Shown piece by piece: positions 1 through 64,000 of a DNA stretch of 64,000 nt (position 1 is the first letter of the stretch; every line of letters begins with the position of its first letter). The stretch spans positions 1,054,001 to 1,118,000 of the forward strand of contig NZ_CP139302.1 of the NCBI RefSeq assembly GCF_034092375.1. The letters are read 5' to 3'. The stretch comes from Prochlorococcus sp. MIT 1300 (lineage in GTDB: Bacteria > Cyanobacteriota > Cyanobacteriia > PCC-6307 > Cyanobiaceae). The notes below the pieces were generated by a model. That model was not told the origin of the DNA and made no database searches. It saw nothing but the letters and a program-made list of their open reading frames with translations. The position numbers and the translations under genes were made by a program.

Positions 1-485
1 AATCAGCCTTTTTAGATATTCCTGCTCTTCAACAAAGAATTTTTGCTGTACGCAATCAAGGTGTTTGGTTAAATGGTACTCAGCTTGATCTCGCCAAGAA
101 AAGTAATTCAAATTCTGGGTGTATATCTATTTGCAGTAGATCAATACCTATGCTTCAAAGAAAATCCAATCAACGTTTTCCAGGCAAACTGCGTTTAATG
201 GGAGTCGCCAGCTTAAATCTGGTAGGCGTTGCCATAGGCCAAACCTTTGGAGCGATTGAGGCTACCCCCAAGATTTGGGACCTTGGCTCTGCATGGCTGA
301 TTTTAAAAGAACTGCAATGTCCTATCAAATGGTTAAAAGCAGATCCAGGCAACATTGAATCAGGCCAAGAATTATCACAAGCAAGTTTCCCTGTGGTGAC
401 TGCAAGTTCCTCAGAAAAGCTAGAGCTTTTACTACCTTGGGCCCAAGCAGTAATCGAAAATCAATCGTTTAGTCAACGGCCTTAA
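1..485 (+). CDS. Inositol monophosphatase family protein (3' part)
   Basis: The gene enters from the left edge; frame 3 is open from base 3 to the TAA ending at 485, so the start lies outside the window. The visible C-terminal half has IMPase-family features: a V-R-N-Q-G-V-W-L-N-G segment (family pattern of a Gly followed by an N-G turn) and, near residue 95, W-D-L-G-S-A-W-L-I-L, which corresponds to the conserved WDxAAxxLI metal-ligand motif. In this copy the second Ala position is Ser-Ala. The enzymes hydrolyse inositol-phosphate or related sugar phosphates; the substrate here cannot be assigned. The N-terminal metal-binding motifs are not in the window. Confidence 0.8.
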   Translation, partial: SAFLDIPALQQRIFAVRNQGVWLNGTQLDLAKKSNSNSGCISICSRSIPMLQRKSNQRFPGKLRLMGVASLNLVGVAIGQTFGAIEATPKIWDLGSAWLILKELQCPIKWLKADPGNIESGQELSQASFPVVTASSSEKLELLLPWAQAVIENQSFSQRP

Positions 486-639
486 ACATCAAAACCCTAC
501 TTTGTCATGAGTCTTAGGTAAGCTCCAATTGCTCCAACTTGAGTAACCCAAAAAATCATCTAAGGTAGTTAACTTACTTATTTAAATATTGCTTTTATCT
601 CGCTAGCCTTTAGTTATAAACATTGTTGAAAAATCTAGA

Positions 640-1557
640 GTGGGATTTCGCTGGAGACGTCAATTTCAATGGTTGGTTATGAGTTTATGGCGTGCTTACG
701 AACGTTGGACTCGCTGTGACTGTGTAGACCTCAGTGCGGCCTTTGCCTATTACACCCTTCAATCCTTCTTCCCAATCTTACTAATCTCCCTATCCGTAGC
801 GTCATGGTTCCTGGGACGACAAACAGGACTCGACCAAGAAATTATTACCTACACAGCACAAGTTCTGCCTCCTTCTGTAGTTGGATTAGTAGATACAACC
901 TTAGCGAAACTTGTAAATCAAGGTTTTGGGGCTGGATTATTAGGTGCGATTTTTCTCATGATAACTGCCGGCAATGCATACCTAACACTTCAAAGAGGAA
1001 CTGATCGTCTCTGGGGTGACGCGCTGCCAATCCAAACAAAACCTTCCCCCTGGAAAACACAAGCTTTCAGATTCATAAGAAGCCGAATAGAAGCCTTTCT
1101 TGTAGTAATACTGATCGGATTACTAGTAGTCATTGACCAATTAAGTGCAAATATACGCATGATCCCTGGAGCAGTATTAGAAGACCTCAGCAACACATCC
1201 CCTTGGGTAGCTGCATTGTTAGCCAGGGTTCCTGTCCTCGAAGTAGGTCAATTTATTATTCCTTTATTAGGCCTGTCAGGCATGGCTTTATTACTCCAAG
1301 CCTTACTTCCCAGCAGACGTGTCCCTCTAAGGCCTCTTATACCAGGTGCATTACTTATTGGCACACTCCTGACAATCCTCAATCTCACTGTTAGTCGAAG
1401 TCTGCTTTCATTAGGTTCGCGCTTTCAAGCATATGGATTTATTGGTGGTGTACTAGTACTCACATTATGGGTATGGATGATAGGAGTAATTGTTTACTTT
1501 GGACAATGTTGGAGCATAGTTCTCGCTAGCCATAGAAACTCAAGGGTTATGAGCTGA
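640..1557 (+). CDS. YihY/virulence factor BrkB family membrane protein
   Basis: A 305-residue integral membrane protein. The segment D-L-S-A-A-F-A-Y-Y-T-L-Q-S-F-F-P near residue 30 is the hallmark N-terminal motif of the YihY/BrkB (formerly misnamed RNase BN) family, and about six hydrophobic helices follow, with polar loops around residues 120-150. Function is unknown in the family; a transport or envelope role is usually supposed. The start at 640 is GTG; an internal ATG at 679 would remove 13 basic residues and still leave the family motif intact. It stands alone between the IMPase gene and a zinc-ribbon protein, with about 150 bases of leader. Confidence 0.85.
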   Translation: MGFRWRRQFQWLVMSLWRAYERWTRCDCVDLSAAFAYYTLQSFFPILLISLSVASWFLGRQTGLDQEIITYTAQVLPPSVVGLVDTTLAKLVNQGFGAGLLGAIFLMITAGNAYLTLQRGTDRLWGDALPIQTKPSPWKTQAFRFIRSRIEAFLVVILIGLLVVIDQLSANIRMIPGAVLEDLSNTSPWVAALLARVPVLEVGQFIIPLLGLSGMALLLQALLPSRRVPLRPLIPGALLIGTLLTILNLTVSRSLLSLGSRFQAYGFIGGVLVLTLWVWMIGVIVYFGQCWSIVLASHRNSRVMS

Positions 1558-1754
1558 AGCAATTAAAAATCAAAAATACTTTTAGCAAATTAATCTCATG
1601 GTATATCTTGTTCTGCTCGTAAAAAGACCTTCTTAAGGTTAAGAGCTATTGTATTCCTAAAAAGGAATTGTCAATCAACCGTTCTATTGTGATTAATATT
1701 TAGGCTGATCTCAAAAAACTGCTTCAAGCTTATAGCCCAAATTGCAATATTGAG

Positions 1755-2108
1755 ATGGGAAAACCCTCTTCGCTGCTTTGGTTAACACTCTTTTTTCTCC
1801 TACTTCTGCCAACTGCCGCAGGAAGAATCCTTCTTGATTTAGCAGGGGGGGTAATGCTCATACTTTTAGGCTTACCACTGCTGCTAGCAGGCTTTGGATG
1901 GATAGGGTGGCGGATCCTGCAATCAAAAATGGTCACTTGCCAGGCTTGTGGTGTAACAACATTTCGGAATTCAGATAAATGTCCTATTTGTGGGTCAGCA
2001 GTTTTGGAGGTCTCAAAGCCTCCAAAAAAAGCTTCAAATCAATCCATTCCTGCAAGCTCCGTCACAATTGATATATCTGCTGAAGATGCAGGAAAAGATA
2101 TAGATTAA
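1755..2108 (+). CDS. Small membrane protein with C-terminal zinc ribbon
   Basis: A 117-residue protein with two hydrophobic segments (about residues 7-22 and 30-52), followed by a cytoplasmic-looking zinc ribbon with Cys62-x2-Cys65 and Cys76-x2-Cys79, and a polar, acidic tail of about 35 residues. I recognise this architecture from conserved hypothetical proteins of picocyanobacteria but know no function. The ribbon probably binds zinc and could mediate protein or nucleic acid contact at the membrane. It faces the xseB gene tail-to-tail with only 15 bases between stop codons. Confidence 0.7.
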   Translation: MGKPSSLLWLTLFFLLLLPTAAGRILLDLAGGVMLILLGLPLLLAGFGWIGWRILQSKMVTCQACGVTTFRNSDKCPICGSAVLEVSKPPKKASNQSIPASSVTIDISAEDAGKDID

Positions 2109-2123
2109 AGTCAATTCACAAGT

Positions 2124-2438
2124 TTAACTAGAATTATTTTCATTAAGGTTGACCTCCACCAATTCCTGCTCTACAGAGTCTAATAATTCTTGGCAATGTG
2201 CAAGATAAGCTTTTCCTTGAAGATAATGGGCCTGAAGATCTGCCAAAGGGACTTCATCATTCTGTAGTTTAGAAAGCAAGGTATCTAGTTCTCTTAATGA
2301 ATCCTCAAAGGAAAGTTCCTTCAATTTTTTTCGCCACTGATCTAAATCTTTCTGGACTTTAGATCTCAAGTTTTCTGCATTCTGATTATCAGTTTTATTG
2401 TTTCTTCTATTTGATTGTGATAAATCAGACTGTTTCAC
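2124..2438 (-). CDS. xseB: Exodeoxyribonuclease VII small subunit
   Basis: A 104-residue protein. Residues 28-100 have the XseB helical-hairpin pattern (F-E-D-S-L-R-E-L-D-T-L-L-S-K-L, then G-K-A-Y-L-A-H-C-Q-E-L-L). It is preceded by a Ser/Asn/Arg-rich N-terminal extension of about 27 residues that is longer than in the roughly 80-residue E. coli protein. Several small subunits bind one XseA to form exonuclease VII, which degrades single-stranded DNA. Its start overlaps the xseA stop in an ATGA arrangement (2435-2438), so the two are translationally coupled. Confidence 0.88.
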   Translation of the reverse strand: MKQSDLSQSNRRNNKTDNQNAENLRSKVQKDLDQWRKKLKELSFEDSLRELDTLLSKLQNDEVPLADLQAHYLQGKAYLAHCQELLDSVEQELVEVNLNENNSS

Positions 2439-3592
2439 TGTACGGACCTCTCTGAGTGAATTAATTCCGTTCGAGCATCTACGGATCCATTACTTAACTG
2501 AATGTTCAACATCTCTTTAGGGGATATATCATGCACATCCTTTATAGCGTTACCTACATCATTCCTGACAATTGCAAAGCCTCTCTTTAACCACCGAGAG
2601 GGAGAATTGGCTTCCAATAATTGAGATTTCTGGTCCAAGAGCACTTGCTTGCGATTAAGAGTATTTAACGGAGCCTGCTCTTGCCACAGCAAAAGACGGT
2701 CTTTCAAGTGCTGCTGCTCTCTACCAATCAACCAATGGCAATGATCTGAAAATCTTGCCAACCTTTGCAGCAATTGAACCCGAATGGCTTCTTTATTGGG
2801 AAGAATCGCCGTAATAGCAGCAGTAGGAGTTGCCGCGCGGTAGTCAGCTACAAGATCAAGCACAGTTAAATCATCCTCATGCCCTATTCCTGTCACAACA
2901 GGAATAGGGCATGAGGCAATTGTTCTGCAAAGGTTGGGATCATCAAATACCACTAAATCCTCCCTACTGCCGCCACCTCTTGCTATGACTATCGCTTCAA
3001 CACCTAATTCCTCATAACGCTTGAGGAGATTGTTAAATACCGATTGTATTTGCTTAGCAACATCACCTTGCACTGGAATAGGTACAAGACAAAGACGAGT
3101 TAAAGGCCACCGGTCTTGTGCCGTACGCAACATATCAGCCAGTGCCGAACTTGGGACACTAGTCAAAATTGCAAGAGAGCTGGGAAATTTTGGGAGCACA
3201 CGACGTCTATTTGAATCAATTAACCCCTCTTGAAGTAAAAGAGTTTTAGATACTTCAAATTGCCTTAAAACCGTCGAAAGAGTTGGACGAATATCAAGAA
3301 CCTGCACCGACAAAGTAGCTCTGGCTGCCCAAAAATTCAATTTGCCAACTACAACTACACCATCCCCTTCAATTGGACGATAACTTAGCTGTTTGACTCT
3401 GGAGGACCAAACCACAGCAGAAATAGTTGCCTCTCCATCACTCAGAGTCAGCCAAAGATGCCCTTTCTTCAGTTGAGCCTGGCTCACTGAAGCATGCACC
3501 AAAAAACGTGGGGCAAAACCACGGTCCAGCAAAGTACCAATTGCTGCATTCAGCTCAGCAACTGAAAAATCAGGTAAAGGTTCAGCGTTCAA
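2435..3592 (-). CDS. xseA: Exodeoxyribonuclease VII large subunit
   Basis: A 385-residue protein, close to the short end of the family. The N-terminal ~100 residues form the OB-fold (S-V-A-E-L-N-A-A-I start, then V-V-W-S-S-R-V). The catalytic region carries I-A-R-G-G-G-S-R-E-D-L near residue 205 and G-I-G-H-E-D-D-L-T-V-L-D near residue 235, the conserved XseA motifs. The enzyme digests single-stranded DNA from both ends in repair. It is the upstream partner of xseB, and its start overlaps the end of the small membrane gene at 3582-3806 by 11 bases, suggesting one transcript of three genes. Confidence 0.92.
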   Translation of the reverse strand: MNAEPLPDFSVAELNAAIGTLLDRGFAPRFLVHASVSQAQLKKGHLWLTLSDGEATISAVVWSSRVKQLSYRPIEGDGVVVVGKLNFWAARATLSVQVLDIRPTLSTVLRQFEVSKTLLLQEGLIDSNRRRVLPKFPSSLAILTSVPSSALADMLRTAQDRWPLTRLCLVPIPVQGDVAKQIQSVFNNLLKRYEELGVEAIVIARGGGSREDLVVFDDPNLCRTIASCPIPVVTGIGHEDDLTVLDLVADYRAATPTAAITAILPNKEAIRVQLLQRLARFSDHCHWLIGREQQHLKDRLLLWQEQAPLNTLNRKQVLLDQKSQLLEANSPSRWLKRGFAIVRNDVGNAIKDVHDISPKEMLNIQLSNGSVDARTELIHSERSVQ

Positions 3593-3806
3593 GACGTCTA
3601 TAGGCGAGCCACCAATAAATACATATCAATGCACTAAAAGCACTTAATGCCTGGCCCCAGGAATGATCAATTTGAGTTGAAGCTATAGCCAGAATCAATA
3701 GCCCTGTACTTAACATTCTCGCCCCATCACGCCGATTCTTAACAAAAAACTTTGCCAACAGAAAAGTGCTCAATCCTTTATCCACTCTCGCCCAAGAAGT
3801 AGTCAA
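3582..3806 (-). CDS. Small predicted membrane protein upstream of xseA
   Basis: A 74-residue protein with a basic N-terminal half (K-F-F-V-K-N-R-R-D-G-A-R) and two hydrophobic stretches (about residues 30-45 and 50-68), ending in Y-R-R-L-E-R. I do not recognise the family. Its 3' end overlaps the xseA start by 11 bases, which argues for a real translated gene in the xse operon. The ATG at 3806 is the only plausible start; the bases just upstream are A-rich. Confidence 0.5.
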   Translation of the reverse strand: MTTSWARVDKGLSTFLLAKFFVKNRRDGARMLSTGLLILAIASTQIDHSWGQALSAFSALICIYWWLAYRRLER

Positions 3807-3907
3807 TTAAAAAAAAAACTGAGCGGAAAAGCTGTAAGAGCTAGAAAAAGTAATAAAAAACTCTTACCCAAACACTCATAAAGGGGTCTCTATCTAAAAA
3901 TCAGAAG

Positions 3908-4054
3908 TCATCCCAAACCCATTTGCACCAATATGCCCTGTCCAGTAAGCAATTCTGTGCCCAGACCAATAATGATTCCCATCATCGCTAATCGCCCATT
4001 CCAAGTCTCAGCAAAGTTAACAAAGCCAAAACGTGGTTGATTTTCCTGACTCAT
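3908..4054 (-). CDS. hli: High-light-inducible (Hli/Scp) protein
   Basis: A 48-residue protein, translated by hand from the minus strand. It begins MSQENQPRFGFVNFAE and has the single transmembrane helix with the chlorophyll-binding signature E-T-W-N-G-R-L-A-M-M-G (ExxNGRxAMxG), then I-I-I-G-L-G-T-E-L-L-T-G-Q-G. Hli proteins sit in the thylakoid membrane, bind chlorophyll and carotenoid, and protect photosystem assembly and repair under excess light or stress. It is a stand-alone gene with about 100 bases on each side. Confidence 0.9.
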   Translation of the reverse strand: MSQENQPRFGFVNFAETWNGRLAMMGIIIGLGTELLTGQGILVQMGLG

Positions 4055-4181
4055 AAAGCTCTCCAAGAGTGTTTATTGATCTAATCAAGCAATACTAGAA
4101 AAAATCTTCCTAAAAAAGGATTGACACCTCAAAAAAGTGTTATTCCATTAGCAATAGAAAATTTTTGAGGTGTCTGGATAT

Positions 4182-4565
4182 TCAGCGAACATGCCTAGTG
4201 CCATCCACGGGATGGTAATCCTCACCGGTGAGTTCTTCATAAATAATTGCAGGCAAACCAGTTTCAAACATTGTTTGCAATGCTTCCTTAAGCAACGGAT
4301 TCCATCCGCCAGTGCTTACCTTTCCATGCCGCACTGTCCAATCCCAGGTTCCCTGGAGATCTCTTGGAATTCTGCCTTCTCGATCTCGCCTAGCTACCAA
4401 ATCCAAAGACTCAACTAAACCAACCTGTATTGGTTTCTTGCCATAAGCAGGGGTAAGACTTAACTCGAGCCGAACGGGATCTTCCTTGAGAAGTTTGAGC
4501 CGAAACCTTGGAGGCAATTTCACAGCCCTAATTACTGCAGCAACGATTCGTGTTCTTTGATCCAA
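4182..4565 (-). CDS. Conserved cyanobacterial protein of unknown function
   Basis: A 127-residue soluble protein with mixed charge and no signal peptide or membrane segment. Recognisable blocks are V-K-L-P-P-R-F-R-L-K-L-L near residue 16, G-T-W-D-W-T-V-R-H-G-K near residue 72 and a C-terminal G-E-D-Y-H-P-V-D-G-T-R-H. The composition and compact length look like a genuine gene, and similar proteins occur widely in picocyanobacteria as hypotheticals, but I cannot name a family. It precedes the DUF2973 gene's stop by about 55 bases on the same strand, though transcription order puts the DUF2973 gene first. Confidence 0.65.
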   Translation of the reverse strand: MDQRTRIVAAVIRAVKLPPRFRLKLLKEDPVRLELSLTPAYGKKPIQVGLVESLDLVARRDREGRIPRDLQGTWDWTVRHGKVSTGGWNPLLKEALQTMFETGLPAIIYEELTGEDYHPVDGTRHVR

Positions 4566-4620
4566 AAGGCCTCTCCCAGCTAATCCTATTGATGCCTTCT
4601 TTAAATAATATCTACTGAAC

Positions 4621-4887
4621 TCATTCAGTAGGTTTTTCTTCTGAGTGAGGAGACTCGTTCTCTTCTGAAAATCTCACGGTTAAAAGCTCCTCATCCGTAA
4701 TCCGACCTTCTTGATCCAAGAGTTCCGGATGAATTGTTAAGCGACCAGTGCGATCACCTTTTGCATTCCTTCCCCCAGCAGGTGAGCCTTTCTCCAGCGC
4801 AAAGCCCCGACTCATCACACGAAAGGCTTGCCACAAAAGGATCAAAACAATAGAGGCATACAAAAATGGGAAAATAGTTCTCAGCAT
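4621..4887 (-). CDS. DUF2973 family membrane-anchored protein
   Basis: An 88-residue protein with one N-terminal membrane helix (about residues 4-22), a basic loop, and then R-T-G-R-L-T-I-H-P-E-L-L-D-Q-E-G-R-I-T-D-E-E-L-L, the characteristic block of the cyanobacterial DUF2973 family, plus an acidic tail. Function is unknown; members are found next to photosynthesis or housekeeping genes in many cyanobacteria. It is probably co-transcribed with the gene at 4182-4565 downstream. Confidence 0.75.
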   Translation of the reverse strand: MLRTIFPFLYASIVLILLWQAFRVMSRGFALEKGSPAGGRNAKGDRTGRLTIHPELLDQEGRITDEELLTVRFSEENESPHSEEKPTE

Positions 4888-5116
4888 GAATTCACAACCA
4901 ATTAGGACCAGAAGCGCTCAGATCACTAGCAAAGTTTTATTCATCATTACCTGCTATGGAGAAAACTTGCCGCATGAAGCATCAAGGTTTCATGAAGAGT
5001 TAGCCCAAAACCAACAAAGTCCTTGCGAGAAGGAGCACTTGAACATTGTTGTAAAAGTTATCACGTTCAAGCAGTTGCAAAGCCTATGGAAAACGAACCT
5101 AGAAGGGGAAAGTTAA
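4886..5116 (+). CDS. Doubtful 76-residue ORF
   Basis: An ATG at 4886 opens a 76-residue frame (MNSQPIRTRSAQITSK and onward, ending T-N-L-E-G-E-S). It has one weakly hydrophobic stretch, K-V-L-F-I-I-T-C-Y-G, and otherwise mixed composition. Its start codon overlaps the start codon of the divergent DUF2973 gene, leaving no room for a separate promoter in the normal place, and there is no clear ribosome binding site. I do not recognise it and list it only because no better feature explains these bases. Confidence 0.22.
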   Translation: MNSQPIRTRSAQITSKVLFIITCYGENLPHEASRFHEELAQNQQSPCEKEHLNIVVKVITFKQLQSLWKTNLEGES

Positions 5117-5329
5117 ACACAAACCCTCTGGCGGAGCATCTATTCAATGGCTAGTGAAACTATATGGCTCTAAGCCGATCAATCCTGTTAATTAAATAGT
5201 GAAAAAATTTGATTAATAGGATTAGTGGTAAAAAAGAGTTTTGAAAGATATCAATGTTCTCTTGAATGACAGCAATATTAATCATATTTAATTTTCAATT
5301 CACCAAATAGCGATTAGGCATCAAGAACT
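5117..5329. other. Intergenic stretch without visible features
   Basis: About 210 bases between the doubtful ORF and the Cys-rich micro-protein. It is AT-rich, has stops in all frames, and shows no tRNA-like fold, strong hairpin or repeated motif that I can see. Confidence 0.5.
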
Positions 5330-5491
5330 TCAGTCGTCAGATTCACGCAATTGCTCAACGCAACGAGTAATACACTCACCATCATCCAAAGAGCAAGTCG
5401 TAATGCACTCAAAATAAGTTTCCACCGCATCCCATGCCTGTTCCCTGCTCTGGCCATGGTCAATCGAAATAGCGTTGGAAGAGATATTCAT
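5330..5491 (-). CDS. Cys-rich 53-residue micro-protein
   Basis: Hand translation gives a 53-residue protein beginning MNISSNAISIDHGQSREQ and containing E-C-I-T-T-C-S-L-D-D-G-E-C-I-T-R-C-V-E-Q-L. The four cysteines form C-x3-C-x6-C-x3-C in an acidic, helical context. The regular spacing is what one expects of two antiparallel helices joined by disulfides or binding a metal, and it resembles short conserved hypotheticals of marine picocyanobacteria. No function is known to me. It lies alone between AT-rich gaps; the ATG at 5491 is the natural start. Confidence 0.6.
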   Translation of the reverse strand: MNISSNAISIDHGQSREQAWDAVETYFECITTCSLDDGECITRCVEQLRESDD

Positions 5492-5610
5492 CAAGGCCAA
5501 AACTCAACTTTGTCAGCCTATGCAAACTTTTTACACAGGTAAAGAAAAATGAGTCTTACTGCCTAATCGATTGTTAAGTTTTTCCAGTGAAGTTAAGAGA
5601 TTTAAACGAT

Positions 5611-7338
5611 TTAAACTCCCTTTGCCCTCTTGTGAGCCTTTCTTTTCCTCTGGCTGTCGCGCCTTGCAAGACGTTTGGCCTCTTTAGCCGCAAGAGCCAA
5701 CTCTTTCTCCGCTGCTAATCGTTCTTCTAACTTTTTCTCCTTGTAGTAAGAATAGTCGCCCCTATATAAAATCAATTCACCGTCTCTCAATTCCACAATT
5801 CTGTTGGCAACTCGAGAAATAAAGTAACGGTCATGGGAAACAATTAATGCTGCTCCCTCGTATTCTCTAAGAGCATCTTCCAACATCTGCTTTGCCGGTA
5901 TATCTAAATGATTAGTTGGCTCATCTAATAAGAGCAAATTACAAGGTTTTACAAGCATCAAAGCCAGAGCCAATCGTGCCTTCTCTCCTCCACTTAAATT
6001 GCCGACTTCCTTAAAAACATCATCTTTACTAAAGCAAAGATTTCCGAGCAAAGATCTGACTTTTGTTTGCGTCCAATCAGGTACCTCCTCAAACATTGTA
6101 TCAATCACAGTTCTATCAAGGTTTAAAGCTTCAGCCTGATTTTGTTCGAAATAAGCAGGAATCACATTATGGCGACCCAAGGTAGCTTTGCCCTCATCTG
6201 GCTGTTCTAGGCCCATCACTAAACGCAAGAGGGTTGATTTGCCTGATCCATTAGGACCTATAAATGCAATTCTGTTACCTACTTCTACCTCTAAATTGGC
6301 ACCCAAAAACAAAATCTTATCATCATAACTATGTGTTAGATCATCTATCATAACAACCTCACTCCCAGACCTTGGAGCTGGCAAAAATTTAAAAGAAGGG
6401 CCGGACAGCTCACCTTCTGGAGCCTGAATCCTCTCAACTTTTTCAAGCATCTTTTCACGACTCTTTGCTTGAGTACTTCTCGTCGCACTGGCCCTAAAAC
6501 GATCCACGTATGCCTGTTGAGTCGCAAGATCCTTCTGTTGTCTCTGAAATGCAGCCTGAGTCGCCTCAGCCTCAATATCTCTCTGCTCAATAAATGCTGT
6601 ATAATTACCTAAATAAGTACGAGAGATGCCTCTCTCCGTGCTCACTATTTGCGTGCATATGCGATCAAGAAATGCTCGATCATGGCTAATGATTACCATG
6701 GCTGAGTTTTGCTCTAAAAGGTAATCTTCCAACCATTGAATTGCCTCTAAGTCCAAATGATTAGTTGGCTCATCTAATAAAAGCAAATCAGGCTTCTGTA
6801 AAACTATCTTGCCTAGTGCAATCCTCATTTGCCACCCACCTGAATAGTCACCAACGACCTGATCAGCCTCTTTAGAAGTAAACCCAAGAGTTGGCAAAAC
6901 CTTTTCTACCTGAGCTTCTAACTCATAACCATTAATCGCCTCAAAGCGACTTTGAATAGTTCCTAGATCTCTAATTAATTGATCTAAATAGTCAGTATCA
7001 GTTTGCGCTTGTTCAGATGCCATATCCTGCTCAATTTTGTGCTGTTCATCAAGTAAATGAGCAGCCTCAGAAAATGCTCTAAATAATTCATCTCTAACAG
7101 TTTTAGAAGGATCTACATCAAACTCTTGCTGTAAATATGCAATCCGAGGACACCCATTCCTAACAATTGATCCACTAGTAGCTTCCTCTAAACCTGCAAT
7201 AAGCCTCAATTGTGTCGTCTTTCCTGCACCATTTGCACCCACCAAGCCAATTCGATCAGACGCCTTCACCTCCCAAGTCACCTCACGCAGAACTTCACTG
7301 GTGGGATAAATCTTGCTAATACGCTCAAGTCGCAGCAC
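5611..7338 (-). CDS. ABC-F family ATPase
   Basis: Two ABC ATPase domains in one 575-residue chain without membrane segments, the ABC-F layout. The first domain has G-A-N-G-A-G-K-T-T and D-Y-S-G-G-W-Q-M-R and L-L-L-L-D-E-P-T-N-H-L-D; the second has G-P-N-G-S-G-K-S-T, N-L-S-G-G-E-K-A-R and the same Walker B. An interdomain linker lies between, and the tail is highly basic (A-K-R-L-A-R-R-D-S-Q-R-K-R-K-A-H). ABC-F proteins act on ribosomes as translation factors or resistance proteins. The frame is open to 7365, but GTG at 7338 (V-L-R-L-E-R-I-S-K-I-Y) matches the family N-terminus better. It is probably a housekeeping Uup-like member. Confidence 0.88.
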   Translation of the reverse strand: MLRLERISKIYPTSEVLREVTWEVKASDRIGLVGANGAGKTTQLRLIAGLEEATSGSIVRNGCPRIAYLQQEFDVDPSKTVRDELFRAFSEAAHLLDEQHKIEQDMASEQAQTDTDYLDQLIRDLGTIQSRFEAINGYELEAQVEKVLPTLGFTSKEADQVVGDYSGGWQMRIALGKIVLQKPDLLLLDEPTNHLDLEAIQWLEDYLLEQNSAMVIISHDRAFLDRICTQIVSTERGISRTYLGNYTAFIEQRDIEAEATQAAFQRQQKDLATQQAYVDRFRASATRSTQAKSREKMLEKVERIQAPEGELSGPSFKFLPAPRSGSEVVMIDDLTHSYDDKILFLGANLEVEVGNRIAFIGPNGSGKSTLLRLVMGLEQPDEGKATLGRHNVIPAYFEQNQAEALNLDRTVIDTMFEEVPDWTQTKVRSLLGNLCFSKDDVFKEVGNLSGGEKARLALALMLVKPCNLLLLDEPTNHLDIPAKQMLEDALREYEGAALIVSHDRYFISRVANRIVELRDGELILYRGDYSYYKEKKLEERLAAEKELALAAKEAKRLARRDSQRKRKAHKRAKGV

Positions 7339-7415
7339 TGGAAATTGGAAACAAATAAAGATCATCCAGCTTTGAATAGAGGCAAACTGGAAAAGCCCAT
7401 ACCGAATCTTCGGCC

Positions 7416-7607
7416 ATGGTGAGACTGGAACAAATTACTGCTTTGGTTTTAGCTGCAGCCCTAGCTATCCCCAGCTATTGGTTTTTCTGGAGCTTGGCCG
7501 GAGGGGGTGGTTATGACAGGAGGAAAAAACAAACTCAGTCAATGGAAAATGGTTTGATTCAACAAAAACAGCCCCAAAAATCACTTAAAGGCCTCCTCGA
7601 GCCTTAA
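7416..7607 (+). CDS. Small single-helix membrane protein
   Basis: A 63-residue protein: MVRLEQ, then one strong membrane helix (about residues 7-28, I-T-A-L-V-L-A-A-A-L-A-I-P-S-Y-W-F-F-W-S-L), a G-G-G-G-Y turn and a basic/Gln-rich soluble tail. This looks like a real picocyanobacterial small membrane protein, function unknown. It diverges from the ABC-F gene with about 75 bases between likely starts, and its 3' end overlaps the convergent Nif11-like gene by 23 bases. Confidence 0.55.
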   Translation: MVRLEQITALVLAAALAIPSYWFFWSLAGGGGYDRRKKQTQSMENGLIQQKQPQKSLKGLLEP

Positions 7608-7815
7608 TCAACCACTGCTTGGTCTCTCCATCATCAAGGCTTGCAAGATGAGCCTTAACTTCGTCAGGGGTCACAGGGAGATCAAGAGCACGTCCTAATT
7701 CACATATAGATCGGATCGCTCCCTGAGGGTCCTGAAGCGCTTGACGGAAGAGAGCCTGTGTATGCGCAGGATCTTCTTGAATACGACGATAAAGCTCTTT
7801 GGCATTAGTGCTCAT
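7585..7815 (-). CDS. Nif11-like domain protein without a precursor core
   Basis: A 76-residue protein. Residues 5-60 follow the Nif11 leader pattern: a polar helix with E-D-P (R-I-Q-E-D-P-A-H-T-Q-A-L-F), then D-P-Q-G-A-I-R-S-I-C-E-L-G-R-A-L-D-L-P-V-T-P-D-E-V. Nif11 domains serve as leader peptides of ribosomally made peptides in cyanobacteria or occur alone. Here the chain ends at K-A-R-G-G-L, only one residue after a Gly-Gly, with no Cys/Ser/Thr-rich core, so a free-standing role is more likely. No lanthipeptide-type modifying enzyme is in the window. Confidence 0.6.
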   Translation of the reverse strand: MSTNAKELYRRIQEDPAHTQALFRQALQDPQGAIRSICELGRALDLPVTPDEVKAHLASLDDGETKQWLIKARGGL

Positions 7816-7849
7816 ATCAAAAAGCGAAATAAGAAATGCTATTCATAAA

Positions 7850-8209
7850 CTATGCAGCATCTGAGTGAAGAAATTGCATTTCGGAATTTTGAGTGTTGTC
7901 GATATCTCCATTACCCAATGCAGATGCATCATCCATACTTCGCGCATCCATGCATAACACTTTCCTCAATTCTGCAAAGTTAGCTGCCTGAGAAGCCTTT
8001 CCATCCTTAACAGCACCATATTCTGCTCGTTGCAAAATATGGTGAAGATGGGTGAGCAAATAGGTACTGACAACAGCAGAAATCAAGACATCGCTCTTCT
8101 GAGGTGATCTGCTTGTACGGCGACGTCGATAACCAGAGCTTGTTTTTTGCTCATTGGATTTTGAGGGCTTTGGCCTTTTAGCGGAAGGGAGGCTTGGCTT
8201 AGCAGACAT
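7850..8209 (-). CDS. Unrecognised basic-headed protein
   Basis: A 119-residue protein with an N-terminal ~40 residues very rich in Lys, Arg, Ser and Pro (including S-G-Y-R-R-R-R-T-S-R-S), then a more hydrophobic helical part (D-V-L-I-S-A-V-V-S-T-Y-L-L-T-H-L-H-H-I-L) and an acidic, Asn/Asp-rich tail ending S-D-A-A. The basic head suggests nucleic acid or membrane-surface contact. It is divergent from the ribbon-helix-helix gene and shares the promoter gap with it, so the RHH protein may regulate it. No family recognised. Confidence 0.55.
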   Translation of the reverse strand: MSAKPSLPSAKRPKPSKSNEQKTSSGYRRRRTSRSPQKSDVLISAVVSTYLLTHLHHILQRAEYGAVKDGKASQAANFAELRKVLCMDARSMDDASALGNGDIDNTQNSEMQFLHSDAA

Positions 8210-8365
8210 GGAAAACTCCTTTTGGAAGACCCACTGGTAGTTGACTTGTCAAACGCAGTTCACCAGTTGAACTGCGAAGCGATTAACAATGAGAAAAGCA
8301 TACTCCTGGATACTACCCTTGCACATGTCTGTACACTAATTATTAACCGTTACTTTTTTAGGGTC

Positions 8366-8662
8366 GTGGCCACCCGCCAAACATCGTCCAACGGAAAACC
8401 CAAGTCGCCACGAGTTCAAGTTGTGCTGCCCGAAGATCTGTGTAATCGATTGGCTGCCTTAGCAAGCCTGGAATCTCGTACAGTTAGCAATATGGCAAAA
8501 GTACTAATACAACAAGGAATTCAGCGGTATGAGCAGCAAAACGTTGCTCCTCTACATCAGTCATATCCACAAAACACTGAAGTCTTCCGATCAGCTCTTG
8601 AAGCACAGCAGCCCAAAAGGCTTCAAGGCGCACCTCGCAGACTACGCCTTCACCGTCCATAA
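8366..8662 (+). CDS. Ribbon-helix-helix (CopG/MetJ-like) regulator candidate
   Basis: A 98-residue protein from GTG at 8366. Residues 14-55 have the ribbon-helix-helix pattern: strand P-R-V-Q-V-V-L-P, then E-D-L-C-N-R-L-A-A-L-A-S-L-E-S-R-T-V-S-N-M-A-K-V-L-I, typical of CopG/Arc-type DNA-binding domains. A Gln/Pro/Arg-rich tail follows. An upstream ATG at 8222 is in frame but would lie 12 bases from the divergent start at 8209 and add residues unlike the family, so GTG is preferred. No toxin partner is visible next to it, which makes an antitoxin role less likely than a small regulator. Confidence 0.62.
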   Translation: MATRQTSSNGKPKSPRVQVVLPEDLCNRLAALASLESRTVSNMAKVLIQQGIQRYEQQNVAPLHQSYPQNTEVFRSALEAQQPKRLQGAPRRLRLHRP

Positions 8663-8675
8663 CCAACCCTGGAGA

Positions 8676-9815
8676 TTAAACAGGGTTAACTCGAATACCT
8701 AGAACTGCAGAGCGAGAAGCCCCCGTTACAGAAGCAAGGTTTCCCTCATATTTCAACATGTGCCACCAAGCCAATAAAGCAAATGCAAGAGCCTCCCGAG
8801 CCGTAGAAGGAATCCCAAACTCTTCAATGGGTCTAATCCTTGTACCTAAACAGCGACGGCGCAATTGATGAAGCAAAATTGGATTCCTTCTACCGCCACC
8901 AGAAATCAACATTTCATTTGGTCGAACGAAATTTCGTATAGCCCAACGATTGAGATCCTGCGCCACAATTGCAGCAGTAAAGGCAGTAAGTGTGGCAATC
9001 AGATCTTCCTTACCAATAGAAAGATTCCTTCCCAAACGTTCTCGCAAATCCAGAACCCCAAATTTTTCTCTGCCAGTTGATTTCGGCGGAAGTTGCTGAA
9101 AGAAAGGTTCCAAAAGCCATTTCTCTATTAACTCTTCGTGCACAATGCCTTTCGAAGCAATTAATGCATCTCGATCAAATTCAAGGTCGCCATTAGTAAA
9201 ATATTGAACTGCCAAATCAATAAGACTGTTTGCTGGCCCACAATCCCACCCCATTACTGAAGCCCGACAATCAGGCCCTGTACAAGGTGGTATCAAAGTG
9301 AGATTTGAAATCCCACCCAAATTCAATATTCCTCGCCAAAACTGCCCCCTTCCCAACAATGCTTCATCAGCTTTAGGGACCAGCGGAGCTCCTTGACCTC
9401 CCAGAACCATGTCTGCTGATCGAAAGTCATATACGACTGCTTTATTCAATAATTGAGCAAGCAACTGAGCATGAAGAATTTGCAAGCTGGCGCCTCGCGA
9501 AGATTCCCCAGGGGGTCTATGCCAAACGGTTTGCCCATGACACCCAACAAGCTCATAGTTACTTCGAGAAGCACATTTATCTGCCGCATTGGCCTGTACT
9601 TCCGTAACAGCCTCTGATAGCTCAAGCCAATCACTGCTACTGAGTCTCTGCCCTTGACCAACCTCAACTATTGTTTTTCTAAGACTGGCGGGATAAGAAG
9701 TGAAAGCAAAATCGAGTATTTCCCAATTAGGTCTTGCAGGAGATCCACTGAAATAAGCAAGAACTGCATCAACACCATCAGCACTGGTCCCACTCATCAA
9801 CCCCAGAACATGCAT
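8676..9815 (-). CDS. anmK: Anhydro-N-acetylmuramic acid kinase
   Basis: A 379-residue protein with the AnmK start G-L-M-S-G-T-S-A-D-G-V-D-A-V-L, the phosphate-loop-like D-C-G-P-A-N-S-L-I-D near residue 195 and the C-terminal S-G-G-G-R-R-N-P segment near residue 305, as in the family. It phosphorylates and opens 1,6-anhydro-MurNAc released in peptidoglycan turnover, giving MurNAc-6-phosphate. The gene ends 13 bases from the convergent RHH gene and begins 4 bases after the KtrA-like gene's stop, suggesting co-transcription. Confidence 0.93.
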   Translation of the reverse strand: MHVLGLMSGTSADGVDAVLAYFSGSPARPNWEILDFAFTSYPASLRKTIVEVGQGQRLSSSDWLELSEAVTEVQANAADKCASRSNYELVGCHGQTVWHRPPGESSRGASLQILHAQLLAQLLNKAVVYDFRSADMVLGGQGAPLVPKADEALLGRGQFWRGILNLGGISNLTLIPPCTGPDCRASVMGWDCGPANSLIDLAVQYFTNGDLEFDRDALIASKGIVHEELIEKWLLEPFFQQLPPKSTGREKFGVLDLRERLGRNLSIGKEDLIATLTAFTAAIVAQDLNRWAIRNFVRPNEMLISGGGRRNPILLHQLRRRCLGTRIRPIEEFGIPSTAREALAFALLAWWHMLKYEGNLASVTGASRSAVLGIRVNPV

Positions 9816-9819
9816 AAAT

Positions 9820-10524
9820 TCAGGTCTGAGGCAGTTCTTGGAGGTCTTCCATCAGTCCCATGACTACAAGTACATAATCTGGCTCTAGGACATAAGTTGC
9901 AGGCGGATTAACTGTAAGTCGATGTGTAGGACCAGCCGCCAAAACATTGACCCGATAATTTTTTCTCAAATTGAGATCACGCAAAGAGCGACCGACAAAC
10001 AAATCAGGCACTTTTATTTCATCAATGCCTGTCTCATCATCAAGTTCTAAACGCTCAATCAAATTCGGCCTAACCAGTTCAAGGCCCAAACGTTCACCTT
10101 GCATTCTTGAGGGGAAAACAACCCTATCTGCACCAACCCGTTTCAACATCTTTTCATGCAAATCGCTCGTAGCCCTAGCAATTACCTGCCTCACCTTCGT
10201 CCCTGAACTGTCTTTGGCGATAAAAGTGGTTGTAATGCTTGCTTCGATCGGCTCGCTAATACCAACAACCACTGTTCCCATCTCGAGAACTCCAGCCTCA
10301 CGCATGGACTCTTCATCAGTGCTATCAACAACTCTGGCTTCGATTGCAGGTTCAAGTTGACGCAACTCCTCAATAGCCCTTTCAGACGAATCAACAGCTA
10401 AAACTTCAGCACCATTTTGCAAAAGCTCTCTGCAAACAGCACTTCCAAAACGACCAACCCCAACGACGGCAAAGCCCAATTTGTCTGAGCCTGGTTGGGG
10501 TGACCATTGCCACCATTGACTCAT
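9820..10524 (-). CDS. Potassium uptake regulatory subunit (KtrA/TrkA, RCK)
   Basis: A 234-residue cytosolic RCK protein. Residues 18-140 form the Rossmann RCK-N domain with G-V-G-R-F-G-S-A-V and acidic D-S-S after the second strand; residues 155-230 form RCK-C. Such proteins form rings that bind NAD(H) or ATP and gate the TrkH/KtrB channel. The channel gene lies 24 bases upstream in the same orientation, as expected for a K+ uptake operon. Cyanobacterial Ktr systems are sodium-dependent and serve osmotic adjustment. Confidence 0.9.
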   Translation of the reverse strand: MSQWWQWSPQPGSDKLGFAVVGVGRFGSAVCRELLQNGAEVLAVDSSERAIEELRQLEPAIEARVVDSTDEESMREAGVLEMGTVVVGISEPIEASITTTFIAKDSSGTKVRQVIARATSDLHEKMLKRVGADRVVFPSRMQGERLGLELVRPNLIERLELDDETGIDEIKVPDLFVGRSLRDLNLRKNYRVNVLAAGPTHRLTVNPPATYVLEPDYVLVVMGLMEDLQELPQT

Positions 10525-10548
10525 GAGCTCTCCTCACTCAACAAAAAC

Positions 10549-11952
10549 TTACACATAAATATCCTCCCTGGGGTAACCAATACGATTCTGATGATGCAAT
10601 TGGTCTCTATTCAAGACTTCCCATATAGCACTAAGCAATAAAAGGATGCCCAGTCTTCCTACAAACATTCCCACAACTAAAACCAGCTGACCAACATGTC
10701 CTAGCTGTCCCGTTACACCTACATCAAACCCAACAGTTGCAAAAGCAGAAATGCAGGTGAAAAGCATCTCTAAAAAAGAAAATGACCTTTCATCTCCGAG
10801 GTTGCTTGACATACCTAGGAGTAATGCCATCAACAAAACAAACAAAAGTGAGCCAACTGTTATCCCAACAGCTTTCAAAACAACCTTGTCAGAAATTTGA
10901 CGCTTTCGAATAATTACATCATCTTGAGCTCTCAGTGTTGAGCGTGTTGCAGCCATCAAAGCTGCCAAAGTCGTTGTTTTTATTCCTCCACCGGTCCCTC
11001 CAGGACTTGCTCCAATAAACATCAAAGCCATTAACAACAACAACCCAGAGTCTGAAATACTCTCAATTGATAAAGGCATATTGGTAAAACCAGCTGTTCT
11101 AGCACTGACTGACTCAAAAAAAGCAGTTGTTAGTCTTTCAGGCCAACTAAGCGACGAAAAGAAATTCCCATGACCTAAAGATTCTGTAACCAAAATACCA
11201 AATGTTCCTATCATGATTAATAAAAAAGACGTATGAATTACAAGTCGAGTATGAAGGCTAAGGTTACGCAAATTAAGTCGGCGTCTATTGCTCCATAAAT
11301 CACTCGTAACTCGCCAACCCAAGCCCCCTAGGATTATCAATGAAATAATCACTATGTTCACAACCGTATTACTCCTATAGTTTTCCAGACTTCCACTAAA
11401 TAGACTAAAACCCGCATTATTGTATGCAGAAATACTGTGAAACAGCGAAATCCATAATCTTTCACCTGGATTAGATATATTGTTAAAGCCAAATGAATAA
11501 AGAGTTACAGCACCTAATAAGATAAGAATAGCGGCTGTTATAGCAATTCCTCTAAAAGTTCTTCCTACTCCTCCAACACCGAACTCATCAAGAGTTTTCC
11601 CTCGATCTAAGCGACATCTAAGCTCTGTACCGCGAACAACAAACCCTTGCAAAAAAGTTGTAATGGCCATTAAGCCCAGGCCTCCAATAAGTAACATAAT
11701 TGCTAAAACAACCTGCCCCAAAAAAGTTAGGTCATTACCCACATCAATAACAGATAAGCCCGTAACAGTAACTGCAGATGTGGCAGTAAAAAGTGCTTCC
11801 CACAAGCCAACCTCTGGACCAGAACAAAATGAAGAGCTCAAAACAATAGTGCCTAAAATTATTACTAATAAGCCCGTGACGACAGTAAACTGAGGGACCG
11901 TTAAACGCCGGTGCCAATGTTGAGTTCGATAAACAGCTCTAGGTAAAGGCAA
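10549..11952 (-). CDS. Potassium uptake channel subunit (TrkH/KtrB family)
   Basis: A 467-residue membrane protein built from four pore-loop repeats. Selectivity-filter-like turns are visible: A-V-T-V-T-G-L-S near residue 60, A-Y-N-N-A-G-F-S near 175, A-R-T-A-G-F-T-N near 290 and A-T-V-G-F-D-V-G near 405. A G-G-G-I-K-T-T-T segment near residue 325 is a further family hallmark. It forms the K+-conducting subunit with the RCK protein downstream. The SLC13-type permease upstream may be in the same transcript, separated by about 100 bases. Confidence 0.92.
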   Translation of the reverse strand: MPLPRAVYRTQHWHRRLTVPQFTVVTGLLVIILGTIVLSSSFCSGPEVGLWEALFTATSAVTVTGLSVIDVGNDLTFLGQVVLAIMLLIGGLGLMAITTFLQGFVVRGTELRCRLDRGKTLDEFGVGGVGRTFRGIAITAAILILLGAVTLYSFGFNNISNPGERLWISLFHSISAYNNAGFSLFSGSLENYRSNTVVNIVIISLIILGGLGWRVTSDLWSNRRRLNLRNLSLHTRLVIHTSFLLIMIGTFGILVTESLGHGNFFSSLSWPERLTTAFFESVSARTAGFTNMPLSIESISDSGLLLLMALMFIGASPGGTGGGIKTTTLAALMAATRSTLRAQDDVIIRKRQISDKVVLKAVGITVGSLLFVLLMALLLGMSSNLGDERSFSFLEMLFTCISAFATVGFDVGVTGQLGHVGQLVLVVGMFVGRLGILLLLSAIWEVLNRDQLHHQNRIGYPREDIYV

Positions 11953-12055
11953 CGGTTAACACCCATTTGGCTGCAAAAGATAGAATTCCTTCCATAAGCC
12001 TGACCCAGGAGAAACTTGATTAATTATTAGAAACACACTCATCAGTTTATTACGT

Positions 12056-13882
12056 CTAGGAACTTGCATATCTCCAAAGTATCAAAGCAGGGATCATTAG
12101 AGTCATCAAAACAGTCAAGCCTGCCCCATAACGAGTCACATCTAAAAAGCTATAACGCCCTGGGCCAAAAACCATCAAATTAGTTTGATAGCCCATAGGG
12201 GTTAAAAATGATTGGCTAGCCCCAAATAAAACAGTTAGCAAAAGTGCCTGTGTAGGCAAGTTCAATCCTGGTGCCAGCTGGATGGCAACAGGAACTAATA
12301 ATGCAACTGATGCAGCGTTACTAATTACTTGGGTACATAAAGTTGTAGCCAAAAAAATCATTAACAAAGCAGTATAAGTTGGCCAACTATTCAAACCATT
12401 CAAACTCTCTGCCAATGCATCTGATAGAGCTGTTTTTTGCATGGCAACGCTAAAGCTTGTAAGGGAACCTAATAAGAGAATTACATCAAGACGAATGGAA
12501 CGTTGAACTTCTCCAGGCGGAAGACAACCCCCAGCAACCATCGCTACAACCGCAAGTAAAACTGCAGCGACTAGAGGCAAAGGGGTCAGAGTGGGCACCG
12601 CCAACATTGCCAAGGCAATGGAAATAGCGAGAGGTTTGCGACGAACAGTAGGAAGGTCATTTTCTAACTGATCCAGTACCAAAAGATCGTTGCTGGCCTG
12701 CAGACCACGAATCGAATCCATAGGCGCTTGTAGCAGCAAAACATCGCCTTCGCGCAATACAGCCTGACCCAATCTTTCTTGAACGGTCTGCTGACCCCTG
12801 CGAAGAGCAAGGACTGTCGCGTTATGACGTTGTCTAAAGCGCAGCTCGCGCAGGCTAGCCCCTGCCAAGGTCGAGCCTGCAGGTAGAAGTACTTCTACTG
12901 TTTTCTGGCTCTCGTCAATATCATCCGACAAAGAAAAATTTGTGAACTTATCTCGATCATGACTGGCAAGCTGCACCGTATGTTCTTGCTGAAGTCTTAG
13001 AAGATCTGCACGAGTGACACGTAACAACAAACGATCTCCAGGCTCTAATCTGCGATCTGCAAGTGGAGGAAGGAGTCTCTCTTTTCCTCGTTGAAGTTCA
13101 AGGACATCTACGTCAAAACGACGCTGTAAACGACTGTTGTGCAATGAATGCCCTACTAGATGAGAGTCGGCAGGTATTGTCACCTCCGTGAAGTAGCCAA
13201 TCTGATCTCTACGGCCTCCTAAGTCATTACTATCTCTACCTCTATCAGGCAAAAGAGACTGCGGTGCAAACAAAAGATAAGTCGCTCCAACCAACCAAAT
13301 TGGGATACCAATTGATGTAAAGCTAAATAGCTCTAGGGGAGCTTCGCCCAACTGCTGGCTGATATCACTCACTAACAAATTCACCGAACTACCAAGCAGC
13401 GTGAGTGTGCCACCAAGTACGGTCGCAAATGACAAAGGTAGAAGTACTCTTGAAGGCGATATCCTCCGTCTATTGCACCAGGCTTCTATGACCGGTAGCA
13501 AGGATGCAACCATTGGTGTATTAGGTACAACTCCTGACACTGGAGCCACCACAAACCCAAGAAGAGCAATCAAACGTCTTGGGGAAGAAATACTATCCGA
13601 TGCAATTAATTCACGTAAGCGATCCAACGCACCACTACGAAACAAGGCAGCCGACACTGCAAAAAGTCCCATCAAAGTAATTAACGCAGGACTACCAAAC
13701 CCTGCCAAACCCTCAGCAGGTGTAAGAACCCCAGTTCCTATTAATAAACCCACACTTAAGAGACCCGTGAGCTCTGGCGCTATTACTCCACTAACAAAAA
13801 GAACAATTGCAAGACCAAGAACAGCAAGCGTTAAAACCTGAGCAGCATATGGACTTTGGTAAAAATCAATTAGGTCAAACAT
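12056..13882 (-). CDS. SLC13/DASS-type permease with two RCK-C domains
   Basis: A 608-residue protein: an N-terminal block of membrane helices (residues 10-205), a soluble insert with two TrkA-C-like modules (about 220-305 and 325-400, each ending in a G-D-x-L-L-L pattern), and a second block of helices (415-605). This is the layout of the cyanobacterial/algal SAC1-like sodium/sulfate symporters. P-N-T-P-M-V-A-S near residue 120 and I-S-N-A-A-S-V-A near residue 530 correspond to the two substrate-site S/N-x-T/A motifs. Sulfate or dicarboxylate transport is plausible; substrate is inferred, not seen. Confidence 0.85.
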   Translation of the reverse strand: MFDLIDFYQSPYAAQVLTLAVLGLAIVLFVSGVIAPELTGLLSVGLLIGTGVLTPAEGLAGFGSPALITLMGLFAVSAALFRSGALDRLRELIASDSISSPRRLIALLGFVVAPVSGVVPNTPMVASLLPVIEAWCNRRRISPSRVLLPLSFATVLGGTLTLLGSSVNLLVSDISQQLGEAPLELFSFTSIGIPIWLVGATYLLFAPQSLLPDRGRDSNDLGGRRDQIGYFTEVTIPADSHLVGHSLHNSRLQRRFDVDVLELQRGKERLLPPLADRRLEPGDRLLLRVTRADLLRLQQEHTVQLASHDRDKFTNFSLSDDIDESQKTVEVLLPAGSTLAGASLRELRFRQRHNATVLALRRGQQTVQERLGQAVLREGDVLLLQAPMDSIRGLQASNDLLVLDQLENDLPTVRRKPLAISIALAMLAVPTLTPLPLVAAVLLAVVAMVAGGCLPPGEVQRSIRLDVILLLGSLTSFSVAMQKTALSDALAESLNGLNSWPTYTALLMIFLATTLCTQVISNAASVALLVPVAIQLAPGLNLPTQALLLTVLFGASQSFLTPMGYQTNLMVFGPGRYSFLDVTRYGAGLTVLMTLMIPALILWRYASS

Positions 13883-13963
13883 GCACCTTCCTAAGTAAAA
13901 GCGTCTGATTCCCCCTGTTTTTTGGCCGTACTTTCATGATCGATCAAACAAAATGAACCCGTT

Positions 13964-15139
13964 TTAGTTACCCAGCAACCAAGCACCTGCCGAACGCAAC
14001 CCCAACGAAATCCTAGGCAACCTTGTGAGGTAGGTCATCCGACGAAGTTGATAAGCAAGAGGCCCAGCAATCGTCATGCCCATGCCTGTAATCGTTGCTT
14101 CACCCATGCCCAAACTAAGCATTTCCCCAAAGTCCTTATATTCAAATGCCTCAGGTTCATGACCTAAGCGCATTGCCATCAGGATTTGCGCAAGTGCTTC
14201 TCCCTGCTGTAAAGCCACCTGCGCGGTAGAAGGACAACAATGCTCTTCGTTATATGAAACGTCACCCAAAGCAAAAATATCCTCAAAACCCAATACCTGA
14301 AAATATGAATTAATGGGCAAACGAGAACCTTTCAAAGCAACCTCATCTTTGAAAAAAGGAATAACCGGACTATTCCCAGCCGTCCAAATAACACCACGAT
14401 GCATCAAAGAAGAAATAGAAGATTGTTCTGGTTGTTCACTTTTTAATTCCACCAAGCTAGAAGTAACCGATATAACTCTTGTACGCAGGTGAACGGTAAT
14501 ACCACGCTGATTGATTGCCCGCTCTGCTTGTTCTTGATTAAAGGCCTTTGCATGTGGCAAAACCCTATCGCCAAGCTCTACAAGATGAACCTCTGCAGCA
14601 CCCTTAAGAAGATCTACCAATTTGCATGCTAATTCAACCCCAGTAGGTCCTGCTCCAACAACTACGACGGCCTGAGAAGAATCCGCTTGCTGCTTAAGCT
14701 CACGAATTCTGAGACGCAACGGCTGAATATCATCCAGACCATAAAACATAAAGGCATTTTCACGAACTCCATTCACTCCAAAATCACTAGATTGTGCTCC
14801 AGTAGCCAATACAAGCTGGTGATAGCTAACCCTTACTCCACTACTTGTTTCTACTGTTTTCGAAACACTATCAATCGCTTCTACCTTGTCTTCCAACAAA
14901 GCTATACCTTGATCAACTAACAATGAAGAAAACTTGGGAGCCACCTCCCACTGTTTAAGCTCACCACTTAACAGTTCATACAACAATGGTAAAAAAACAA
15001 ATCGTTGACGTGGCTCAATCAAAATTATTGGAGGGCGAGGTCGGCAGCGACTAAGTGCAAGTGCAACTGTCAGCCCACCGAAACCACCCCCTACAACAAC
15101 TACTGGCCTGTTTTTTGATGATTTAATTCCCATTGCCAA
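13964..15139 (-). CDS. Type II NADH dehydrogenase-like flavoprotein
   Basis: A 391-residue oxidoreductase with an FAD dinucleotide fold at the start (V-V-V-G-G-G-F-G-G-L) and an NAD(P)H fold in the middle (V-V-V-V-G-A-G-P-T-G-V-E-L-A near residue 160), plus A-L-G-D-V-S near residue 295, which closes the FAD site. These fit NDH-2/SdhA-like quinone reductases of the membrane surface. No C-terminal membrane anchor is obvious. It reads away from cysH; the 125-base gap between them holds the divergent promoters. Confidence 0.87.
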   Translation of the reverse strand: MAMGIKSSKNRPVVVVGGGFGGLTVALALSRCRPRPPIILIEPRQRFVFLPLLYELLSGELKQWEVAPKFSSLLVDQGIALLEDKVEAIDSVSKTVETSSGVRVSYHQLVLATGAQSSDFGVNGVRENAFMFYGLDDIQPLRLRIRELKQQADSSQAVVVVGAGPTGVELACKLVDLLKGAAEVHLVELGDRVLPHAKAFNQEQAERAINQRGITVHLRTRVISVTSSLVELKSEQPEQSSISSLMHRGVIWTAGNSPVIPFFKDEVALKGSRLPINSYFQVLGFEDIFALGDVSYNEEHCCPSTAQVALQQGEALAQILMAMRLGHEPEAFEYKDFGEMLSLGMGEATITGMGMTIAGPLAYQLRRMTYLTRLPRISLGLRSAGAWLLGN

Positions 15140-15264
15140 TGCAAAATCACCCCGAGCGTGCCTAAACGTTAACCAAAATCAATGGTGTGACGGCATTAGA
15201 AAATAGAAGAAGGCCGATCACTCTCTAACAACTTCATCACTAAACCCCCTTCACAAAGAAACAA

Positions 15265-16008
15265 ATGGAAGTTCCATTAAAAGTACCTCTAAAAAAGGCC
15301 AGAGCACATTTGGAAGGACTTACAGCACAAGAAAGAATTAAATGGGCAATCGACGAATTCGGCCAAAATTTTGCCTTAACAACCAGCTTTGGGATCCAAT
15401 CCTCCGTTCTTTTGCACATGGTGAAAAAGGTGCAGGGAAACGCAGTTGTTCCAATTATTTGGGTTGATACAGGTTATTTACCCGTAGAGACCTATCTATA
15501 TGCTGATCAACTTACACAATTGTTAGACCTAAAAGTCACAACATTTCAAAGCCAAATCTCCCCTGCTCGCATGGAAGCATTACATGGAAAACTGTGGGAA
15601 ACAAACTCGGTAGAAGATCTTGAGAAATATCATCTACTGCGCAAAGTTAAGCCAATGGAACAAGCTCTTAATGACTTTAAAGTGCACTGCTGGGCAAGTG
15701 GCGTAAGAAGTTCACAAACAGACCTGAGGAAATCAATGACACATTTAGATCCACTTCGAGGCCGCCTTTCTCTAAGACCACTTCTTGATTGGACACCTAA
15801 GGAAGTCTTTTATTACATGGAAGAACATCAACTCCCACAACACCCGCTCTTTGAAAAAGGATATTCAACAGTAGGGGACTGGCATTCGAGCGCTCCGGAT
15901 GGCAGTGACACATCAGGTCGTCAAACGCGTTTTGGTGGCCTTAAACAAGAATGTGGCCTTCACGTGCCAGACGTTATGGGTGAAGGCTTGATGGGAGAAG
16001 GAATCTGA
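15265..16008 (+). CDS. cysH: Phosphoadenylyl-sulfate reductase
   Basis: A 247-residue PAPS reductase of the assimilatory sulfate pathway, reducing PAPS to sulfite with thioredoxin. The PP-loop region T-T-S-F-G-I-Q-S-S-V is near residue 38, and the C-terminal catalytic E-C-G-L-H-V is intact. Only one Cys (H-C-W-A-S-G-V-R) stands where APS reductases have a Cys-Cys pair, and no second pair is present, so the 4Fe-4S cluster type is excluded and PAPS is the likely substrate. Its stop is 26 bases before the TTG start of coaX. A sulfate-type permease lies within 1.4 kb on the other strand. Confidence 0.92.
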   Translation: MEVPLKVPLKKARAHLEGLTAQERIKWAIDEFGQNFALTTSFGIQSSVLLHMVKKVQGNAVVPIIWVDTGYLPVETYLYADQLTQLLDLKVTTFQSQISPARMEALHGKLWETNSVEDLEKYHLLRKVKPMEQALNDFKVHCWASGVRSSQTDLRKSMTHLDPLRGRLSLRPLLDWTPKEVFYYMEEHQLPQHPLFEKGYSTVGDWHSSAPDGSDTSGRQTRFGGLKQECGLHVPDVMGEGLMGEGI

Positions 16009-16034
16009 CTTCCTCTATTACCAAAAGCTGCCTA

Positions 16035-16727
16035 TTGATTGGTAACAGTAGATGGCATTGGGCTGAACTACGTGATGGGCAATGGGCCTATCAACACAAA
16101 GAACCTAACCCCACAAAACTTAAATCATTCAACTTCTCGACATTGACCTGGGCAGCAGTAGGAGTAATACCAAACAACATTAATCTTCCTATTAGGAATA
16201 AATTAGCCATCACTGATGTGCCCTTAAAGGAATTACCTTCTTGGATTGGCATTGATAGAGCCCTGGCCAGTTGGGGAGCACTTATAAGAGCAAAATCATT
16301 AAAAACAACCTTCACCGGCTTACTCGTTGCTGATGCTGGGACAGTACTAAGTATTACAAGAATCACTCAAGATGGCTCTTTTTTAGGAGGCCAATTGGCA
16401 GCTGGCTTTCGCCTCCAACTGAAAGCTATGTCAACAGGAACTGTACAGCTCAATGATCCCGGGAATGGAATAATCATGGACAACCCATTTCCTTCTAAAA
16501 CCGAAGAAGCAATGAAGCGTGGTTCTCTTCAATCTCTAATTGGAACAATAATAGAGGCACAAAAAATAGCAAATCTACCTCTATGGCTATGCGGTGGAGA
16601 TAGTGAGCTTTTATTCAAGGCTCTTAGGCACCAAGGTATTGAGGTACATCATTATCCAAACCTTGCCTTAGAAGGCATGATTGATATACAAAAGAATTAT
16701 TCAATACCTAAGTCTGAAAGAATTTGA
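16035..16727 (+). CDS. coaX: Type III pantothenate kinase
   Basis: A 230-residue protein. The N-terminal I-G-N-S-R-W-H-W replaces the usual D-x-G-N-T/S phosphate loop region of the family. L-V-A-D-A-G-T-V-L near residue 97 is the second acidic motif, and G-G-Q-L-A-A-G-F near residue 120 follows the family G-G-x-I-x-P-G block. CoaX phosphorylates pantothenate in the first step of CoA synthesis. TTG at 16035 is the best start, although the frame stays open into the cysH end. The missing Asp in the first motif deserves attention; an N-terminal extension would not restore it. Confidence 0.8.
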   Translation: MIGNSRWHWAELRDGQWAYQHKEPNPTKLKSFNFSTLTWAAVGVIPNNINLPIRNKLAITDVPLKELPSWIGIDRALASWGALIRAKSLKTTFTGLLVADAGTVLSITRITQDGSFLGGQLAAGFRLQLKAMSTGTVQLNDPGNGIIMDNPFPSKTEEAMKRGSLQSLIGTIIEAQKIANLPLWLCGGDSELLFKALRHQGIEVHHYPNLALEGMIDIQKNYSIPKSERI

Positions 16728-17164
16728 TTGGCCATGATTTCTGCTTTGACCTTTCTATAAATCACCTCAATTTTTCCTTGTACATCAACCACAAAAGTAT
16801 GTCGCATCATCCCCATATATTCGCGCCCCATAAATTTCTTCAAGCCATAACTTTCATAAGAGCTAGCAACAGGGCATGGCTCCTCATCGGTTAACAAAGT
16901 CAATGGTAGTCGATGCTTGTTTATAAACTTTGTATGAGAGGCAGCTGCATCTTTACTAATTCCAAGAACCTGTATGCCATTAGCATCAAACAATTCCCAA
17001 CGGTCACGAAAATTACATGCTTCTTTAGTACATCCCGGCGTGTCATCCTTTGGATAAAAATAGATCACGACCCTTTGTCCCAATAAAGATGAAAGCTTCA
17101 CCAAATTTTCATCCTGATCAGGAAGCGTGAAATCCGGTGCCAGGTCTCCTACTTGAAGGTTCAT
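16697..17164 (-). CDS. bcp: Peroxiredoxin, Bcp/PrxQ type
   Basis: A 155-residue thiol peroxidase. D-F-T-L-P-D-Q near residue 10 and the active site P-K-D-D-T-P-G-C-T-K-E-A-C near residue 38 show the peroxidatic Cys and the resolving Cys five residues later (C-x4-C), typical of PrxQ. It reduces hydroperoxides with thioredoxin. The 3' end overlaps the coaX 3' end by 31 bases (convergent), and its start lies 2 bases from the divergent phosphopantetheinyl transferase start. Confidence 0.93.
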   Translation of the reverse strand: MNLQVGDLAPDFTLPDQDENLVKLSSLLGQRVVIYFYPKDDTPGCTKEACNFRDRWELFDANGIQVLGISKDAAASHTKFINKHRLPLTLLTDEEPCPVASSYESYGLKKFMGREYMGMMRHTFVVDVQGKIEVIYRKVKAEIMANQILSDLGIE

Positions 17165-17166
17165 TA

Positions 17167-17826
17167 ATGCCCGAGAAACTAATTAAAAGAAGCGTACTGG
17201 CATTGTGGTTATTTCCAAAGGTTGAACAGCTTTTGCCCATCAGTTCCGCAGAAGAGCAACTCGCCAATGAGCTCCCTACCAAGCGAGCACAACAATTCAG
17301 AGTCTCCCGCGGATATCTACGAGATGCCATGGCTGATCTTTGGCAAATTGACGCTCTTACGGTTCCCATCTATGCCCCACCAGGGCAACCACCTTTACTA
17401 GAGAAAGGATGGGGGCATATCAGCATGAGTCATTGCCAAGATGCTTTTTTGGTTGGCTGGTCACATAAGAAGATAGGAATAGATATAGAGCGAACAGACA
17501 GAAAAATCAAAAATACACAACTTATTAATAGATATTTCTCAAAAAGTGAGCAAAGATCAATTCTTCATCTACAAGATGAAGAGATCAATCGTTTTGTATT
17601 AAGGCATTGGATCACAAAAGAAGCATGCATTAAATGGCAAAGGAGTTCAATTGCTAAGGACTTCTCAAATTGGGATTGGGGGAAAGACTCTGACACCGCC
17701 AAACACAAGCTAGACAAGCATCATCTCAGAATTCATCACCTCACTCATCACAAATGGAATATGGCAATTGCATATTCAATCAAAGAAAGAATGCAGGGGC
17801 CAATGCTTTGCGTGAGTTCAAATTAA
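17167..17826 (+). CDS. 4'-phosphopantetheinyl transferase superfamily protein
   Basis: A 219-residue Sfp-type enzyme from ATG at 17167. The magnesium motif I-G-I-D-I-E-R appears near residue 102 and the W-I-T-K-E-A-C-I-K motif near residue 145, both diagnostic. It transfers phosphopantetheine from CoA to acyl or peptidyl carrier proteins. An in-frame start at 17137 would overlap the bcp coding start by 28 bases; the ATG used here leaves a 2-base divergent gap. In picocyanobacteria, usually the only PPTase activates fatty-acid ACP, which I infer here. Confidence 0.88.
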   Translation: MPEKLIKRSVLALWLFPKVEQLLPISSAEEQLANELPTKRAQQFRVSRGYLRDAMADLWQIDALTVPIYAPPGQPPLLEKGWGHISMSHCQDAFLVGWSHKKIGIDIERTDRKIKNTQLINRYFSKSEQRSILHLQDEEINRFVLRHWITKEACIKWQRSSIAKDFSNWDWGKDSDTAKHKLDKHHLRIHHLTHHKWNMAIAYSIKERMQGPMLCVSSN

Positions 17827-17883
17827 AAAAAATGGTGTGCAAGGAAAAATATTTCTGAGAGTTCAAGATTAAGAATTCTATTT

Positions 17884-20085
17884 CTAAGCCATAGATCCCA
17901 AGATCAATTGATGAGTTAATTTTTGAGGAAGTCTACTCCCATATAAACCACGAACAACTCCCCGCAAGATTTCAATTTCGGAAGACAGTAAATCTTTATC
18001 TAGAGATTTGCGATAAGCCTCATTACAATCAAGCCATCTCTTTTCTAAATATCCATCTATTTCCAAAGAAAGATCTTCCTGCCATTCTTCGATATTTATT
18101 ATATTCCAACCTAAGTATTTTAATTTACCAAGAAAAACCTCCCTTTTCATACAAGATTTTAACCAAGCCTCTTCATGCTTGGATAGCCTTAATATTAAAT
18201 CCCTAGACCCTGGATCTAATTCAATTTTTTTAGTTAATTCTAATAAACCCATTGCTATTCCAATAGTTGGATAACTCAAAAGGACTCTCAAGCCTGACTT
18301 GTCCAAGCATCTTCTACTAATAGCCGACCAAGCCTGATCGACATCAAAATTATTAAGGTCTTGATAAGTCAAGCGTCCTCCAACCCATTCAAATTTATGT
18401 TCCTTAGGAATATCTGACAGGTCGTCAATACCAGTCAATATCTGCGGCTGGAGAACAGAATCTAATAAGTCAAATTGGGCACTTAAACGTGTCTTTTCTT
18501 CTTCCCCCCTACAAACAATCATTACGCCTCCCTCTGGCACCTCTCTTAATGGGTCAAGAGACCAAAGAGCAGTTCCTTCACCAAAAACTAAAACTCTATC
18601 TGATCTTTTCCAAGATACTTTTGCCCATAAGCGTTGTCGAAGATAATGCAGTCTTTCTCCATTCAAGCTGAGTTGACGTCGTAACCATCTCTCCATATGG
18701 GGAATCCCAGGGCTACTACTTAAGAGGAAAGGATGTTCTTGAACTGATAACGCTGAGGCCGCAAATTGAGCTGCCCTTCGTTCAAGCATCTTTGAACGAC
18801 GAAGTCCTTCCCATCCGCTTCCACCAGGCTTCCAATAAACCTCTCCTTGAAGGGCATCTGGTAAATATTGTTGTGCAACCCAATGTTCCTGAAAAGCATG
18901 AGGATATTTATAACCAACCCCATGACCAAAGGCTTCTCGATCTCGATTCCCATCCTTTAGATGTATTGGGACATCTTGTTTTTGGGCATTTCGCACTGTA
19001 CACAAAGCTTCAAAAAAGCCCTGGGCACTATTACTTTTCTCTGCACAAGCCAAATACAGCGCTGCCTCCGTTAATAAATAAAGACCCTCTGGCAATCCAA
19101 TTCGTTCAAAAGCACTTGCACAAGCTTCGACTACAACAACTGCTTGAGGGTCAGCCAATCCAACATCTTCTGCGGCTGCAATTAGCATGCGACGGAAAAT
19201 GAAGCGAGGGTTCTCTCCTGCTTCAACCATGCGAGCCAACCAAAACATAGCCGCATCAGCATCGGAGCCTCTAAGGGACTTAATAAATGCACTAATAGTA
19301 TCGAAATGTGCATCTCCTTGTTTGTCATACAAGATTGCACGCTCTTGAATAGATTCTTCAGCTATTGAAAGATCTATATATATCAACCCTCTCTCATTAG
19401 GAGCGGTGCTCTCAACAGCTAATTCCAAAGCATTTAACAAAATTCTTGCATCACCATTAGCAACATCAATCAAATGATTGGCTGCAGAATCAGTAACTTC
19501 TATTTCTCGGCAACCATATCCTGAATCCCTATCAGTAATTGCACGTAGTAAAAGCCGATGCAAATCACTAGTTTCTAGACTTTGAAGCCTAAATAGCCTG
19601 GACCTACTCAACAAAGCCTTATTGACTTCAAAGTAAGGATTTTCTGTAGTTGCTCCTATGAGTGTAAGGGTCCCATTTTCAACCCAAGGTAGTAAAGCAT
19701 CTTGCTGTGCAGAATTAAATCTATGAACCTCATCTATAAATAAAATAGTTCTCAACCGATTACGTTCTAAACGTTGCTGAGCCAACGTTACTTCTTCGCG
19801 TAAATCCTTTACGCCTGCCAAAACAGCATTCAAGCTTGCAAAATGAGAGCGAGTATGACCAGCAATAATTCTCGCCAAAGTTGTCTTTCCTACACCTGGC
19901 GGTCCATGTAGTAACAAATTACCAACACGATCGGCAGCTATCGCCCTACGAAGAAGCCTTCCTTCAGCCAATATGGCTCCTTGACCAACAAACTCCTCAA
20001 GAGTTTTTGGTCTCATTCGATCGGCAAGTGGAGCGTTACTTTGCAGTTGTTTTTTTATATTATAAGAGAAAAGATCTTCGTCCAA
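17884..20085 (-). CDS. rarA: RarA/MgsA-type AAA ATPase with long C-terminal extension
   Basis: A 733-residue protein. Residues 1-430 are a complete RarA: R-M-R-P-K-T-L-E-E-F-V-G-Q near residue 21, Walker A G-P-P-G-V-G-K-T-T, Walker B L-F-I-D-E-V-H-R-F, the sensor G-A-T-T-E-N-P and the C-terminal Y-K-Y-P-H region. RarA acts at stalled replication forks. The remaining ~300 residues are not in the E. coli protein: they include V-L-V-F-G-E-G-T-A-L-W, which looks like the first glycine loop of a degenerate Rossmann or methyltransferase-like fold. This fusion is, to my knowledge, seen in cyanobacteria; its role is unknown. Confidence 0.88.
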   Translation of the reverse strand: MDEDLFSYNIKKQLQSNAPLADRMRPKTLEEFVGQGAILAEGRLLRRAIAADRVGNLLLHGPPGVGKTTLARIIAGHTRSHFASLNAVLAGVKDLREEVTLAQQRLERNRLRTILFIDEVHRFNSAQQDALLPWVENGTLTLIGATTENPYFEVNKALLSRSRLFRLQSLETSDLHRLLLRAITDRDSGYGCREIEVTDSAANHLIDVANGDARILLNALELAVESTAPNERGLIYIDLSIAEESIQERAILYDKQGDAHFDTISAFIKSLRGSDADAAMFWLARMVEAGENPRFIFRRMLIAAAEDVGLADPQAVVVVEACASAFERIGLPEGLYLLTEAALYLACAEKSNSAQGFFEALCTVRNAQKQDVPIHLKDGNRDREAFGHGVGYKYPHAFQEHWVAQQYLPDALQGEVYWKPGGSGWEGLRRSKMLERRAAQFAASALSVQEHPFLLSSSPGIPHMERWLRRQLSLNGERLHYLRQRLWAKVSWKRSDRVLVFGEGTALWSLDPLREVPEGGVMIVCRGEEEKTRLSAQFDLLDSVLQPQILTGIDDLSDIPKEHKFEWVGGRLTYQDLNNFDVDQAWSAISRRCLDKSGLRVLLSYPTIGIAMGLLELTKKIELDPGSRDLILRLSKHEEAWLKSCMKREVFLGKLKYLGWNIINIEEWQEDLSLEIDGYLEKRWLDCNEAYRKSLDKDLLSSEIEILRGVVRGLYGSRLPQKLTHQLILGSMA

Positions 20086-20118
20086 AAGCTCCTCCCAAAG
20101 ATTAAAAAAAGAATTAAC

Positions 20119-21768
20119 TCAGGTGATTACTGTAGGTTTATCCATTCCTGTTCGTTGACCAATTTCAGCCAAGGCATCAATCTCCCTAATAAGATCAGAG
20201 AGGACTTCTTGAGGGTTACGAGAAAGATTTTCCTTATCCACCAAATACTTCTCAAGATATAATCTTAAGGTTGCTCCTTTTGTTCCTGTACCAGAAAGTC
20301 GCAACATAACTCGACTTCCATCTTCTAATAAAACTCTTAGGCCTTGAGCGCTAGTTATAGATTTGTCAACTGGGTCAGTATAGCTAAAGTTATCTGCCTT
20401 TTTAACTATTTTACCTGCAAATAAATTTCCTTCCAAGTTAGAAAGTAGTCCTTCCATTCGCTCATATAAACCATGTGCAACTTCTAATGGTATCTCCTCA
20501 TAATCATGGCGTGAATAATAATGACGGCCATAGTTAATCCAATGAGCATTCATTATTTCTGCGACGGAACAATTCCTTTCGGCAAGGATTTGCAGCCAAA
20601 ATAGCACTGCCCATAAGCCATCTTTCTCTCGCACATGATCACTCCCAGTACCAAAACTTTCCTCACCACACAGAGTGATTTGACCGGCATCCAGCAGATT
20701 CCCAAAAAACTTCCATCCAGTTGGTGTTTCAAAGCATGGAATATCAAGTTTTTTCGCAACTACATCTACAGCTGAACTGGTTGGCATAGAACGAGCCACA
20801 CCAGAGAGACCCCTTGAATAGGCCGGGACCAAGTGTGCATTTGCAGCCAGAACTGCAAGACTATCGCTAGGATTAACAAAGCAGGCTTTTCCAAGAATCA
20901 TATTTCGATCTCCATCTCCATCACAGGCAGCCCCAAAAGAATAACTAGAGCCATTTAATAAAAGATTCGCCAATTCATTTGCATAGGTAAGGTTTGGATC
21001 TGGATGTCCACCTCCAAAATCTTCTAAAGGCAAACCATTCCGCACAGTGCCAGAGGGAGCACCCAATATTTGCTCAAATAAACGAACAGCATATGGTCCA
21101 GTGACTGCATGTAGCGCATCAAATACAATTGGAAAATCTTGCGTTATTAGGTTACTAATGCGATCAAAATCGAATATACCTTGCATTAAATCTAGATAAT
21201 CTTTCACACCATCAATCACCTCTACTTCCATAGCTCCTATCAAATACTTTCCAGGTGCATCTAATGAGATGGCAGGACATTCAAGGATAACGTAGTCTTC
21301 TAAATCTTTAGTACAATCAAAAATAGAATTAGTTAAAGATTCAGATGCTGGTCCGCCATTAGAGCCATTTACTTTTACCCCAAAATCTCCGTCCAAACCT
21401 CCTGAATTGTGACTAGCAGAGAGAATTATCCCACCAACAGCTTTTGTGGTCCTTATTAAATGTGAAGCAGCAGGTGTCGAAAGAATACCATCAATAGTTG
21501 TAATTACCTTCTTAAAGCCGTGTGCGGCAGCCATCCTCAGAATGATATCAATGGCGCGTCTATTGCCATATCTTCCATCACCCCCTAACACAAGAGTCCC
21601 GCCATTCACTCCATGAATAGTCCTAAATATCGATTCAACAAAACTCTCAAGATAGTGTGGCTCTAAAAACTGCTTAGTACTCTTTCTTAAGCCAGAGGTT
21701 CCTGGCTTCTGATCCTTAAAAGGAACATTGAACCGAATAGTCCTTGCAACGGGGTTGAAATTTTCCAT
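20119..21768 (-). CDS. pgm: Phosphoglucomutase (alpha-D-glucose)
   Basis: A 549-residue enzyme from ATG at 21768. F-K-D-Q-K-P-G-T-S-G-L-R-K is the substrate/metal N-terminal motif, I-L-S-A-S-H-N-S-G-G carries the phospho-serine, C-D-G-D-G-D-R-N-M the Mg2+ loop, and C-G-E-E-S-F-G-T-G-S-D-H the sugar-binding loop, as in the vertebrate-like PGM branch. It interconverts glucose-1- and glucose-6-phosphate for glycogen, sucrose and nucleotide-sugar supply. A frame extension to 21816 overlaps the upstream small gene and is not needed. Confidence 0.94.
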   Translation of the reverse strand: MENFNPVARTIRFNVPFKDQKPGTSGLRKSTKQFLEPHYLESFVESIFRTIHGVNGGTLVLGGDGRYGNRRAIDIILRMAAAHGFKKVITTIDGILSTPAASHLIRTTKAVGGIILSASHNSGGLDGDFGVKVNGSNGGPASESLTNSIFDCTKDLEDYVILECPAISLDAPGKYLIGAMEVEVIDGVKDYLDLMQGIFDFDRISNLITQDFPIVFDALHAVTGPYAVRLFEQILGAPSGTVRNGLPLEDFGGGHPDPNLTYANELANLLLNGSSYSFGAACDGDGDRNMILGKACFVNPSDSLAVLAANAHLVPAYSRGLSGVARSMPTSSAVDVVAKKLDIPCFETPTGWKFFGNLLDAGQITLCGEESFGTGSDHVREKDGLWAVLFWLQILAERNCSVAEIMNAHWINYGRHYYSRHDYEEIPLEVAHGLYERMEGLLSNLEGNLFAGKIVKKADNFSYTDPVDKSITSAQGLRVLLEDGSRVMLRLSGTGTKGATLRLYLEKYLVDKENLSRNPQEVLSDLIREIDALAEIGQRTGMDKPTVIT

Positions 21769-21773
21769 AAGAA

Positions 21774-21944
21774 TCAATGGGGCATCTCTGATGTTCGCAA
21801 CATTGCCACGAACCAAAAACTACTAAGAATCAACGCCACCAACACACCCGCACCTATCCCTATGCGGACCATAATAAAAGGGACGACTAATGGGAAAAGA
21901 ATCGCTCCTAATAGAGGAGTGGTCGCTACAAATGTCTTCAACAT
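21774..21944 (-). CDS. Small two-helix membrane protein
   Basis: A 56-residue, strongly hydrophobic protein from ATG at 21944 (MLKTFVATTPLLG), with helices at about residues 8-25 and 27-46 and a short polar end T-S-E-M-P-H. It sits between the DUF4912 gene and pgm, all in one direction, with 5 bases to the pgm start and 20 after the DUF4912 stop, so it is likely part of that transcript. Family not recognised. Confidence 0.6.
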   Translation of the reverse strand: MLKTFVATTPLLGAILFPLVVPFIMVRIGIGAGVLVALILSSFWFVAMLRTSEMPH

Positions 21945-21964
21945 ACTCAACTTAAAATCTGAGA

Positions 21965-23062
21965 TTAAAACCATTCAGCCTGAGATTGTTCCTTAGGATT
22001 TGTATTATCTACAGGTGTGTCTCTCTGAAATTTCATCGTGATATTTCGCTTTTGAGAACCATCAGTAACCGTAGCCTCTATTGGATATTCCTGTTGACCA
22101 TCTCTAAAAGGAACTTGCAATCTAAAAGTACCGTCACTAGAAAGAGGAACTTCTTCTCCACCAATAGTTAATCGTGCAGCAGGATCTGTTGCTCCATAAA
22201 CAATTAATTCTGAATCTGCCACAAGCCAAAGAGACCGGTTCCTAGGCACAACACCACCAATGCCAGACTCATTACGACCACTAGCCCAAAGGCCAGCTCC
22301 TGACTGATTCAGTCCTCCTTCTGCAAATTCATGCTCCTGAAACTCTTCTGAGCCAACTCGAGTTTTACGATAATGACTAGTGGCACTTTGATAGAGCCTC
22401 TCGTGTAAGCCAATATCTTTCGATTCAGGAGTTGATGGAGTAATAGGGGCACTAACTGGGCTCGCAGTTGACTCCAAGCTAAACGGAACAAATTGATCCA
22501 ATATTTGGCTACTTGGATGTAGGGATGGGACCTTGGCTACTGAAGAAAAAGCCAAAGAAATCCAAGTATTAGCTAAGCGATAGCCAAGTTCCACTCGATA
22601 CTCACGATCACTCATTGGGATCGGCAGGTACCACTCTGTGTTATGGCTATCAACCTGAACCTCCTGAAGAGCATGTGGATGGGCAGTGCCATCAGTAATA
22701 CCTGTGACATCTGACAAACGCAGACATAGGCGACTTGCACCTCTCGCTAAAGCTCGCTTGCGATCTGACTCAGAAATCTCCCAAAACACATATGACCACT
22801 CAGGATCTCTAGGAAGAAAAACAACTTTGCTCCCCCCTTGGGGATCGTTATAACCACCTAATTCAGGATCCTTTTTGGCTGGTGCCCTCCAAAACGAATT
22901 AAAGGAATGATCTACAGCATTCTTTTTTTGCTCAAGATTGAAGATCTCTTTTATTAAGGTCGCTTTGCTTTTACGACTATATAAAGACACTCCTAAATCA
23001 CTAGCCTTATGGCGAAGCTGACGCAACGTTAAACGTGACAGGGTATTCAGCTCTTCAGTCAC
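21965..23062 (-). CDS. DUF4912 domain protein with Rho-N-like head
   Basis: A 365-residue soluble protein. Residues 6-48 form a SAP/Rho-N-like helical module (L-R-Q-L-R-H-K-A-S-D-L-G-V-S-L-Y-S-R-K-S-K-A). Residues 70-185 match the DUF4912 pattern: V-F-L-P-R-D-P-E-W-S-Y-V-F-W-E-I, Y-L-P-I-P-M-S-D-R-E-Y-R-V-E-L-G-Y. After a low-complexity linker, residues 275-345 form a second beta-rich segment (P-A-A-R-L-T-I-G-G-E-E-V-P-L). The family is widespread in cyanobacteria, with no established function; the head suggests nucleic acid binding. Confidence 0.82.
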   Translation of the reverse strand: MTEELNTLSRLTLRQLRHKASDLGVSLYSRKSKATLIKEIFNLEQKKNAVDHSFNSFWRAPAKKDPELGGYNDPQGGSKVVFLPRDPEWSYVFWEISESDRKRALARGASRLCLRLSDVTGITDGTAHPHALQEVQVDSHNTEWYLPIPMSDREYRVELGYRLANTWISLAFSSVAKVPSLHPSSQILDQFVPFSLESTASPVSAPITPSTPESKDIGLHERLYQSATSHYRKTRVGSEEFQEHEFAEGGLNQSGAGLWASGRNESGIGGVVPRNRSLWLVADSELIVYGATDPAARLTIGGEEVPLSSDGTFRLQVPFRDGQQEYPIEATVTDGSQKRNITMKFQRDTPVDNTNPKEQSQAEWF

Positions 23063-23148
23063 GTTTCAAGGCACTCCGTTTTTGTTCGGGATCATTGTGG
23101 AATACAACCATCTCTAGAAGCCCTAGTGGTCAGCATCTACTGACTCCA

Positions 23149-23259
23149 ATGAAGTGCAAGAAGAGCGGGACTCAAATACCAAGGAGCCCAAAACGCCTGT
23201 GGGGCAAAGCTTTAGCGAGGAAACCAGTACAACAAGCATTTGTGCCTCTAAGCACATAA
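23149..23259 (+). CDS. Possible 36-residue basic peptide
   Basis: The gap between the DUF4912 start and the sufR-partner gene holds an ATG-initiated 36-codon frame that reads MKCKKSGTQIPRSPKRLW and ends F-V-P-L-S-T. It is very basic (about nine Lys/Arg) and Pro-containing. Picocyanobacteria have many such tiny proteins, but I see no clear ribosome binding site and cannot name a family; the rest of the 23063-23401 gap holds nothing else I can support. Confidence 0.3.
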   Translation: MKCKKSGTQIPRSPKRLWGKALARKPVQQAFVPLST

Positions 23260-23401
23260 TCGCGCATCACATCACAGCAACTGATCCAAGCCAATGCGAT
23301 CCCGGATACCTTGCAAAGAAATCATTTTGAGATCTGATTTGGGAATCGTCAGTCAAGACACTCCATAGACAAGCAGAATTGCAAACTAACTTACAAACAA
23401 G

Positions 23402-23782
23402 TTAATTATTGAGAGCGTTCTTAAAAAGATGCCTAGAAGTTATTAAATCACTCAAATCAAGTTCTAATGGACTAATTGCATGGTCCGTGGCTATTAAATT
23501 TAGCTTTGCCGCAGCAACCTCTAATTGCTCTAGAAAAATAGGTATAAATGTCTTCTCTGAAGCAAATGCTGCTTGCTTCAAACACCACTCATAGCGTTCT
23601 CTACTGTTTGGCAAACTGCCTAAAGTCATTCCTTTCTCAAGTGCTATAGACTTAAAACAATTCAAGCAATGAGCGAGTAATCTTAAATAGTGCCTATCCA
23701 TGAGAGGAAGATTTGTTGAATCAATTTTTTCCATCTCTTCCTCAGAAAGTGTGCCTTGATTGTGAGGAATTTTATTCGCCAT
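23402..23782 (-). CDS. Unknown protein downstream of sufR
   Basis: A 126-residue all-helical, soluble protein with no recognised domain. It has four cysteines (L-A-H-C-L-N-C-F-K near residue 38, W-C-L-K near 67), and the only pair with close spacing is C-x2-C. It starts 4 bases after the sufR stop on the same strand, so it is almost certainly in the sufR transcript; the context suggests a role in iron-sulfur homeostasis. That is inference from position only. Confidence 0.65.
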   Translation of the reverse strand: MANKIPHNQGTLSEEEMEKIDSTNLPLMDRHYLRLLAHCLNCFKSIALEKGMTLGSLPNSRERYEWCLKQAAFASEKTFIPIFLEQLEVAAAKLNLIATDHAISPLELDLSDLITSRHLFKNALNN

Positions 23783-23786
23783 TTAC

Positions 23787-24446
23787 TTAAACTGGTGTGA
23801 TCTGGAAGCCACATGAGTGTCCACATTCAATCCGCCAGTGAACTCTCTCAACCAAACAATCTGGAAAAGTCTGTCGAATCGTCTGTAATTCTTGGTCGCA
23901 AATAATAGGATGCTCTTTTGCAACATTCCTTATTGAACAATAAAATGCATTCATATACCAACTTCGCCCATCCTTTCCGGGTTCATATTCAGCTATATAT
24001 CCTTCCTTACGCCGTAATTCAATTAACCTTGAAAGTCTATCACTAACAGTGCCAGAGCCTATTAAGCTCCTGTATTCATTTGCCTTATTAGAGGCTTGAG
24101 TATTCAATAAAACATTAATACTTTCAGGCGAAAATCTGGTTTTCATGGTGCGCAGTAAATCAACCACAAACCCCTCATTGCCTTCATAAAAATAATTATG
24201 TCCTTGCTTAGTAAGCTGCCAAGCATTGAATGGTCGCCCAGGCCCTTGAGAGACAATTGCACTCGATACAACAAAACCATCCTCTTCCAAACTACGAAGA
24301 TGCCTACGCATAGCCTGAACTGAAACCCCTACAGCACCAGAGAGTTTTAAAGCAGTGCTTTCCCCCAACCTAAGGAGATGAGTCAATATTGCTTCCCGAG
24401 TGGGAGCTTGGCCCTTTGCGCGCATCAGGGTAAAAGATGTAAACAA
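23787..24446 (-). CDS. sufR: SufR, iron-sulfur cluster-sensing repressor
   Basis: A 219-residue regulator. Residues 15-75 form a winged helix (R-E-A-I-L-T-H-L-L-R-L-G-E-S-T-A-L, then V-S-V-Q-A-M-R-R-H-L-R). The C-terminal part has four cysteines in C-x12-C-x13-C-x14-C spacing, with an extra Cys in I-E-C-G-H-S-C. This is the published SufR cluster-ligand arrangement. In Synechocystis, SufR with its 4Fe-4S cluster represses sufBCDS and its own gene. Here it is divergent from sufB across a ~535-base gap that contains two palindromes. Confidence 0.93.
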   Translation of the reverse strand: MFTSFTLMRAKGQAPTREAILTHLLRLGESTALKLSGAVGVSVQAMRRHLRSLEEDGFVVSSAIVSQGPGRPFNAWQLTKQGHNYFYEGNEGFVVDLLRTMKTRFSPESINVLLNTQASNKANEYRSLIGSGTVSDRLSRLIELRRKEGYIAEYEPGKDGRSWYMNAFYCSIRNVAKEHPIICDQELQTIRQTFPDCLVERVHWRIECGHSCGFQITPV

Positions 24447-24682
24447 AAACTAGCTCTTCCTAAAGGGTAAGACCTCAATAGACATAGCGAATGGTTATCT
24501 AAATAGAGAAATTCGTTTGATGTTCCGAGGTAAAAGACACCTAAACAAATCGACTAAAAACAAGTCAGCCTCTAGGTTCTTGAGAAACTAGCAAACTCAA
24601 AAAAAGATAGCATGTAGCAAGAGCTATCCATATTTTTCCGAAGTGACTACATAAGGGGCAGAATGACAAGGTCCCTTTTTTT

Positions 24683-24695
24683 GCAAGGCCCTTGC
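24683..24695. promoter_or_regulatory. Palindrome in the sufR-sufB gap
   Basis: A perfect inverted repeat, GCAAGG-C-CCTTGC, lies 13 bases upstream of a larger palindrome in the divergent gap. It could be a second operator half-site or a small hairpin. Seen directly; function is inference. Confidence 0.3.
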
Positions 24696-24708
24696 CCTAG
24701 GCTCATAC

Positions 24709-24730
24709 TACGAAACAACTTTGTTTCGTA
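24709..24730. promoter_or_regulatory. Candidate SufR operator (22-bp perfect palindrome)
   Basis: Arms TACGAAACAA and TTGTTTCGTA are exact reverse complements separated by CT. It is the strongest dyad in the divergent sufR-sufB gap, 263 bases from the sufR start and about 250 from the sufB start. The published Synechocystis SufR site is CAAC-N6-GTTG; the core here, ACAACTTTGTTT, is related but not identical. A SufR role is therefore a hypothesis from symmetry and position. Confidence 0.45.
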
Positions 24731-24981
24731 ATTTCTCGTGATTTAGCAACCTGGCTCCCAAACCATGCACGGAACACTGTTCACAAGTCATTCATTGAGA
24801 CAGCTCCTTGCCACAAACGGTTCTATTAGGGTGACCAAAAAGCATTAATAAGCTGATTCCACTTAAATCCAGAGCCACTTTGCCTAAGTCACCGTGACAA
24901 ACAAACACCTCAAACAAGTTATGACGAACTGGCATCTACACCTTTTTGACCAAAACGCTTGAAATTCCCAAGATTGAAATC

Positions 24982-26424
24982 ATGACAAGCCAAAACACAT
25001 TTAATGAACTCGTATCGCAGCCTTATAAATATGGCTTTGTAACTGATATAGAGACTGAGAAAATATCGAAAGGACTTAGCGAAGAAGTCATTAGGTTGAT
25101 ATCCGAGAAGAAACAAGAACCTAGCTTTTTACTCGAATTTCGCTTAAAGGCCTATCGTAAATGGCTCACAATGGAAGAGCCAAATTGGGCTGATCTAGGG
25201 TACAAGAAAGTAGATTACCAAGACATAATTTACTACGCTGCTCCAAAACAAACTCAAAAAAAAGCGAGCCTAGAAGAAGTTGACCCTAAACTACTCGAAA
25301 CATTTGAGAAGCTAGGAATTCCATTAAGTGAGCAAAAAAGACTCAGCAATGTTGCCGTAGATGCTGTCTTTGATAGTGTTTCAATTGCAACAACATATAA
25401 GGAGAAACTGGCAGAAGATGGTGTTGTTTTCTGTTCAATAAGTGAAGCTGTAAACAACTATCCTGAACTTATCGAAAAATATTTAGGAAGTGTAGTTCCA
25501 ATTAATGATAATTTTTTTGCAGCTCTAAATTCTGCAGTTTTCAGTGATGGATCTTTTGTATATATACCTAAAGGAGTTGAGTGTCCAATGGAATTATCCT
25601 CGTATTTCAGAATTAATTCAGGGGATACCGGTCAATTTGAAAGAACATTAATAATTGCAGAGGAAGCTTCATCAGTTAGCTACCTAGAGGGCTGCACTGC
25701 GCCAATGTTTGACACAAATACATTGCATGCAGCCGTGGTGGAACTCATAGCCCTAGATGATGCTTCCATCAAATACTCAACAGTTCAAAACTGGTATTCA
25801 GGAGATGAAAAAGGGATAGGAGGTATCTACAACTTTGTAACTAAGCGTGGACACTGTCGGGGCGACAGAAGCAAAATTAGCTGGTCACAAGTCGAAACTG
25901 GTTCGGCAATAACCTGGAAATATCCAAGTTGTGTACTCCAAGGAGAATCATCTATAGGAGAGTTTTATTCAGTAGCTTTAACAAACAACCTACAAAAAGC
26001 AGATACAGGAACAAAAATGATCCATGTTGGACCAAAAACACGTTCGACCATTGTCAGCAAAGGAATTAGTGCTGGGAAATCTAGTAATAGTTATAGAGGC
26101 CTAGTCCAGGTAGGCCCCAAAGCAAAGGACGCTCGTAATTACAGCCAATGTGATTCAATGTTGATTGGTGATCAAGCTGCTGCCAATACCTTTCCATATA
26201 TTCGTTCTCAACAACCACAAGCCAATATTGAACACGAAGCAAGTACATGCCGAATTTCAGAAGAACAATTGTTCTACCTGCAAAGTAGAGGTATTGGTTT
26301 TGAAGAAGCAATTTCAATGATGGTAAGTGGCTTTTGCAGAGATGTCTTTAATCAATTGCCGATGGAATTTGCAGCTGAAGCAGACAAGCTTCTCGCAATA
26401 AAATTGGAGGGTTCAGTAGGTTAA
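24982..26424 (+). CDS. sufB: SufB, Fe-S cluster assembly scaffold subunit
   Basis: A 480-residue protein from ATG at 24982 ([19 protein letters not shown]). The length, [10 protein letters not shown] near residue 155, the Y-L-E-G-C-T-A-P region and the C-terminal block with [21 protein letters not shown] are typical of SufB. With SufC and SufD it forms the scaffold on which clusters are assembled from SufS sulfur. A TTG at 24946 is in frame but would add 12 residues with no family counterpart. First gene of the suf operon; stop is 53 bases before sufC. Confidence 0.95.
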
Positions 26425-26477
26425 AACCGACATTTACAAACCCTTCATTCTTGTTTCCAACATTTTTCTACTTTTAA

Positions 26478-27266
26478 GTGATAAGAGCAGACTCCAAAAT
26501 CATTCTCGACATTTCTGACCTCCACGCCAAAGTGGAGGATCAACCTATCCTGCAGGGAGTAAATCTCCAAATAAGGTCTGGAGAAATACATGCTGTTATG
26601 GGGCGCAATGGAAGCGGTAAAAGCACCCTCTCAAAAGTATTGGCTGGGCACCCTGAATACCTAGTTACTTCAGGGAAAGTTACTTATTTAGGGGAAGACC
26701 TCCTGAAATTCGAGCCAGAGGTACGAGCTCGAATGGGTCTGTTCCTAAGTTTTCAATACCCAGTAGAAATACCAGGGGTAAGCAACCTGGAGTTTTTGCG
26801 TGTAGCCACCAATTCTCGACGAATGCAACGCGAACTAGAAGAGCTGGATACATTTGAATTTGAAGATCTAGTACGAGAACGACTCGACATAGTTCAAATG
26901 GATCCTGCGTTTCTTGATAGGAGCGTAAATGAAGGATTCTCTGGAGGCGAGAAAAAAAGAAATGAGATTCTACAAATGGCACTTCTTGAGCCTGTCATGT
27001 CAATCCTAGATGAAACCGATTCCGGACTAGATATAGACGCCTTGAGGATTGTCGCTTCAGGGGTAAATCAAATGTCCCAACCAGATACTGGAATATTAAT
27101 AATTACTCACTATCAAAGGCTTCTAAATGAGATAACTCCTGACTTTGTTCATGTTATGGGTGCTGGACAAATTCTTAAAACTGGTGGGAAAGAACTTGCT
27201 CTTGAATTAGAGGAGTCAGGCTATGAGTGGGTTGATGAAGTTCTGTCTAAAAAGCCAATAAAGTAA
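26478..27266 (+). CDS. sufC: SufC, Fe-S assembly ATPase
   Basis: A 262-residue ABC-type ATPase: Walker [11 protein letters not shown], the SufC-specific [12 protein letters not shown] near residue 93, signature F-S-G-G-E-K-K-R-N and Walker [12 protein letters not shown]. It drives conformational change of the SufBCD complex. The start is GTG at 26478. The stop is 2 bases before the sufD ATG, so they are tightly coupled. Confidence 0.95.
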
Positions 27267-27268
27267 TC

Positions 27269-28504
27269 ATGAATTCCGAACCAAATTGGATAGAAGCTTT
27301 ACCTACTGCAAAGGGTTCGCTTCAAAAAATACAAAGACGAGGCAGACAATTGCTTCAAGAGACAGAACTGCCTTCCCCTAATCAAGAAGCTTGGCGCTTA
27401 ACAGATCTAAGTCAACTCAAGCAACTATTAAGACTTCCAATATACGCAGAACAAAAAAAGAATAAGAACTGGGCATCTGAAATACTACCAGAAGAAGCAA
27501 CTTGTGGAATTAGAGTCATACTTGATCCTGTCAATTCCCCTATAAATTCAATCAATTGGCCAACAGAAATAACGCCTCTAACGAAAGAAGAACTCGAACA
27601 ATGTCTTGGAAATACTCTAAATAGATGTTCTTGTGAGTCAGATTGGCCAATCTATCTGAATCATGCCACTACTGAAGAAGTACTTGGATTAAAGATTACA
27701 GGTCAACAATTACCTCCTCTAGAGTTAATTATACCAAGTCATGAAAATAGCCTAACGCCATCAAGAATTATACTTTTACTTGAAGAAAATGCTCATTTAG
27801 ACCTTCTACAAGTAAATCTTGGGTCACATAATTCTGCTCAAAGTCATCTAACGGAAATACATTTAAGCCAAGAATCCAAACTTAACCATGGCCTCCTCGC
27901 TATTGGGGGTGGAGCAGCAAGTTTAATTGCAAACCTAGCAGTTACGCAGGATACTCGTAGTCACTACTCATTAACATCAGTGCATCATGGCTGGTCACTG
28001 TCTAGATTCGAACCTCGAATCAGTCAATTAGAAGGACAAGCATTTACAACACTGCAAGGGCTTCAGATTTCTCAAAACAATCAACAACTTGCGACCCATT
28101 CGAACATAACTTTTAACGGACCATCTGGTCAGCTAGAGCAACTACAAAAATCTTTAGCGACTGGACACTCTCATTCTATTTTCAATGGTGCAATCAATGT
28201 TCCCAGAGCTGCACAACAAACTAATGCTTCACAGCTAAGCAAAAATCTGTTGCTTTCCAGTAAAGCAAAAATTGACACGAAACCAGAGCTAGCAATTATT
28301 GCTGATGATGTTCGCTGTACCCATGGTGCAACCGTGAGTCAACTACAAGAAGAAGAGCTATTTTATATGCGCAGTAGGGGAATAGAAATCAAACAAGCAA
28401 CACAACTTCTTTTGCAAGGTTACTGCCAAGAAATCTTACAAAAACTTCCAGCAGAAGCTGAACGTTGGAAGACACTTGAGCATATACTAGGTAATATCTT
28501 GTGA
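27269..28504 (+). CDS. sufD: SufD, Fe-S cluster assembly subunit
   Basis: A 411-residue protein. The N-terminal helical part has P-S-P-N-Q-E-A-W-R-L-T-D-L near residue 36, and the C-terminal beta-helix ends with C-T-H-G-A-T-V-S-Q-L and E-E-L-F-Y-M-R-S-R-G, the conserved SufB/SufD hallmark (with the conserved Cys and His). It partners SufB in the SufBC2D complex. Its TGA overlaps the ATG of sufS by one base (TGATG at 28502-28506). Confidence 0.94.
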   Translation: MNSEPNWIEALPTAKGSLQKIQRRGRQLLQETELPSPNQEAWRLTDLSQLKQLLRLPIYAEQKKNKNWASEILPEEATCGIRVILDPVNSPINSINWPTEITPLTKEELEQCLGNTLNRCSCESDWPIYLNHATTEEVLGLKITGQQLPPLELIIPSHENSLTPSRIILLLEENAHLDLLQVNLGSHNSAQSHLTEIHLSQESKLNHGLLAIGGGAASLIANLAVTQDTRSHYSLTSVHHGWSLSRFEPRISQLEGQAFTTLQGLQISQNNQQLATHSNITFNGPSGQLEQLQKSLATGHSHSIFNGAINVPRAAQQTNASQLSKNLLLSSKAKIDTKPELAIIADDVRCTHGATVSQLQEEELFYMRSRGIEIKQATQLLLQGYCQEILQKLPAEAERWKTLEHILGNIL

Positions 28505-29760
28505 TGTCAGAAGCCAAACAAAATCCAGCAGAAAAAGCCAGGGAAGATTTTCCACTGTTAACAAGTAATTTTTCAAGTGAGCGTTCACTAATTTATCTTG
28601 ATCATGCCGCAACTACGCAAAAACCTAAAAGTGTTATTACCGCACTTGAGAATTACTACAAGAATGACAATGCCAATGTTCACCGAGGCGCCCATCAACT
28701 AAGCGCAAGAGCCACTGAAGCCTTTGAAGGAGCCAGAGAAATCACCTCCAACTTTATAAAGGCAAAATCTTCTAAGGAAATACTTTTCACTCGCAATGCT
28801 ACTGAAGCAATCAATTTAGTTGCTCGTTCTTGGGGGGATAATGTTATTAAAGAAGGTGATGAGATCCTGCTCACCTTGATGGAGCATCACAGCAATCTTG
28901 TGCCATGGCAACTTCTTTCTAAACGCACAGGATGTATTTTACGCCATGTAGGTATAACCCCCAGTGGGGAGTTAGACATAGCAGATCTAAGTTCAAAACT
29001 AAATGAACGCACTCGTCTTGTAAGCTTGGTACATATCAGTAATACTCTTGGTTGCTGCAATCCAATTAGTGAAGTTGCTACTTTAGCTCATAAAGTAGGT
29101 GCTCTTGTTTTAGTTGATGCTTGTCAAAGCCTTGCCCATCAAATTATTGATGTAGGCGCTTTAGATATCGACTTCCTAGTTGGATCCTCACACAAACTTT
29201 GTGGACCTACTGGCATTGGTTTCCTCTGGGGCCATGAAGAGATCCTTGAGGCAATGCCACCCTTCTTAGGTGGGGGCGAAATGATTCAAGAAGTATTTCT
29301 TGATCAAAGCAGTTGGGCAGAACTACCTCACAAATTTGAAGCAGGAACACCAGCTATTGGTGAAGCAATCGGAATGGGAGAAGCACTTTCTTATCTACAG
29401 GGTATTGGATTAGATAATATTCATAGTTGGGAAAAAACCCTAACCAATTATCTTTTTAATAGTTTATCAAGTATAGATAACATCAAAATCCTTGGGCCTT
29501 CACCCCAACAACAATCAAATCGTGGGGTCCTGGCGACATTTTATGTTCCTGGATTACATTCAAACGATATAGCAACCTTGTTGGATGAAAATGGTATCTG
29601 TATTAGAAGTGGGCATCATTGCTGTCAGCCACTTCATCGACACTATGAAGTCACTTCAACGGCAAGAGCTAGCCTTAATTTCACCTCAACTATAGAGGAA
29701 ATAGATCTCTTCAAAGAAGAGTTAATTGAATCAATTAACTTCCTTAAAGCACATAGTTAA
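28504..29760 (+). CDS. sufS: SufS, cysteine desulfurase
   Basis: A 418-residue class V PLP enzyme. Y-L-D-H-A-A-T-T-Q-K-P near residue 32, the cofactor Lys in G-S-S-H-K-L-C-G-P-T-G-I-G near residue 228 and the catalytic loop R-S-G-H-H-C-C-Q-P-L near residue 370 identify SufS. It takes sulfur from cysteine for the SufBCD scaffold. The active loop has two adjacent cysteines. An in-frame GTG lies one codon upstream. No sufE is seen in the window. Its 3' end overlaps the convergent peptidase gene by 4 bases. Confidence 0.95.
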   Translation: MSEAKQNPAEKAREDFPLLTSNFSSERSLIYLDHAATTQKPKSVITALENYYKNDNANVHRGAHQLSARATEAFEGAREITSNFIKAKSSKEILFTRNATEAINLVARSWGDNVIKEGDEILLTLMEHHSNLVPWQLLSKRTGCILRHVGITPSGELDIADLSSKLNERTRLVSLVHISNTLGCCNPISEVATLAHKVGALVLVDACQSLAHQIIDVGALDIDFLVGSSHKLCGPTGIGFLWGHEEILEAMPPFLGGGEMIQEVFLDQSSWAELPHKFEAGTPAIGEAIGMGEALSYLQGIGLDNIHSWEKTLTNYLFNSLSSIDNIKILGPSPQQQSNRGVLATFYVPGLHSNDIATLLDENGICIRSGHHCCQPLHRHYEVTSTARASLNFTSTIEEIDLFKEELIESINFLKAHS

Positions 29761-31727
29761 ATATCTAGATGAGAATTAAAGAACCGTTCGGTGCACTCCA
29801 AAACCTTTACCTGCACATTACTATTTCTAAAACCATGACCTTCTGAGGCATAAGTATGTACCTCCACAGGAATATCGTTTTCAATCAATGCAGATGCCAT
29901 GTCATCTGTTTGAGTAGGAGGGACTACTTTATCTTCTAAACCTTGAAAAAAGATTACTGGGCATTTTATCCTATGCGCATTAAATAATGGTGACCGGCTT
30001 TCGTATAAATTACTTGCTATAGGCCAAGGTCCAACAAGAGATTCTAAATACTTAGCTTCAAATCTATGCGTTGCTTTTGCCATTTCAGTTAAGTCACTTA
30101 CAGCATAACGGCAAGCACCAACCCTAAACACTTCAGAGAAGCAAAGGCAGCCAAGGGTAGTAAAACCAGCAGCACTTCCACCTTCTATTGCTATACGGTC
30201 TGGGTCAACCTTACCTTCTTTAATTAAAGCCTCCGCAGCAGAAGCACAATCAAAAGAATCCACTTCGCCCCAACCCCCAATCAACCTTTCTCGATAACTT
30301 CGACCAAATCCAGTAGAGCCACCATAATTAACATCAACAACCCCCCAACCTCTGGAGGTCCAAAACTGAATCCCCAAGCTTATTCCTTTCCTTGCCATGC
30401 CAGTTGGGCCACTATGACTTTTAACTAATAAAGGAGGTATTGAGAAAACCTCATTAGAAGGTGGGTAATACCAAGCATGGGTCAACTTGCCGCCAAAACC
30501 TTCAAACCAAAATGATTCTGGTAAACTTACTTCTGAAAAGGCAAGAACAGATGGGCTCATAGGACTGTGGTCCCAATTTCCTGTAGTTAAATCAATTTCT
30601 AACAATCCACTACCTGTAAAAGAATTACTAGCTATTGCAATTGCGCGTCCAGATGACTGTGCATTGATACCTGATAAATCATCAAAAGGCTGGTCAATCT
30701 CATGAATATGTCCATCTTTGGTCAACAGATTTAAATGCCACTGCCCTTCCTTACAGACTGCAGCCACCAACCCCTCCCCAGCTGCTGCAGAGGTTCTCAT
30801 TCCATATACCCACTGAGGCATTGCAGTCTCTCCCTTCATAGGCCAAGGCTTACTCCACTCAGGTGCCTTATTAGGCTGTATAGCCTCATTTGAAATCATC
30901 AAGTTCCACCATCCGGTGCTGTCTTCCGCAACAACTAATTCTCCTTGGGAAGACCAGAAAGGTTGAAACACCGACTGACTAATTATTGGGTTTTGGCCAC
31001 TACCACTACCTGCCAATAAACGCTTGTTTTGAAGTGCACCCAACTGATCAAATTCCCCCCACCAAAGTTGACTTGCATCCCAAGGCATATGTGGTTGCTG
31101 CCATTCAACCCAGGCCAATTGACCTCCATCTGGGCTTAAAGCCGCATAACCTAAAAAATCTCTTGGAAAATGCAAAGCATTTGGTGTTTGGTCTCTAGCT
31201 GAAAGTGACAAAGTGACCAAAAAATCTTTATCTTCATACTCCATCACTCCAATCCAACGATTACGAGAAATATCAATAAGACCATCAGCAAATAATCCCT
31301 TTCCAGGTGAAGAAAGGCGTAAAGAAGGTTCGCAAGGACTGAGCCAAGGATTCTGCAAATGTGCTGAATCTGTCAAGCCCTCCCAACTCTGAGTCCAAAC
31401 ACATCCATCTTCATTATTAATCCAAACAAGAAGCAAAGTATTTTCAAAACTTTCCGCAGCAAAAACGCCTCCTCCATAACCATGTACCCGAGTCCGCAAA
31501 TTCATAGGTGCAGGGGTCAACTCCTGACCTGCGGAAGCAGTAAGACCCCAAGGTCTAATTAGCGCAGTAGTCCTTCCTCCTTCATTCGGCCTTTGTTCTA
31601 ACCACAGCACCCAATTACCAATTAACTGAGGTTCCTTAAGAACAACTGTCCGGCTCAGAGCAACTGCAGCTGAAAGGGGCTGGGCAAATGGTTTGGAATA
31701 AGACAAGTCAGACATTTTGCGATTCAT
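29757..31727 (-). CDS. Prolyl oligopeptidase family (S9) serine peptidase
   Basis: A 656-residue protein: an N-terminal ~400-residue beta-propeller-like region (repeated W and G-rich strands, e.g. S-P-D-G-G-Q-L-A-W-V-E-W) and a C-terminal alpha/beta hydrolase domain. The nucleophile sits in E-G-G-S-A-A-G-F near residue 520, the acid in G-L-E-D-K-V-V-P near 600 and the His in E-G-H-G-F near 635. No signal peptide is seen, so it is probably cytosolic. It likely degrades oligopeptides (acylaminoacyl- or dipeptidyl-peptidase-like). Confidence 0.88.
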   Translation of the reverse strand: MNRKMSDLSYSKPFAQPLSAAVALSRTVVLKEPQLIGNWVLWLEQRPNEGGRTTALIRPWGLTASAGQELTPAPMNLRTRVHGYGGGVFAAESFENTLLLVWINNEDGCVWTQSWEGLTDSAHLQNPWLSPCEPSLRLSSPGKGLFADGLIDISRNRWIGVMEYEDKDFLVTLSLSARDQTPNALHFPRDFLGYAALSPDGGQLAWVEWQQPHMPWDASQLWWGEFDQLGALQNKRLLAGSGSGQNPIISQSVFQPFWSSQGELVVAEDSTGWWNLMISNEAIQPNKAPEWSKPWPMKGETAMPQWVYGMRTSAAAGEGLVAAVCKEGQWHLNLLTKDGHIHEIDQPFDDLSGINAQSSGRAIAIASNSFTGSGLLEIDLTTGNWDHSPMSPSVLAFSEVSLPESFWFEGFGGKLTHAWYYPPSNEVFSIPPLLVKSHSGPTGMARKGISLGIQFWTSRGWGVVDVNYGGSTGFGRSYRERLIGGWGEVDSFDCASAAEALIKEGKVDPDRIAIEGGSAAGFTTLGCLCFSEVFRVGACRYAVSDLTEMAKATHRFEAKYLESLVGPWPIASNLYESRSPLFNAHRIKCPVIFFQGLEDKVVPPTQTDDMASALIENDIPVEVHTYASEGHGFRNSNVQVKVLECTERFFNSHLDI

Positions 31728-31792
31728 TCACTTCACGAAAAAAGGATGCTCTCAACTGATTAAGATCATTAAAACTAGTTCCGAGACGTTCC

Positions 31793-32398
31793 TTGGCTAA
31801 AAGCTTTGCTCAGCTTGCAAGAAATGCCGAAAAGGCCAAGGCATCGATTCTTGTTTCCAAAGAACCTCTGGAGACATCTCCTCTAGCAATCCATACCCTT
31901 GGGAACAAGGTATTACGCCAATCAGCAAAACGAATCAGTAAGGTGGATGATCAAATTAGAGACTTAGCACGTGACATGCTTAGAAGCATGTATACGGCCA
32001 AAGGTATTGGACTTGCAGCTCCCCAAGTTGGAATTCATAAACAGCTATTAGTTATTGATCTAGATCTAGAAAACCCGACTACACCCCCACTCGTACTTAT
32101 CAATCCTGAGATAATCGGATATAGCGGAGCTATAGAAACTTACGAAGAAGGCTGCTTGAGTATCCCAGGGGTATACCTCAATGTTGTTAGGCCTTCGGAG
32201 ATCAAGCTTAGTTTTCGCGACGAGATGGGAAGACCTAGAAAAATGAATGCCGATGGACTAGTCGCAAGATGCATTCAACACGAGATGGACCACCTGAATG
32301 GGGTTCTTTTTGTTGACCGTGTCACTGACCAGGAAAACCTAAACCAAGAGTTGAAAGAACACGGTTTCAATCAAAAAGATGTCCGCACTATCCAATAA
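31793..32398 (+). CDS. def: Peptide deformylase
   Basis: A 201-residue metallo-enzyme that removes the formyl group from nascent proteins. The three signature motifs are intact: G-I-G-L-A-A-P-Q-V-G near residue 75, E-G-C-L-S-I-P-G near 120 and Q-H-E-M-D-H-L near 163, giving the Cys and two His metal ligands. The N-terminal ~30 residues extend beyond the E. coli enzyme. The start is TTG at 31793; there is no better ATG before the conserved fold. It reads away from the S9 peptidase across about 65 bases. Confidence 0.94.
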   Translation: MAKSFAQLARNAEKAKASILVSKEPLETSPLAIHTLGNKVLRQSAKRISKVDDQIRDLARDMLRSMYTAKGIGLAAPQVGIHKQLLVIDLDLENPTTPPLVLINPEIIGYSGAIETYEEGCLSIPGVYLNVVRPSEIKLSFRDEMGRPRKMNADGLVARCIQHEMDHLNGVLFVDRVTDQENLNQELKEHGFNQKDVRTIQ

Positions 32399-32445
32399 AT
32401 CAGTCGAATTGCTAAATTTGTCCACTAAAGAAATTTAACTACTGC

Positions 32446-32616
32446 ATGACTCAGGTCACGGTTGGCGAAAATGAAGGTATTGAATCGGCCCTGCGTCGCT
32501 TCAAACGCCAAGTCTCAAAGGCTGGGATATTTGCGGATCTAAAGCGGCTCCGCCACCACGAAACGCCTATTGAGAAGTACAAGCGTAAAGCCCAGCAGCG
32601 TCGTAGAAGACGTTGA
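32446..32616 (+). CDS. rpsU: 30S ribosomal protein S21
   Basis: Hand translation gives 56 residues beginning [20 protein letters not shown], with [15 protein letters not shown] and a C-terminal run of basic residues ([11 protein letters not shown]). This is the standard S21 pattern: an acidic start, the A-L-R-R-F-K-R helix and a very basic end. It binds the small ribosomal subunit and helps initiation. It follows def by 47 bases on the same strand. Confidence 0.94.
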
Positions 32617-32755
32617 AGAAGACAAACAGCCTAAAAAATCTAAGTTCTTAACGCCTCCCTTGTTCTGAGTACATCCAATAAGATCGGTGTAATTACTCGT
32701 TGCCTCCATCACTCAAGAGGAAACACAATGTAGATAGTTGCATTGTGATCAGGTC

Positions 32756-32899
32756 ATGGCAAACAACCTTAAGAATCTTCGCCACTGGCTATCAGAGGCA
32801 CTTGAATTCACCCTTGGCAATCCAAGTGGAGAAAGACACTTGCCACCACCAATAGGACCTCAGCCATATACAGAAAAGTCCACAAAATCTTATTTTTAG
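32756..32899 (+). CDS. Small Pro-rich protein
   Basis: Hand translation gives 47 residues: MANNLKNLRHWLSEALEF, then T-L-G-N-P-S-G-E-R-H-L-P-P-P-I-G-P-Q-P-Y and a polar end. An amphipathic helix (residues 3-20) is followed by a disordered Pro-rich tail. The reading frame, ATG and composition look coding, and similar tiny proteins are found after rpsU-like genes in picocyanobacteria, but I cannot assign a family. Confidence 0.5.
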   Translation: MANNLKNLRHWLSEALEFTLGNPSGERHLPPPIGPQPYTEKSTKSYF

Positions 32900-32978
32900 G
32901 CTAGGCCCTAGCAACCAAACAAAAAAGATATGCTATCAATAGTAAATTTTTTGCTCGCATATTAAAGTGAATACCCTA

Positions 32979-33024
32979 ATTAAATTATTGGGAGGTTATT
33001 AAGATTATCTCCCAATAATTTAAT
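32979..33024. repeat. 16-bp perfect inverted repeat before the HIT gene
   Basis: The left arm ATTAAATTATTGGGAG (32979-32994) and right arm CTCCCAATAATTTAAT (33009-33024) pair perfectly around a 14-base loop. It ends 25 bases before the HIT ATG. The following bases are T-rich but there is no uninterrupted T run, so it is either a weak terminator for the small upstream gene or a leader hairpin acting on the HIT gene. Confidence 0.6.
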
Positions 33025-33049
33025 GTTCTTTCTTGACTAATTTACACAC

Positions 33050-33391
33050 ATGCCTGAAGATACGGTTTTTGATCGAATACTTAGCGGAGAGATTCCTTGT
33101 GATTCAGTTTTTAGTGACGAGCTATGCCTTGCCTTTCGTGACATTCAACCCGTCGCGCCAGTGCACATATTAATTATACCAAGGAAAAGACTGGAAAGCC
33201 TTAATAGCTCAACAGAAGCAGACGAGTCACTACTAGGTCATTTACTAATAACAGCAACCAAAATTGCCAAGCAAGAAGGTTTAAAAGATTGGCGAGCTGT
33301 AATCAACACTGGGTCTGAGGCTGGACAAACCGTTTTCCATCTCCATGTACATTTAATCGGGGGAAGAGCACTTAAATGGCCACCAGGATAA
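33050..33391 (+). CDS. HIT (histidine triad) family protein
   Basis: A 113-residue protein with the full-length HIT fold: D-R-I-L-S-G-E-I-P near residue 8, the histidine in V-H-I-L-I-I-P-R and the triad H-L-H-V-H-L-I-G-G-R near residue 98. Such proteins hydrolyse nucleoside phosphoramidates or related nucleotide conjugates. Both sides carry long inverted repeats. Confidence 0.93.
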   Translation: MPEDTVFDRILSGEIPCDSVFSDELCLAFRDIQPVAPVHILIIPRKRLESLNSSTEADESLLGHLLITATKIAKQEGLKDWRAVINTGSEAGQTVFHLHVHLIGGRALKWPPG

Positions 33392-33511
33392 ATCCTGAAA
33401 GTTAATTAATTCACAAACCAGAGGTGAAAAGCCATTATTCAAATTCGATGCATGGCTTTTTCGGTATCACAATTAGCAAAATAGAATGCCAAACTGGACT
33501 TCTCAGAATTT

Positions 33512-33560
33512 TTCTTATTGCAAGTCCATTGTTAGAAACACGAAAGACTTGCAATAAGAA
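33512..33560. repeat. 15-bp perfect inverted repeat after the HIT gene
   Basis: Arms TTCTTATTGCAAGTC (33512-33526) and GACTTGCAATAAGAA (33546-33560) pair perfectly around a 19-base loop. It lies 120 bases after the HIT stop and 40 bases before the HTH-like gene. No T run follows the right arm, so it is not a classical terminator. Read on the minus strand the left arm is also followed by an A/T-rich stretch, so direction is open. Confidence 0.6.
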
Positions 33561-33600
33561 GAACCAGAGCGATGCTTGGTATCAATAACAAAAAGAAAGA

Positions 33601-33903
33601 ATGAAAAAAACCAAAACGCCTCATGACCCAAAGCGCGATAATGCACAATACATGGAGCAAGAACTATGGTTCTCTACAAACGAGCTGCTGGAATATTTAG
33701 GCATTTCTCATGAAGAACTCGACCAACAAAAAGACCTTTTCCAAAAGGGAATTCACTTCAAACACGCACGTCCTAAGGACACAAACAGTCAGCTGCTCTG
33801 GAGAATTGACTTAATCGACGAATTACTTTCCCTGCCAGTACCCCCACTAGAAAGAGAAGCCATGTTGAATGCCGTGAACAATCGCATTACTTGTCTCAAG
33901 TAA
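33601..33903 (+). CDS. HTH-like small protein, function unknown
   Basis: A 100-residue protein. Residues 24-80 look like an excisionase/MerR-like winged-helix unit: L-W-F-S-T-N-E-L-L-E-Y-L-G-I-S-H-E-E-L, then G-I-H-F-K-H-A-R-P and L-L-W-R-I-D-L-I-D-E-L-L. The pattern of a short helix-turn-helix, a G-x-H-F turn and an aromatic W-x-I-D strand supports nucleic acid binding, but this is by eye. The ATG at 33601 is directly preceded by an A/G-rich stretch (AAAAAGAAAGA), a plausible ribosome binding site. Confidence 0.62.
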   Translation: MKKTKTPHDPKRDNAQYMEQELWFSTNELLEYLGISHEELDQQKDLFQKGIHFKHARPKDTNSQLLWRIDLIDELLSLPVPPLEREAMLNAVNNRITCLK

Positions 33904-34019
33904 AAATACAAAAGGTTCAATGCTCAATTTTGATCCTCTACAAAAAGTGATCTACTAACGTAGAAGCCTTTAAAAGGCTCACAAAAACAGCACTATGAAT
34001 AATTGTTGGTGATATTCCC

Positions 34020-36008
34020 ATGACAACACCAGTTACCAGTCGGCCTAATGGCCTGGGGGATCAGCTAGGCAAGCTAAGACGCTTAGCTCAACCATTCTTT
34101 CTACCTCTTGACCAAGCCAATGGTTGGCAATTTTGTTGGTTACTGATTTCCCTCCTTTTCTGTGTAGGGGGCTTGGTACTCGTATCTCTAACAGGATTGA
34201 TTGAAATTCTGGCGAAATTCCGACCAGAACTTACTGATAATTACCTAACGGGGGTTAGCAACACAATTAAAACAATTTGGAGTACCTGGTGGGGTGGAGC
34301 TTTCTCCGGTTTATTCATCATCGGGTCAGCAAGTTTCTTTGGAATGCGCCAGCAGCTAAGAAATAGACGTTGGCTGCATTGGTTCCTATTAGGAGTAATA
34401 GTCCTAATGCTTTTAGCAGTAAATGGAATAAATGCAGGCATTGGATTTATCGCAAGAGATCTAACCAATTCCCTTGTTGCTATGCAAGAAGAGAATTTCT
34501 ATAAAATTCTAGGGATATACGCATGTTGCTTTGTAGCTGCATTGCCCATACGTGTTTCTCAAATATTTTTCACCCTCAAACTTGGAATAATTTGGCGCGA
34601 ATGGCTTTCACGCAGCCTAATTGGAGATTACATGAATAATAAAGCATATTATGTACTCAATCCAAATGATGAACAAGCCACAGATGTAGATAATCCCGAT
34701 CAGCGGATTACTGACGACACTAGAGCCTTTACTGGCCAAAGTCTCCAATTTACTCTTGGCATATTTGACGCATTGCTAACCTTTTCACTAAACATACTTA
34801 TCCTCTGGAGTATTAGCACAAGACTAACTCTTTCACTCTTCGGTTATGCCATATTTGCCACTTCTGTATTAATTATAGCAGGAAGAAATCTTGTAAGAAT
34901 TGACTATGATCAATTGCGGTATGAAGCCGATTTTCGATATGGCTTGGTCCATGTAAGAGATAATGCCGAGTCAATAGCTTTTTATTCTGGAGAAAGGCCG
35001 GAAAAAGCAGAAACAGTAAGAAGGCTTACTGAGGTAATTCGTAATTTCAACCTTTTAATAATATGGCGAGTAATTATAGATGTCATGAGAAGATCAATAG
35101 GTTATGCAGGAAACTTCTTTCCTTATTTAGTAATGGCAGTGCCATACTTTGCTGGGGAGATTGATTATGGTGGATTTATTCAAGCAAATTTTGCATTTGG
35201 GATGGTAGAAGGTTCATTATTTTTTGTCGTCAACCAAATAGAAGAACTTGCAAAATTCACAGCTGGAATTAGTAGGCTAGAAGGTTTCCAGTCCAAAATC
35301 GAGCAAGTTAGTCATAAAGCAATACAAGAAGGTATTCCCAAAGCAACTAATAGCAAAGCCATATTAATTAACAACGCGGATCTATATGCACCAGGTGGAG
35401 AAGAACCAATAATACGTGATCTAAGTATTAGTGTTGGTCAAGCAGATAGAGTTCTTGTAGTTGGACCATCTGGCTGTGGTAAAACATCATTATTACGCAT
35501 GATTAGCGGCTTATGGCAACCACTAAAAGGCAATGTAGAAAGGCCGAAAACTGGAGATTTGTTATTCATTCCACAAAAACCTTACATGTTGCTTGGTTCT
35601 TTGAGAGAGCAACTTTGCTATCCAACAGAAGAAAGTCGATTTAGCAATGATCAACTTAGAGCTGTACTAGATGAGGTTAACCTTCACAAACTAGTAGAAA
35701 GATATCCTGATCTTGACGTCAAACAAGACTGGCCCAGGATTCTTTCACTAGGTGAGCAACAACGATTGGCATTCGGGCGACTACTCCTCAACGCACCTAG
35801 ATTTGCAGTGCTAGATGAAGCGACTAGTGCATTAGATGTTAAAACGGAGGAACATCTTTACAAGCTTTTAAAAGCGAGGGATCTAGCAGTAGTAAGTGTT
35901 GGGCATAGACCAACCCTTATAGACTTTCATCAAAGTGTGCTCGAGCTGGTAGGAGACGGCAGCTGGCGTCTAATACCGGCAAAAAGCTATGAAATTGGCC
36001 ACTCTTAA
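34020..36008 (+). CDS. ABC transporter, fused permease-ATPase (SbmA/BacA-like)
   Basis: A 662-residue half-transporter. The N-terminal ~390 residues hold about six membrane helices in the SbmA/BacA (ABC_membrane_2) arrangement, with an extended loop (N-P-D-Q-R-I-T-D-D-T-R near residue 230) typical of that branch. The ATPase has V-V-G-P-S-G-C-G-K-T-S-L-L, L-S-L-G-E-Q-Q-R-L and V-L-D-E-A-T-S-A-L-D. Related proteins carry peptides, cobalamin or very-long-chain fatty acyl groups. The substrate is unknown. The last 20 bases overlap an in-frame upstream extension of the Hli gene, but not its likely start. Confidence 0.9.
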   Translation: MTTPVTSRPNGLGDQLGKLRRLAQPFFLPLDQANGWQFCWLLISLLFCVGGLVLVSLTGLIEILAKFRPELTDNYLTGVSNTIKTIWSTWWGGAFSGLFIIGSASFFGMRQQLRNRRWLHWFLLGVIVLMLLAVNGINAGIGFIARDLTNSLVAMQEENFYKILGIYACCFVAALPIRVSQIFFTLKLGIIWREWLSRSLIGDYMNNKAYYVLNPNDEQATDVDNPDQRITDDTRAFTGQSLQFTLGIFDALLTFSLNILILWSISTRLTLSLFGYAIFATSVLIIAGRNLVRIDYDQLRYEADFRYGLVHVRDNAESIAFYSGERPEKAETVRRLTEVIRNFNLLIIWRVIIDVMRRSIGYAGNFFPYLVMAVPYFAGEIDYGGFIQANFAFGMVEGSLFFVVNQIEELAKFTAGISRLEGFQSKIEQVSHKAIQEGIPKATNSKAILINNADLYAPGGEEPIIRDLSISVGQADRVLVVGPSGCGKTSLLRMISGLWQPLKGNVERPKTGDLLFIPQKPYMLLGSLREQLCYPTEESRFSNDQLRAVLDEVNLHKLVERYPDLDVKQDWPRILSLGEQQRLAFGRLLLNAPRFAVLDEATSALDVKTEEHLYKLLKARDLAVVSVGHRPTLIDFHQSVLELVGDGSWRLIPAKSYEIGHS

Positions 36009-36018
36009 CACTGGTTCA

Positions 36019-36270
36019 ATGCCTACATCAACCAATCAAGACCTTAATGACAATTCTGAACTTCTCCCTGAGGAAAAACAATCAATAGAGGATCGAGCAC
36101 CTCAACCGCCCTCAACAAGTGCTACCACTAAAGACATTCCTGTCTTTGGCTGGAGTGGTTATGCCGAAAGAATTAACGGGCGATTTGCCATGGTTGGATT
36201 TATAGCACTTCTCTTAGTAGAGCTATTCAGTCAAGATACGTTCTTGCACTGGGCAGGTCTGATCCCTTAA
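36019..36270 (+). CDS. hli: Hli-like protein with long N-terminus
   Basis: An 83-residue protein from ATG at 36019. The first ~45 residues are polar and Pro/Ser/Glu-rich; then F-G-W-S-G-Y-A-E-R-I-N-G-R-F-A-M-V-G-F is the single chlorophyll-binding helix start (ExxNGRxAMxG), followed by a hydrophobic L-L-L-V-E-L-F. It is longer than the 48-residue Hli protein at 3908-4054. It follows the ABC transporter by 10 bases and is likely co-transcribed, so the pair may act in pigment or membrane stress. Confidence 0.85.
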   Translation: MPTSTNQDLNDNSELLPEEKQSIEDRAPQPPSTSATTKDIPVFGWSGYAERINGRFAMVGFIALLLVELFSQDTFLHWAGLIP

Positions 36271-36283
36271 AACACATAACGCA

Positions 36284-36784
36284 TCAAAAACGTATCAAAT
36301 CCACATCCCATCGTCCTTCTCTACTGACTTGGACTGCCAAACGTTTCCCATTAGCACTCAAGCTAACTAAACGTGGAATACCTTTAGGTGAAATTTGTAA
36401 TCTCTCCAGCGAACCTACCGTTCGACGGTAAACCAACAATTCAGTCTGGTCATCACGCTGTCGAACCAATGCAAGACGGTCTCCATTAGCACTTACACTA
36501 ACGCTAATGGGTTGTGAGTCAGGGCGATTCAACCCTGGAAGAGGAACAATTCTTTGAGTGCGTAAATCTACTAAAAAGATTCTGTCCTTTCCCTGTTGGT
36601 TGACCAACATGGCTAGCCAACGAACCCCTAACGATGGCTCCCTCTGACTATAAGAAGAACGCAAAAGAACCCTATTCAAGTTATTCACTGGCTTAATACT
36701 GGTTCCTAAGCATCCACTCAAAAGAGAATTGAAAAGTAGAAAATAGAAAGCAATGTTAAGAGGCGAATTAGCTGCAAATTTCAT
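36284..36784 (-). CDS. TolB-like beta-propeller lipoprotein (second of pair)
   Basis: A 166-residue protein with a signal peptide ending in the lipobox L-L-S-G-C (Cys near residue 25). The mature part has propeller-like blades: V-S-V-S-A-N-G-D-R-L-A-L-V-R near residue 95 and L-V-S-L-S-A-N-G-K-R-L-A-V-Q near 140, each the S-x-x-G-x-x-L-A pattern of TolB/WD40-like repeats. Two or three blades are too few for a closed propeller, so it may assemble with its neighbour. Starts 4 bases inside the end of the upstream paralogue (ATGA). Confidence 0.75.
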   Translation of the reverse strand: MKFAANSPLNIAFYFLLFNSLLSGCLGTSIKPVNNLNRVLLRSSYSQREPSLGVRWLAMLVNQQGKDRIFLVDLRTQRIVPLPGLNRPDSQPISVSVSANGDRLALVRQRDDQTELLVYRRTVGSLERLQISPKGIPRLVSLSANGKRLAVQVSREGRWDVDLIRF

Positions 36785-37323
36785 TGCGTCCTCTCAATTT
36801 GCGGAGTGAGAAGACGAAGTCCAGCAGCCTCATCAGGCTCGAGAGTCTTAGTCAAATCAAAAAGCTCAATCCGCCACTTTCCCTGAACAGCTACTTGTAA
36901 AGCGATCTGACGAGCATCAGGAGCCAAGCTCACTCGAATTGGATAACGTTGACCTATCAATGGGAGTGGATGGAGACGTCCTGTTAATCGATCCTGAATC
37001 ACCACAACACGTTTGTTACCTCTTTGAGTTATTACAGCCAAATAACGCCCATTCCAACTCAAAGAAGGTGAACTATGCGGTTGATTCCTAGAAAGATTTT
37101 TTAGGTCAAGAAGATTCCCATTTCTTAGGTCTCGCAATTGAACCGTAGGCCTGCCAAGCTGATCAACAATTACAGCCATTTTCTGACCATCACCGCTTAA
37201 AGCCGGTTCTTGCTCACTTCTATCAAATAGGCCACTAGAAGTACTAATAACTCTATTAGAGCAGCCAGCTAGACCTAGCAGGCAAGCAATAGTTGAAATG
37301 CCAACAAAAGCAGCAAAATTCAA
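36781..37323 (-). CDS. TolB-like beta-propeller lipoprotein (first of pair)
   Basis: A 180-residue protein with signal peptide and lipobox L-A-G-C (Cys near 21). Blades visible: P-A-L-S-G-D-G-Q-K-M-A-V-I-V near residue 40, P-S-L-S-W-N-G-R-Y-L-A-V-I near 87 and V-S-L-A-P-D-A-R-Q-I-A-L-Q near 131. Similar to the downstream gene, so the two probably arose by duplication. Its stop overlaps that gene's start, and it begins 2 bases after the ycf66 stop, so three genes are translated in series. Confidence 0.75.
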   Translation of the reverse strand: MNFAAFVGISTIACLLGLAGCSNRVISTSSGLFDRSEQEPALSGDGQKMAVIVDQLGRPTVQLRDLRNGNLLDLKNLSRNQPHSSPSLSWNGRYLAVITQRGNKRVVVIQDRLTGRLHPLPLIGQRYPIRVSLAPDARQIALQVAVQGKWRIELFDLTKTLEPDEAAGLRLLTPQIERTQ

Positions 37324-37325
37324 TT

Positions 37326-38297
37326 TCAGTCGTCAAAGCGAGAGCTGTTATCCCTGGGTCTTATTTGTCTAGGAGTTGATCGACTTTGAGGCGAATCTGA
37401 CCTAACGGATGTTGGAGTTTGGCTTGATCTAGATACAGATGAATTTTGATCTTGATTTGTTCTTGAACCCATGGCTCGAGGGTTAGAAGGTGAAAAGGCT
37501 GCATCCTCAACAGATCGTCTCATTGAAGCTCCCCTAGGAGATCTAGATGTGCCTGATGATGTCGAAGACAAATCCCTCTGCCTGGGTGATCCTTCTGTGT
37601 CAGCTGATGAGCTACGACGAGTCGTTTGTTGATTAGGAGATGGCCTACTCCCACGCCTTTGATCTTGGCGCAGGCTTCTTCTCTCTCCAAAACTTGGACT
37701 ACTTTCAGATTCATCGTTCTGACGGCCAAATCTAGCCATCCGCCTTGATCTTTCTGACTGTTCTCGCCAAGGTTCAGCTTCGGATCTAGAAGGTCTCCTC
37801 CTGCTAGCTGCCTCCTCAGGAATAGCTGCTCTTGATGTTCTGCGAGGCCTATAAAAATCCTCCTCTGATGAATCAGAGGTGTCATTCATCTGCCCAGTGA
37901 ATCTTCTCCGGAATTGCTGAGGTTCTTCAAGTTGATCGTAAGAGTCCTCCCAACGATCATTAAAGCCACCTCCGCCCATAGAAGGGGGAGGTTGATCTTC
38001 GTCAAAGTAAGAAGAGCGTCGCGCCTGATCAGTAGCGACACCTCTTAAACGAACGCTTTCATATCCAAAGAAAATTACAGTTCCAGTAAGAAGAAAATTC
38101 CCGAACTGCAATATTGGATCCAGCCTCCATCCCTGAACTAAAAGGATGCCTCCACAAAGAAGACCTATAGCGGAAAAGAAGACATCGTAATCACGCGCCA
38201 GAGCAGGCTTGAAAGACCGCATGAAATAAAGGCCCGCCCCACAAACCATGAGAGCGATGCCATAAATACTGGCCCAATTAAGACTGGCATTAATCAA
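37326..38297 (-). CDS. ycf66: Ycf66 family protein
   Basis: A 323-residue protein. Residues 1-85 hold three membrane helices in the Ycf66 pattern (N-W-A-S-I-Y-G-I-A-L, K-P-A-L-A-R-D-Y-D-V-F-F-S-A-I-G-L-L and I-L-L-V-Q-G-W-R-L-D-P-I-L-Q). The remaining ~235 residues are a low-complexity Ser/Arg/Pro/Gln/Asp region, clearly disordered. Ycf66 is a thylakoid-linked protein of unknown function found in cyanobacteria and some plastids, often next to psbX, as here. The long disordered tail is typical of marine strains. Confidence 0.88.
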   Translation of the reverse strand: MINASLNWASIYGIALMVCGAGLYFMRSFKPALARDYDVFFSAIGLLCGGILLVQGWRLDPILQFGNFLLTGTVIFFGYESVRLRGVATDQARRSSYFDEDQPPPSMGGGGFNDRWEDSYDQLEEPQQFRRRFTGQMNDTSDSSEEDFYRPRRTSRAAIPEEAASRRRPSRSEAEPWREQSERSRRMARFGRQNDESESSPSFGERRSLRQDQRRGSRPSPNQQTTRRSSSADTEGSPRQRDLSSTSSGTSRSPRGASMRRSVEDAAFSPSNPRAMGSRTNQDQNSSVSRSSQTPTSVRSDSPQSRSTPRQIRPRDNSSRFDD

Positions 38298-38378
38298 AGT
38301 TGCGCCCCCTGAATGGGTCCTGAAATGAGATCGATAAACAACCTCTTAGGGTTCAGTCTAAGGAGTGCGCCAAAAGAC

Positions 38379-38555
38379 TTAGCGAGATCTTGTTAGTTGA
38401 TCTTTGTTGCTGACCCAAATCAAGAAACTGGCTGCTGGGACAATTATGAGGAGGGCGGCCGCAATAAAGCTTCCAACCATCGACTCAGCGGAGAGTCTTG
38501 AAGCCTCCAAAGAAACCCCAGAACCTAGGAGAAGACTTAAAAAAGAAAGTGACAT
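38379..38555 (-). CDS. psbX: Photosystem II protein PsbX
   Basis: Hand translation of the minus strand gives 58 residues beginning MSLSFLSLLLGSGVSLEA, then S-M-V-G-S-F-I-A-A-A-L-L-I-I-V-P-A-A-S-F-L-I-W-V-S. One membrane helix ending P-A-A-x-F-L-I-W-V-S-x-K-D is the PsbX pattern of picocyanobacteria. PsbX is a small subunit of photosystem II near the Q-B site. It lies directly upstream of ycf66 on the same strand, a conserved order. Confidence 0.85.
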   Translation of the reverse strand: MSLSFLSLLLGSGVSLEASRLSAESMVGSFIAAALLIIVPAASFLIWVSNKDQLTRSR

Positions 38556-38651
38556 AGCAACTGCTCACTTGAGCAAGAGACAACTGATCTTAATGATCTA
38601 AAGCATATTTATACGATAGAGGTCTTGAATGCTTTGAGCTTTGTGACGCCA

Positions 38652-38963
38652 ATGACCCTAGAAGCCCTCAAAATTGGTCATTTCCTAATTGGCTTAGTAC
38701 TAGCAGCTTGGACCATTGCTTTCCTGCTCAGGATAGTGCTCACCTGGTATCCAGAAGTAAACCTGAAACAAGGAATTTGGATCTTGGCTGTTATTCCAAC
38801 AGAATCTTTCTTAGCCACAACAAGGAAGTTCATAACCCCAATAGGAGGTGTCGATGTCACTCCTGTCATTTGGGTTGGCTTAGTAAGCCTCGTAAGAGAA
38901 TTGTTAGTTGGCCAACAAGGCGTCCTTTCTCAAGTGCTATTGAAGCTCCAAGCAGCTGGTTAA
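38652..38963 (+). CDS. YggT family membrane protein
   Basis: A 103-residue protein from ATG at 38652, with two membrane segments (about residues 8-28 and 60-80) and the family blocks L-R-I-V-L-T-W-Y-P near residue 27 and P-I-G-G-V-D-V-T-P-V-I-W near residue 62. YggT proteins are linked to membrane organisation and, in cyanobacteria and plastids, to nucleoid or division functions. A TTG at 38625 is in frame (adding 9 residues) and cannot be excluded. Confidence 0.88.
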   Translation: MTLEALKIGHFLIGLVLAAWTIAFLLRIVLTWYPEVNLKQGIWILAVIPTESFLATTRKFITPIGGVDVTPVIWVGLVSLVRELLVGQQGVLSQVLLKLQAAG

Positions 38964-38989
38964 CAGCTCTTGTAAAGCCTTTAAATCAA

Positions 38990-40336
38990 TCAACCCAGCA
39001 TCTCTTGCTCAACAAATTTTGTGTGGACATCACCTCGCAAAAACTCATCACGATTTAGAAGATTGAGATGAAAATCAATTGTGGTAGGAATTCCAGTCAC
39101 TGCGCACTCATTAAGTGCTCGCTTCATTCGTTTAAGGGCTGAATTTCGATCATGTCCCCAAACAATCAATTTTCCTATCAAAGAATCATAAAAAGGTGGG
39201 ATGTCGTATCCGGTATACACATGACTATCAACTCTTACTCCAGGTCCTCCTGGAGGTAACCAACCTGTTATGCGCCCTGGAGAAGGACGAAAATTATGAG
39301 TTGCATCTTCGGCATTAATGCGACATTCAATTGCATGGCCTCTCAACTCAATCTGATCTTGCTGACAGCTAATTGGATCTCCACCAGCAATACGTAATTG
39401 CTCTGCAATGAGGTCAATACCTGTGACCATTTCAGTAACTGGATGCTCTACTTGTATTCGAGTATTCATTTCCATGAAATAAAAGTTGCCTTCACGATCA
39501 AGTAAAAACTCAACTGTTCCTGCGCCCTCATATGCAATGCTTCTTGCAGCTGATACAGCAGCTTCACCCATTCGAAGCCTCAAAGAGGGATCTAAAGCAG
39601 GACTAGGAGATTCTTCAAGCAACTTCTGATGTCGACGCTGAATAGAACAATCCCTCTCACCAAGATGCACAACATTGCCTAAACGATCGGCCAAAATCTG
39701 GACCTCAACATGTCTGGGCCTATCTATAAATTTCTCCATATAGAGACCTGCATTACCAAATGCCGCCTCCGCTTCTCCCTGGGCTGCCTTAAAAAGTGTC
39801 TCTAATTGATCTGGACTATTAACCAATCGCATACCCCGACCACCCCCACCGGCGGTGGCTTTGATCATCACTGGGTATCCCATTTGATTAGCCAAACGGC
39901 TCGCCTCATCAGGGCTTGCCAACAGGCCCTCGCTCCCAGGAACTGTAGGTACCCCCACCCTCTGCATAGTTGCCTTAGCAGTCGATTTGTCACCCATCGA
40001 CCGAATTGCATCAGGAGATGGGCCCACAAAGGTGATTCCATGATCTCGGCAGATTTCTGCAAAACGATCATTTTCGGCTAAGAATCCGTAGCCAGGATGG
40101 ATTGCATCCACCCCTCTGGAGGTCGCAGCGGCAAGGATGTTCGGAACGTTTAAATAGCTTTTGTTGCTAGGTGCATCGCCTACACAGACAGCTTCATCAG
40201 CCAACTGAACATGTAATGCATTTCGATCGACAGTGCTATAAACAGCGACCGTGGCGATCCCTAATTCTCTGCAGGTGCGGAGAATTCTGAGAGCAATCTC
40301 GCCACGATTAGCGATCAGTACTTTGCCGATGGACAT
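38990..40336 (-). CDS. accC: Biotin carboxylase subunit of acetyl-CoA carboxylase
   Basis: A 448-residue enzyme from ATG at 40336. [14 protein letters not shown] near the start, the ATP-grasp glycine loop A-G-G-G-G-R-G-M-R near residue 162, [12 protein letters not shown] near 230 and [12 protein letters not shown] near 283 are all intact. It carboxylates biotin on AccB, the first step of fatty-acid synthesis. A five-codon longer frame at 40351 gives a non-standard N-terminus. It is convergent with yggT. Confidence 0.96.
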
Positions 40337-40460
40337 CCGGCATTTGTCCAAGTCTTAGGGCGGACTGTATCAGCGCTCCTGTCCATCTTCTGATCAACAA
40401 GCAACTCCCTTTAGCCAGTATGATCTGAAAAGACCCAGTCCGAGAGGGTTTGTCAGCGAC

Positions 40461-40542
40461 GCGGATGTGGTGGAATTGGTAGACACGCACGTCTAAGGAG
40501 CGTGTGGCTTCGGCCTTGCGAGTTCAAGTCTCGCCATCCGCA
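40461..40542 (+). tRNA. tRNA-Leu, anticodon AAG by structure
   Basis: An 82-base tRNA with acceptor arms GCGGATG and CATCCGC, D-arm G-T-G-G-A-A-T-T-G-G-T, anticodon stem CACGT/GCGTG, a long variable arm (TGGC-TTCG-GCC) and T-arm GCGAG-TTCAAGT-CTCGC. The long variable arm and sequence match leucine tRNAs. Folding with the universal T33 gives loop CTAAGGA and anticodon AAG (40495-40497). CCA is not encoded. Confidence 0.9.
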
Positions 40543-40557
40543 TACTCTCCTTAAAAC

Positions 40558-41847
40558 TTGACATCCTCAACAACACCACCAAAAAAAGACGCTTCAATAG
40601 CGGTGGTTTTTGTATCCAATGGACCAGGGGAATTAGCAACGTGGGTGAAGCCTCTCGCAGAGAGGCTTCATAGCAATATTCTGATGAGACCCCTTGTTCC
40701 AAGTTCACCCATCAGCTTGAAATTAGTTTTAGTTCCCTGTCCAAATGCAACTGGAAAAGAAGCAGACGTAGCCAAAAAGTTTGGGTATTTCCAACAAATT
40801 ACAAAAGCCAAAATCTTTTGGAGGCTGCTCATTCGTCCAGCAAATTATGGAGAATGGCCCAAGCAAGGTTTAGTAGTTTTTCTAGGCGGAGATCAATTCT
40901 GGAGCGTTTTGCTCTCTGCAAGGCTTGGCTACAAACACATCACCTATGCAGAATGGCTTGCTCGATGGCCATATTGGAACGACAGTATTGCTGCGATGTC
41001 CGAGAAGGTGCGTGAGCGCCTCCCAAAACGCTTCAGAAGCCGCTGCAAGGTGGTCGGCGATCTCATGGCCGATCTGTCCTCGATATCAAAGATCAAAGAG
41101 CCTCTCCCCTCTGGAGAATGGATTGCGCTCCTGCCCGGATCTAAAAAATCAAAACTTTGCGTAGGAATTCCTTTTTTTATTTCTGTAGCTGATCAACTGG
41201 CAAAATTGAGGCCTCAATGCAAATTTTTACTTCCAGTAGCTTCCACTACAAATGTTGACGAGCTCAAACATTTCAGTAGCTTGAATAATCCAATAGCAAG
41301 ACTTTATAGTTCATCAATTGTTGAAATTAAACCAAAACAAAATAATCAACTGATGCGCAAATTTATAACAAAAATGGGAACAGAAATCAATCTCTATGAA
41401 AACCAACCTGCCCATGCCCAACTAAGCCAATGCAAGCTTGCCTTAACAACTGTAGGAGCAAATACAGCTGAACTAGGAGCCCTTGGTGTCCCGATGATTG
41501 TGATAGTTCCTACTCAACACTTAAGTGTAATGCAAGCCTGGGACGGAATTATTGGCATAATAGCAAGAATTCCAGGGCTTAAATGGTGCATAGGCTTTCT
41601 CCTAACAGCATGGAGGTTAAGGAATAATGGTTTTTTAGCTTGGCCAAATATTTCTGCAGGTCGAAGGATAGTCCCTGAGAAAGTGGGAAAGATTATGCCA
41701 CAAGAAATTGCTTTTGAAACATCACAATGGCTTGAATCTCCCAGTCGACTGAAAGGTCAGAAAGAAGATTTGCAGAGTCTGCGGGGAAAACCTGGCGCAG
41801 TCAAAGCCCTTGCAAAAGAAATTCAGAACTTAATTTCCACTCTTTAG
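40558..41847 (+). CDS. Lipid-A-disaccharide synthase-related protein
   Basis: A 429-residue protein with a GT-B-like arrangement. S-N-G-P-G-E-L-A-T-W near residue 22 is the LpxB-like start, and L-T-T-V-G-A-N-T-A-E-L-G-A-L-G-V-P-M near residue 300 is the acceptor/UDP-binding turn (compare G-T-A-T-L-E in LpxB). Marine picocyanobacteria lack classical lipid A, so this LpxB-related family, common in cyanobacteria, probably glycosylates another lipid. The start is TTG at 40558, 15 bases after the tRNA. Confidence 0.82.
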   Translation: MTSSTTPPKKDASIAVVFVSNGPGELATWVKPLAERLHSNILMRPLVPSSPISLKLVLVPCPNATGKEADVAKKFGYFQQITKAKIFWRLLIRPANYGEWPKQGLVVFLGGDQFWSVLLSARLGYKHITYAEWLARWPYWNDSIAAMSEKVRERLPKRFRSRCKVVGDLMADLSSISKIKEPLPSGEWIALLPGSKKSKLCVGIPFFISVADQLAKLRPQCKFLLPVASTTNVDELKHFSSLNNPIARLYSSSIVEIKPKQNNQLMRKFITKMGTEINLYENQPAHAQLSQCKLALTTVGANTAELGALGVPMIVIVPTQHLSVMQAWDGIIGIIARIPGLKWCIGFLLTAWRLRNNGFLAWPNISAGRRIVPEKVGKIMPQEIAFETSQWLESPSRLKGQKEDLQSLRGKPGAVKALAKEIQNLISTL

Positions 41848-41882
41848 AAAGATCTAAAAAAGTACTATTTAGTAGAGAAATA

Positions 41883-42935
41883 TCACCAAGGATCTTCGAG
41901 CTCATTATTCCCAAAAAATTCCTTAGGCTTATCAGGGCTTTGATCGTTCTGAGGAAGATCAAAAGGTTCCACATCCAGTGGGGCCTGAGCTTTCTGAATT
42001 GGTCTCTTAGCCGCTGGCCTAGGTCTAATCGCGGCCTTATCACTATAGGAAGACCTCTCTGAGAATTTAGAATCAATCTCTTGATAGTTCTTATCATCAA
42101 TTGACTCACGATAATCAGCAGCATTTGACGAAAAATTCTCATCTAAATATCGTCGTCTAGGGGCAACTTCCTGTTGCCTTTGATCAACTTCTACATACTC
42201 AAGCTCCTCCTCTAACTGAAAACTACTATCTCGGGCCTCCTCAAGAAGAGGCTGTTCCTGCTCTATCGTTTGTCCTGATATTAATTGGTTTTCTACTGGT
42301 ACTAGGTTGACTCTATATCGCTCTCTTTCCTGCTCTTCCCAACTACTTCCACCAACCCCAAGTTTTTCTAAAAAACCACTATTTAGTTGCTTAAGTTTTT
42401 CCTCAGCACCTTCATAAACAATAATTCGGTCCACACCACTGCTAACAACTTCCTCGACCGGTATCTCCCATGTACTTAACACGCCTTCACCAAGAAGCGG
42501 GACTCCAAGTGCACCCATTACCAAGGTTGTAAGTTCACCAGTTTCAATATCAAACGAAAACCCTAAAACTCTGCCTAATTGTTCTCCTGATTCAGTAATG
42601 ACTTGACAATTAATAACCCTGCTATACCTCTCAGGAGTGAATGCTTCACTGAGAGAATCAGCTGAATCCACAAGAATGACATCACCCACTTGGCGGATAC
42701 GATCAAGGGGCATCCAACGCGGCAATCCTGGCAAAAAGCGAGTCAAAGGATTGTCTCGTAATCCAAGTGCAACAACTTCTCTGCGATCAATATCTACTAC
42801 AACTTCTCCTACTACACCCAGTCGGCGACCAGTGTCCCGGGTTATCACCTGAGTCCCCATTAGTTCCGAACGCAACCAAAGCCGGTCACTAGGGACTGTT
42901 TCAAGTGAATCTGTTTGAGATTGTTGGATAGTCAA
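41883..42935 (-). CDS. PRC-barrel domain protein
   Basis: A 350-residue protein with two PRC-barrel modules: residues 22-100 (R-S-E-L-M-G-T-Q-V-I and D-I-D-R-R-E-V-V-A-L-G-L) and 105-175 (C-Q-V-I-T-E-S-G-E-Q-L-G-R-V and D-I-E-T-G-E-L-T-T-L). The C-terminal half is acidic, low-complexity and disordered. PRC barrels bind RNA-processing or photosynthetic partners; the role here is unknown. It lies 60 bases after the smc stop on the same strand and may be co-transcribed. Confidence 0.82.
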   Translation of the reverse strand: MTIQQSQTDSLETVPSDRLWLRSELMGTQVITRDTGRRLGVVGEVVVDIDRREVVALGLRDNPLTRFLPGLPRWMPLDRIRQVGDVILVDSADSLSEAFTPERYSRVINCQVITESGEQLGRVLGFSFDIETGELTTLVMGALGVPLLGEGVLSTWEIPVEEVVSSGVDRIIVYEGAEEKLKQLNSGFLEKLGVGGSSWEEQERERYRVNLVPVENQLISGQTIEQEQPLLEEARDSSFQLEEELEYVEVDQRQQEVAPRRRYLDENFSSNAADYRESIDDKNYQEIDSKFSERSSYSDKAAIRPRPAAKRPIQKAQAPLDVEPFDLPQNDQSPDKPKEFFGNNELEDPW

Positions 42936-42995
42936 ACGCAGGCCCTCACAATTGGGCGAATCGAATCATTGTGGCGCAAAACGATCGGAAGCACT

Positions 42996-45900
42996 TCAAG
43001 CTGCCTCAGGTAAACCAACAACTTGAGTATGCGCACCGCGCGCCTGAGTAACACCTATTGTGCGACTGGATGCGCCAATCATTGGTCGCCTATGGCTTAC
43101 TACTAAAAACTGAGCTTGCTGTGCCTGTCGAGCGATCAATGCCGCCAGCCTCTCAACATTAATCCCATCTAAAAAACTATCAACCTCGTCCAAGGCATAA
43201 AAAGGAGACGGACGAAAACGTTGGAGCGCAAAAAGAAAACTCAATGCAGTTAAAGATTTTTCCCCACCTGACATTGCAGCCAAGCGTCTAACCGATTTCC
43301 CTTTGGGATGAGCAACTAAGGTCAAGCCACCCTCTAATGGATCATCTGGATTATCGAGCTGTAGGTGTCCATCCCCCTCAGAAAGACTGGCAAAAATCTC
43401 TCGAAAATGACTATCCACAGCCTCAAATGCTTCCAAGAAAGCTTCCTGCCTCAAAGTTCCCACAGTTTCTATACGTAATAGCAATTCTCCTCTCTCTTCA
43501 TCAAGAACCTGAAGCCTTTGAACAAGTTCTTGAAGACGTTCTTCTAGTTTTTCTAATTCCTCTAAGGCAAGCATATTAACTGGCTCTAATGCTTCCATTC
43601 GATCTTGTAATTGCTGCAAAGTTATACGCAAAGCGTCCAATCCATCATTACGCAATTGTTGTGGAATCTCAGGCAATGGATCTGGGAGAGACTTTTCCGA
43701 TTCTTGTATTCTGATAGTGCTATTGCGTAATTCTTCTGCCAAAGACTCCCGCTCCTCTCTAAGTTTTTCCAAGTTCCATTGAGCCATTTGCAGCTTCTGA
43801 CGCTGATCAGCAACTTTGGCCTCAGCCTGATCTCGAGCTCTACGTTGCTCCCCAAAAAGTTCTTGTAATTCTTTTTGCTGAGTCTCTAAACCAAAGCGTT
43901 TTGATTTAAGCATTTGTTGCTGCTCTTTCCAAAGAGCATGGTGCTGAGTCAACTTCTCAACCAAATCTTTTAGACGACTCTCTTCAATCAGAAGAGCCTG
44001 CTGTTGATCTCCAAGTCGCTCCAGAGCAAGTTGCCGCTTACGTTGATCGTTTAACAACTGATCTCTTTTCACTCTTGCTTCATTAAGAGCAACATCAGCC
44101 AACTCAAGATCCTTCTGCAACTTATTCCATATCTCTGAATCCCCATGCAACTGTGATGCAGTTTCTTTTTTTTCCAATTGTTCTAGCTCACTCACTACTG
44201 GCTCCATTTCCTGCGAAATAAATTCCAAACGCTTCTCGTGCTCTTTTTGCCTTTGATGAAGTGCAGTTGAAGACTCCAACCGATTGCGGCGTCTATCTAA
44301 CAAAGGCCCATTAGCCCTTCGTGCTGCTTGACGCTCCGCTTCTAAGGCGGCCTGACGCTGCTCATAACTCCTTAACTTGGGACGTAAATCTTCTATAGCT
44401 TGGCCTTGCGAAGCTTCTTCTTGACTGCATTGCACAAGCGCTTCTCCTAACTCAATTAAACGTTTACGTAACGGTTCAGCTTCATCCGAATCCATACTGC
44501 TTCCAAAGCTCAAACCAATACTTCGTCCGGAAAAACTTCCTCCAGTCATTGCTCCTGTCTTTTCGAGTAACTCTCCATCCAAAGTGACAGCTCGGTGCTG
44601 ACCCAAATGAACTCGCGCAGAACTCAAATTTTTAAATACAAGGGTTTCTCCAAAAACATATGCAAAAACATCTTTATAAACAGGTTCAAATTGCACAAGG
44701 TCTATTGCTCTACCAAGGCAATCATCACTCTCTTTGAATTGATTAGATCCACCAGTTCGAGCCAGCACAAAGTTGCTCACTTTCCCACCAGTTTTAATTC
44801 GATTCAAAGGCAAAAATGTTAATCGGCCAGCTCGTCTTTTTTTAAGCATCTCTATTGCTTTTGCAGCAATACGATCATCATCAACAACAATCTGTCCAAG
44901 TCTTGTTCCTGCTGCCACATCTAGTGCTAATCGATGGGCAGCATCTACATTTCCCAATTGTGCAACAAGACCATGAATCCCCTCTATACCTGCTTCAAGA
45001 AGCAACCTAAGAGCACCTATTCCTCGACTTTCATTAACAGTTTCCCGTCGACTTTCTATTCTTGCCAAATCCCTTTCCAGCCTAGCCTGCTCCTGCTGTA
45101 GGCGATTTCTTGTGCGTTGCTTAACAGAAAGAGCTTCTAAAGATTCAGCTAAAGATATCTTGTGATTTTTGATCTTTTCTACAAGGTCTTTCCATTCAAT
45201 GTCTAATTGATCTAACTGCTCTTGAACTTTTTGATCCTCAGCGCTATCAAGATCTTGCTCGATTTCGAACTCCTTCTGCCGACAAATACTCTGCTCTAAT
45301 CGCTCCTGAAGCGTTTGCTGTTCTTGCCTAAGGGGCTCGAGAATCTCTTGAAGTGTCTTACGCCTAGTACTCAACTTTTTCTGCTCGTCTAACCAAGCCC
45401 CTGATCGACCAGCGACATCGCCTAGTCGTCTCCGAGAGACCTCAACTGCCGATTCTGCATTTACACAAATTTGCTCGGATTCTTTTAAAGCATTCTCAAA
45501 TGGATCATCAGATACTGCCTTACTTTCCCCTTGCAGGTCTTGTTGCTTCTTTAAAAGGTCTTGTCTAAGGACTTGTAGATGTTCACCCTCTTGCTTGTGT
45601 TGAATAGCCTGGCGGTCCAATTCACGACTCTGTGTGTCCAAACCTGCTAATTCAGCCTGTACAGACAAAAGTTTATCTTCACCTAATGCCTTAACATTCT
45701 CTTGAAGGGACTGAAGTTTATCCACTTCTTTTGATAACTTTTCCTGCTTCTCAGCAATTATCTCAATATCTCTAACTTCTTTTTTAGAAAGCTCTTCTTG
45801 CTGTACTTTTAGTTTTACCAAGCCGTTCTTAGCATCTTCAAAAGCAAGAACCAATTCTTGCTGCCTACCCAAGTGAAGCCGTTCTCTAAGTTCTTGATAA

Positions 45901-46604
45901 GTTCTGGCCTTTGCACAATCTTTTTCCAAACGCTGTTTAGCAATCTGCAACTCTTGCTCAACAATTCTGCAACGTTCTTGACGCTCATAAACTTCATCTA
46001 ATTTTGAACGTGTCTGTTCTATTCGGTTATCAAATAAAGCAACGCCAGCTAATTCATCTATTAGGCTCCGCCGATCCTTATTACTCATAGATACGATTCT
46101 GGTCACATCGCCCTGCATCACTACATTGCTGCCTTCAGGGTCAATCCTCAAACGCCTTAATTGAGTTTGAAGCTGCTGAAGATTGCATGGCTCGCCTTCA
46201 ACGCTGTAACTACTGCTATAGGAGCCTCCGGGCATTACTCTTAACCGGCGCGTAACAGTCCATTCCCTCTGGCCAGCACTGATCCAAGGCCCTTCAGAAG
46301 GCGGCTCCAATCCTTCCTCGGCAGGATCTGGCTGCCAATCACTCAAATCGAACCTGACACTTACTACGGTTTCGGCAGACTTTCCTGCTCGAAGAACTCC
46401 GCTATTAACCAAATCAGGCAAGCGATCGGCTCGCATACCTCTACTAGTAGCTAAGCCCAGACAAAACAGAACCCCATCAAGAATATTGCTCTTTCCGGAT
46501 CCATTAGGCCCGGTCACAACTGTAAATCCCTCCTCAAGAGGGATCGTCATCGCCCCGCCAAAGGACTTGAAATGCGTTAGCTCGACCTGATTGATATGAA
46601 CCAA
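42996..46604 (-). CDS. smc: SMC chromosome segregation ATPase
   Basis: A 1202-residue SMC protein. Walker A G-P-N-G-S-G-K-S-N-I near residue 32, two very long Gln/Glu/Lys/Leu-rich coiled coils (about 170-500 and 670-1015) and a hinge (about 510-660) with G-L-V-A-Q-L-G-N-V and T-G-A-M-T-G-G-S-F. The C-terminal head has M-S-G-G-E-K-S-L-T-A-L and Y-A-L-D-E-V-D-S-F-L-D. It forms the condensin-type complex that folds and segregates the chromosome. No scpA/scpB is nearby. Confidence 0.96.
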   Translation of the reverse strand: MVHINQVELTHFKSFGGAMTIPLEEGFTVVTGPNGSGKSNILDGVLFCLGLATSRGMRADRLPDLVNSGVLRAGKSAETVVSVRFDLSDWQPDPAEEGLEPPSEGPWISAGQREWTVTRRLRVMPGGSYSSSYSVEGEPCNLQQLQTQLRRLRIDPEGSNVVMQGDVTRIVSMSNKDRRSLIDELAGVALFDNRIEQTRSKLDEVYERQERCRIVEQELQIAKQRLEKDCAKARTYQELRERLHLGRQQELVLAFEDAKNGLVKLKVQQEELSKKEVRDIEIIAEKQEKLSKEVDKLQSLQENVKALGEDKLLSVQAELAGLDTQSRELDRQAIQHKQEGEHLQVLRQDLLKKQQDLQGESKAVSDDPFENALKESEQICVNAESAVEVSRRRLGDVAGRSGAWLDEQKKLSTRRKTLQEILEPLRQEQQTLQERLEQSICRQKEFEIEQDLDSAEDQKVQEQLDQLDIEWKDLVEKIKNHKISLAESLEALSVKQRTRNRLQQEQARLERDLARIESRRETVNESRGIGALRLLLEAGIEGIHGLVAQLGNVDAAHRLALDVAAGTRLGQIVVDDDRIAAKAIEMLKKRRAGRLTFLPLNRIKTGGKVSNFVLARTGGSNQFKESDDCLGRAIDLVQFEPVYKDVFAYVFGETLVFKNLSSARVHLGQHRAVTLDGELLEKTGAMTGGSFSGRSIGLSFGSSMDSDEAEPLRKRLIELGEALVQCSQEEASQGQAIEDLRPKLRSYEQRQAALEAERQAARRANGPLLDRRRNRLESSTALHQRQKEHEKRLEFISQEMEPVVSELEQLEKKETASQLHGDSEIWNKLQKDLELADVALNEARVKRDQLLNDQRKRQLALERLGDQQQALLIEESRLKDLVEKLTQHHALWKEQQQMLKSKRFGLETQQKELQELFGEQRRARDQAEAKVADQRQKLQMAQWNLEKLREERESLAEELRNSTIRIQESEKSLPDPLPEIPQQLRNDGLDALRITLQQLQDRMEALEPVNMLALEELEKLEERLQELVQRLQVLDEERGELLLRIETVGTLRQEAFLEAFEAVDSHFREIFASLSEGDGHLQLDNPDDPLEGGLTLVAHPKGKSVRRLAAMSGGEKSLTALSFLFALQRFRPSPFYALDEVDSFLDGINVERLAALIARQAQQAQFLVVSHRRPMIGASSRTIGVTQARGAHTQVVGLPEAA

Positions 46605-46672
46605 CAGGACGAAAGCTGCTGTCTTCGAAGGTTAGCGAAACCTTCGAGAACCTCAAGAGGTCTTCACATGCT

Positions 46673-47074
46673 CTAATTTTTTTCTATAGGCAGCGCTTGA
46701 GTAAGAAAACAAAGGTTGTTCTTAATCTCCAAGGTGGCACAAAAGGCTTTACTCCTGAGATAAACGCGCACGGAAGCATCCTCAAGAGCATCAAGACTCC
46801 CTTGATAAATACCATCGAGAACTCTTTTGACTGATCCTCGACCTTCAGACAATTCTGCCGCTTCCTTTTCCAACCACTTCAAGCTGTGTAATTGAAGAGG
46901 GGTAACTTGCTCGCCTGAACCTCCAACACGAGGGAACCTAGTCAATCGCCATGTTCTGCAAGCATGGCGATCTTCTAAAAGCAAGTCGAAATGATCTCCA
47001 ACGGGATCATGAGAAAAGACGGTATGTCTCAACAAGACCCATCTCTTCGACTTTTCCACAAAGCAAATCCCCAC
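46673..47074 (-). CDS. Small protein resembling LigD phosphoesterase N-domain
   Basis: A 133-residue protein. R-H-T-V-F-S-H-D-P-V-G-D-H-F-D-L-L-L-E-D near residue 16 and T-W-R-L-T-R-F-P near residue 42 resemble the H-D-x-x-x-x-H-x-D-L-x-L-E and W-x-x-P blocks of the LigD 3'-phosphoesterase domain, which trims DNA 3' ends. The likeness is by eye; key residues (His, Asp) are present but the protein is short and Ku or ligase partners are absent. It follows smc's start by 68 bases. Confidence 0.5.
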   Translation of the reverse strand: MGICFVEKSKRWVLLRHTVFSHDPVGDHFDLLLEDRHACRTWRLTRFPRVGGSGEQVTPLQLHSLKWLEKEAAELSEGRGSVKRVLDGIYQGSLDALEDASVRVYLRSKAFCATLEIKNNLCFLTQALPIEKN

Positions 47075-47133
47075 TCAAAGTTATCTCTAGGAATTAAAGC
47101 ATTCTCAAATTACTGATAAACAAAAGATAAATT

Positions 47134-47379
47134 TTAAGACCTGGAAATGAAACCATTCAAAGCTTTGTCACCGGTGTTCTTTTGACGAACATATCTAACT
47201 TCTGCTTCCGCTGCACGCCTTGTAGCCCAATGCGCTATAGCACTTTTTTGTTTTTGTAATTCCAACAATTCGAACGCTAAGCTACGCAGCATTTCTATGT
47301 CCCCACAGGTCTCAATTGTACGGCGAAGATGTTCTACCTGTAATTCAAGTTGTAAACTTGGTTCAATTGGTTCAGTCAT
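47134..47379 (-). CDS. Small helical protein of unknown function
   Basis: An 81-residue protein with two predicted helices: L-Q-L-E-L-Q-V-E-H-L-R-R-T-I-E near residue 10, then M-L-R-S-L-A-F-E-L-L-E-L-Q-K-Q-K near residue 35, with A-H-W-A-T-R-R-A-A-E-A-E. The layout of a short coiled-coil hairpin reminds one of small cyanobacterial regulatory or adaptor proteins, but I cannot name a family. Composition and ATG support a genuine gene. Confidence 0.55.
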   Translation of the reverse strand: MTEPIEPSLQLELQVEHLRRTIETCGDIEMLRSLAFELLELQKQKSAIAHWATRRAAEAEVRYVRQKNTGDKALNGFISRS

Positions 47380-47543
47380 AACAATAAACAGAACTTTCTA
47401 CTTGTTAAAAGTTAAAAGAACTAGCTGCCTATACATAGAAGTAGAAGCCTTCAGGACGGAAAACATAAAAAACAAGTGAGCCGCTGAGCGAGGCTCTATC
47501 CAAACCATCCTGAGGCTATTGCGCTTACGTGAGCGGCGAAAAC

Positions 47544-47681
47544 CTAGTCCTTGTATGGCTTAGTAAACCTAAGAGCAATAAACAAGAGTGATGCAGCTCC
47601 TGCAAATGCGACGCCGATCAATTGATTGTCAGTAGGAACAAGATTGGAAGCAAACAACATTGCGGACAAGCCGGCGTCCAT
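47544..47681 (-). CDS. 45-residue single-helix membrane protein
   Basis: Hand translation gives MDAGLSAMLFASNLVPTD, then N-Q-L-I-G-V-A-F-A-G-A-A-S-L-L-F-I-A-L-R-F and a basic end K-P-Y-K-D. One membrane helix at about residues 20-38 with positive charges just after it. The size and shape are those of thylakoid small subunits, but I cannot match it to a named one. It starts 2 bases after the preceding small membrane gene on the same strand. Confidence 0.5.
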   Translation of the reverse strand: MDAGLSAMLFASNLVPTDNQLIGVAFAGAASLLFIALRFTKPYKD

Positions 47682-47683
47682 GA

Positions 47684-47866
47684 TTATTTAAGACAATGAC
47701 TCGGGAAGTTTGGCACTAGAAGCATTGCTATAGCAATAAATGTAAGAAAAGACGACGCTACGCCAAATAAAAGGAGGTCCATCTTCAGAGGAACAGACCT
47801 AAGAACGACCTGAGAAGGCCTTCGTTTTGAACCATCTCTAAGCTTTTGTGCTCTAGGGGGTTTCAC
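47684..47866 (-). CDS. 60-residue basic plus single-helix protein
   Basis: An Arg/Lys-rich head of about 28 residues is followed by one membrane helix (M-D-L-L-L-F-G-V-A-S-S-F-L-T-F-I-A-I-A-M-L). An internal ATG at 47782 would give a 32-residue helix-only protein, so the start is uncertain. With the 45-residue protein downstream it forms a pair of micro-membrane proteins separated by 2 bases. No family recognised. Confidence 0.4.
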   Translation of the reverse strand: MKPPRAQKLRDGSKRRPSQVVLRSVPLKMDLLLFGVASSFLTFIAIAMLLVPNFPSHCLK

Positions 47867-47910
47867 TCATAGCCTGCTCTTCCTATTCTTAAAGCAACCG
47901 TCTGGATCTC

Positions 47911-48378
47911 ATGGAATCCACGAATTCCGCATCCGGCGATCCCCAAGCTTCGGTTGGGACCAATCCGCCTAATACAGCAGATCCTTCCGATCATTGGTTT
48001 ACAGAGCGCTTTGAAAGCCTCTTGCCAAGGATTCAAGATCGCTGGCCAAACGTCGCCAAACAAACCTTAGAAGCCACGAAAGGCAGCTTGGACGAAGTCG
48101 TCCGAGTGATTTCAGAACATTCTGAACAAAGCAACTACGGGGTACGCGATCAACTTGAAGAGTTATTCAATGCTGCTGGAGATAAGACAAAGGAACTTGC
48201 AGAGAGTTTCGAACCATTAGAGAAAAAACTAGAAGCACTTCTAGACGAACTCAATAGCACGATTAGACCACGTATTGAGAGACCTGTTCGGAATCGTCCT
48301 TTACTGGCGATAGGCATGGCGGCAGGCGTTGGAATATTGATAGGCCTAATGATGGCTGGAGGCAGAAAGAGACCATGA
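47911..48378 (+). CDS. DUF883/YqjD-like membrane-anchored protein
   Basis: A 155-residue protein with a disordered start, a helical middle (about 55-130, e.g. L-E-E-L-F-N-A-A-G-D-K-T-K-E-L) and a C-terminal glycine-rich membrane anchor (L-L-A-I-G-M-A-A-G-V-G-I-L-I-G) preceded by R-N-R-P, the YqjD/ElaB pattern. In E. coli, YqjD tethers ribosomes to the inner membrane. Its stop overlaps the YqjE-like start in an ATGA, the same gene order as in E. coli yqjDE. Confidence 0.72.
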   Translation: MESTNSASGDPQASVGTNPPNTADPSDHWFTERFESLLPRIQDRWPNVAKQTLEATKGSLDEVVRVISEHSEQSNYGVRDQLEELFNAAGDKTKELAESFEPLEKKLEALLDELNSTIRPRIERPVRNRPLLAIGMAAGVGILIGLMMAGGRKRP

Positions 48379-48761
48379 ACGAAGCACAACGCTCTAAAGG
48401 CTTAGGGGCCGCGGCGAGAGTTACTGCATTAGCAGGATCAGTCATGGACCTTCACGTGCGCATAGCACTCCAGGAAGTGGATCGTGAAAAACGCAGGATT
48501 ATCAGCGGTGGAATCTTTCTCGCAATGGGAGGCACCCTGATGCTAATGGCGTTATTAGCCAGCGAAGGAGCCTTTTTCCTATGGACTCAAGATGCTTTTG
48601 ATTGGAGTCCCATTTACTCATTATCAATAATTACTTTGACTAATCTTTTCCTGGCTGGATTGAGCTTACGCATTGGCGGACAGCTAACTAAGGGTCCCTA
48701 TCTTCGCGAAACAATGGAAGGTCTATCTAAGACAACAAAAGCCGTTTTAGGGCAGTCATAA
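48375..48761 (+). CDS. YqjE-like / phage holin III-type membrane protein
   Basis: A 128-residue protein with an N-terminal amphipathic part (L-H-V-R-I-A-L-Q-E-V-D-R-E-K-R-R) and two membrane helices (about 45-68 and 78-98), followed by a short polar tail. This is the YqjE/holin-like (PF07332-type) layout, always paired with YqjD-like proteins. It is not evidence for a prophage. Translationally coupled to the preceding gene. Confidence 0.72.
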   Translation: MNEAQRSKGLGAAARVTALAGSVMDLHVRIALQEVDREKRRIISGGIFLAMGGTLMLMALLASEGAFFLWTQDAFDWSPIYSLSIITLTNLFLAGLSLRIGGQLTKGPYLRETMEGLSKTTKAVLGQS

Positions 48762-48762
48762 A

Positions 48763-49887
48763 TTAATGAATAGCATAATGCAGCCAGCGGCAATCAATTC
48801 CTCCATTATTAATTGGAATTCTACTATTACATTTCATCTTCAAGAATGCAGAAAGGCTGGGATTTCCACTGAGCATCCAAAAATCCCAACCTGAAGCCTT
48901 AGTCTTTAAAAATTGACCCAATTTGATATACAAATGAGACAAATCTGTGTCCCTTCCAATACGCTTGCCATAAGGCGGGTTACACACAATCACACCCTTC
49001 TTATCAGGCATTCTTAAATCTTCAAAGTCACCTATTTTAATGTGAATAACTTTTTGAAGTCCAGCTGCACAAACATTTGCATTAGCTTGACGAGCAATTT
49101 CCTCATCTGCTTCACAACCAATGATTAAAGGCATATTTATTTTTTTATTTTCTGGAGGAGCAGCAAGTTGCAACTCCTTTTCCCACAACCTTGAATCAAA
49201 ATCAGCCCAATTTTTGAGCAAAAATGTCCGGTTTTTGCTTGGCAAAATTTGCAATGCCAAACTGGCAGCCTCAATCAAGAAAGTGCCGGAACCGCACAAA
49301 GGATCAACCAATGGCAACGAAGACTCCCAAGAAGTCATACCTATTAACCCTGCCGCCAAATTCTCTTTAATTGGCGCTACTCCCATTGCTGCACGATAAC
49401 CACGTCGATGAAGGCTTCCAGAGACACCATCCAAGCTAAGAATTGCAGCTCCATTATTCAAATGAAGATGAAAACATAAGTCTGGATCTCCAAGATTTAC
49501 ATCAGACCTTTTCCCCCAACATTGCCGTTGAAAATCGACTAAAGCATTTTTTACTTGAAGAGCACTGAAATGACTGTGATTAAGGCGGCTAGTTGATCCT
49601 GAGACATCAACTCGAAAACTTAAAGAAGGAGGTAACCAGCTATGCCAATCAAGTGCTCTTTGAATGCCCAAATAAAGGGTTCTTGGATCGCTACAGGGGA
49701 ATCTCGCCACCTCCCTTAAAAAACGAAATGGAAGTCTGGCCTGAAGATGAAGTCTATATAAACAGGCCATGTCCGATTGAAATTCAACAAGTCCCCGCCT
49801 AAGTTTTACTTGTTGTGCCCCATGCAAAGAAAGTTCTTTCGCGCCCTCCATTTCCAGACCCTGTGGGAAAACAGCTATAACCTTCAT
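48763..49887 (-). CDS. RlmL-like 23S rRNA methyltransferase
   Basis: A 374-residue protein from ATG at 49887. Residues 1-170 form a THUMP-containing N-terminal part (V-F-P-Q-G-L-E-M-E-G-A-K-E-L), and the C-terminal Rossmann fold has D-P-L-C-G-S-G-T-F-L near residue 200 and V-C-N-P-P-Y-G-K-R-I-G near residue 305. These match the RlmL (G2445) N2-guanine methyltransferase branch. The C-terminal RlmK domain of the E. coli fusion is absent. A six-codon upstream ATG is possible. Convergent with the YqjE-like gene, stop-to-stop 1 base. Confidence 0.88.
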   Translation of the reverse strand: MKVIAVFPQGLEMEGAKELSLHGAQQVKLRRGLVEFQSDMACLYRLHLQARLPFRFLREVARFPCSDPRTLYLGIQRALDWHSWLPPSLSFRVDVSGSTSRLNHSHFSALQVKNALVDFQRQCWGKRSDVNLGDPDLCFHLHLNNGAAILSLDGVSGSLHRRGYRAAMGVAPIKENLAAGLIGMTSWESSLPLVDPLCGSGTFLIEAASLALQILPSKNRTFLLKNWADFDSRLWEKELQLAAPPENKKINMPLIIGCEADEEIARQANANVCAAGLQKVIHIKIGDFEDLRMPDKKGVIVCNPPYGKRIGRDTDLSHLYIKLGQFLKTKASGWDFWMLSGNPSLSAFLKMKCNSRIPINNGGIDCRWLHYAIH

Positions 49888-49989
49888 AAGGCAAAAATTA
49901 CTCAAAAGTCGGTAAAGGAATCACCAAAGAAAAGAGCAAGAAAGGACAAAACTAATTTGCTCAAAGCTGTCAGAATGTAATTGTTCATT

Positions 49990-50265
49990 TTCGGATGAAC
50001 TAGGTGATCCACACCAGTGCTTCGGACAGCGGTTCGATTCCGCTCAGCTCCATTAAATTCCCTAAACGAAGGGGCTGCAATGGTTTCGACGGGGCATCAG
50101 GCGGGTGACTGAAGCCTGCTCGGTCAGAGCAAAACCGTAACAGCGAACAACATCGTTCGTTTCTCCCGTCAGACAGCCCCTGTTGCTGCCTGACCCTAGT
50201 TAGGGAGATGGGGTCAAGTCAGCCTTATCACCCAAATGACTCATGAGGGCTGGAAGGCCCTCTCT
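49990..50265 (+). ncRNA. ssrA: Permuted two-piece tmRNA
   Basis: The gene is circularly permuted. An acceptor piece comes first: T-arm AGCGG-TTCGATT-CCGCT and 3' acceptor strand CAGCTCC-A end near 50053. A short spacer follows, then the coding piece starting GGGGCTG at 50071, which pairs with CAGCTCC. The tag reads from the GCG at 50143 to TGA at 50193: ANNIVRFSRQTAPVAA. The tmRNA rescues stalled ribosomes and marks the product for proteolysis. The two-piece form is known from alpha-cyanobacteria. The exact 5' end of the acceptor piece is approximate; a small hairpin GTTCAT-N6-ATGAAC lies at 49983-50000. Confidence 0.95.
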
Positions 50266-50270
50266 TTATA
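50245..50270 (+). terminator. Terminator of the tmRNA gene
   Basis: GAGGGC (50245-50250) and GCCCTC (50257-50262) form a strong G+C stem around a six-base loop, followed by TCTTTATA. This is a good intrinsic terminator, except that the T run is interrupted. The next gene begins 37 bases further on. Confidence 0.7.
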
Positions 50271-50306
50271 CGTGATATCTTTAAGTTTAAGTATGAAATC
50301 GTTGAC

Positions 50307-51203
50307 TTGATCAGTAGGAATACCAGCCAACAACCTACATATCATATCTATGGTTCAACTGGCCTTCTAGGAAGTGCATTATCAGAAATATGTTCTGGCA
50401 CAAAAAGAAATTACAAAGGGTACTCATTTTCTGGCAAGGATTCATATCAAGTTGATATATCAAACAGAAAATCTATTGCACAATGCCCTCCACCACGGGA
50501 GGGGGACTACATCATCAATCTAGCCGCAATCGCACAACCAATGAAAGTCCTAGCGAATATAGATCACGCTAGGGCAATCAACGTTAATGGTAATCATAAC
50601 CTAGCCAAATACGCCGAGAAATATGGTTGCAAGTATTTCTTTATGTCTTCCGTAGAAGTATTTGGAAGGGAAATAGAGGGGCTCAAAGAAACAACCGAAA
50701 CCTCACCAATAAATGAATACGGGAGGCAAAAAGAAGAAGCAGAAATTCACCTCTTAGAGTCTAACGATAAAAACATTATCATTGGAAGAACTAGTTGGAA
50801 CATCTCCATGAATGGTATTGGTAGATGCTTAATTGATGTCATGATCGACAGTCTTGAAAAGCCAGATAGCAAAATGGCAGAAGATAATCTTTTTACTATT
50901 GCATCATCTTATGAAACAGCTGGAAACATAATAAAGGCCTTGGAGTCTAATTTTACAGGCATAGTACACATTGCAAGTCCAACGCCAATATCTAGATATA
51001 AGATAGCTAAAATAATCATGAAATTATCAAGAAGCAAAATGTTATCCTGCAAGAAATGTAAATTCAATGATCTCTCGTTCAAAGAGCCAAGATCAAGGCT
51101 AAATGTGCTTGACTCAAGCCTAAGCATTTTAACATTCAATGCCAGTTATTCTGATCCTACAAAAATCATCATAGATAGGTTAATTAACCTCAATATCGTG
51201 TAA
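50307..51203 (+). CDS. RmlD-like NAD(P)-dependent sugar reductase
   Basis: A 298-residue extended-SDR protein. I-Y-G-S-T-G-L-L-G-S-A-L near residue 14 is the nucleotide-binding glycine loop, and the catalytic pair is in M-S-S-V-E-V-F-G and Y-G-R-Q-K (YxxxK intact, near residue 138). The family reduces nucleotide-activated 4-keto sugars (RmlD makes dTDP-L-rhamnose). First gene of the island, starting with TTG at 50307. Base composition drops clearly here compared with the tmRNA flank. Confidence 0.8.
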   Translation: MISRNTSQQPTYHIYGSTGLLGSALSEICSGTKRNYKGYSFSGKDSYQVDISNRKSIAQCPPPREGDYIINLAAIAQPMKVLANIDHARAINVNGNHNLAKYAEKYGCKYFFMSSVEVFGREIEGLKETTETSPINEYGRQKEEAEIHLLESNDKNIIIGRTSWNISMNGIGRCLIDVMIDSLEKPDSKMAEDNLFTIASSYETAGNIIKALESNFTGIVHIASPTPISRYKIAKIIMKLSRSKMLSCKKCKFNDLSFKEPRSRLNVLDSSLSILTFNASYSDPTKIIIDRLINLNIV

Positions 51204-51205
51204 AA

Positions 51206-51661
51206 ATGGTCTCATCAAATCAAGTGAATTTGATTTACGTAAACGAGAACACTTTGCGTGTAAACTCTAGTGGCTTCATTTTCAAAAATGAGTATCGGTT
51301 AAAGTTGATTGAACTTGCGAAGAAACATAAAAGTGGAAGTGCGAGAATATGCCTTCACGGTAGTACATTAGAAACGACACAGAATATGATTATCTGCTTA
51401 ATGCCTCACAAATCATTCCAGGGCCATTTTCACCCTAAGGGGAAGAAGGAATCATATACAATTTTGTCCGGTGTTCTCTATGTTGAACGGTATTCAGCAA
51501 GTAACGAACTTATCTCAACCGAGGCCCTTACAGCGTCTAACACTCCATATATGCACCTAGGGGGAGAAAAGCATTTACCATATACAAAAGAAGAGATATG
51601 CCTCTACCAGGAGGTTTATCATGGAACATTCATCAAGAACAAAGACGTAATCCCCTTTTAA
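51206..51661 (+). CDS. WbuC-like cupin protein
   Basis: A 151-residue protein. R-I-C-L-H-G-S-T near residue 48 and the cupin core G-H-F-H-P-K-G-K-K-E-S-Y-T-I-L-S-G near residue 74 match the WbuC family of O-antigen clusters, in which two histidines and a glutamate bind a metal. The function is unproven but the family travels with surface-polysaccharide genes. It begins 2 bases after the previous stop. Confidence 0.72.
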   Translation: MVSSNQVNLIYVNENTLRVNSSGFIFKNEYRLKLIELAKKHKSGSARICLHGSTLETTQNMIICLMPHKSFQGHFHPKGKKESYTILSGVLYVERYSASNELISTEALTASNTPYMHLGGEKHLPYTKEEICLYQEVYHGTFIKNKDVIPF

Positions 51662-51687
51662 CTTAGCCAAAATCAATCTGGAGACAT

Positions 51688-52878
51688 ATGGAGAGCTTGA
51701 TTCAAAAAACAAGTTGCTGCCCAATCTGTTCATCAAATGATGTTGAAGTCGTATGTGAGTTAAAGAATTATCCATTGACTGAGTTATTCGTACCATCTTG
51801 TGGGAATGCAAGAGATAGAACCCAGCATCCATTAATAGAATCGGATCAAACCCTAAAATATTGCTCCGATTGTTCTCATGCTTTTCTGGAAAATGTGATA
51901 TCTCCGGATTATTTATACTCTAAAGACAACTACAATACAGTTACGACAAATAGTAGTGGCTCCTTAATAAGTATTAAAAACTTTGCGCGTTTTATAAACC
52001 AACAAAATCATGAGGTCTCATATACTATTGATATAGGTGGTAATGACAGCAATTTACTGAGACTGATAAATTGCGAGGTTGGCTGTGTAATAGATCCAAA
52101 TGCCAGTTCAAATGACAAAAGATATTCGGCTATAAATAATTTCTTTGAGGCAATTAATCCAGAAAAATTTAACGGGGCTCCTGTTAACATAGTTTCTAGT
52201 CATACACTTGAGCATATCCAGTCTCCGCATACATTTTTCAACTTCCTAAGTTCTATAAAAACTATTGAGCATGTATTTCTACAGTTTCCATGTCTAGAAT
52301 TAATGCACGAGTCAAGCAGATACGATCTCATACATCATCAACACTTGCATTATTACACATTGAACTCAATTCAAACCCTTGCCAAACAATATGGTTTTAT
52401 AATAAATGCCTATGAATATGACCATGACCACTATGGAACATTGCGGGTACATATTGCGAAAGAAAAGGTGCTTTTAAAGCAAAGTATTCATGAAAAGCTC
52501 TCCTCAAAACTCGATATTAATGACTTAATAAATGATTATAAATTATTCAATAAATCATGCTCTAATAACTCATCAATGCTAACAAAGCTTCCTTCACTAT
52601 ACTGCTATGGTGCATCTTTAATGCTGCCAATAATATACTATTATTACCCATCTCTTAGTTCCTTATCAAAAGGAATATATGACATGGATGAGAGTAAATC
52701 ATCAGTACGATATGCAAATGTACAAACACCTATTCTTCACGATGATGGCAAAGTAGATTTCAACAATATGTCCATTTGCATAACTGCAGTTGCAACAAAA
52801 TCTGCTCATCGTAAAATATTAACCAACTTGGCAAAAAGACAGCCAATATATATCTTCAATCCTTTCGGAGCATTGTAA
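51688..52878 (+). CDS. Sugar C-methyltransferase-like protein
   Basis: A 396-residue protein. The N-terminal zinc-binding part has C-C-P-I-C near residue 9 and Y-C-S-D-C near residue 58. The middle is a class I methyltransferase fold: D-I-G-G-N-D-S-N-L near residue 112, S-H-T-L-E-H-I near residue 170. The C-terminal part carries C-Y-G-A-S-L-M-L-P near residue 305, the third domain of NDP-hexose C-methyltransferases (TylC3 type). These add a C-linked methyl group to a keto sugar. Its TAA overlaps the next ATG (TAATG). Confidence 0.78.
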   Translation: MESLIQKTSCCPICSSNDVEVVCELKNYPLTELFVPSCGNARDRTQHPLIESDQTLKYCSDCSHAFLENVISPDYLYSKDNYNTVTTNSSGSLISIKNFARFINQQNHEVSYTIDIGGNDSNLLRLINCEVGCVIDPNASSNDKRYSAINNFFEAINPEKFNGAPVNIVSSHTLEHIQSPHTFFNFLSSIKTIEHVFLQFPCLELMHESSRYDLIHHQHLHYYTLNSIQTLAKQYGFIINAYEYDHDHYGTLRVHIAKEKVLLKQSIHEKLSSKLDINDLINDYKLFNKSCSNNSSMLTKLPSLYCYGASLMLPIIYYYYPSLSSLSKGIYDMDESKSSVRYANVQTPILHDDGKVDFNNMSICITAVATKSAHRKILTNLAKRQPIYIFNPFGAL

Positions 52879-53660
52879 TGGATTTAGGCATCAAAGAAAA
52901 ATCGTGCCTTGTCACAGGAGGCTGCAATGGAATTGGCGCGGAAATAACTCGATCATTACTCAAGGAAGGTTGCCGTGTAACAGCAACCTCTCGATCAGCT
53001 CCTGAAGAATTTATATCTACGTTAAACCAGGACGATCAATCAAGATTCAATTACCTATTAGCTGAACTTTCCAGTACAGGTGGTTTGCAAAATTTCCTTA
53101 ATCAAAATAATTTTGACTTTGATATTCTAATTAATAATGCTGGGCACACCTTAGACGTTAAAGACCCTTTTTGCTCATTAGAACAATGGGGAAAAGTGAT
53201 GCACTTAAACTTTTATGCCTGCGTTGAACTTGTTAATCAAGTTGTACCTCATATGAGGCGTAGCGAATGGGGCCGAATTGTCAATATTACATCTTGTGCG
53301 GGCCTTGAAAACTCAGGTCCAGTAACATTTACTACCGCCAAGGCTGCATTAACAGCGTACACCAGAAGCATGGGCCGTGTTCTGGCAATAGAGAGCCCTG
53401 GCATTGTCATGACAGCTGTCTATCCAGGTGTAATAGTCACCCCAGGTGGGCATTGGGATTCAATTCTCAAAGAAAATCCGGATCACGCTAAAAAATATAT
53501 TGAGGAACGTTGCCCACTAGGAAGATTTGGAAAAATATCGGAATTTGTACCTGCAGTTATGTTTTTCGCCTCTTCCCATGCATCATTTGCCCATGGCTCT
53601 ATCGTTGGGATTGATGGAGGACAATCAAAACACTTCATGCAATACAACTATGAGCCATGA
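52878..53660 (+). CDS. SDR protein lacking the catalytic tyrosine
   Basis: A 260-residue classical SDR with T-G-G-C-N-G-I-G near residue 13 and N-N-A-G near residue 90. The active-site block reads N-I-T-S-C-A-G-L-E-N-S-G-P-V-T-F-T-T-A-K: Ser and Lys are present but the Tyr of YxxxK is Phe. With the shorter Ser-to-Lys spacing by one residue, this departs from the canonical oxidoreductase site. The C-terminal G-I-D-G-G-Q-S is normal. It overlaps both neighbours by 1-4 bases. Confidence 0.85.
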   Translation: MDLGIKEKSCLVTGGCNGIGAEITRSLLKEGCRVTATSRSAPEEFISTLNQDDQSRFNYLLAELSSTGGLQNFLNQNNFDFDILINNAGHTLDVKDPFCSLEQWGKVMHLNFYACVELVNQVVPHMRRSEWGRIVNITSCAGLENSGPVTFTTAKAALTAYTRSMGRVLAIESPGIVMTAVYPGVIVTPGGHWDSILKENPDHAKKYIEERCPLGRFGKISEFVPAVMFFASSHASFAHGSIVGIDGGQSKHFMQYNYEP

Positions 53661-55480
53661 ATACATACAAGGTATCTGACTTCATCGCACAAAGACTATT
53701 TGAATATGGAGTAAATTCAGTCTTTGGTGTACAAGGTGGTGCGGTTGTTCATTTATTTGATTCACTACATAAATTAAATCAAATTTCAATCTGCTACACC
53801 CATCATGAACAAGCTGCTGCTCTAGCAGCCGTAGCAAATGCAAAAATCACCTCTGGCTTAGGAGCTTGTTTTGTAACGACAGGCCCGGCAACTACAAATG
53901 CTATGACAGGGCTTCTGGCAGCTTGGCAGGACTCAACTCCCGTCATCTTTATCTCAGGGCAAACTAGATTGGCACAAACTAGTTATGGGCTTGGGGTTAG
54001 ACAGAGGGGTTCACAAGAGTGCAATGTTTTAGATGTAGTAAAGCCATGGTGTAAATTTACAAAATTAATTTCTAGTACTTCACAAATCGATGAAGCAATT
54101 GATGAAGCCGTTAAATATGCACTTCAAGGAAGGTGCGGTCCTGTTTGGATAGATATTCCATTAGATATTCAATGGGGTGAATGCACCGTTAGAAAGGTCT
54201 CACCAAAAAGTATTGATACCAAAGAAGAATACAAATTAAATAGTAATGCAATAACAAAACAAATAGCATCACACCTTAAAGCATCAAAAAGGCCTTTAAT
54301 TCTTTTTGGAAGAATTAACTATCAAGAGGAGTATCTTGAAACTTTTTTTGATTACTTGTCGATTAACAATATTCCATGCGTCTCGACTTGGGGAGCCCCT
54401 ACTATTAGTGGCAAAGAAGCATTTACAGCTGGTATTATTGGGGTCAGTGGTCAGCCTGCAGCAAATTTTGCTGTGAAGTATGCAGATTGCATCATCTCCC
54501 TTGGGCCCCATTTGTCTATTACTCAATCAGGGAACAACTTTTTCGCGTTCGACAAACACCAAAAAATCATATTTATAAATATAGATTCTAATGAATTAAG
54601 TCAACTTAACTTAAAGGATAAAAGCAACATTATCTCATGCAATGTTGATGCAAATTTAATAATTCAAAGTTTACCTAAGAAGGCCATTAAATATAGCTAC
54701 GCAGATGAAAATAAGAGTTGGATGAGATTGCTCACTAAAGTTACTAATTCACTATCTCCCCAAAAAGCGGCACTGCAGCTAGGAACTGCTAATTTCACTA
54801 ATCCACATCTTTTTATTTGCAAATTGTACTCTCGGCTCAGAAAATCAGATTTAGTAGTTATTGATGGAGGCGGTTGTGCTTTATATGCTGGCTTTCAATC
54901 AATTCCAGTAGATGCTACTTTTAGAGTTATTTGTAGTACATCCATAAGTGCTATGGGGACTGGCCTTCCAGAGCTCTGCGGGGCAAGTCTACAAAGGGGA
55001 ATAAACAAAGCAGGGAAGAATATCTGCATTATTGGTGACGGCAGTTTAATGTTTAATCTCCAAGAACTTCAAACAATTAAATCCAATATTTCTTCTGCAA
55101 TAATTATAGTAATCAACAACTCGGGTTATTTGGCTATTAGACATACTCAGGCAAACTTCTTAAATGAAAGATTTTATGGCACATCTGGAGGCAGTTTTGG
55201 TATTGACATCCCTTCTATAGAAAAAATAGCTAGTACTTTTGAGTATAAATATTTTTGTGTTTCAGATGATAGCCTTATAGATACAACAATAGAAAAATCT
55301 CTCAGCAATAGTAATTCACATATGATCATTGAAGTCATCTCATCTCCTAAACATGAGAATCTCTTCACAGCATCATTTGTGAAGAACAAGGATAACTCCT
55401 ACTCGCAACAAGGCCTGCATCTTATGCGGCCATTTGAAGACTTCTCATATAGGGACTTAGATACGGATTCTGTTTTATAA
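53657..55480 (+). CDS. Acetolactate synthase-like TPP enzyme
   Basis: A 607-residue thiamine-pyrophosphate enzyme. The catalytic Glu is in H-H-E-Q-A-A-A-L near residue 52, T-T-G-P-A-T-T-N follows, and the cofactor motif G-D-G-S-L-M-F-N-L ... I-N-N is near residue 458. Its location in a sugar cluster, away from branched-chain amino acid genes and without a regulatory subunit, suggests a special role: transfer of an activated two-carbon unit from a 2-oxo acid to a keto sugar, as in YerE of yersiniose synthesis. That is inference. Confidence 0.82.
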   Translation: MNTYKVSDFIAQRLFEYGVNSVFGVQGGAVVHLFDSLHKLNQISICYTHHEQAAALAAVANAKITSGLGACFVTTGPATTNAMTGLLAAWQDSTPVIFISGQTRLAQTSYGLGVRQRGSQECNVLDVVKPWCKFTKLISSTSQIDEAIDEAVKYALQGRCGPVWIDIPLDIQWGECTVRKVSPKSIDTKEEYKLNSNAITKQIASHLKASKRPLILFGRINYQEEYLETFFDYLSINNIPCVSTWGAPTISGKEAFTAGIIGVSGQPAANFAVKYADCIISLGPHLSITQSGNNFFAFDKHQKIIFINIDSNELSQLNLKDKSNIISCNVDANLIIQSLPKKAIKYSYADENKSWMRLLTKVTNSLSPQKAALQLGTANFTNPHLFICKLYSRLRKSDLVVIDGGGCALYAGFQSIPVDATFRVICSTSISAMGTGLPELCGASLQRGINKAGKNICIIGDGSLMFNLQELQTIKSNISSAIIIVINNSGYLAIRHTQANFLNERFYGTSGGSFGIDIPSIEKIASTFEYKYFCVSDDSLIDTTIEKSLSNSNSHMIIEVISSPKHENLFTASFVKNKDNSYSQQGLHLMRPFEDFSYRDLDTDSVL

Positions 55481-55487
55481 AAAGATA

Positions 55488-56654
55488 ATGGAGCTCTCAT
55501 CAATCACAAAGGATCTTTTGGGACAAAAGATGTTCCAAATTATGGAAGAAGCAAAAAATATAGAATTAGCGGGCTCTAATGTCTTGCACTTTGAAATTGG
55601 AGATCCTGATTTTGATTCTCCTGATATTGCAAAGCAAGCAATTAAAAAATATATAGACCAAGACATAACTCATTATGCACCTAGCTCTGGCCTATTAGAG
55701 CTCAAAGAAGCAAGTCGAAAGGTGACTTTTAAGTCAAGAGGCTTCGAGCCAGACCTTGACCAACTTTTAGTCACATCAGGTGCAAATATTCAAATTTATC
55801 TAGCTTGTGCATGCCTAATAAATCCAGGAGATGAAATTATCATTCCTGATCCAGGCTTTGTAAGTTATGTATCTATAATTAAATCACTAAGAGGTATACC
55901 TAAATTTGTACCTCTATCTGAATCAAATAATTTCACTTTAGATCCCAAAGACCTTAATCATCAGATTAATTCTAAAACAAAAGCCATAATCGTCAATTCA
56001 CCACATAACCCTACCGGCGCTGTAATTTCTAGAGAAGGGTTTATAGAAATCTTTGAAATCTGTAGGCAGCACAACCTTTACTTAATAAGTGATGAGGTCT
56101 ATGGTCGCATGATCTATAATGACTTCCCCAATTCATTCTTTTCACCATCGCAAATTGACAAATGTAAAGAAAGAACCTTAATGATTCATTCCTTCAGTAA
56201 AACCTTTTCCATGACAGGATGGAGGATTGGCGCAGTAACTGGACCAGAAAAAATTATCAAGAAAATGTCACTTTTATTTGAAACAATAAATTCTTGTGTC
56301 CCGCCTTTTATCCAACTAGCAGCCGCTGATTTGCTCAACAAAGACCCGCAAGCTTCCAAATCAATGGTAGAGGAATATCAAATACGTCGCAACTTATTTA
56401 TGAATGGTATAGAAAACCTTAGGTTACTTTCATGCATTAAGCCAATGGGGGCATTCTATGCATTTGTAAATATTAAAAAAACAGAGTTAAGTAGTGAAGA
56501 GTTTTGCAAATACTTATTGAATGAGTCAAGAATTGCAGCTTGTCCAGGAAACTTCTTTGGTATTACTGGCGAAGGCTTTGTACGCTTTTGCTTTGCAAAT
56601 TCACAAGAAAATATCAGTCTTGCATTGAAACGCATCAAAGATTTGGGCTTTTAG
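55488..56654 (+). CDS. Class I/II PLP-dependent aminotransferase
   Basis: A 388-residue fold-type I enzyme of the aspartate-aminotransferase group. F-E-I-G-D-P-D-F-D near residue 35, V-N-S-P-H-N-P-T-G-A near residue 168, the PLP lysine in S-F-S-K-T-F-S-M-T-G-W-R near residue 235 and a C-terminal V-R-F-C-F-A are intact. It differs from the DegT-type enzymes normally used for sugar amination, so it may act on an amino acid or a side chain rather than the sugar ring. It starts 7 bases after the TPP gene's stop. Confidence 0.85.
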   Translation: MELSSITKDLLGQKMFQIMEEAKNIELAGSNVLHFEIGDPDFDSPDIAKQAIKKYIDQDITHYAPSSGLLELKEASRKVTFKSRGFEPDLDQLLVTSGANIQIYLACACLINPGDEIIIPDPGFVSYVSIIKSLRGIPKFVPLSESNNFTLDPKDLNHQINSKTKAIIVNSPHNPTGAVISREGFIEIFEICRQHNLYLISDEVYGRMIYNDFPNSFFSPSQIDKCKERTLMIHSFSKTFSMTGWRIGAVTGPEKIIKKMSLLFETINSCVPPFIQLAAADLLNKDPQASKSMVEEYQIRRNLFMNGIENLRLLSCIKPMGAFYAFVNIKKTELSSEEFCKYLLNESRIAACPGNFFGITGEGFVRFCFANSQENISLALKRIKDLGF

Positions 56655-56718
56655 GGTTACTTATATAAAACCACATCGAAGCTAATTTATGTTAGATTAG
56701 ATATGTTAGGTAATAGGC

Positions 56719-57864
56719 ATGGTTGATCTTAGCCTTGAGTTAAAGCATCTGCTAATTTCCGCAAAACAAAGTGACTTTCAAGTAGCAAAGATTACCTATC
56801 AAGCTCTTGGGCATTCCATTTTTGACCCTATCATTTACGATTACTTTTATCAAAAAGGTGTTATCAAGCAAAAAGCGCTATTTATATGTGATTTCACAAA
56901 AGCTGCTAACAGCATAGTACTAAACAAATTCGGCAAAGATTCACAAATATTTTTACATAATAGTGTTGCATCTTTTGGGATAGAGAGTCTTGGTTATTTA
57001 CCACAATCTATACATGATACAAGTGCTCTTTATAACAACTATTCTATTCCACATAATCCACCAATATGGGCAGCAATCGACAATTATATAAATCAAGATT
57101 CCGATATCATGTCATCATTTTCTCCATCAAATAATATTCATGATATGTATAAGAATTTCTTAAAGGATTATGGGCTTGATGATTGTAATTATATTTGTAT
57201 TCATTGCAGGCAAGCTGGTTACAAGAGTGAGCAACTTTCCGGCAATCAATCTTTTAGAAATGCAGATATTTCCTGCCTGAAAGAAAGTGTTGAAGTGCTA
57301 GAAAAATATGGCATTAAAGCTGTTCAAATGGGCTCTCCAGGTACTGAGCCATTAATTCACCAAAATGTAGTTAATTATTCTTCTAGTCGTTATGCATCAT
57401 CGACAATGGATTTATTAGTAGCTAATGGGTCCCTCGCATGGTTAGGCGACTCATCTGGAGCCAGTGCATATGCAACTTTATTCAGAAAGCCTCGAATATT
57501 ATTTAATATGCCATTAACTGGTTGCATTGGATATTCCTCGCAAGATCTACATTTATTCATGAAGCCCCATCTAATAGAGAGTTCAACAAAATTAGAAATT
57601 AGGAATGCATTTGCAATCGGTGTTGATCGTTACTCATGCTCAGAAAAACTGGCGAGCATGGGCTTTTACTATCAAATCAATACTGGTAATGAAATATCGA
57701 ATGCAGTCTCAGAGTATTTGCCACATATAATCTCAAAACAACATAAGGAATATATAACTAATTGCAGATCCAGTCATTTATTTAATGCTTTTTATAGTCA
57801 ACTTCGACCTGATTCATATATTCGAGGTGCTCATGGAGCAATTGCCATGAATCTAATTGCTTAA
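56719..57864 (+). CDS. TIGR04372-like glycosyltransferase
   Basis: A 381-residue protein. I-H-C-R-Q-A-G-Y near residue 158, R-N-A-D-I-S near 178, G-I-K-A-V-Q-M-G near 198 and W-L-G-D-S-S-G-A-S near 236 fit the TIGR04372 family pattern (H-x-R-D-x-x-Y, R-N-x-D-I, V-x-R-M-G, G-x-x-S-G), which is found in polysaccharide clusters. It is the probable transferase of the sugar made by the preceding enzymes. A 64-base gap separates it from the aminotransferase. Confidence 0.72.
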   Translation: MVDLSLELKHLLISAKQSDFQVAKITYQALGHSIFDPIIYDYFYQKGVIKQKALFICDFTKAANSIVLNKFGKDSQIFLHNSVASFGIESLGYLPQSIHDTSALYNNYSIPHNPPIWAAIDNYINQDSDIMSSFSPSNNIHDMYKNFLKDYGLDDCNYICIHCRQAGYKSEQLSGNQSFRNADISCLKESVEVLEKYGIKAVQMGSPGTEPLIHQNVVNYSSSRYASSTMDLLVANGSLAWLGDSSGASAYATLFRKPRILFNMPLTGCIGYSSQDLHLFMKPHLIESSTKLEIRNAFAIGVDRYSCSEKLASMGFYYQINTGNEISNAVSEYLPHIISKQHKEYITNCRSSHLFNAFYSQLRPDSYIRGAHGAIAMNLIA

Positions 57865-57976
57865 CTCAAGGGGAAATTTCTAAGATACTTATCAAATACT
57901 TATAAGGAGATCGTGCCTGCCATGTCATTCAAGGGAATTCAGAAAACTCCTTTCGACCTTAAGGATTAGAAGAAAG

Positions 57977-58210
57977 GTGACAGATACCATTGACCCTTTA
58001 TCATATATATCAACCACATGGCTAGTGGGCCAGGCTATAAAACTCTCTTTTTGCAAGGAATTGCCTCTTTCAGTAAAGACACCTGCAAAACGAAAAGTTT
58101 TCTCAATTTTTAAAAGATATAGAACTTGCAATGGTTCTAGACTTGAGTGGTGCATTGACAATGAAACTTCTCAGCGGAGTGACAAAATGCCATCCCTCCA
58201 AAGCAATTAG
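57977..58210 (+). CDS. Doubtful ORF at the right edge of the island
   Basis: A GTG-initiated 77-residue frame (T-D-T-I-D-P-L-S-Y-I-S-T-T-W-L-V-G-Q and a basic K-T-P-A-K-R-K part). The frame is open upstream to 57884 with no better start. It matches nothing I know and may be a remnant or noise. The remainder of the 57865-58246 gap shows no tRNA, no copy of the tmRNA end and no transposon scar. Confidence 0.25.
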   Translation: MTDTIDPLSYISTTWLVGQAIKLSFCKELPLSVKTPAKRKVFSIFKRYRTCNGSRLEWCIDNETSQRSDKMPSLQSN

Positions 58211-58246
58211 CACTTTGAACATCAGCTTCTCTGCTCAACTCTATAG

Positions 58247-58834
58247 ATGAAAACCAACAAGCCTATTTTTTGGGGCAAACTTCGATGGATTACTGTTATC
58301 GCAGCCATTCTTTATGGGACATGCCTTTATGCAAGTCCATACGTTGCAATATTAAAATGTAAAAGATCGATAGAGAGAAAAGATTCAGGCAACTTAGATA
58401 AGTGCATTGATTATAAACTCCTTAGGGCTAATCTAAAAGCAAGGTTTAAAAAATTTATAATAAAAGGATTAGGAGATAATACAACTGAAAGTCCATATAT
58501 CACCTTAGGCATGTTGATAATCGTGAACCCTCTTGCTGATGGCATGGTCAATGCAATAATAAGACCTTCTAATCTTCAAGCCTTACTCAACTATGGCAAA
58601 TTAAATCTTAGAAATAAAGAAATTAGTGCTACTGAGCATCCCCAGAACTTTGTTCTTGGTAATGATCTAAGAAAGATTGAGCCTAGACTTTTCTATAATT
58701 CTTATCGACAATTCACTTTAAGCATCCATCCGTCTCAACTCAATGAGCCAATCGAATTCTTATGGAGGAGAACAAACCTTGTGACATGGAAGCTTCATGA
58801 CATCCATATACCACACCGTCTTTACTTGAAATGA
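58247..58834 (+). CDS. DUF2939-like membrane-anchored protein
   Basis: A 195-residue protein with an N-terminal helix (residues 12-30) followed by S-P-Y-V-A-I-L-K-C-K-R-S-I-E-R-K-D-S and C-I-D-Y-K-L-L-R-A-N-L-K, the start of the DUF2939 pattern (a Y-x-A-L-x-x-L-x-x-A-I block with D-F-x-x-L-R). The exported remainder has a mixed fold. Function unknown. The base composition is intermediate, so it may be the first gene after the island or its last. Confidence 0.7.
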   Translation: MKTNKPIFWGKLRWITVIAAILYGTCLYASPYVAILKCKRSIERKDSGNLDKCIDYKLLRANLKARFKKFIIKGLGDNTTESPYITLGMLIIVNPLADGMVNAIIRPSNLQALLNYGKLNLRNKEISATEHPQNFVLGNDLRKIEPRLFYNSYRQFTLSIHPSQLNEPIEFLWRRTNLVTWKLHDIHIPHRLYLK

Positions 58835-58937
58835 AAAGGAAAACTTCTTGTTGATACCCTAACCCTGCGAACAAAGAGATGGCATTCCTACCTCCTCTTG
58901 AGCCAGGATAAGGATGTAATAAGGAGTTGCAGGTCTT

Positions 58938-59105
58938 ATGACCCGCCACGCTTACACAATCAGTTATCTAGACAGCACTAGGAAAAGGTGCGAGTTTTGC
59001 ACCTATGCAAACGACTCATTTGAGGCACGCTTAATTGCTATGGAAACAATTCAATATGTCCACGAGCATCCTAATTCTATTAATTACATCCTTAGGGCTC
59101 ACTAA
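58938..59105 (+). CDS. 55-residue CxxC protein
   Basis: Hand translation gives MTRHAYTISYLDSTRKRC, then E-F-C-T-Y-A-N-D-S-F-E-A-R-L-I-A-M-E-T-I and H-E-H-P-N-S-I-N-Y-I-L-R-A-H. The R-K-R-C-E-F-C-T-Y motif (C-x2-C) and several His residues suggest metal binding. The even composition and conserved-looking helix make it a probable real gene of the picocyanobacterial small-protein set. It precedes pstS by 60 bases. Confidence 0.6.
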   Translation: MTRHAYTISYLDSTRKRCEFCTYANDSFEARLIAMETIQYVHEHPNSINYILRAH

Positions 59106-59165
59106 GACTAGGCCTTCCTTCAATTCTCTGAGATTTATTCAAGCGCAAACCCTCTGCCTGAATCT

Positions 59166-60152
59166 ATGATCTTGTACAACAAAACGCTCCTTTGCTCTGC
59201 TTTACTACTCCTGAGTGCCAGCACATACGCTTGCGGTTCCTCAAGCACTACTCCACTAAGAGGAGCAGGAGCATCATTTCCCGCAAAGATTTATGCAAGA
59301 TGGTTCTCAGATCTCGCAAAAGCAGGCGGACCTAAAGTCAATTATCAATCCATTGGCTCAGGTTCAGGCAGGAAAGCGTTTATTGACGAAACTGTGGACT
59401 TCGGAGCATCCGATGATCCAATGAACGCGAAAGATATCGCGAAGGTCCAACGTGGCTTAGTTCAAATCCCAATAATCGGAGGGACTATTGCATTTGGGTA
59501 TAACTATGACTGTGACCTGAAGCTCACTCAAAAACAAGCAGTTCGTATTGCAATAGGAAAAATCAAAAACTGGAAGGAACTTGGTTGCGCAGAAGGAAAA
59601 CTCACCTGGGCACACCGCTCTGACGGTTCCGGCACCACAAAGGCTTTCACAAACTCAATGAAAGATTTCTCAAACGAGTGGACTCTGGGCTCTGGTAAAT
59701 CAGTCAATTGGGCTGGTTCTAATGCCGTGGGAGCCAAAGGCAACGCAGGTGTCGCCGGAGTAATTAGGAATAATCCTGGCACCATTGGCTATCTCAACCA
59801 GTCCTATATCAAAGGCAAGATAAAAGCCGCATCTCTCGAAAATCTCTCTGGTGAGTTCCTCAAGCCAACTGTGGACTCAGGAGCCAAAGCACTCAATGGA
59901 ATCAATCTAGACAGTAATCTCGCCGGAAATAACCCCAACCCCACCGCTCGAGGTGCTTACCCTATTACAACCTTGACCTGGATCCTGGCCTACAAAACTG
60001 ATAATGGCAGTAAACAGCAAGCAATCCAAAAAGCATTGAGATATTTATTAAGCGATGCGGCCCAAAACAAAGCTGCCAAGCTTGGATTCATTCCTCTCCA
60101 AGGAAATATTTTACTAAAGTCAAGAAATGCTATTGATCGCATTGGTGAGTAA
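59166..60152 (+). CDS. pstS: Phosphate ABC transporter substrate-binding protein
   Basis: A 328-residue periplasmic protein with a signal peptide ending near A22-C23. P-L-R-G-A-G-A-S-F-P near residue 30, Y-Q-S-I-G-S-G-S-G-R near residue 60, F-G-A-S-D-D-P-M near residue 79 and the H-R-S-D-G-S-G-T-T phosphate loop near residue 155 are intact. PstS delivers phosphate to PstCAB. No pstC/A/B genes are in the window; in Prochlorococcus, PstS is often present as separate copies. I could not confirm a Pho box upstream. Confidence 0.92.
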   Translation: MILYNKTLLCSALLLLSASTYACGSSSTTPLRGAGASFPAKIYARWFSDLAKAGGPKVNYQSIGSGSGRKAFIDETVDFGASDDPMNAKDIAKVQRGLVQIPIIGGTIAFGYNYDCDLKLTQKQAVRIAIGKIKNWKELGCAEGKLTWAHRSDGSGTTKAFTNSMKDFSNEWTLGSGKSVNWAGSNAVGAKGNAGVAGVIRNNPGTIGYLNQSYIKGKIKAASLENLSGEFLKPTVDSGAKALNGINLDSNLAGNNPNPTARGAYPITTLTWILAYKTDNGSKQQAIQKALRYLLSDAAQNKAAKLGFIPLQGNILLKSRNAIDRIGE

Positions 60153-60708
60153 TCCATAACTCATCATCAGGTGGATTACCTAAGAAAATAGACATAATAT
60201 TATCCGGTTATTTTTGCAGCTCTACCAATTCAATTAATCGAACTATCTGAATAAACGAACCTACATTAAGTCCACTTATGTATTAAAAATAGACAAAAGT
60301 GTAAGCATAACGCTTTGTTTGAAATGTTGATCTAATTTGATTAGGAATGCACAGAAACACCAAATTATTGCAAGCAACTTCTCAAAAGATTATAAGATCC
60401 TTGTGACCTTGAAGTTGTTTAATCGTCCCTTCAGACAAATAATGCATCTCTCACTTCGTCAATGAGATGAACCTATAGCAATCAAGGCTACCCTTCAACT
60501 GAAGAATATTTAAATAAACTATTTAATAGTTGATGATCGCAGCAGACGATCGATATGGGAGAAATAAAGCATATAAACTATGCAGCATCTAGTCTAACTA
60601 ATGACCAACTTTTCATGAGATTCCGAAAAATATCTAAGGATTGTTAGCATGCCTGAGTAGATTTAAATCCAAGAATGACTTATCAGTTGCCAAAAAATAA
60701 CTTTGCAA
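60153..60708. other. Sparsely coding gap after pstS
   Basis: About 555 bases with stops in all frames and no convincing gene, tRNA or strong hairpin. The bases ATAAACTATGCAGCATCT near 60574-60591 recur at 7844-7861, at the 3' end of another gene. The gap could hide an untranslated RNA, but sequence alone does not support one. Confidence 0.5.
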
Positions 60709-60843
60709 TTAGCCAAGAATCGTCACTTCAGGCTTGCTAGAAAAAGTGTCAGAAGGCTTTGCATTCAATTTTTCCTGAACCACCTTGTCAGATGGCCGCT
60801 TAAAGCCTCTGATAAACCTAGAAAATGCCCTTAATATTGCCAT
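60709..60843 (-). CDS. Possible 44-residue basic protein
   Basis: Hand translation gives MAILRAFSRFIRGFKRPS, then D-K-V-V-Q-E-K-L-N-A-K-P-S-D and a polar end P-E-V-T-I-L-G. The first 16 residues form a basic amphipathic helix, typical of membrane-surface micro-proteins. The start lacks a clear ribosome binding site. Not recognised. Confidence 0.38.
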   Translation of the reverse strand: MAILRAFSRFIRGFKRPSDKVVQEKLNAKPSDTFSSKPEVTILG

Positions 60844-60968
60844 GGGATTTAGAGAATTTTACTAATCATGCAGAGGTTAGGCACAATGTCAATTCTTTGA
60901 TCAACCATTCTCTAAGATTTTTTAGATTTACTCATCAAATCGTGGAGAGGGTCTTAAACCATCTCGCT

Positions 60969-62225
60969 TTAGGTTGTGTAATCGGCATTAATTCTGATGT
61001 ATTGATCAGACAGATCACAACCCCATGAAATACCTAGACCTTGCCCGCTACCAACTACTAGTTTAATAGTCACGCAATCATCAATAAGATATCTACCCCT
61101 CATTCGATTCCTCATATAAGTAACAACTTCCTTTTGATCGAATGGCAATGAATTTCCGCTTTCTAGTAACTTACAGTCGCCAATCCAAAGGTCTAGATCT
61201 TCTAATTGAAAAGCAACCCCTGAGCGACCCGCTGCAGCCACTATCCTTCCCCAATTAGGGTCACAACCATGTATTGCAGTTTTAACCAAAGATGACCCAC
61301 AAATAGCTCGTGCAATACATCGAGCTTCCTGGTCGGTTGAAGCTCCATCGACTTTAATTTCTAAAAGGCAATTGGCCCCTTCCCCATCCCGAGCAATAGC
61401 TTTTGCCAAGAATTGCGCGACTTGCACTAATCCAGATTCCAAAGCACCCCAATAATTTCTATCTAGAGGCGGTCCAGCAGCAAAAGCTATGACTGCATCA
61501 TTTGTACTTGTATCACCATCAACAGTGATTGCATTAAAAGAACAATCAATGGCACGCGTCACCATTGATGACCAATCTGCAGAAGGAATTCCTGCATCAC
61601 AGGTTATATAACCCAGCATGGTTGCCATATCAGGGTGAATCATTCCTGAACCTTTAGCCATACCTCCGATTCTGACCACTCTTCCTCCTAACTCCGCTTC
61701 AACAGCAATTTGCTTATCCACTAAATCAGTTGTGAGTATTGCCTGAGCCGCTTGATTGCCTCCCATGTCATCCAGACCTTTAACAAGAAGGGGTAAAGCC
61801 AGCAACAACTTTTGAACAGGAATAGGCACTCCAATAACCCCCGTAGAGCACATCAGAACCTGATCAATCTCTAACCCGAGCAGACCAGCTAAAACTTCCG
61901 TAACTTTCAAAGTATCAACTAGACCTCTATTACCTGTACAAGCATTTGCTTGCCCAGAATTGATCAAAACTGCTCTTACATTTCCACCGGTAAGTTGCAA
62001 ACGTTGAATCGCCAAATCAATGCAAGCTGCTCTAGTCACAGACTTTGTAAAAACACCGGTACAAACCGCCTTGCCAGGGGCTAATAAAAGTGCCAAGTCT
62101 GCCTTCCCCGAGGCTTTCAATCCAGCAGTAATTCCTGCCGCCTTAAAGCCTCTAGGAGAAGTGAGACCACCACTAACCAAAGACCATAAAGATCTATTGA
62201 GATGGGTCACAGCTTTCACAGACAC
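60969..62225 (-). CDS. argJ: Glutamate N-acetyltransferase / amino-acid N-acetyltransferase
   Basis: A 418-residue bifunctional arginine-biosynthesis enzyme that acetylates glutamate and recycles acetyl from N-acetylornithine. It is self-cleaved: H-P-D-M-A-T-M-L-G near residue 198 supplies the nucleophilic Thr (about T202). A-V-L-I-N-S-G-Q-A-N-A-C-T-G near residue 86 and the C-terminal S-W-G-C-D-L-S-D-Q-Y-I-R-I-N-A-D-Y-T-T are intact, so it is complete. The start is GTG. It is divergent from coaE with about 50 bases between starts. Confidence 0.96.
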   Translation of the reverse strand: MSVKAVTHLNRSLWSLVSGGLTSPRGFKAAGITAGLKASGKADLALLLAPGKAVCTGVFTKSVTRAACIDLAIQRLQLTGGNVRAVLINSGQANACTGNRGLVDTLKVTEVLAGLLGLEIDQVLMCSTGVIGVPIPVQKLLLALPLLVKGLDDMGGNQAAQAILTTDLVDKQIAVEAELGGRVVRIGGMAKGSGMIHPDMATMLGYITCDAGIPSADWSSMVTRAIDCSFNAITVDGDTSTNDAVIAFAAGPPLDRNYWGALESGLVQVAQFLAKAIARDGEGANCLLEIKVDGASTDQEARCIARAICGSSLVKTAIHGCDPNWGRIVAAAGRSGVAFQLEDLDLWIGDCKLLESGNSLPFDQKEVVTYMRNRMRGRYLIDDCVTIKLVVGSGQGLGISWGCDLSDQYIRINADYTT

Positions 62226-62273
62226 ACACTGACCTCATACTGAGCCATGATCAGCAAGCTAGAAACCCCGATC

Positions 62274-62879
62274 ATGAATAATCCAGAAGTACAACGACGC
62301 ATCGGGATAACAGGTGGTATCGCAAGTGGCAAAAGCAGTGTGGCCAACTACCTTGCGAAAACTTATTCGATTCCACTATTAGACGCTGATCTATTTGCAC
62401 ATGAGGCATTGGCCCCTGGGACAGAAGCCAGCACAAAAACGATACGCAGATATGGAAACTCAATTCTTCAAAAAACCAACAGTTTCATCCCAGAGATAGA
62501 CCGTTCTGCCCTTAGTGAAATTATTTTCAAGGATAAGACAGAGCGATTGTGGCTTGAGCAGCTTATACACCCCAAAGTGGAGCAACATTTGATTAATGAC
62601 CTGGAAAAATATAAGAACTACCCTATTGTTTTGCTAATGATTCCTCTACTATTTGAGGCAAAATTTGAAGTATTTTGCAGCGAAATATGGCTAGTAAGTT
62701 GCGAGCCAAAGCAACAGCTAGAGCGCCTCATTCATCGTAATAAGATCACTTCTGAAGAAGCTCAAAGACGTATAAATTCTCAATGGCCTTTGGAACAAAA
62801 AAAAGAACTTGTAGATATATTAATTGATAACAGCAATGCAAAAGAAGCCTGGATTAACCAGGTCAAAGAACTTATTTAG
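62274..62879 (+). CDS. coaE: Dephospho-CoA kinase
   Basis: A 201-residue enzyme from ATG at 62274. The P-loop I-G-I-T-G-G-I-A-S-G-K-S-S-V near residue 9 and the L-L-D-A-D-L-F-A-H-E-A-L region near residue 37 are the CoaE hallmarks; P-L-L-F-E-A near residue 125 is the substrate block. It makes CoA from dephospho-CoA, the last step of the pathway begun by coaX at 16 kb. A nine-codon longer start at 62247 is possible. Its end overlaps the gatB end by 8 bases (convergent). Confidence 0.94.
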   Translation: MNNPEVQRRIGITGGIASGKSSVANYLAKTYSIPLLDADLFAHEALAPGTEASTKTIRRYGNSILQKTNSFIPEIDRSALSEIIFKDKTERLWLEQLIHPKVEQHLINDLEKYKNYPIVLLMIPLLFEAKFEVFCSEIWLVSCEPKQQLERLIHRNKITSEEAQRRINSQWPLEQKKELVDILIDNSNAKEAWINQVKELI

Positions 62880-64000
62880 GCTCTTCTCCTTTTAGCTTCA
62901 TAACCAGGAGTTGGTTGGCAAGTTTTGGATCAGCTTTGCCCCCTGTCCTCTTCATAAGTTGCCCCACAAAGAATCCTTGTAACTTGGTTTTCCCATCACG
63001 ATAGTCTTGAACCTCCTTTGAAAACTGATCTAGCAACTCATCAATAACCACTAGCAGAGCGTTTGAATCACTAATCATTCCAAGCCCCCGCTCGTCAATC
63101 ATTCTCCTTGGGGATCCACCTTGAGCCAATAAATCTGGAAGAATTTCCTTCGCAATTTTGCCACTAATTTTACCTTCCTCAATCATCTGCACCATCTCTG
63201 CCAAACCCTCAGGTTTCAATGGTAACTTTGTATAGTCCAACCTGTTTGAGTTTACGTAAGCAGCTATATCCCCTGTAATCCAGTTAGATGTCACTTTGGG
63301 ATTTGCTCCTCCTGCAACTGTCTCCTCAAAAAATCTAGCCATAGAAAGCTCATCAGTTAATACTCTTGAGTCATAAGCGGAAAGGCCATACTCAACGGCA
63401 TAACGATGCCGCTTTTGGGCTGGCAACTCTGGAAGTTCAGACAACCATTTCTCTTTCAACTCAGGAGCGACTTCAATAGGGCCAAGATCTGGATCAGGAA
63501 AATATCGATAATCACTACTGCCTTCTTTAGAGCGCATACTCTTAGTCAACTGCTTTCCCTCATCCCATAAACGTGTTTCCTGTACTACTGGCTCATTAGC
63601 CTCATAAGCCTTAATTTGACGCTGAACCTCATATTCACAGGCTTTTTGAATTGCGGAGAAAGAATTCATGTTCTTAATCTCTACCTTTGTGCCAAAAGGA
63701 GCCTTTGGGCCACGGCGCACAGAAATGTTGACGTCACATCGCAATGAACCCTCCTGCATATTTCCATCCGAAACACCTAAATAACGAACAATTCGTCGAA
63801 TCTCAGATGCATATTCAGCCGCTTCCCTACCAGTCCTTAAATCTGGCTTACTAACAATTTCAGCCAAAGCAACTCCTGCGCGATTGTAATCAACTAACGA
63901 ATGAGTAGATCCTGCTAATCGATCACTACCCGCATGGACTAACTTGCCAGCGTCCTCCTCCATATGCAGCCGCTCTATTCCAATCTTTTTCAAGTAGGTC
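62872..64000 (-). CDS. gatB: Asp/Glu-tRNA amidotransferase subunit B (3' part)
   Basis: The frame is open to the right edge, so the N-terminus is missing. The visible part has R-L-H-M-E-E-D-A-G-K-L, V-D-Y-N-R-A-G-V-A-L-A-E-I-V-S-K-P-D and E-I-K-N-M-N-S-F, followed by the helical and YqeY-like tail (G-K-I-S-G-K-I-A-K-E). GatB, with GatA and GatC, converts misacylated Glu-tRNA(Gln) to Gln-tRNA. No gatA is seen. Confidence 0.94.
   Translation of the reverse strand, partial: TYLKKIGIERLHMEEDAGKLVHAGSDRLAGSTHSLVDYNRAGVALAEIVSKPDLRTGREAAEYASEIRRIVRYLGVSDGNMQEGSLRCDVNISVRRGPKAPFGTKVEIKNMNSFSAIQKACEYEVQRQIKAYEANEPVVQETRLWDEGKQLTKSMRSKEGSSDYRYFPDPDLGPIEVAPELKEKWLSELPELPAQKRHRYAVEYGLSAYDSRVLTDELSMARFFEETVAGGANPKVTSNWITGDIAAYVNSNRLDYTKLPLKPEGLAEMVQMIEEGKISGKIAKEILPDLLAQGGSPRRMIDERGLGMISDSNALLVVIDELLDQFSKEVQDYRDGKTKLQGFFVGQLMKRTGGKADPKLANQLLVMKLKGEEPK

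Follow-up and report, generated by a model that had tools for sequence, protein, structure and literature searches.

Seven genes in the genome of Prochlorococcus sp. MIT 1300 are best read as a surface-glycan island for the synthesis of a carbon-branched NDP sugar, a reading to which a probability of roughly 0.6 is assigned. Sequence comparison places the ThDP (TPP) carboligase of the island in the YerE-like group and links it with a class I aminotransferase and an SDR. A more specific proposal is put forward tentatively, at somewhat less than even odds: a dedicated transaminase may make the acyl donor for the YerE-like enzyme, the skeleton of an amino acid becoming the branch of a (possibly C-methylated) sugar, and this module may be passed among picocyanobacteria, other bacteria and phages of the T4 type. 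Such a route may be an undescribed one.

The gene island beside tmRNA

The window, that is, the whole stretch of 64,000 nucleotides that was analysed, covers positions 1054001-1118000 of the single-contig, 1.855-Mb genome, whose size, tmRNA type and gene neighbours are consistent with a marine picocyanobacterium. The seven open reading frames all lie on the + strand with intergenic gaps of -4 to 64 bases, and the first begins 23 bases past tmRNA. The initial annotation had described this one-strand arrangement correctly, apart from its start at 50272, which falls inside the end of the tmRNA; its family calls for all seven genes were borne out by profile or family matches. The features are as follows (positions in the window):

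49963-50284, + strand: permuted tmRNA, adjoining an RlmL-like gene, an arrangement kept in relatives
50307-51203, + strand: RmlD-like NDP-sugar reductase, candidate 4-keto or branch reductase (RmlD_sub_bind match)
51206-51661, + strand: WbuC-family cupin (TIGR04366, 54.3 bits, cut-off 42)
51688-52878, + strand: protein resembling sugar C-methyltransferases, with Cys pairs near the N-terminus and HQH at the catalytic His position
52878-53660, + strand: classical SDR, putative branch-ketone reductase, with Phe for the catalytic Tyr
53657-55480, + strand: YerE/JanthE-like ThDP (TPP) carboligase with intact GDG motif
55488-56654, + strand: class I aminotransferase, from a rare subfamily that adjoins YerE-like enzymes; putative source of the alpha-keto acid donor
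56719-57864, + strand: glycosyltransferase-like protein of the TIGR04372 family (111 bits, cut-off 45), which would transfer the sugar

The GC content of the operon is 36.5%, against 41.9% in the window. Ten relatives likewise have the RlmL-like gene next to tmRNA, and the content beyond the tmRNA differs among them; of the six read in detail, three (L186, L189 and L190) carry what look like glycan-type genes there (sugar-nucleotide, glycosyltransferase or other), as judged from the sequence. The operon thus occupies a variable site that often bears glycan genes. A search for att-type direct repeats around the island returned weak repeats only, which lends no support to insertion by a tmRNA-targeting integrase. 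Taken as a whole, the seven-gene stretch looks like a horizontally acquired, GC-poor surface-glycan island at a variable, glycan-rich site.

A YerE-like carboligase

The TPP enzyme has the three-domain ThDP fold, the invariant residues H49, H50, E51 and Q52 (the catalytic Glu being present) and the motif IGDGSLMFNL. In a sequence search of the PDB the first match was JanthE of Janthinobacterium sp. HH01 (8rph; E 2e-63) and the second 5ahk, deposited as the AHAS of Pseudomonas protegens and presumably identical to the PpYerE of the review cited below; plant, yeast and enteric AHAS ranked lower. JanthE, which takes non-activated ketones as acceptors, is the closest solved relative, at about 27% identity. 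Both enzymes contain the stretch NNxGYLxI(R/K)HTQ, whereas JanthE has a CDG motif in place of the GDG of the window enzyme. In two maximum-likelihood trees of 59 and 65 rows, obtained by quick searches with one support measure (SH-aLRT), the AHAS references stand outside a clade with support of 100 that holds PpYerE, JanthE, the window enzyme and many enzymes linked to RfbF-RfbG-RfbH. These latter relatives are encoded in clusters of the CDP-3,6-dideoxy-4-keto-hexose pathway.

The initial annotation had called the enzyme acetolactate-synthase-like and seen its nearest known logic in YerE/YerF; the likeness to YerE is now borne out by the tree grouping and the RfbF-RfbG-RfbH-linked relatives. 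It had also suggested a structural comparison with YerE and AHAS. The best match of the AlphaFold model (pLDDT 81.5) was JanthE (Foldseek E 6e-45, Z 44.2), with AHAS close behind (1.5e-38, Z 43.0); the two Z values are nearly tied, so a choice between JanthE and AHAS cannot be made on the fold alone. Taken together, the trees, the profile cut-offs and the nearest structure put the window enzyme with the YerE-like ketone carboligases. Structures exist for PpYerE and JanthE; YerE and JanthE use ketone acceptors, and ErwE prefers 4-hydroxy-2-oxo acids (PMC12247030). By analogy with the YerE-like enzymes, the window enzyme is predicted to decarboxylate an alpha-keto acid and couple the remainder to a keto group.

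It is very improbable that the gene encodes a second acetolactate synthase, acting in branched-chain amino acid metabolism together with a branched-chain transaminase. The match to the AHAS profile is highly significant, but its score of 244 bits (cut-off 538) is far under this and all other AHAS cut-offs, and the enzyme falls outside the AHAS group in the trees; on these two grounds the AHAS or valine role was rejected. The genes flanking the TPP gene encode the SDR and the aminotransferase, no AHAS regulatory subunit gene lies beside it, and glycan genes surround both it and its relatives. A role of those relatives in valine metabolism, raised in the initial annotation as a possible objection, was not found.

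Partner genes and their association

The aminotransferase retains the invariant residues N174, D202, Y205, K238, R246 and R366 (PLP Lys, NPTG Asn, DEVY Asp and Tyr, C-terminal Arg). Among 300 Cyanobiaceae genomes its subfamily occurs in five (E <= 1e-75) and the TPP enzyme in 28 (E <= 1e-50), all five lying within the 28; with the own genome left out, four of four aminotransferase genomes are among the 27 of 299 with the TPP enzyme (p 5.4e-5). G060 and G252 have the two genes side by side. The scattering of the genes, which would speak against a common function, was encountered only in G167, where the pair lies apart on two contigs. Scanning viral contigs with the aminotransferase alignment alone returned nine loci, representing about five independent lineages, and every one has a TPP gene of the YerE-like group within 2.5 kb (spacing of -22 to 120 bases in six, 1.7-2.5 kb in L138-L140). 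Phage hallmark genes stand beside four of the nine (sliding clamp and clamp loader in L143, terminase and portal in L142, a gp32-like gene in L141, a phage ATPase in L138), and the phage copies of the TPP gene are accompanied by RmlB- and RfbH-like genes. The aminotransferases of these loci form one group apart from the housekeeping ones (support 87/98), while their TPP partners spread over several branches of the TPP tree, which indicates that different YerE-like enzymes have kept, or have acquired on several occasions, this aminotransferase as a partner. No match to the pair was found on plasmids, and in isolated phages the matches are distant (aminotransferase at most 38% identity) or annotated as ordinary acetolactate synthase. 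Some of the matches to phage records belong to entries whose size or name is bacterial.

Among 84,980 species genomes scanned, one near relative was found, L058, from an uncultured Synechococcaceae. It carries methyltransferase, SDR, TPP enzyme and aminotransferase in the order of the window, with identities of 66% (SDR), 50% (TPP) and 64% (aminotransferase), and the methyltransferases of the two loci share only 26% identity. The conserved order makes the association more than chance, and the triple proposed as a kept unit is thereby found in one other genome, the aminotransferase-TPP pair in many. Within the TPP tree, the window enzyme, L058, L059, L046 and L047 form a five-member clade (support 99) in which an SDR gene adjoins the TPP gene or sits at a compatible contig end. 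L059, of the Pelagibacteraceae, has the SDR (42%), the methyltransferase and the TPP enzyme (37% identity), adjoined by a 4-hydroxy-2-oxovalerate aldolase-type gene and an acetaldehyde-dehydrogenase-like fragment; L046 has a run of TPP, SDR, acetaldehyde dehydrogenase and aldolase genes. In G011 the TPP gene is at one contig end (L047), and the SDR and aminotransferase (56%) are at another (L115). The keto-acid source in this clade would be either the aminotransferase (window, L058, G011) or the aldolase and acetaldehyde dehydrogenase (L046, L059), an apparent exchange seen at few loci and in small numbers.

In the SDR, the catalytic Tyr of the YxxxK position is replaced by Phe (VTFTTAK), a substitution that the initial annotation had reported and that is real in the window sequence. 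The same Phe in the SDR of a phage relative, L119, argues against a simple sequencing error; Tyr is present in the SDRs of L058, L059 and L118. The methyltransferase is nearest to D-mycarose 3-C-methyltransferase (TcaB9). The alignment of the two spans the N-terminal Cys region, the SAM domain and the surroundings of the catalytic His, although the similarity is weak (46 bits) and the HEH motif there is kept as HQH. Similar methyltransferases lie beside or near the SDR in L058, L059 and L118. The last of these has a split transketolase instead of the YerE-like enzyme, adjoining the same methyltransferase-SDR pair, as if different ThDP enzymes could serve one such module. At the thresholds used, close relatives of neither the SDR nor the RmlD-like protein were detected in the 299 other Cyanobiaceae genomes. 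The latter protein matches RmlD_sub_bind with 93.9 bits; by the NCBIfam rmlD equivalog cut-off, which it misses by far (91 bits against 224), it is not a true RmlD (dTDP-4-dehydrorhamnose reductase). Outside the window, the triple was not accompanied by RmlD-like or cupin genes, and the TIGR04372 protein turned up only as weak matches at L054 and L051. As these three do not recur with the triple, the idea of all seven genes as a single pathway was not upheld.

The place of the aminotransferase in the pathway was weighed against the initial suggestion that it aminates a side chain. Known nucleotide-sugar aminotransferases are mostly DegT-type, which speaks against a class I enzyme acting after carboligation on the branch ketone to give an aminoalkyl-branched sugar. 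This order of events is unlikely, even though the aminotransferase gene adjoins that of the carboligase, the ketone might stay free in the window given an SDR without its catalytic Tyr, and transaminated branches do exist, as in the sugar of kibdelomycin (PMC12247030). L058 combines a normal SDR Tyr with the aminotransferase, and the sister clusters keep the SDR while a keto-acid-forming aldolase pair replaces the aminotransferase, an exchange within one clade that would place the aminotransferase before carboligation. Supply of the alpha-keto acid donor by the aminotransferase would thus be the better fit.

Still less probable, and rather doubtful in our view, is a product that is no branched sugar at all: an unusual amino or hydroxy acid, formed from two keto acids by joining, reduction and transamination, and carried on a glycan as an acyl or amide substituent. 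AHAS-fold enzymes do join two keto acids, and a TPP enzyme, an SDR and an aminotransferase could together build an amino acid. Against this, the tree puts the TPP enzyme with ketone carboligases, its relatives occur with RfbF-RfbG-RfbH and its phage copies with the RmlB- and RfbH-like genes, and the operon has no recognised gene for a ligase or acyltransferase. The carbon-branched sugar originally proposed from the combination of TPP carboligase and C-methyltransferase, by comparison, is well supported by the YerE-like placement and the kept gene links.

Candidate acceptor sugars and a proposed pathway

The YerE/YerF system of yersiniose A in Yersinia pseudotuberculosis was named at the outset as the nearest known logic. 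The likeness lies in a YerE-like ThDP carboligase with a reductase and in the proposed acyl addition to a keto sugar, and it holds for the carboligase only. For CDP-glucose 4,6-dehydratase there is no match in the window, as the initial annotation had stated of such dehydratases, and the best match in the whole genome reaches 108 bits against a cut-off of 278, so that yersiniose synthesis proper is absent; the window operon, moreover, adds a class I aminotransferase and a C-methyltransferase. The SDR and RmlD-like genes are candidates for the YerF-type branch reductase. Erwiniose offers a second comparison, as ErwE is a YerE-like enzyme whose keto acid donors are long or hydroxylated, of the sort that the aldolase-linked loci described above would supply; in contrast, the window operon has no aldolase, and the aminotransferase stands in its place.

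No keto-sugar-forming enzyme is encoded in the operon. RmlA-, RmlC-, RmlD-, RmlB-, Gmd- and Fcl-like genes lie about 190 kb from it in the same genome, as found in four genome stretches with most names read from the sequence. The acceptor could perhaps be dTDP-4-keto-6-deoxyglucose (RmlB) or GDP-4-keto-6-deoxymannose (Gmd).

The order of steps and the product that we infer would be as follows. The class I aminotransferase, in a role and direction that are likewise presumed, would convert an amino acid into an alpha-keto acid. The YerE-like ThDP enzyme would decarboxylate this acid and transfer the acyl unit to an NDP-keto sugar. Addition at the keto group would leave a tertiary alcohol bearing an acyl branch, whose ketone may then be reduced by the SDR or the RmlD-like reductase. 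A methyl group would be added by the C-methyltransferase, probably on a 4-keto sugar, and the TIGR04372 protein would move the product into a surface glycan.

A rare class I aminotransferase and a YerE-like carboligase, an orphan pair present in cyanobacteria and phages, are thereby tied to a testable chemistry. There is demand for ketone-accepting carboligases in biocatalysis, and the partner gene would give a clue to the natural donor of each enzyme. For abundant marine phototrophs, the pair points to new surface sugars, the kind of structure that phages recognise.

The tmRNA junction

The RlmL–tmRNA junction (window 49963-50284; loci L185-L194 from other genomes) is kept in ten relatives. 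In the same comparison, the opposite side of the tmRNA is hypervariable, and glycan genes are often located there.

Clusters with related enzymes

A related TPP gene has been identified in the Pelagibacteraceae clusters L060, L061, L062, L064 and L065, with DegT aminotransferases nearby; in L061, L062 and L064 the TPP gene is immediately followed by an SDR gene. These clusters represent another candidate TPP–SDR module. L046, a locus from the TPP clade of the window, encodes a methyltransferase-like domain fused to 4-hydroxy-2-oxovalerate aldolase (5168-6931), and this fusion gene is located in the row TPP–SDR–acetaldehyde dehydrogenase–aldolase.

At L118:2497-6180, a methyltransferase and an SDR of the window type are followed by a split transketolase in place of the YerE-like enzyme. 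The window's own genome carries a second carbohydrate cluster (L080:474-5683; G000:C1:1324473-1329682):

474-5683: split transketolase, HldE-like fusion, 4,6-dehydratase-like gene and epimerase gene

The position of this split transketolase corresponds to that of an E1-type pair in genome G011 (contig end L047). The product of the L080 cluster is possibly another ThDP-made sugar.

Phage-borne genes

The viral locus L119 contains a solitary SDR of the window's subfamily (8001-8702), adjoining a phage terminase gene and, like the window SDR, possessing Phe at the catalytic Tyr position. YerE-like TPP genes are present in uncultivated phages, some of them T4-like (L137-L145, L125, L127, L129 and L130); many are accompanied by RfbH-like and RmlB-like genes, and nine of the loci contain the aminotransferase of the window's subfamily. 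With this gene content, uncultivated phages may encode branched-sugar pathways.
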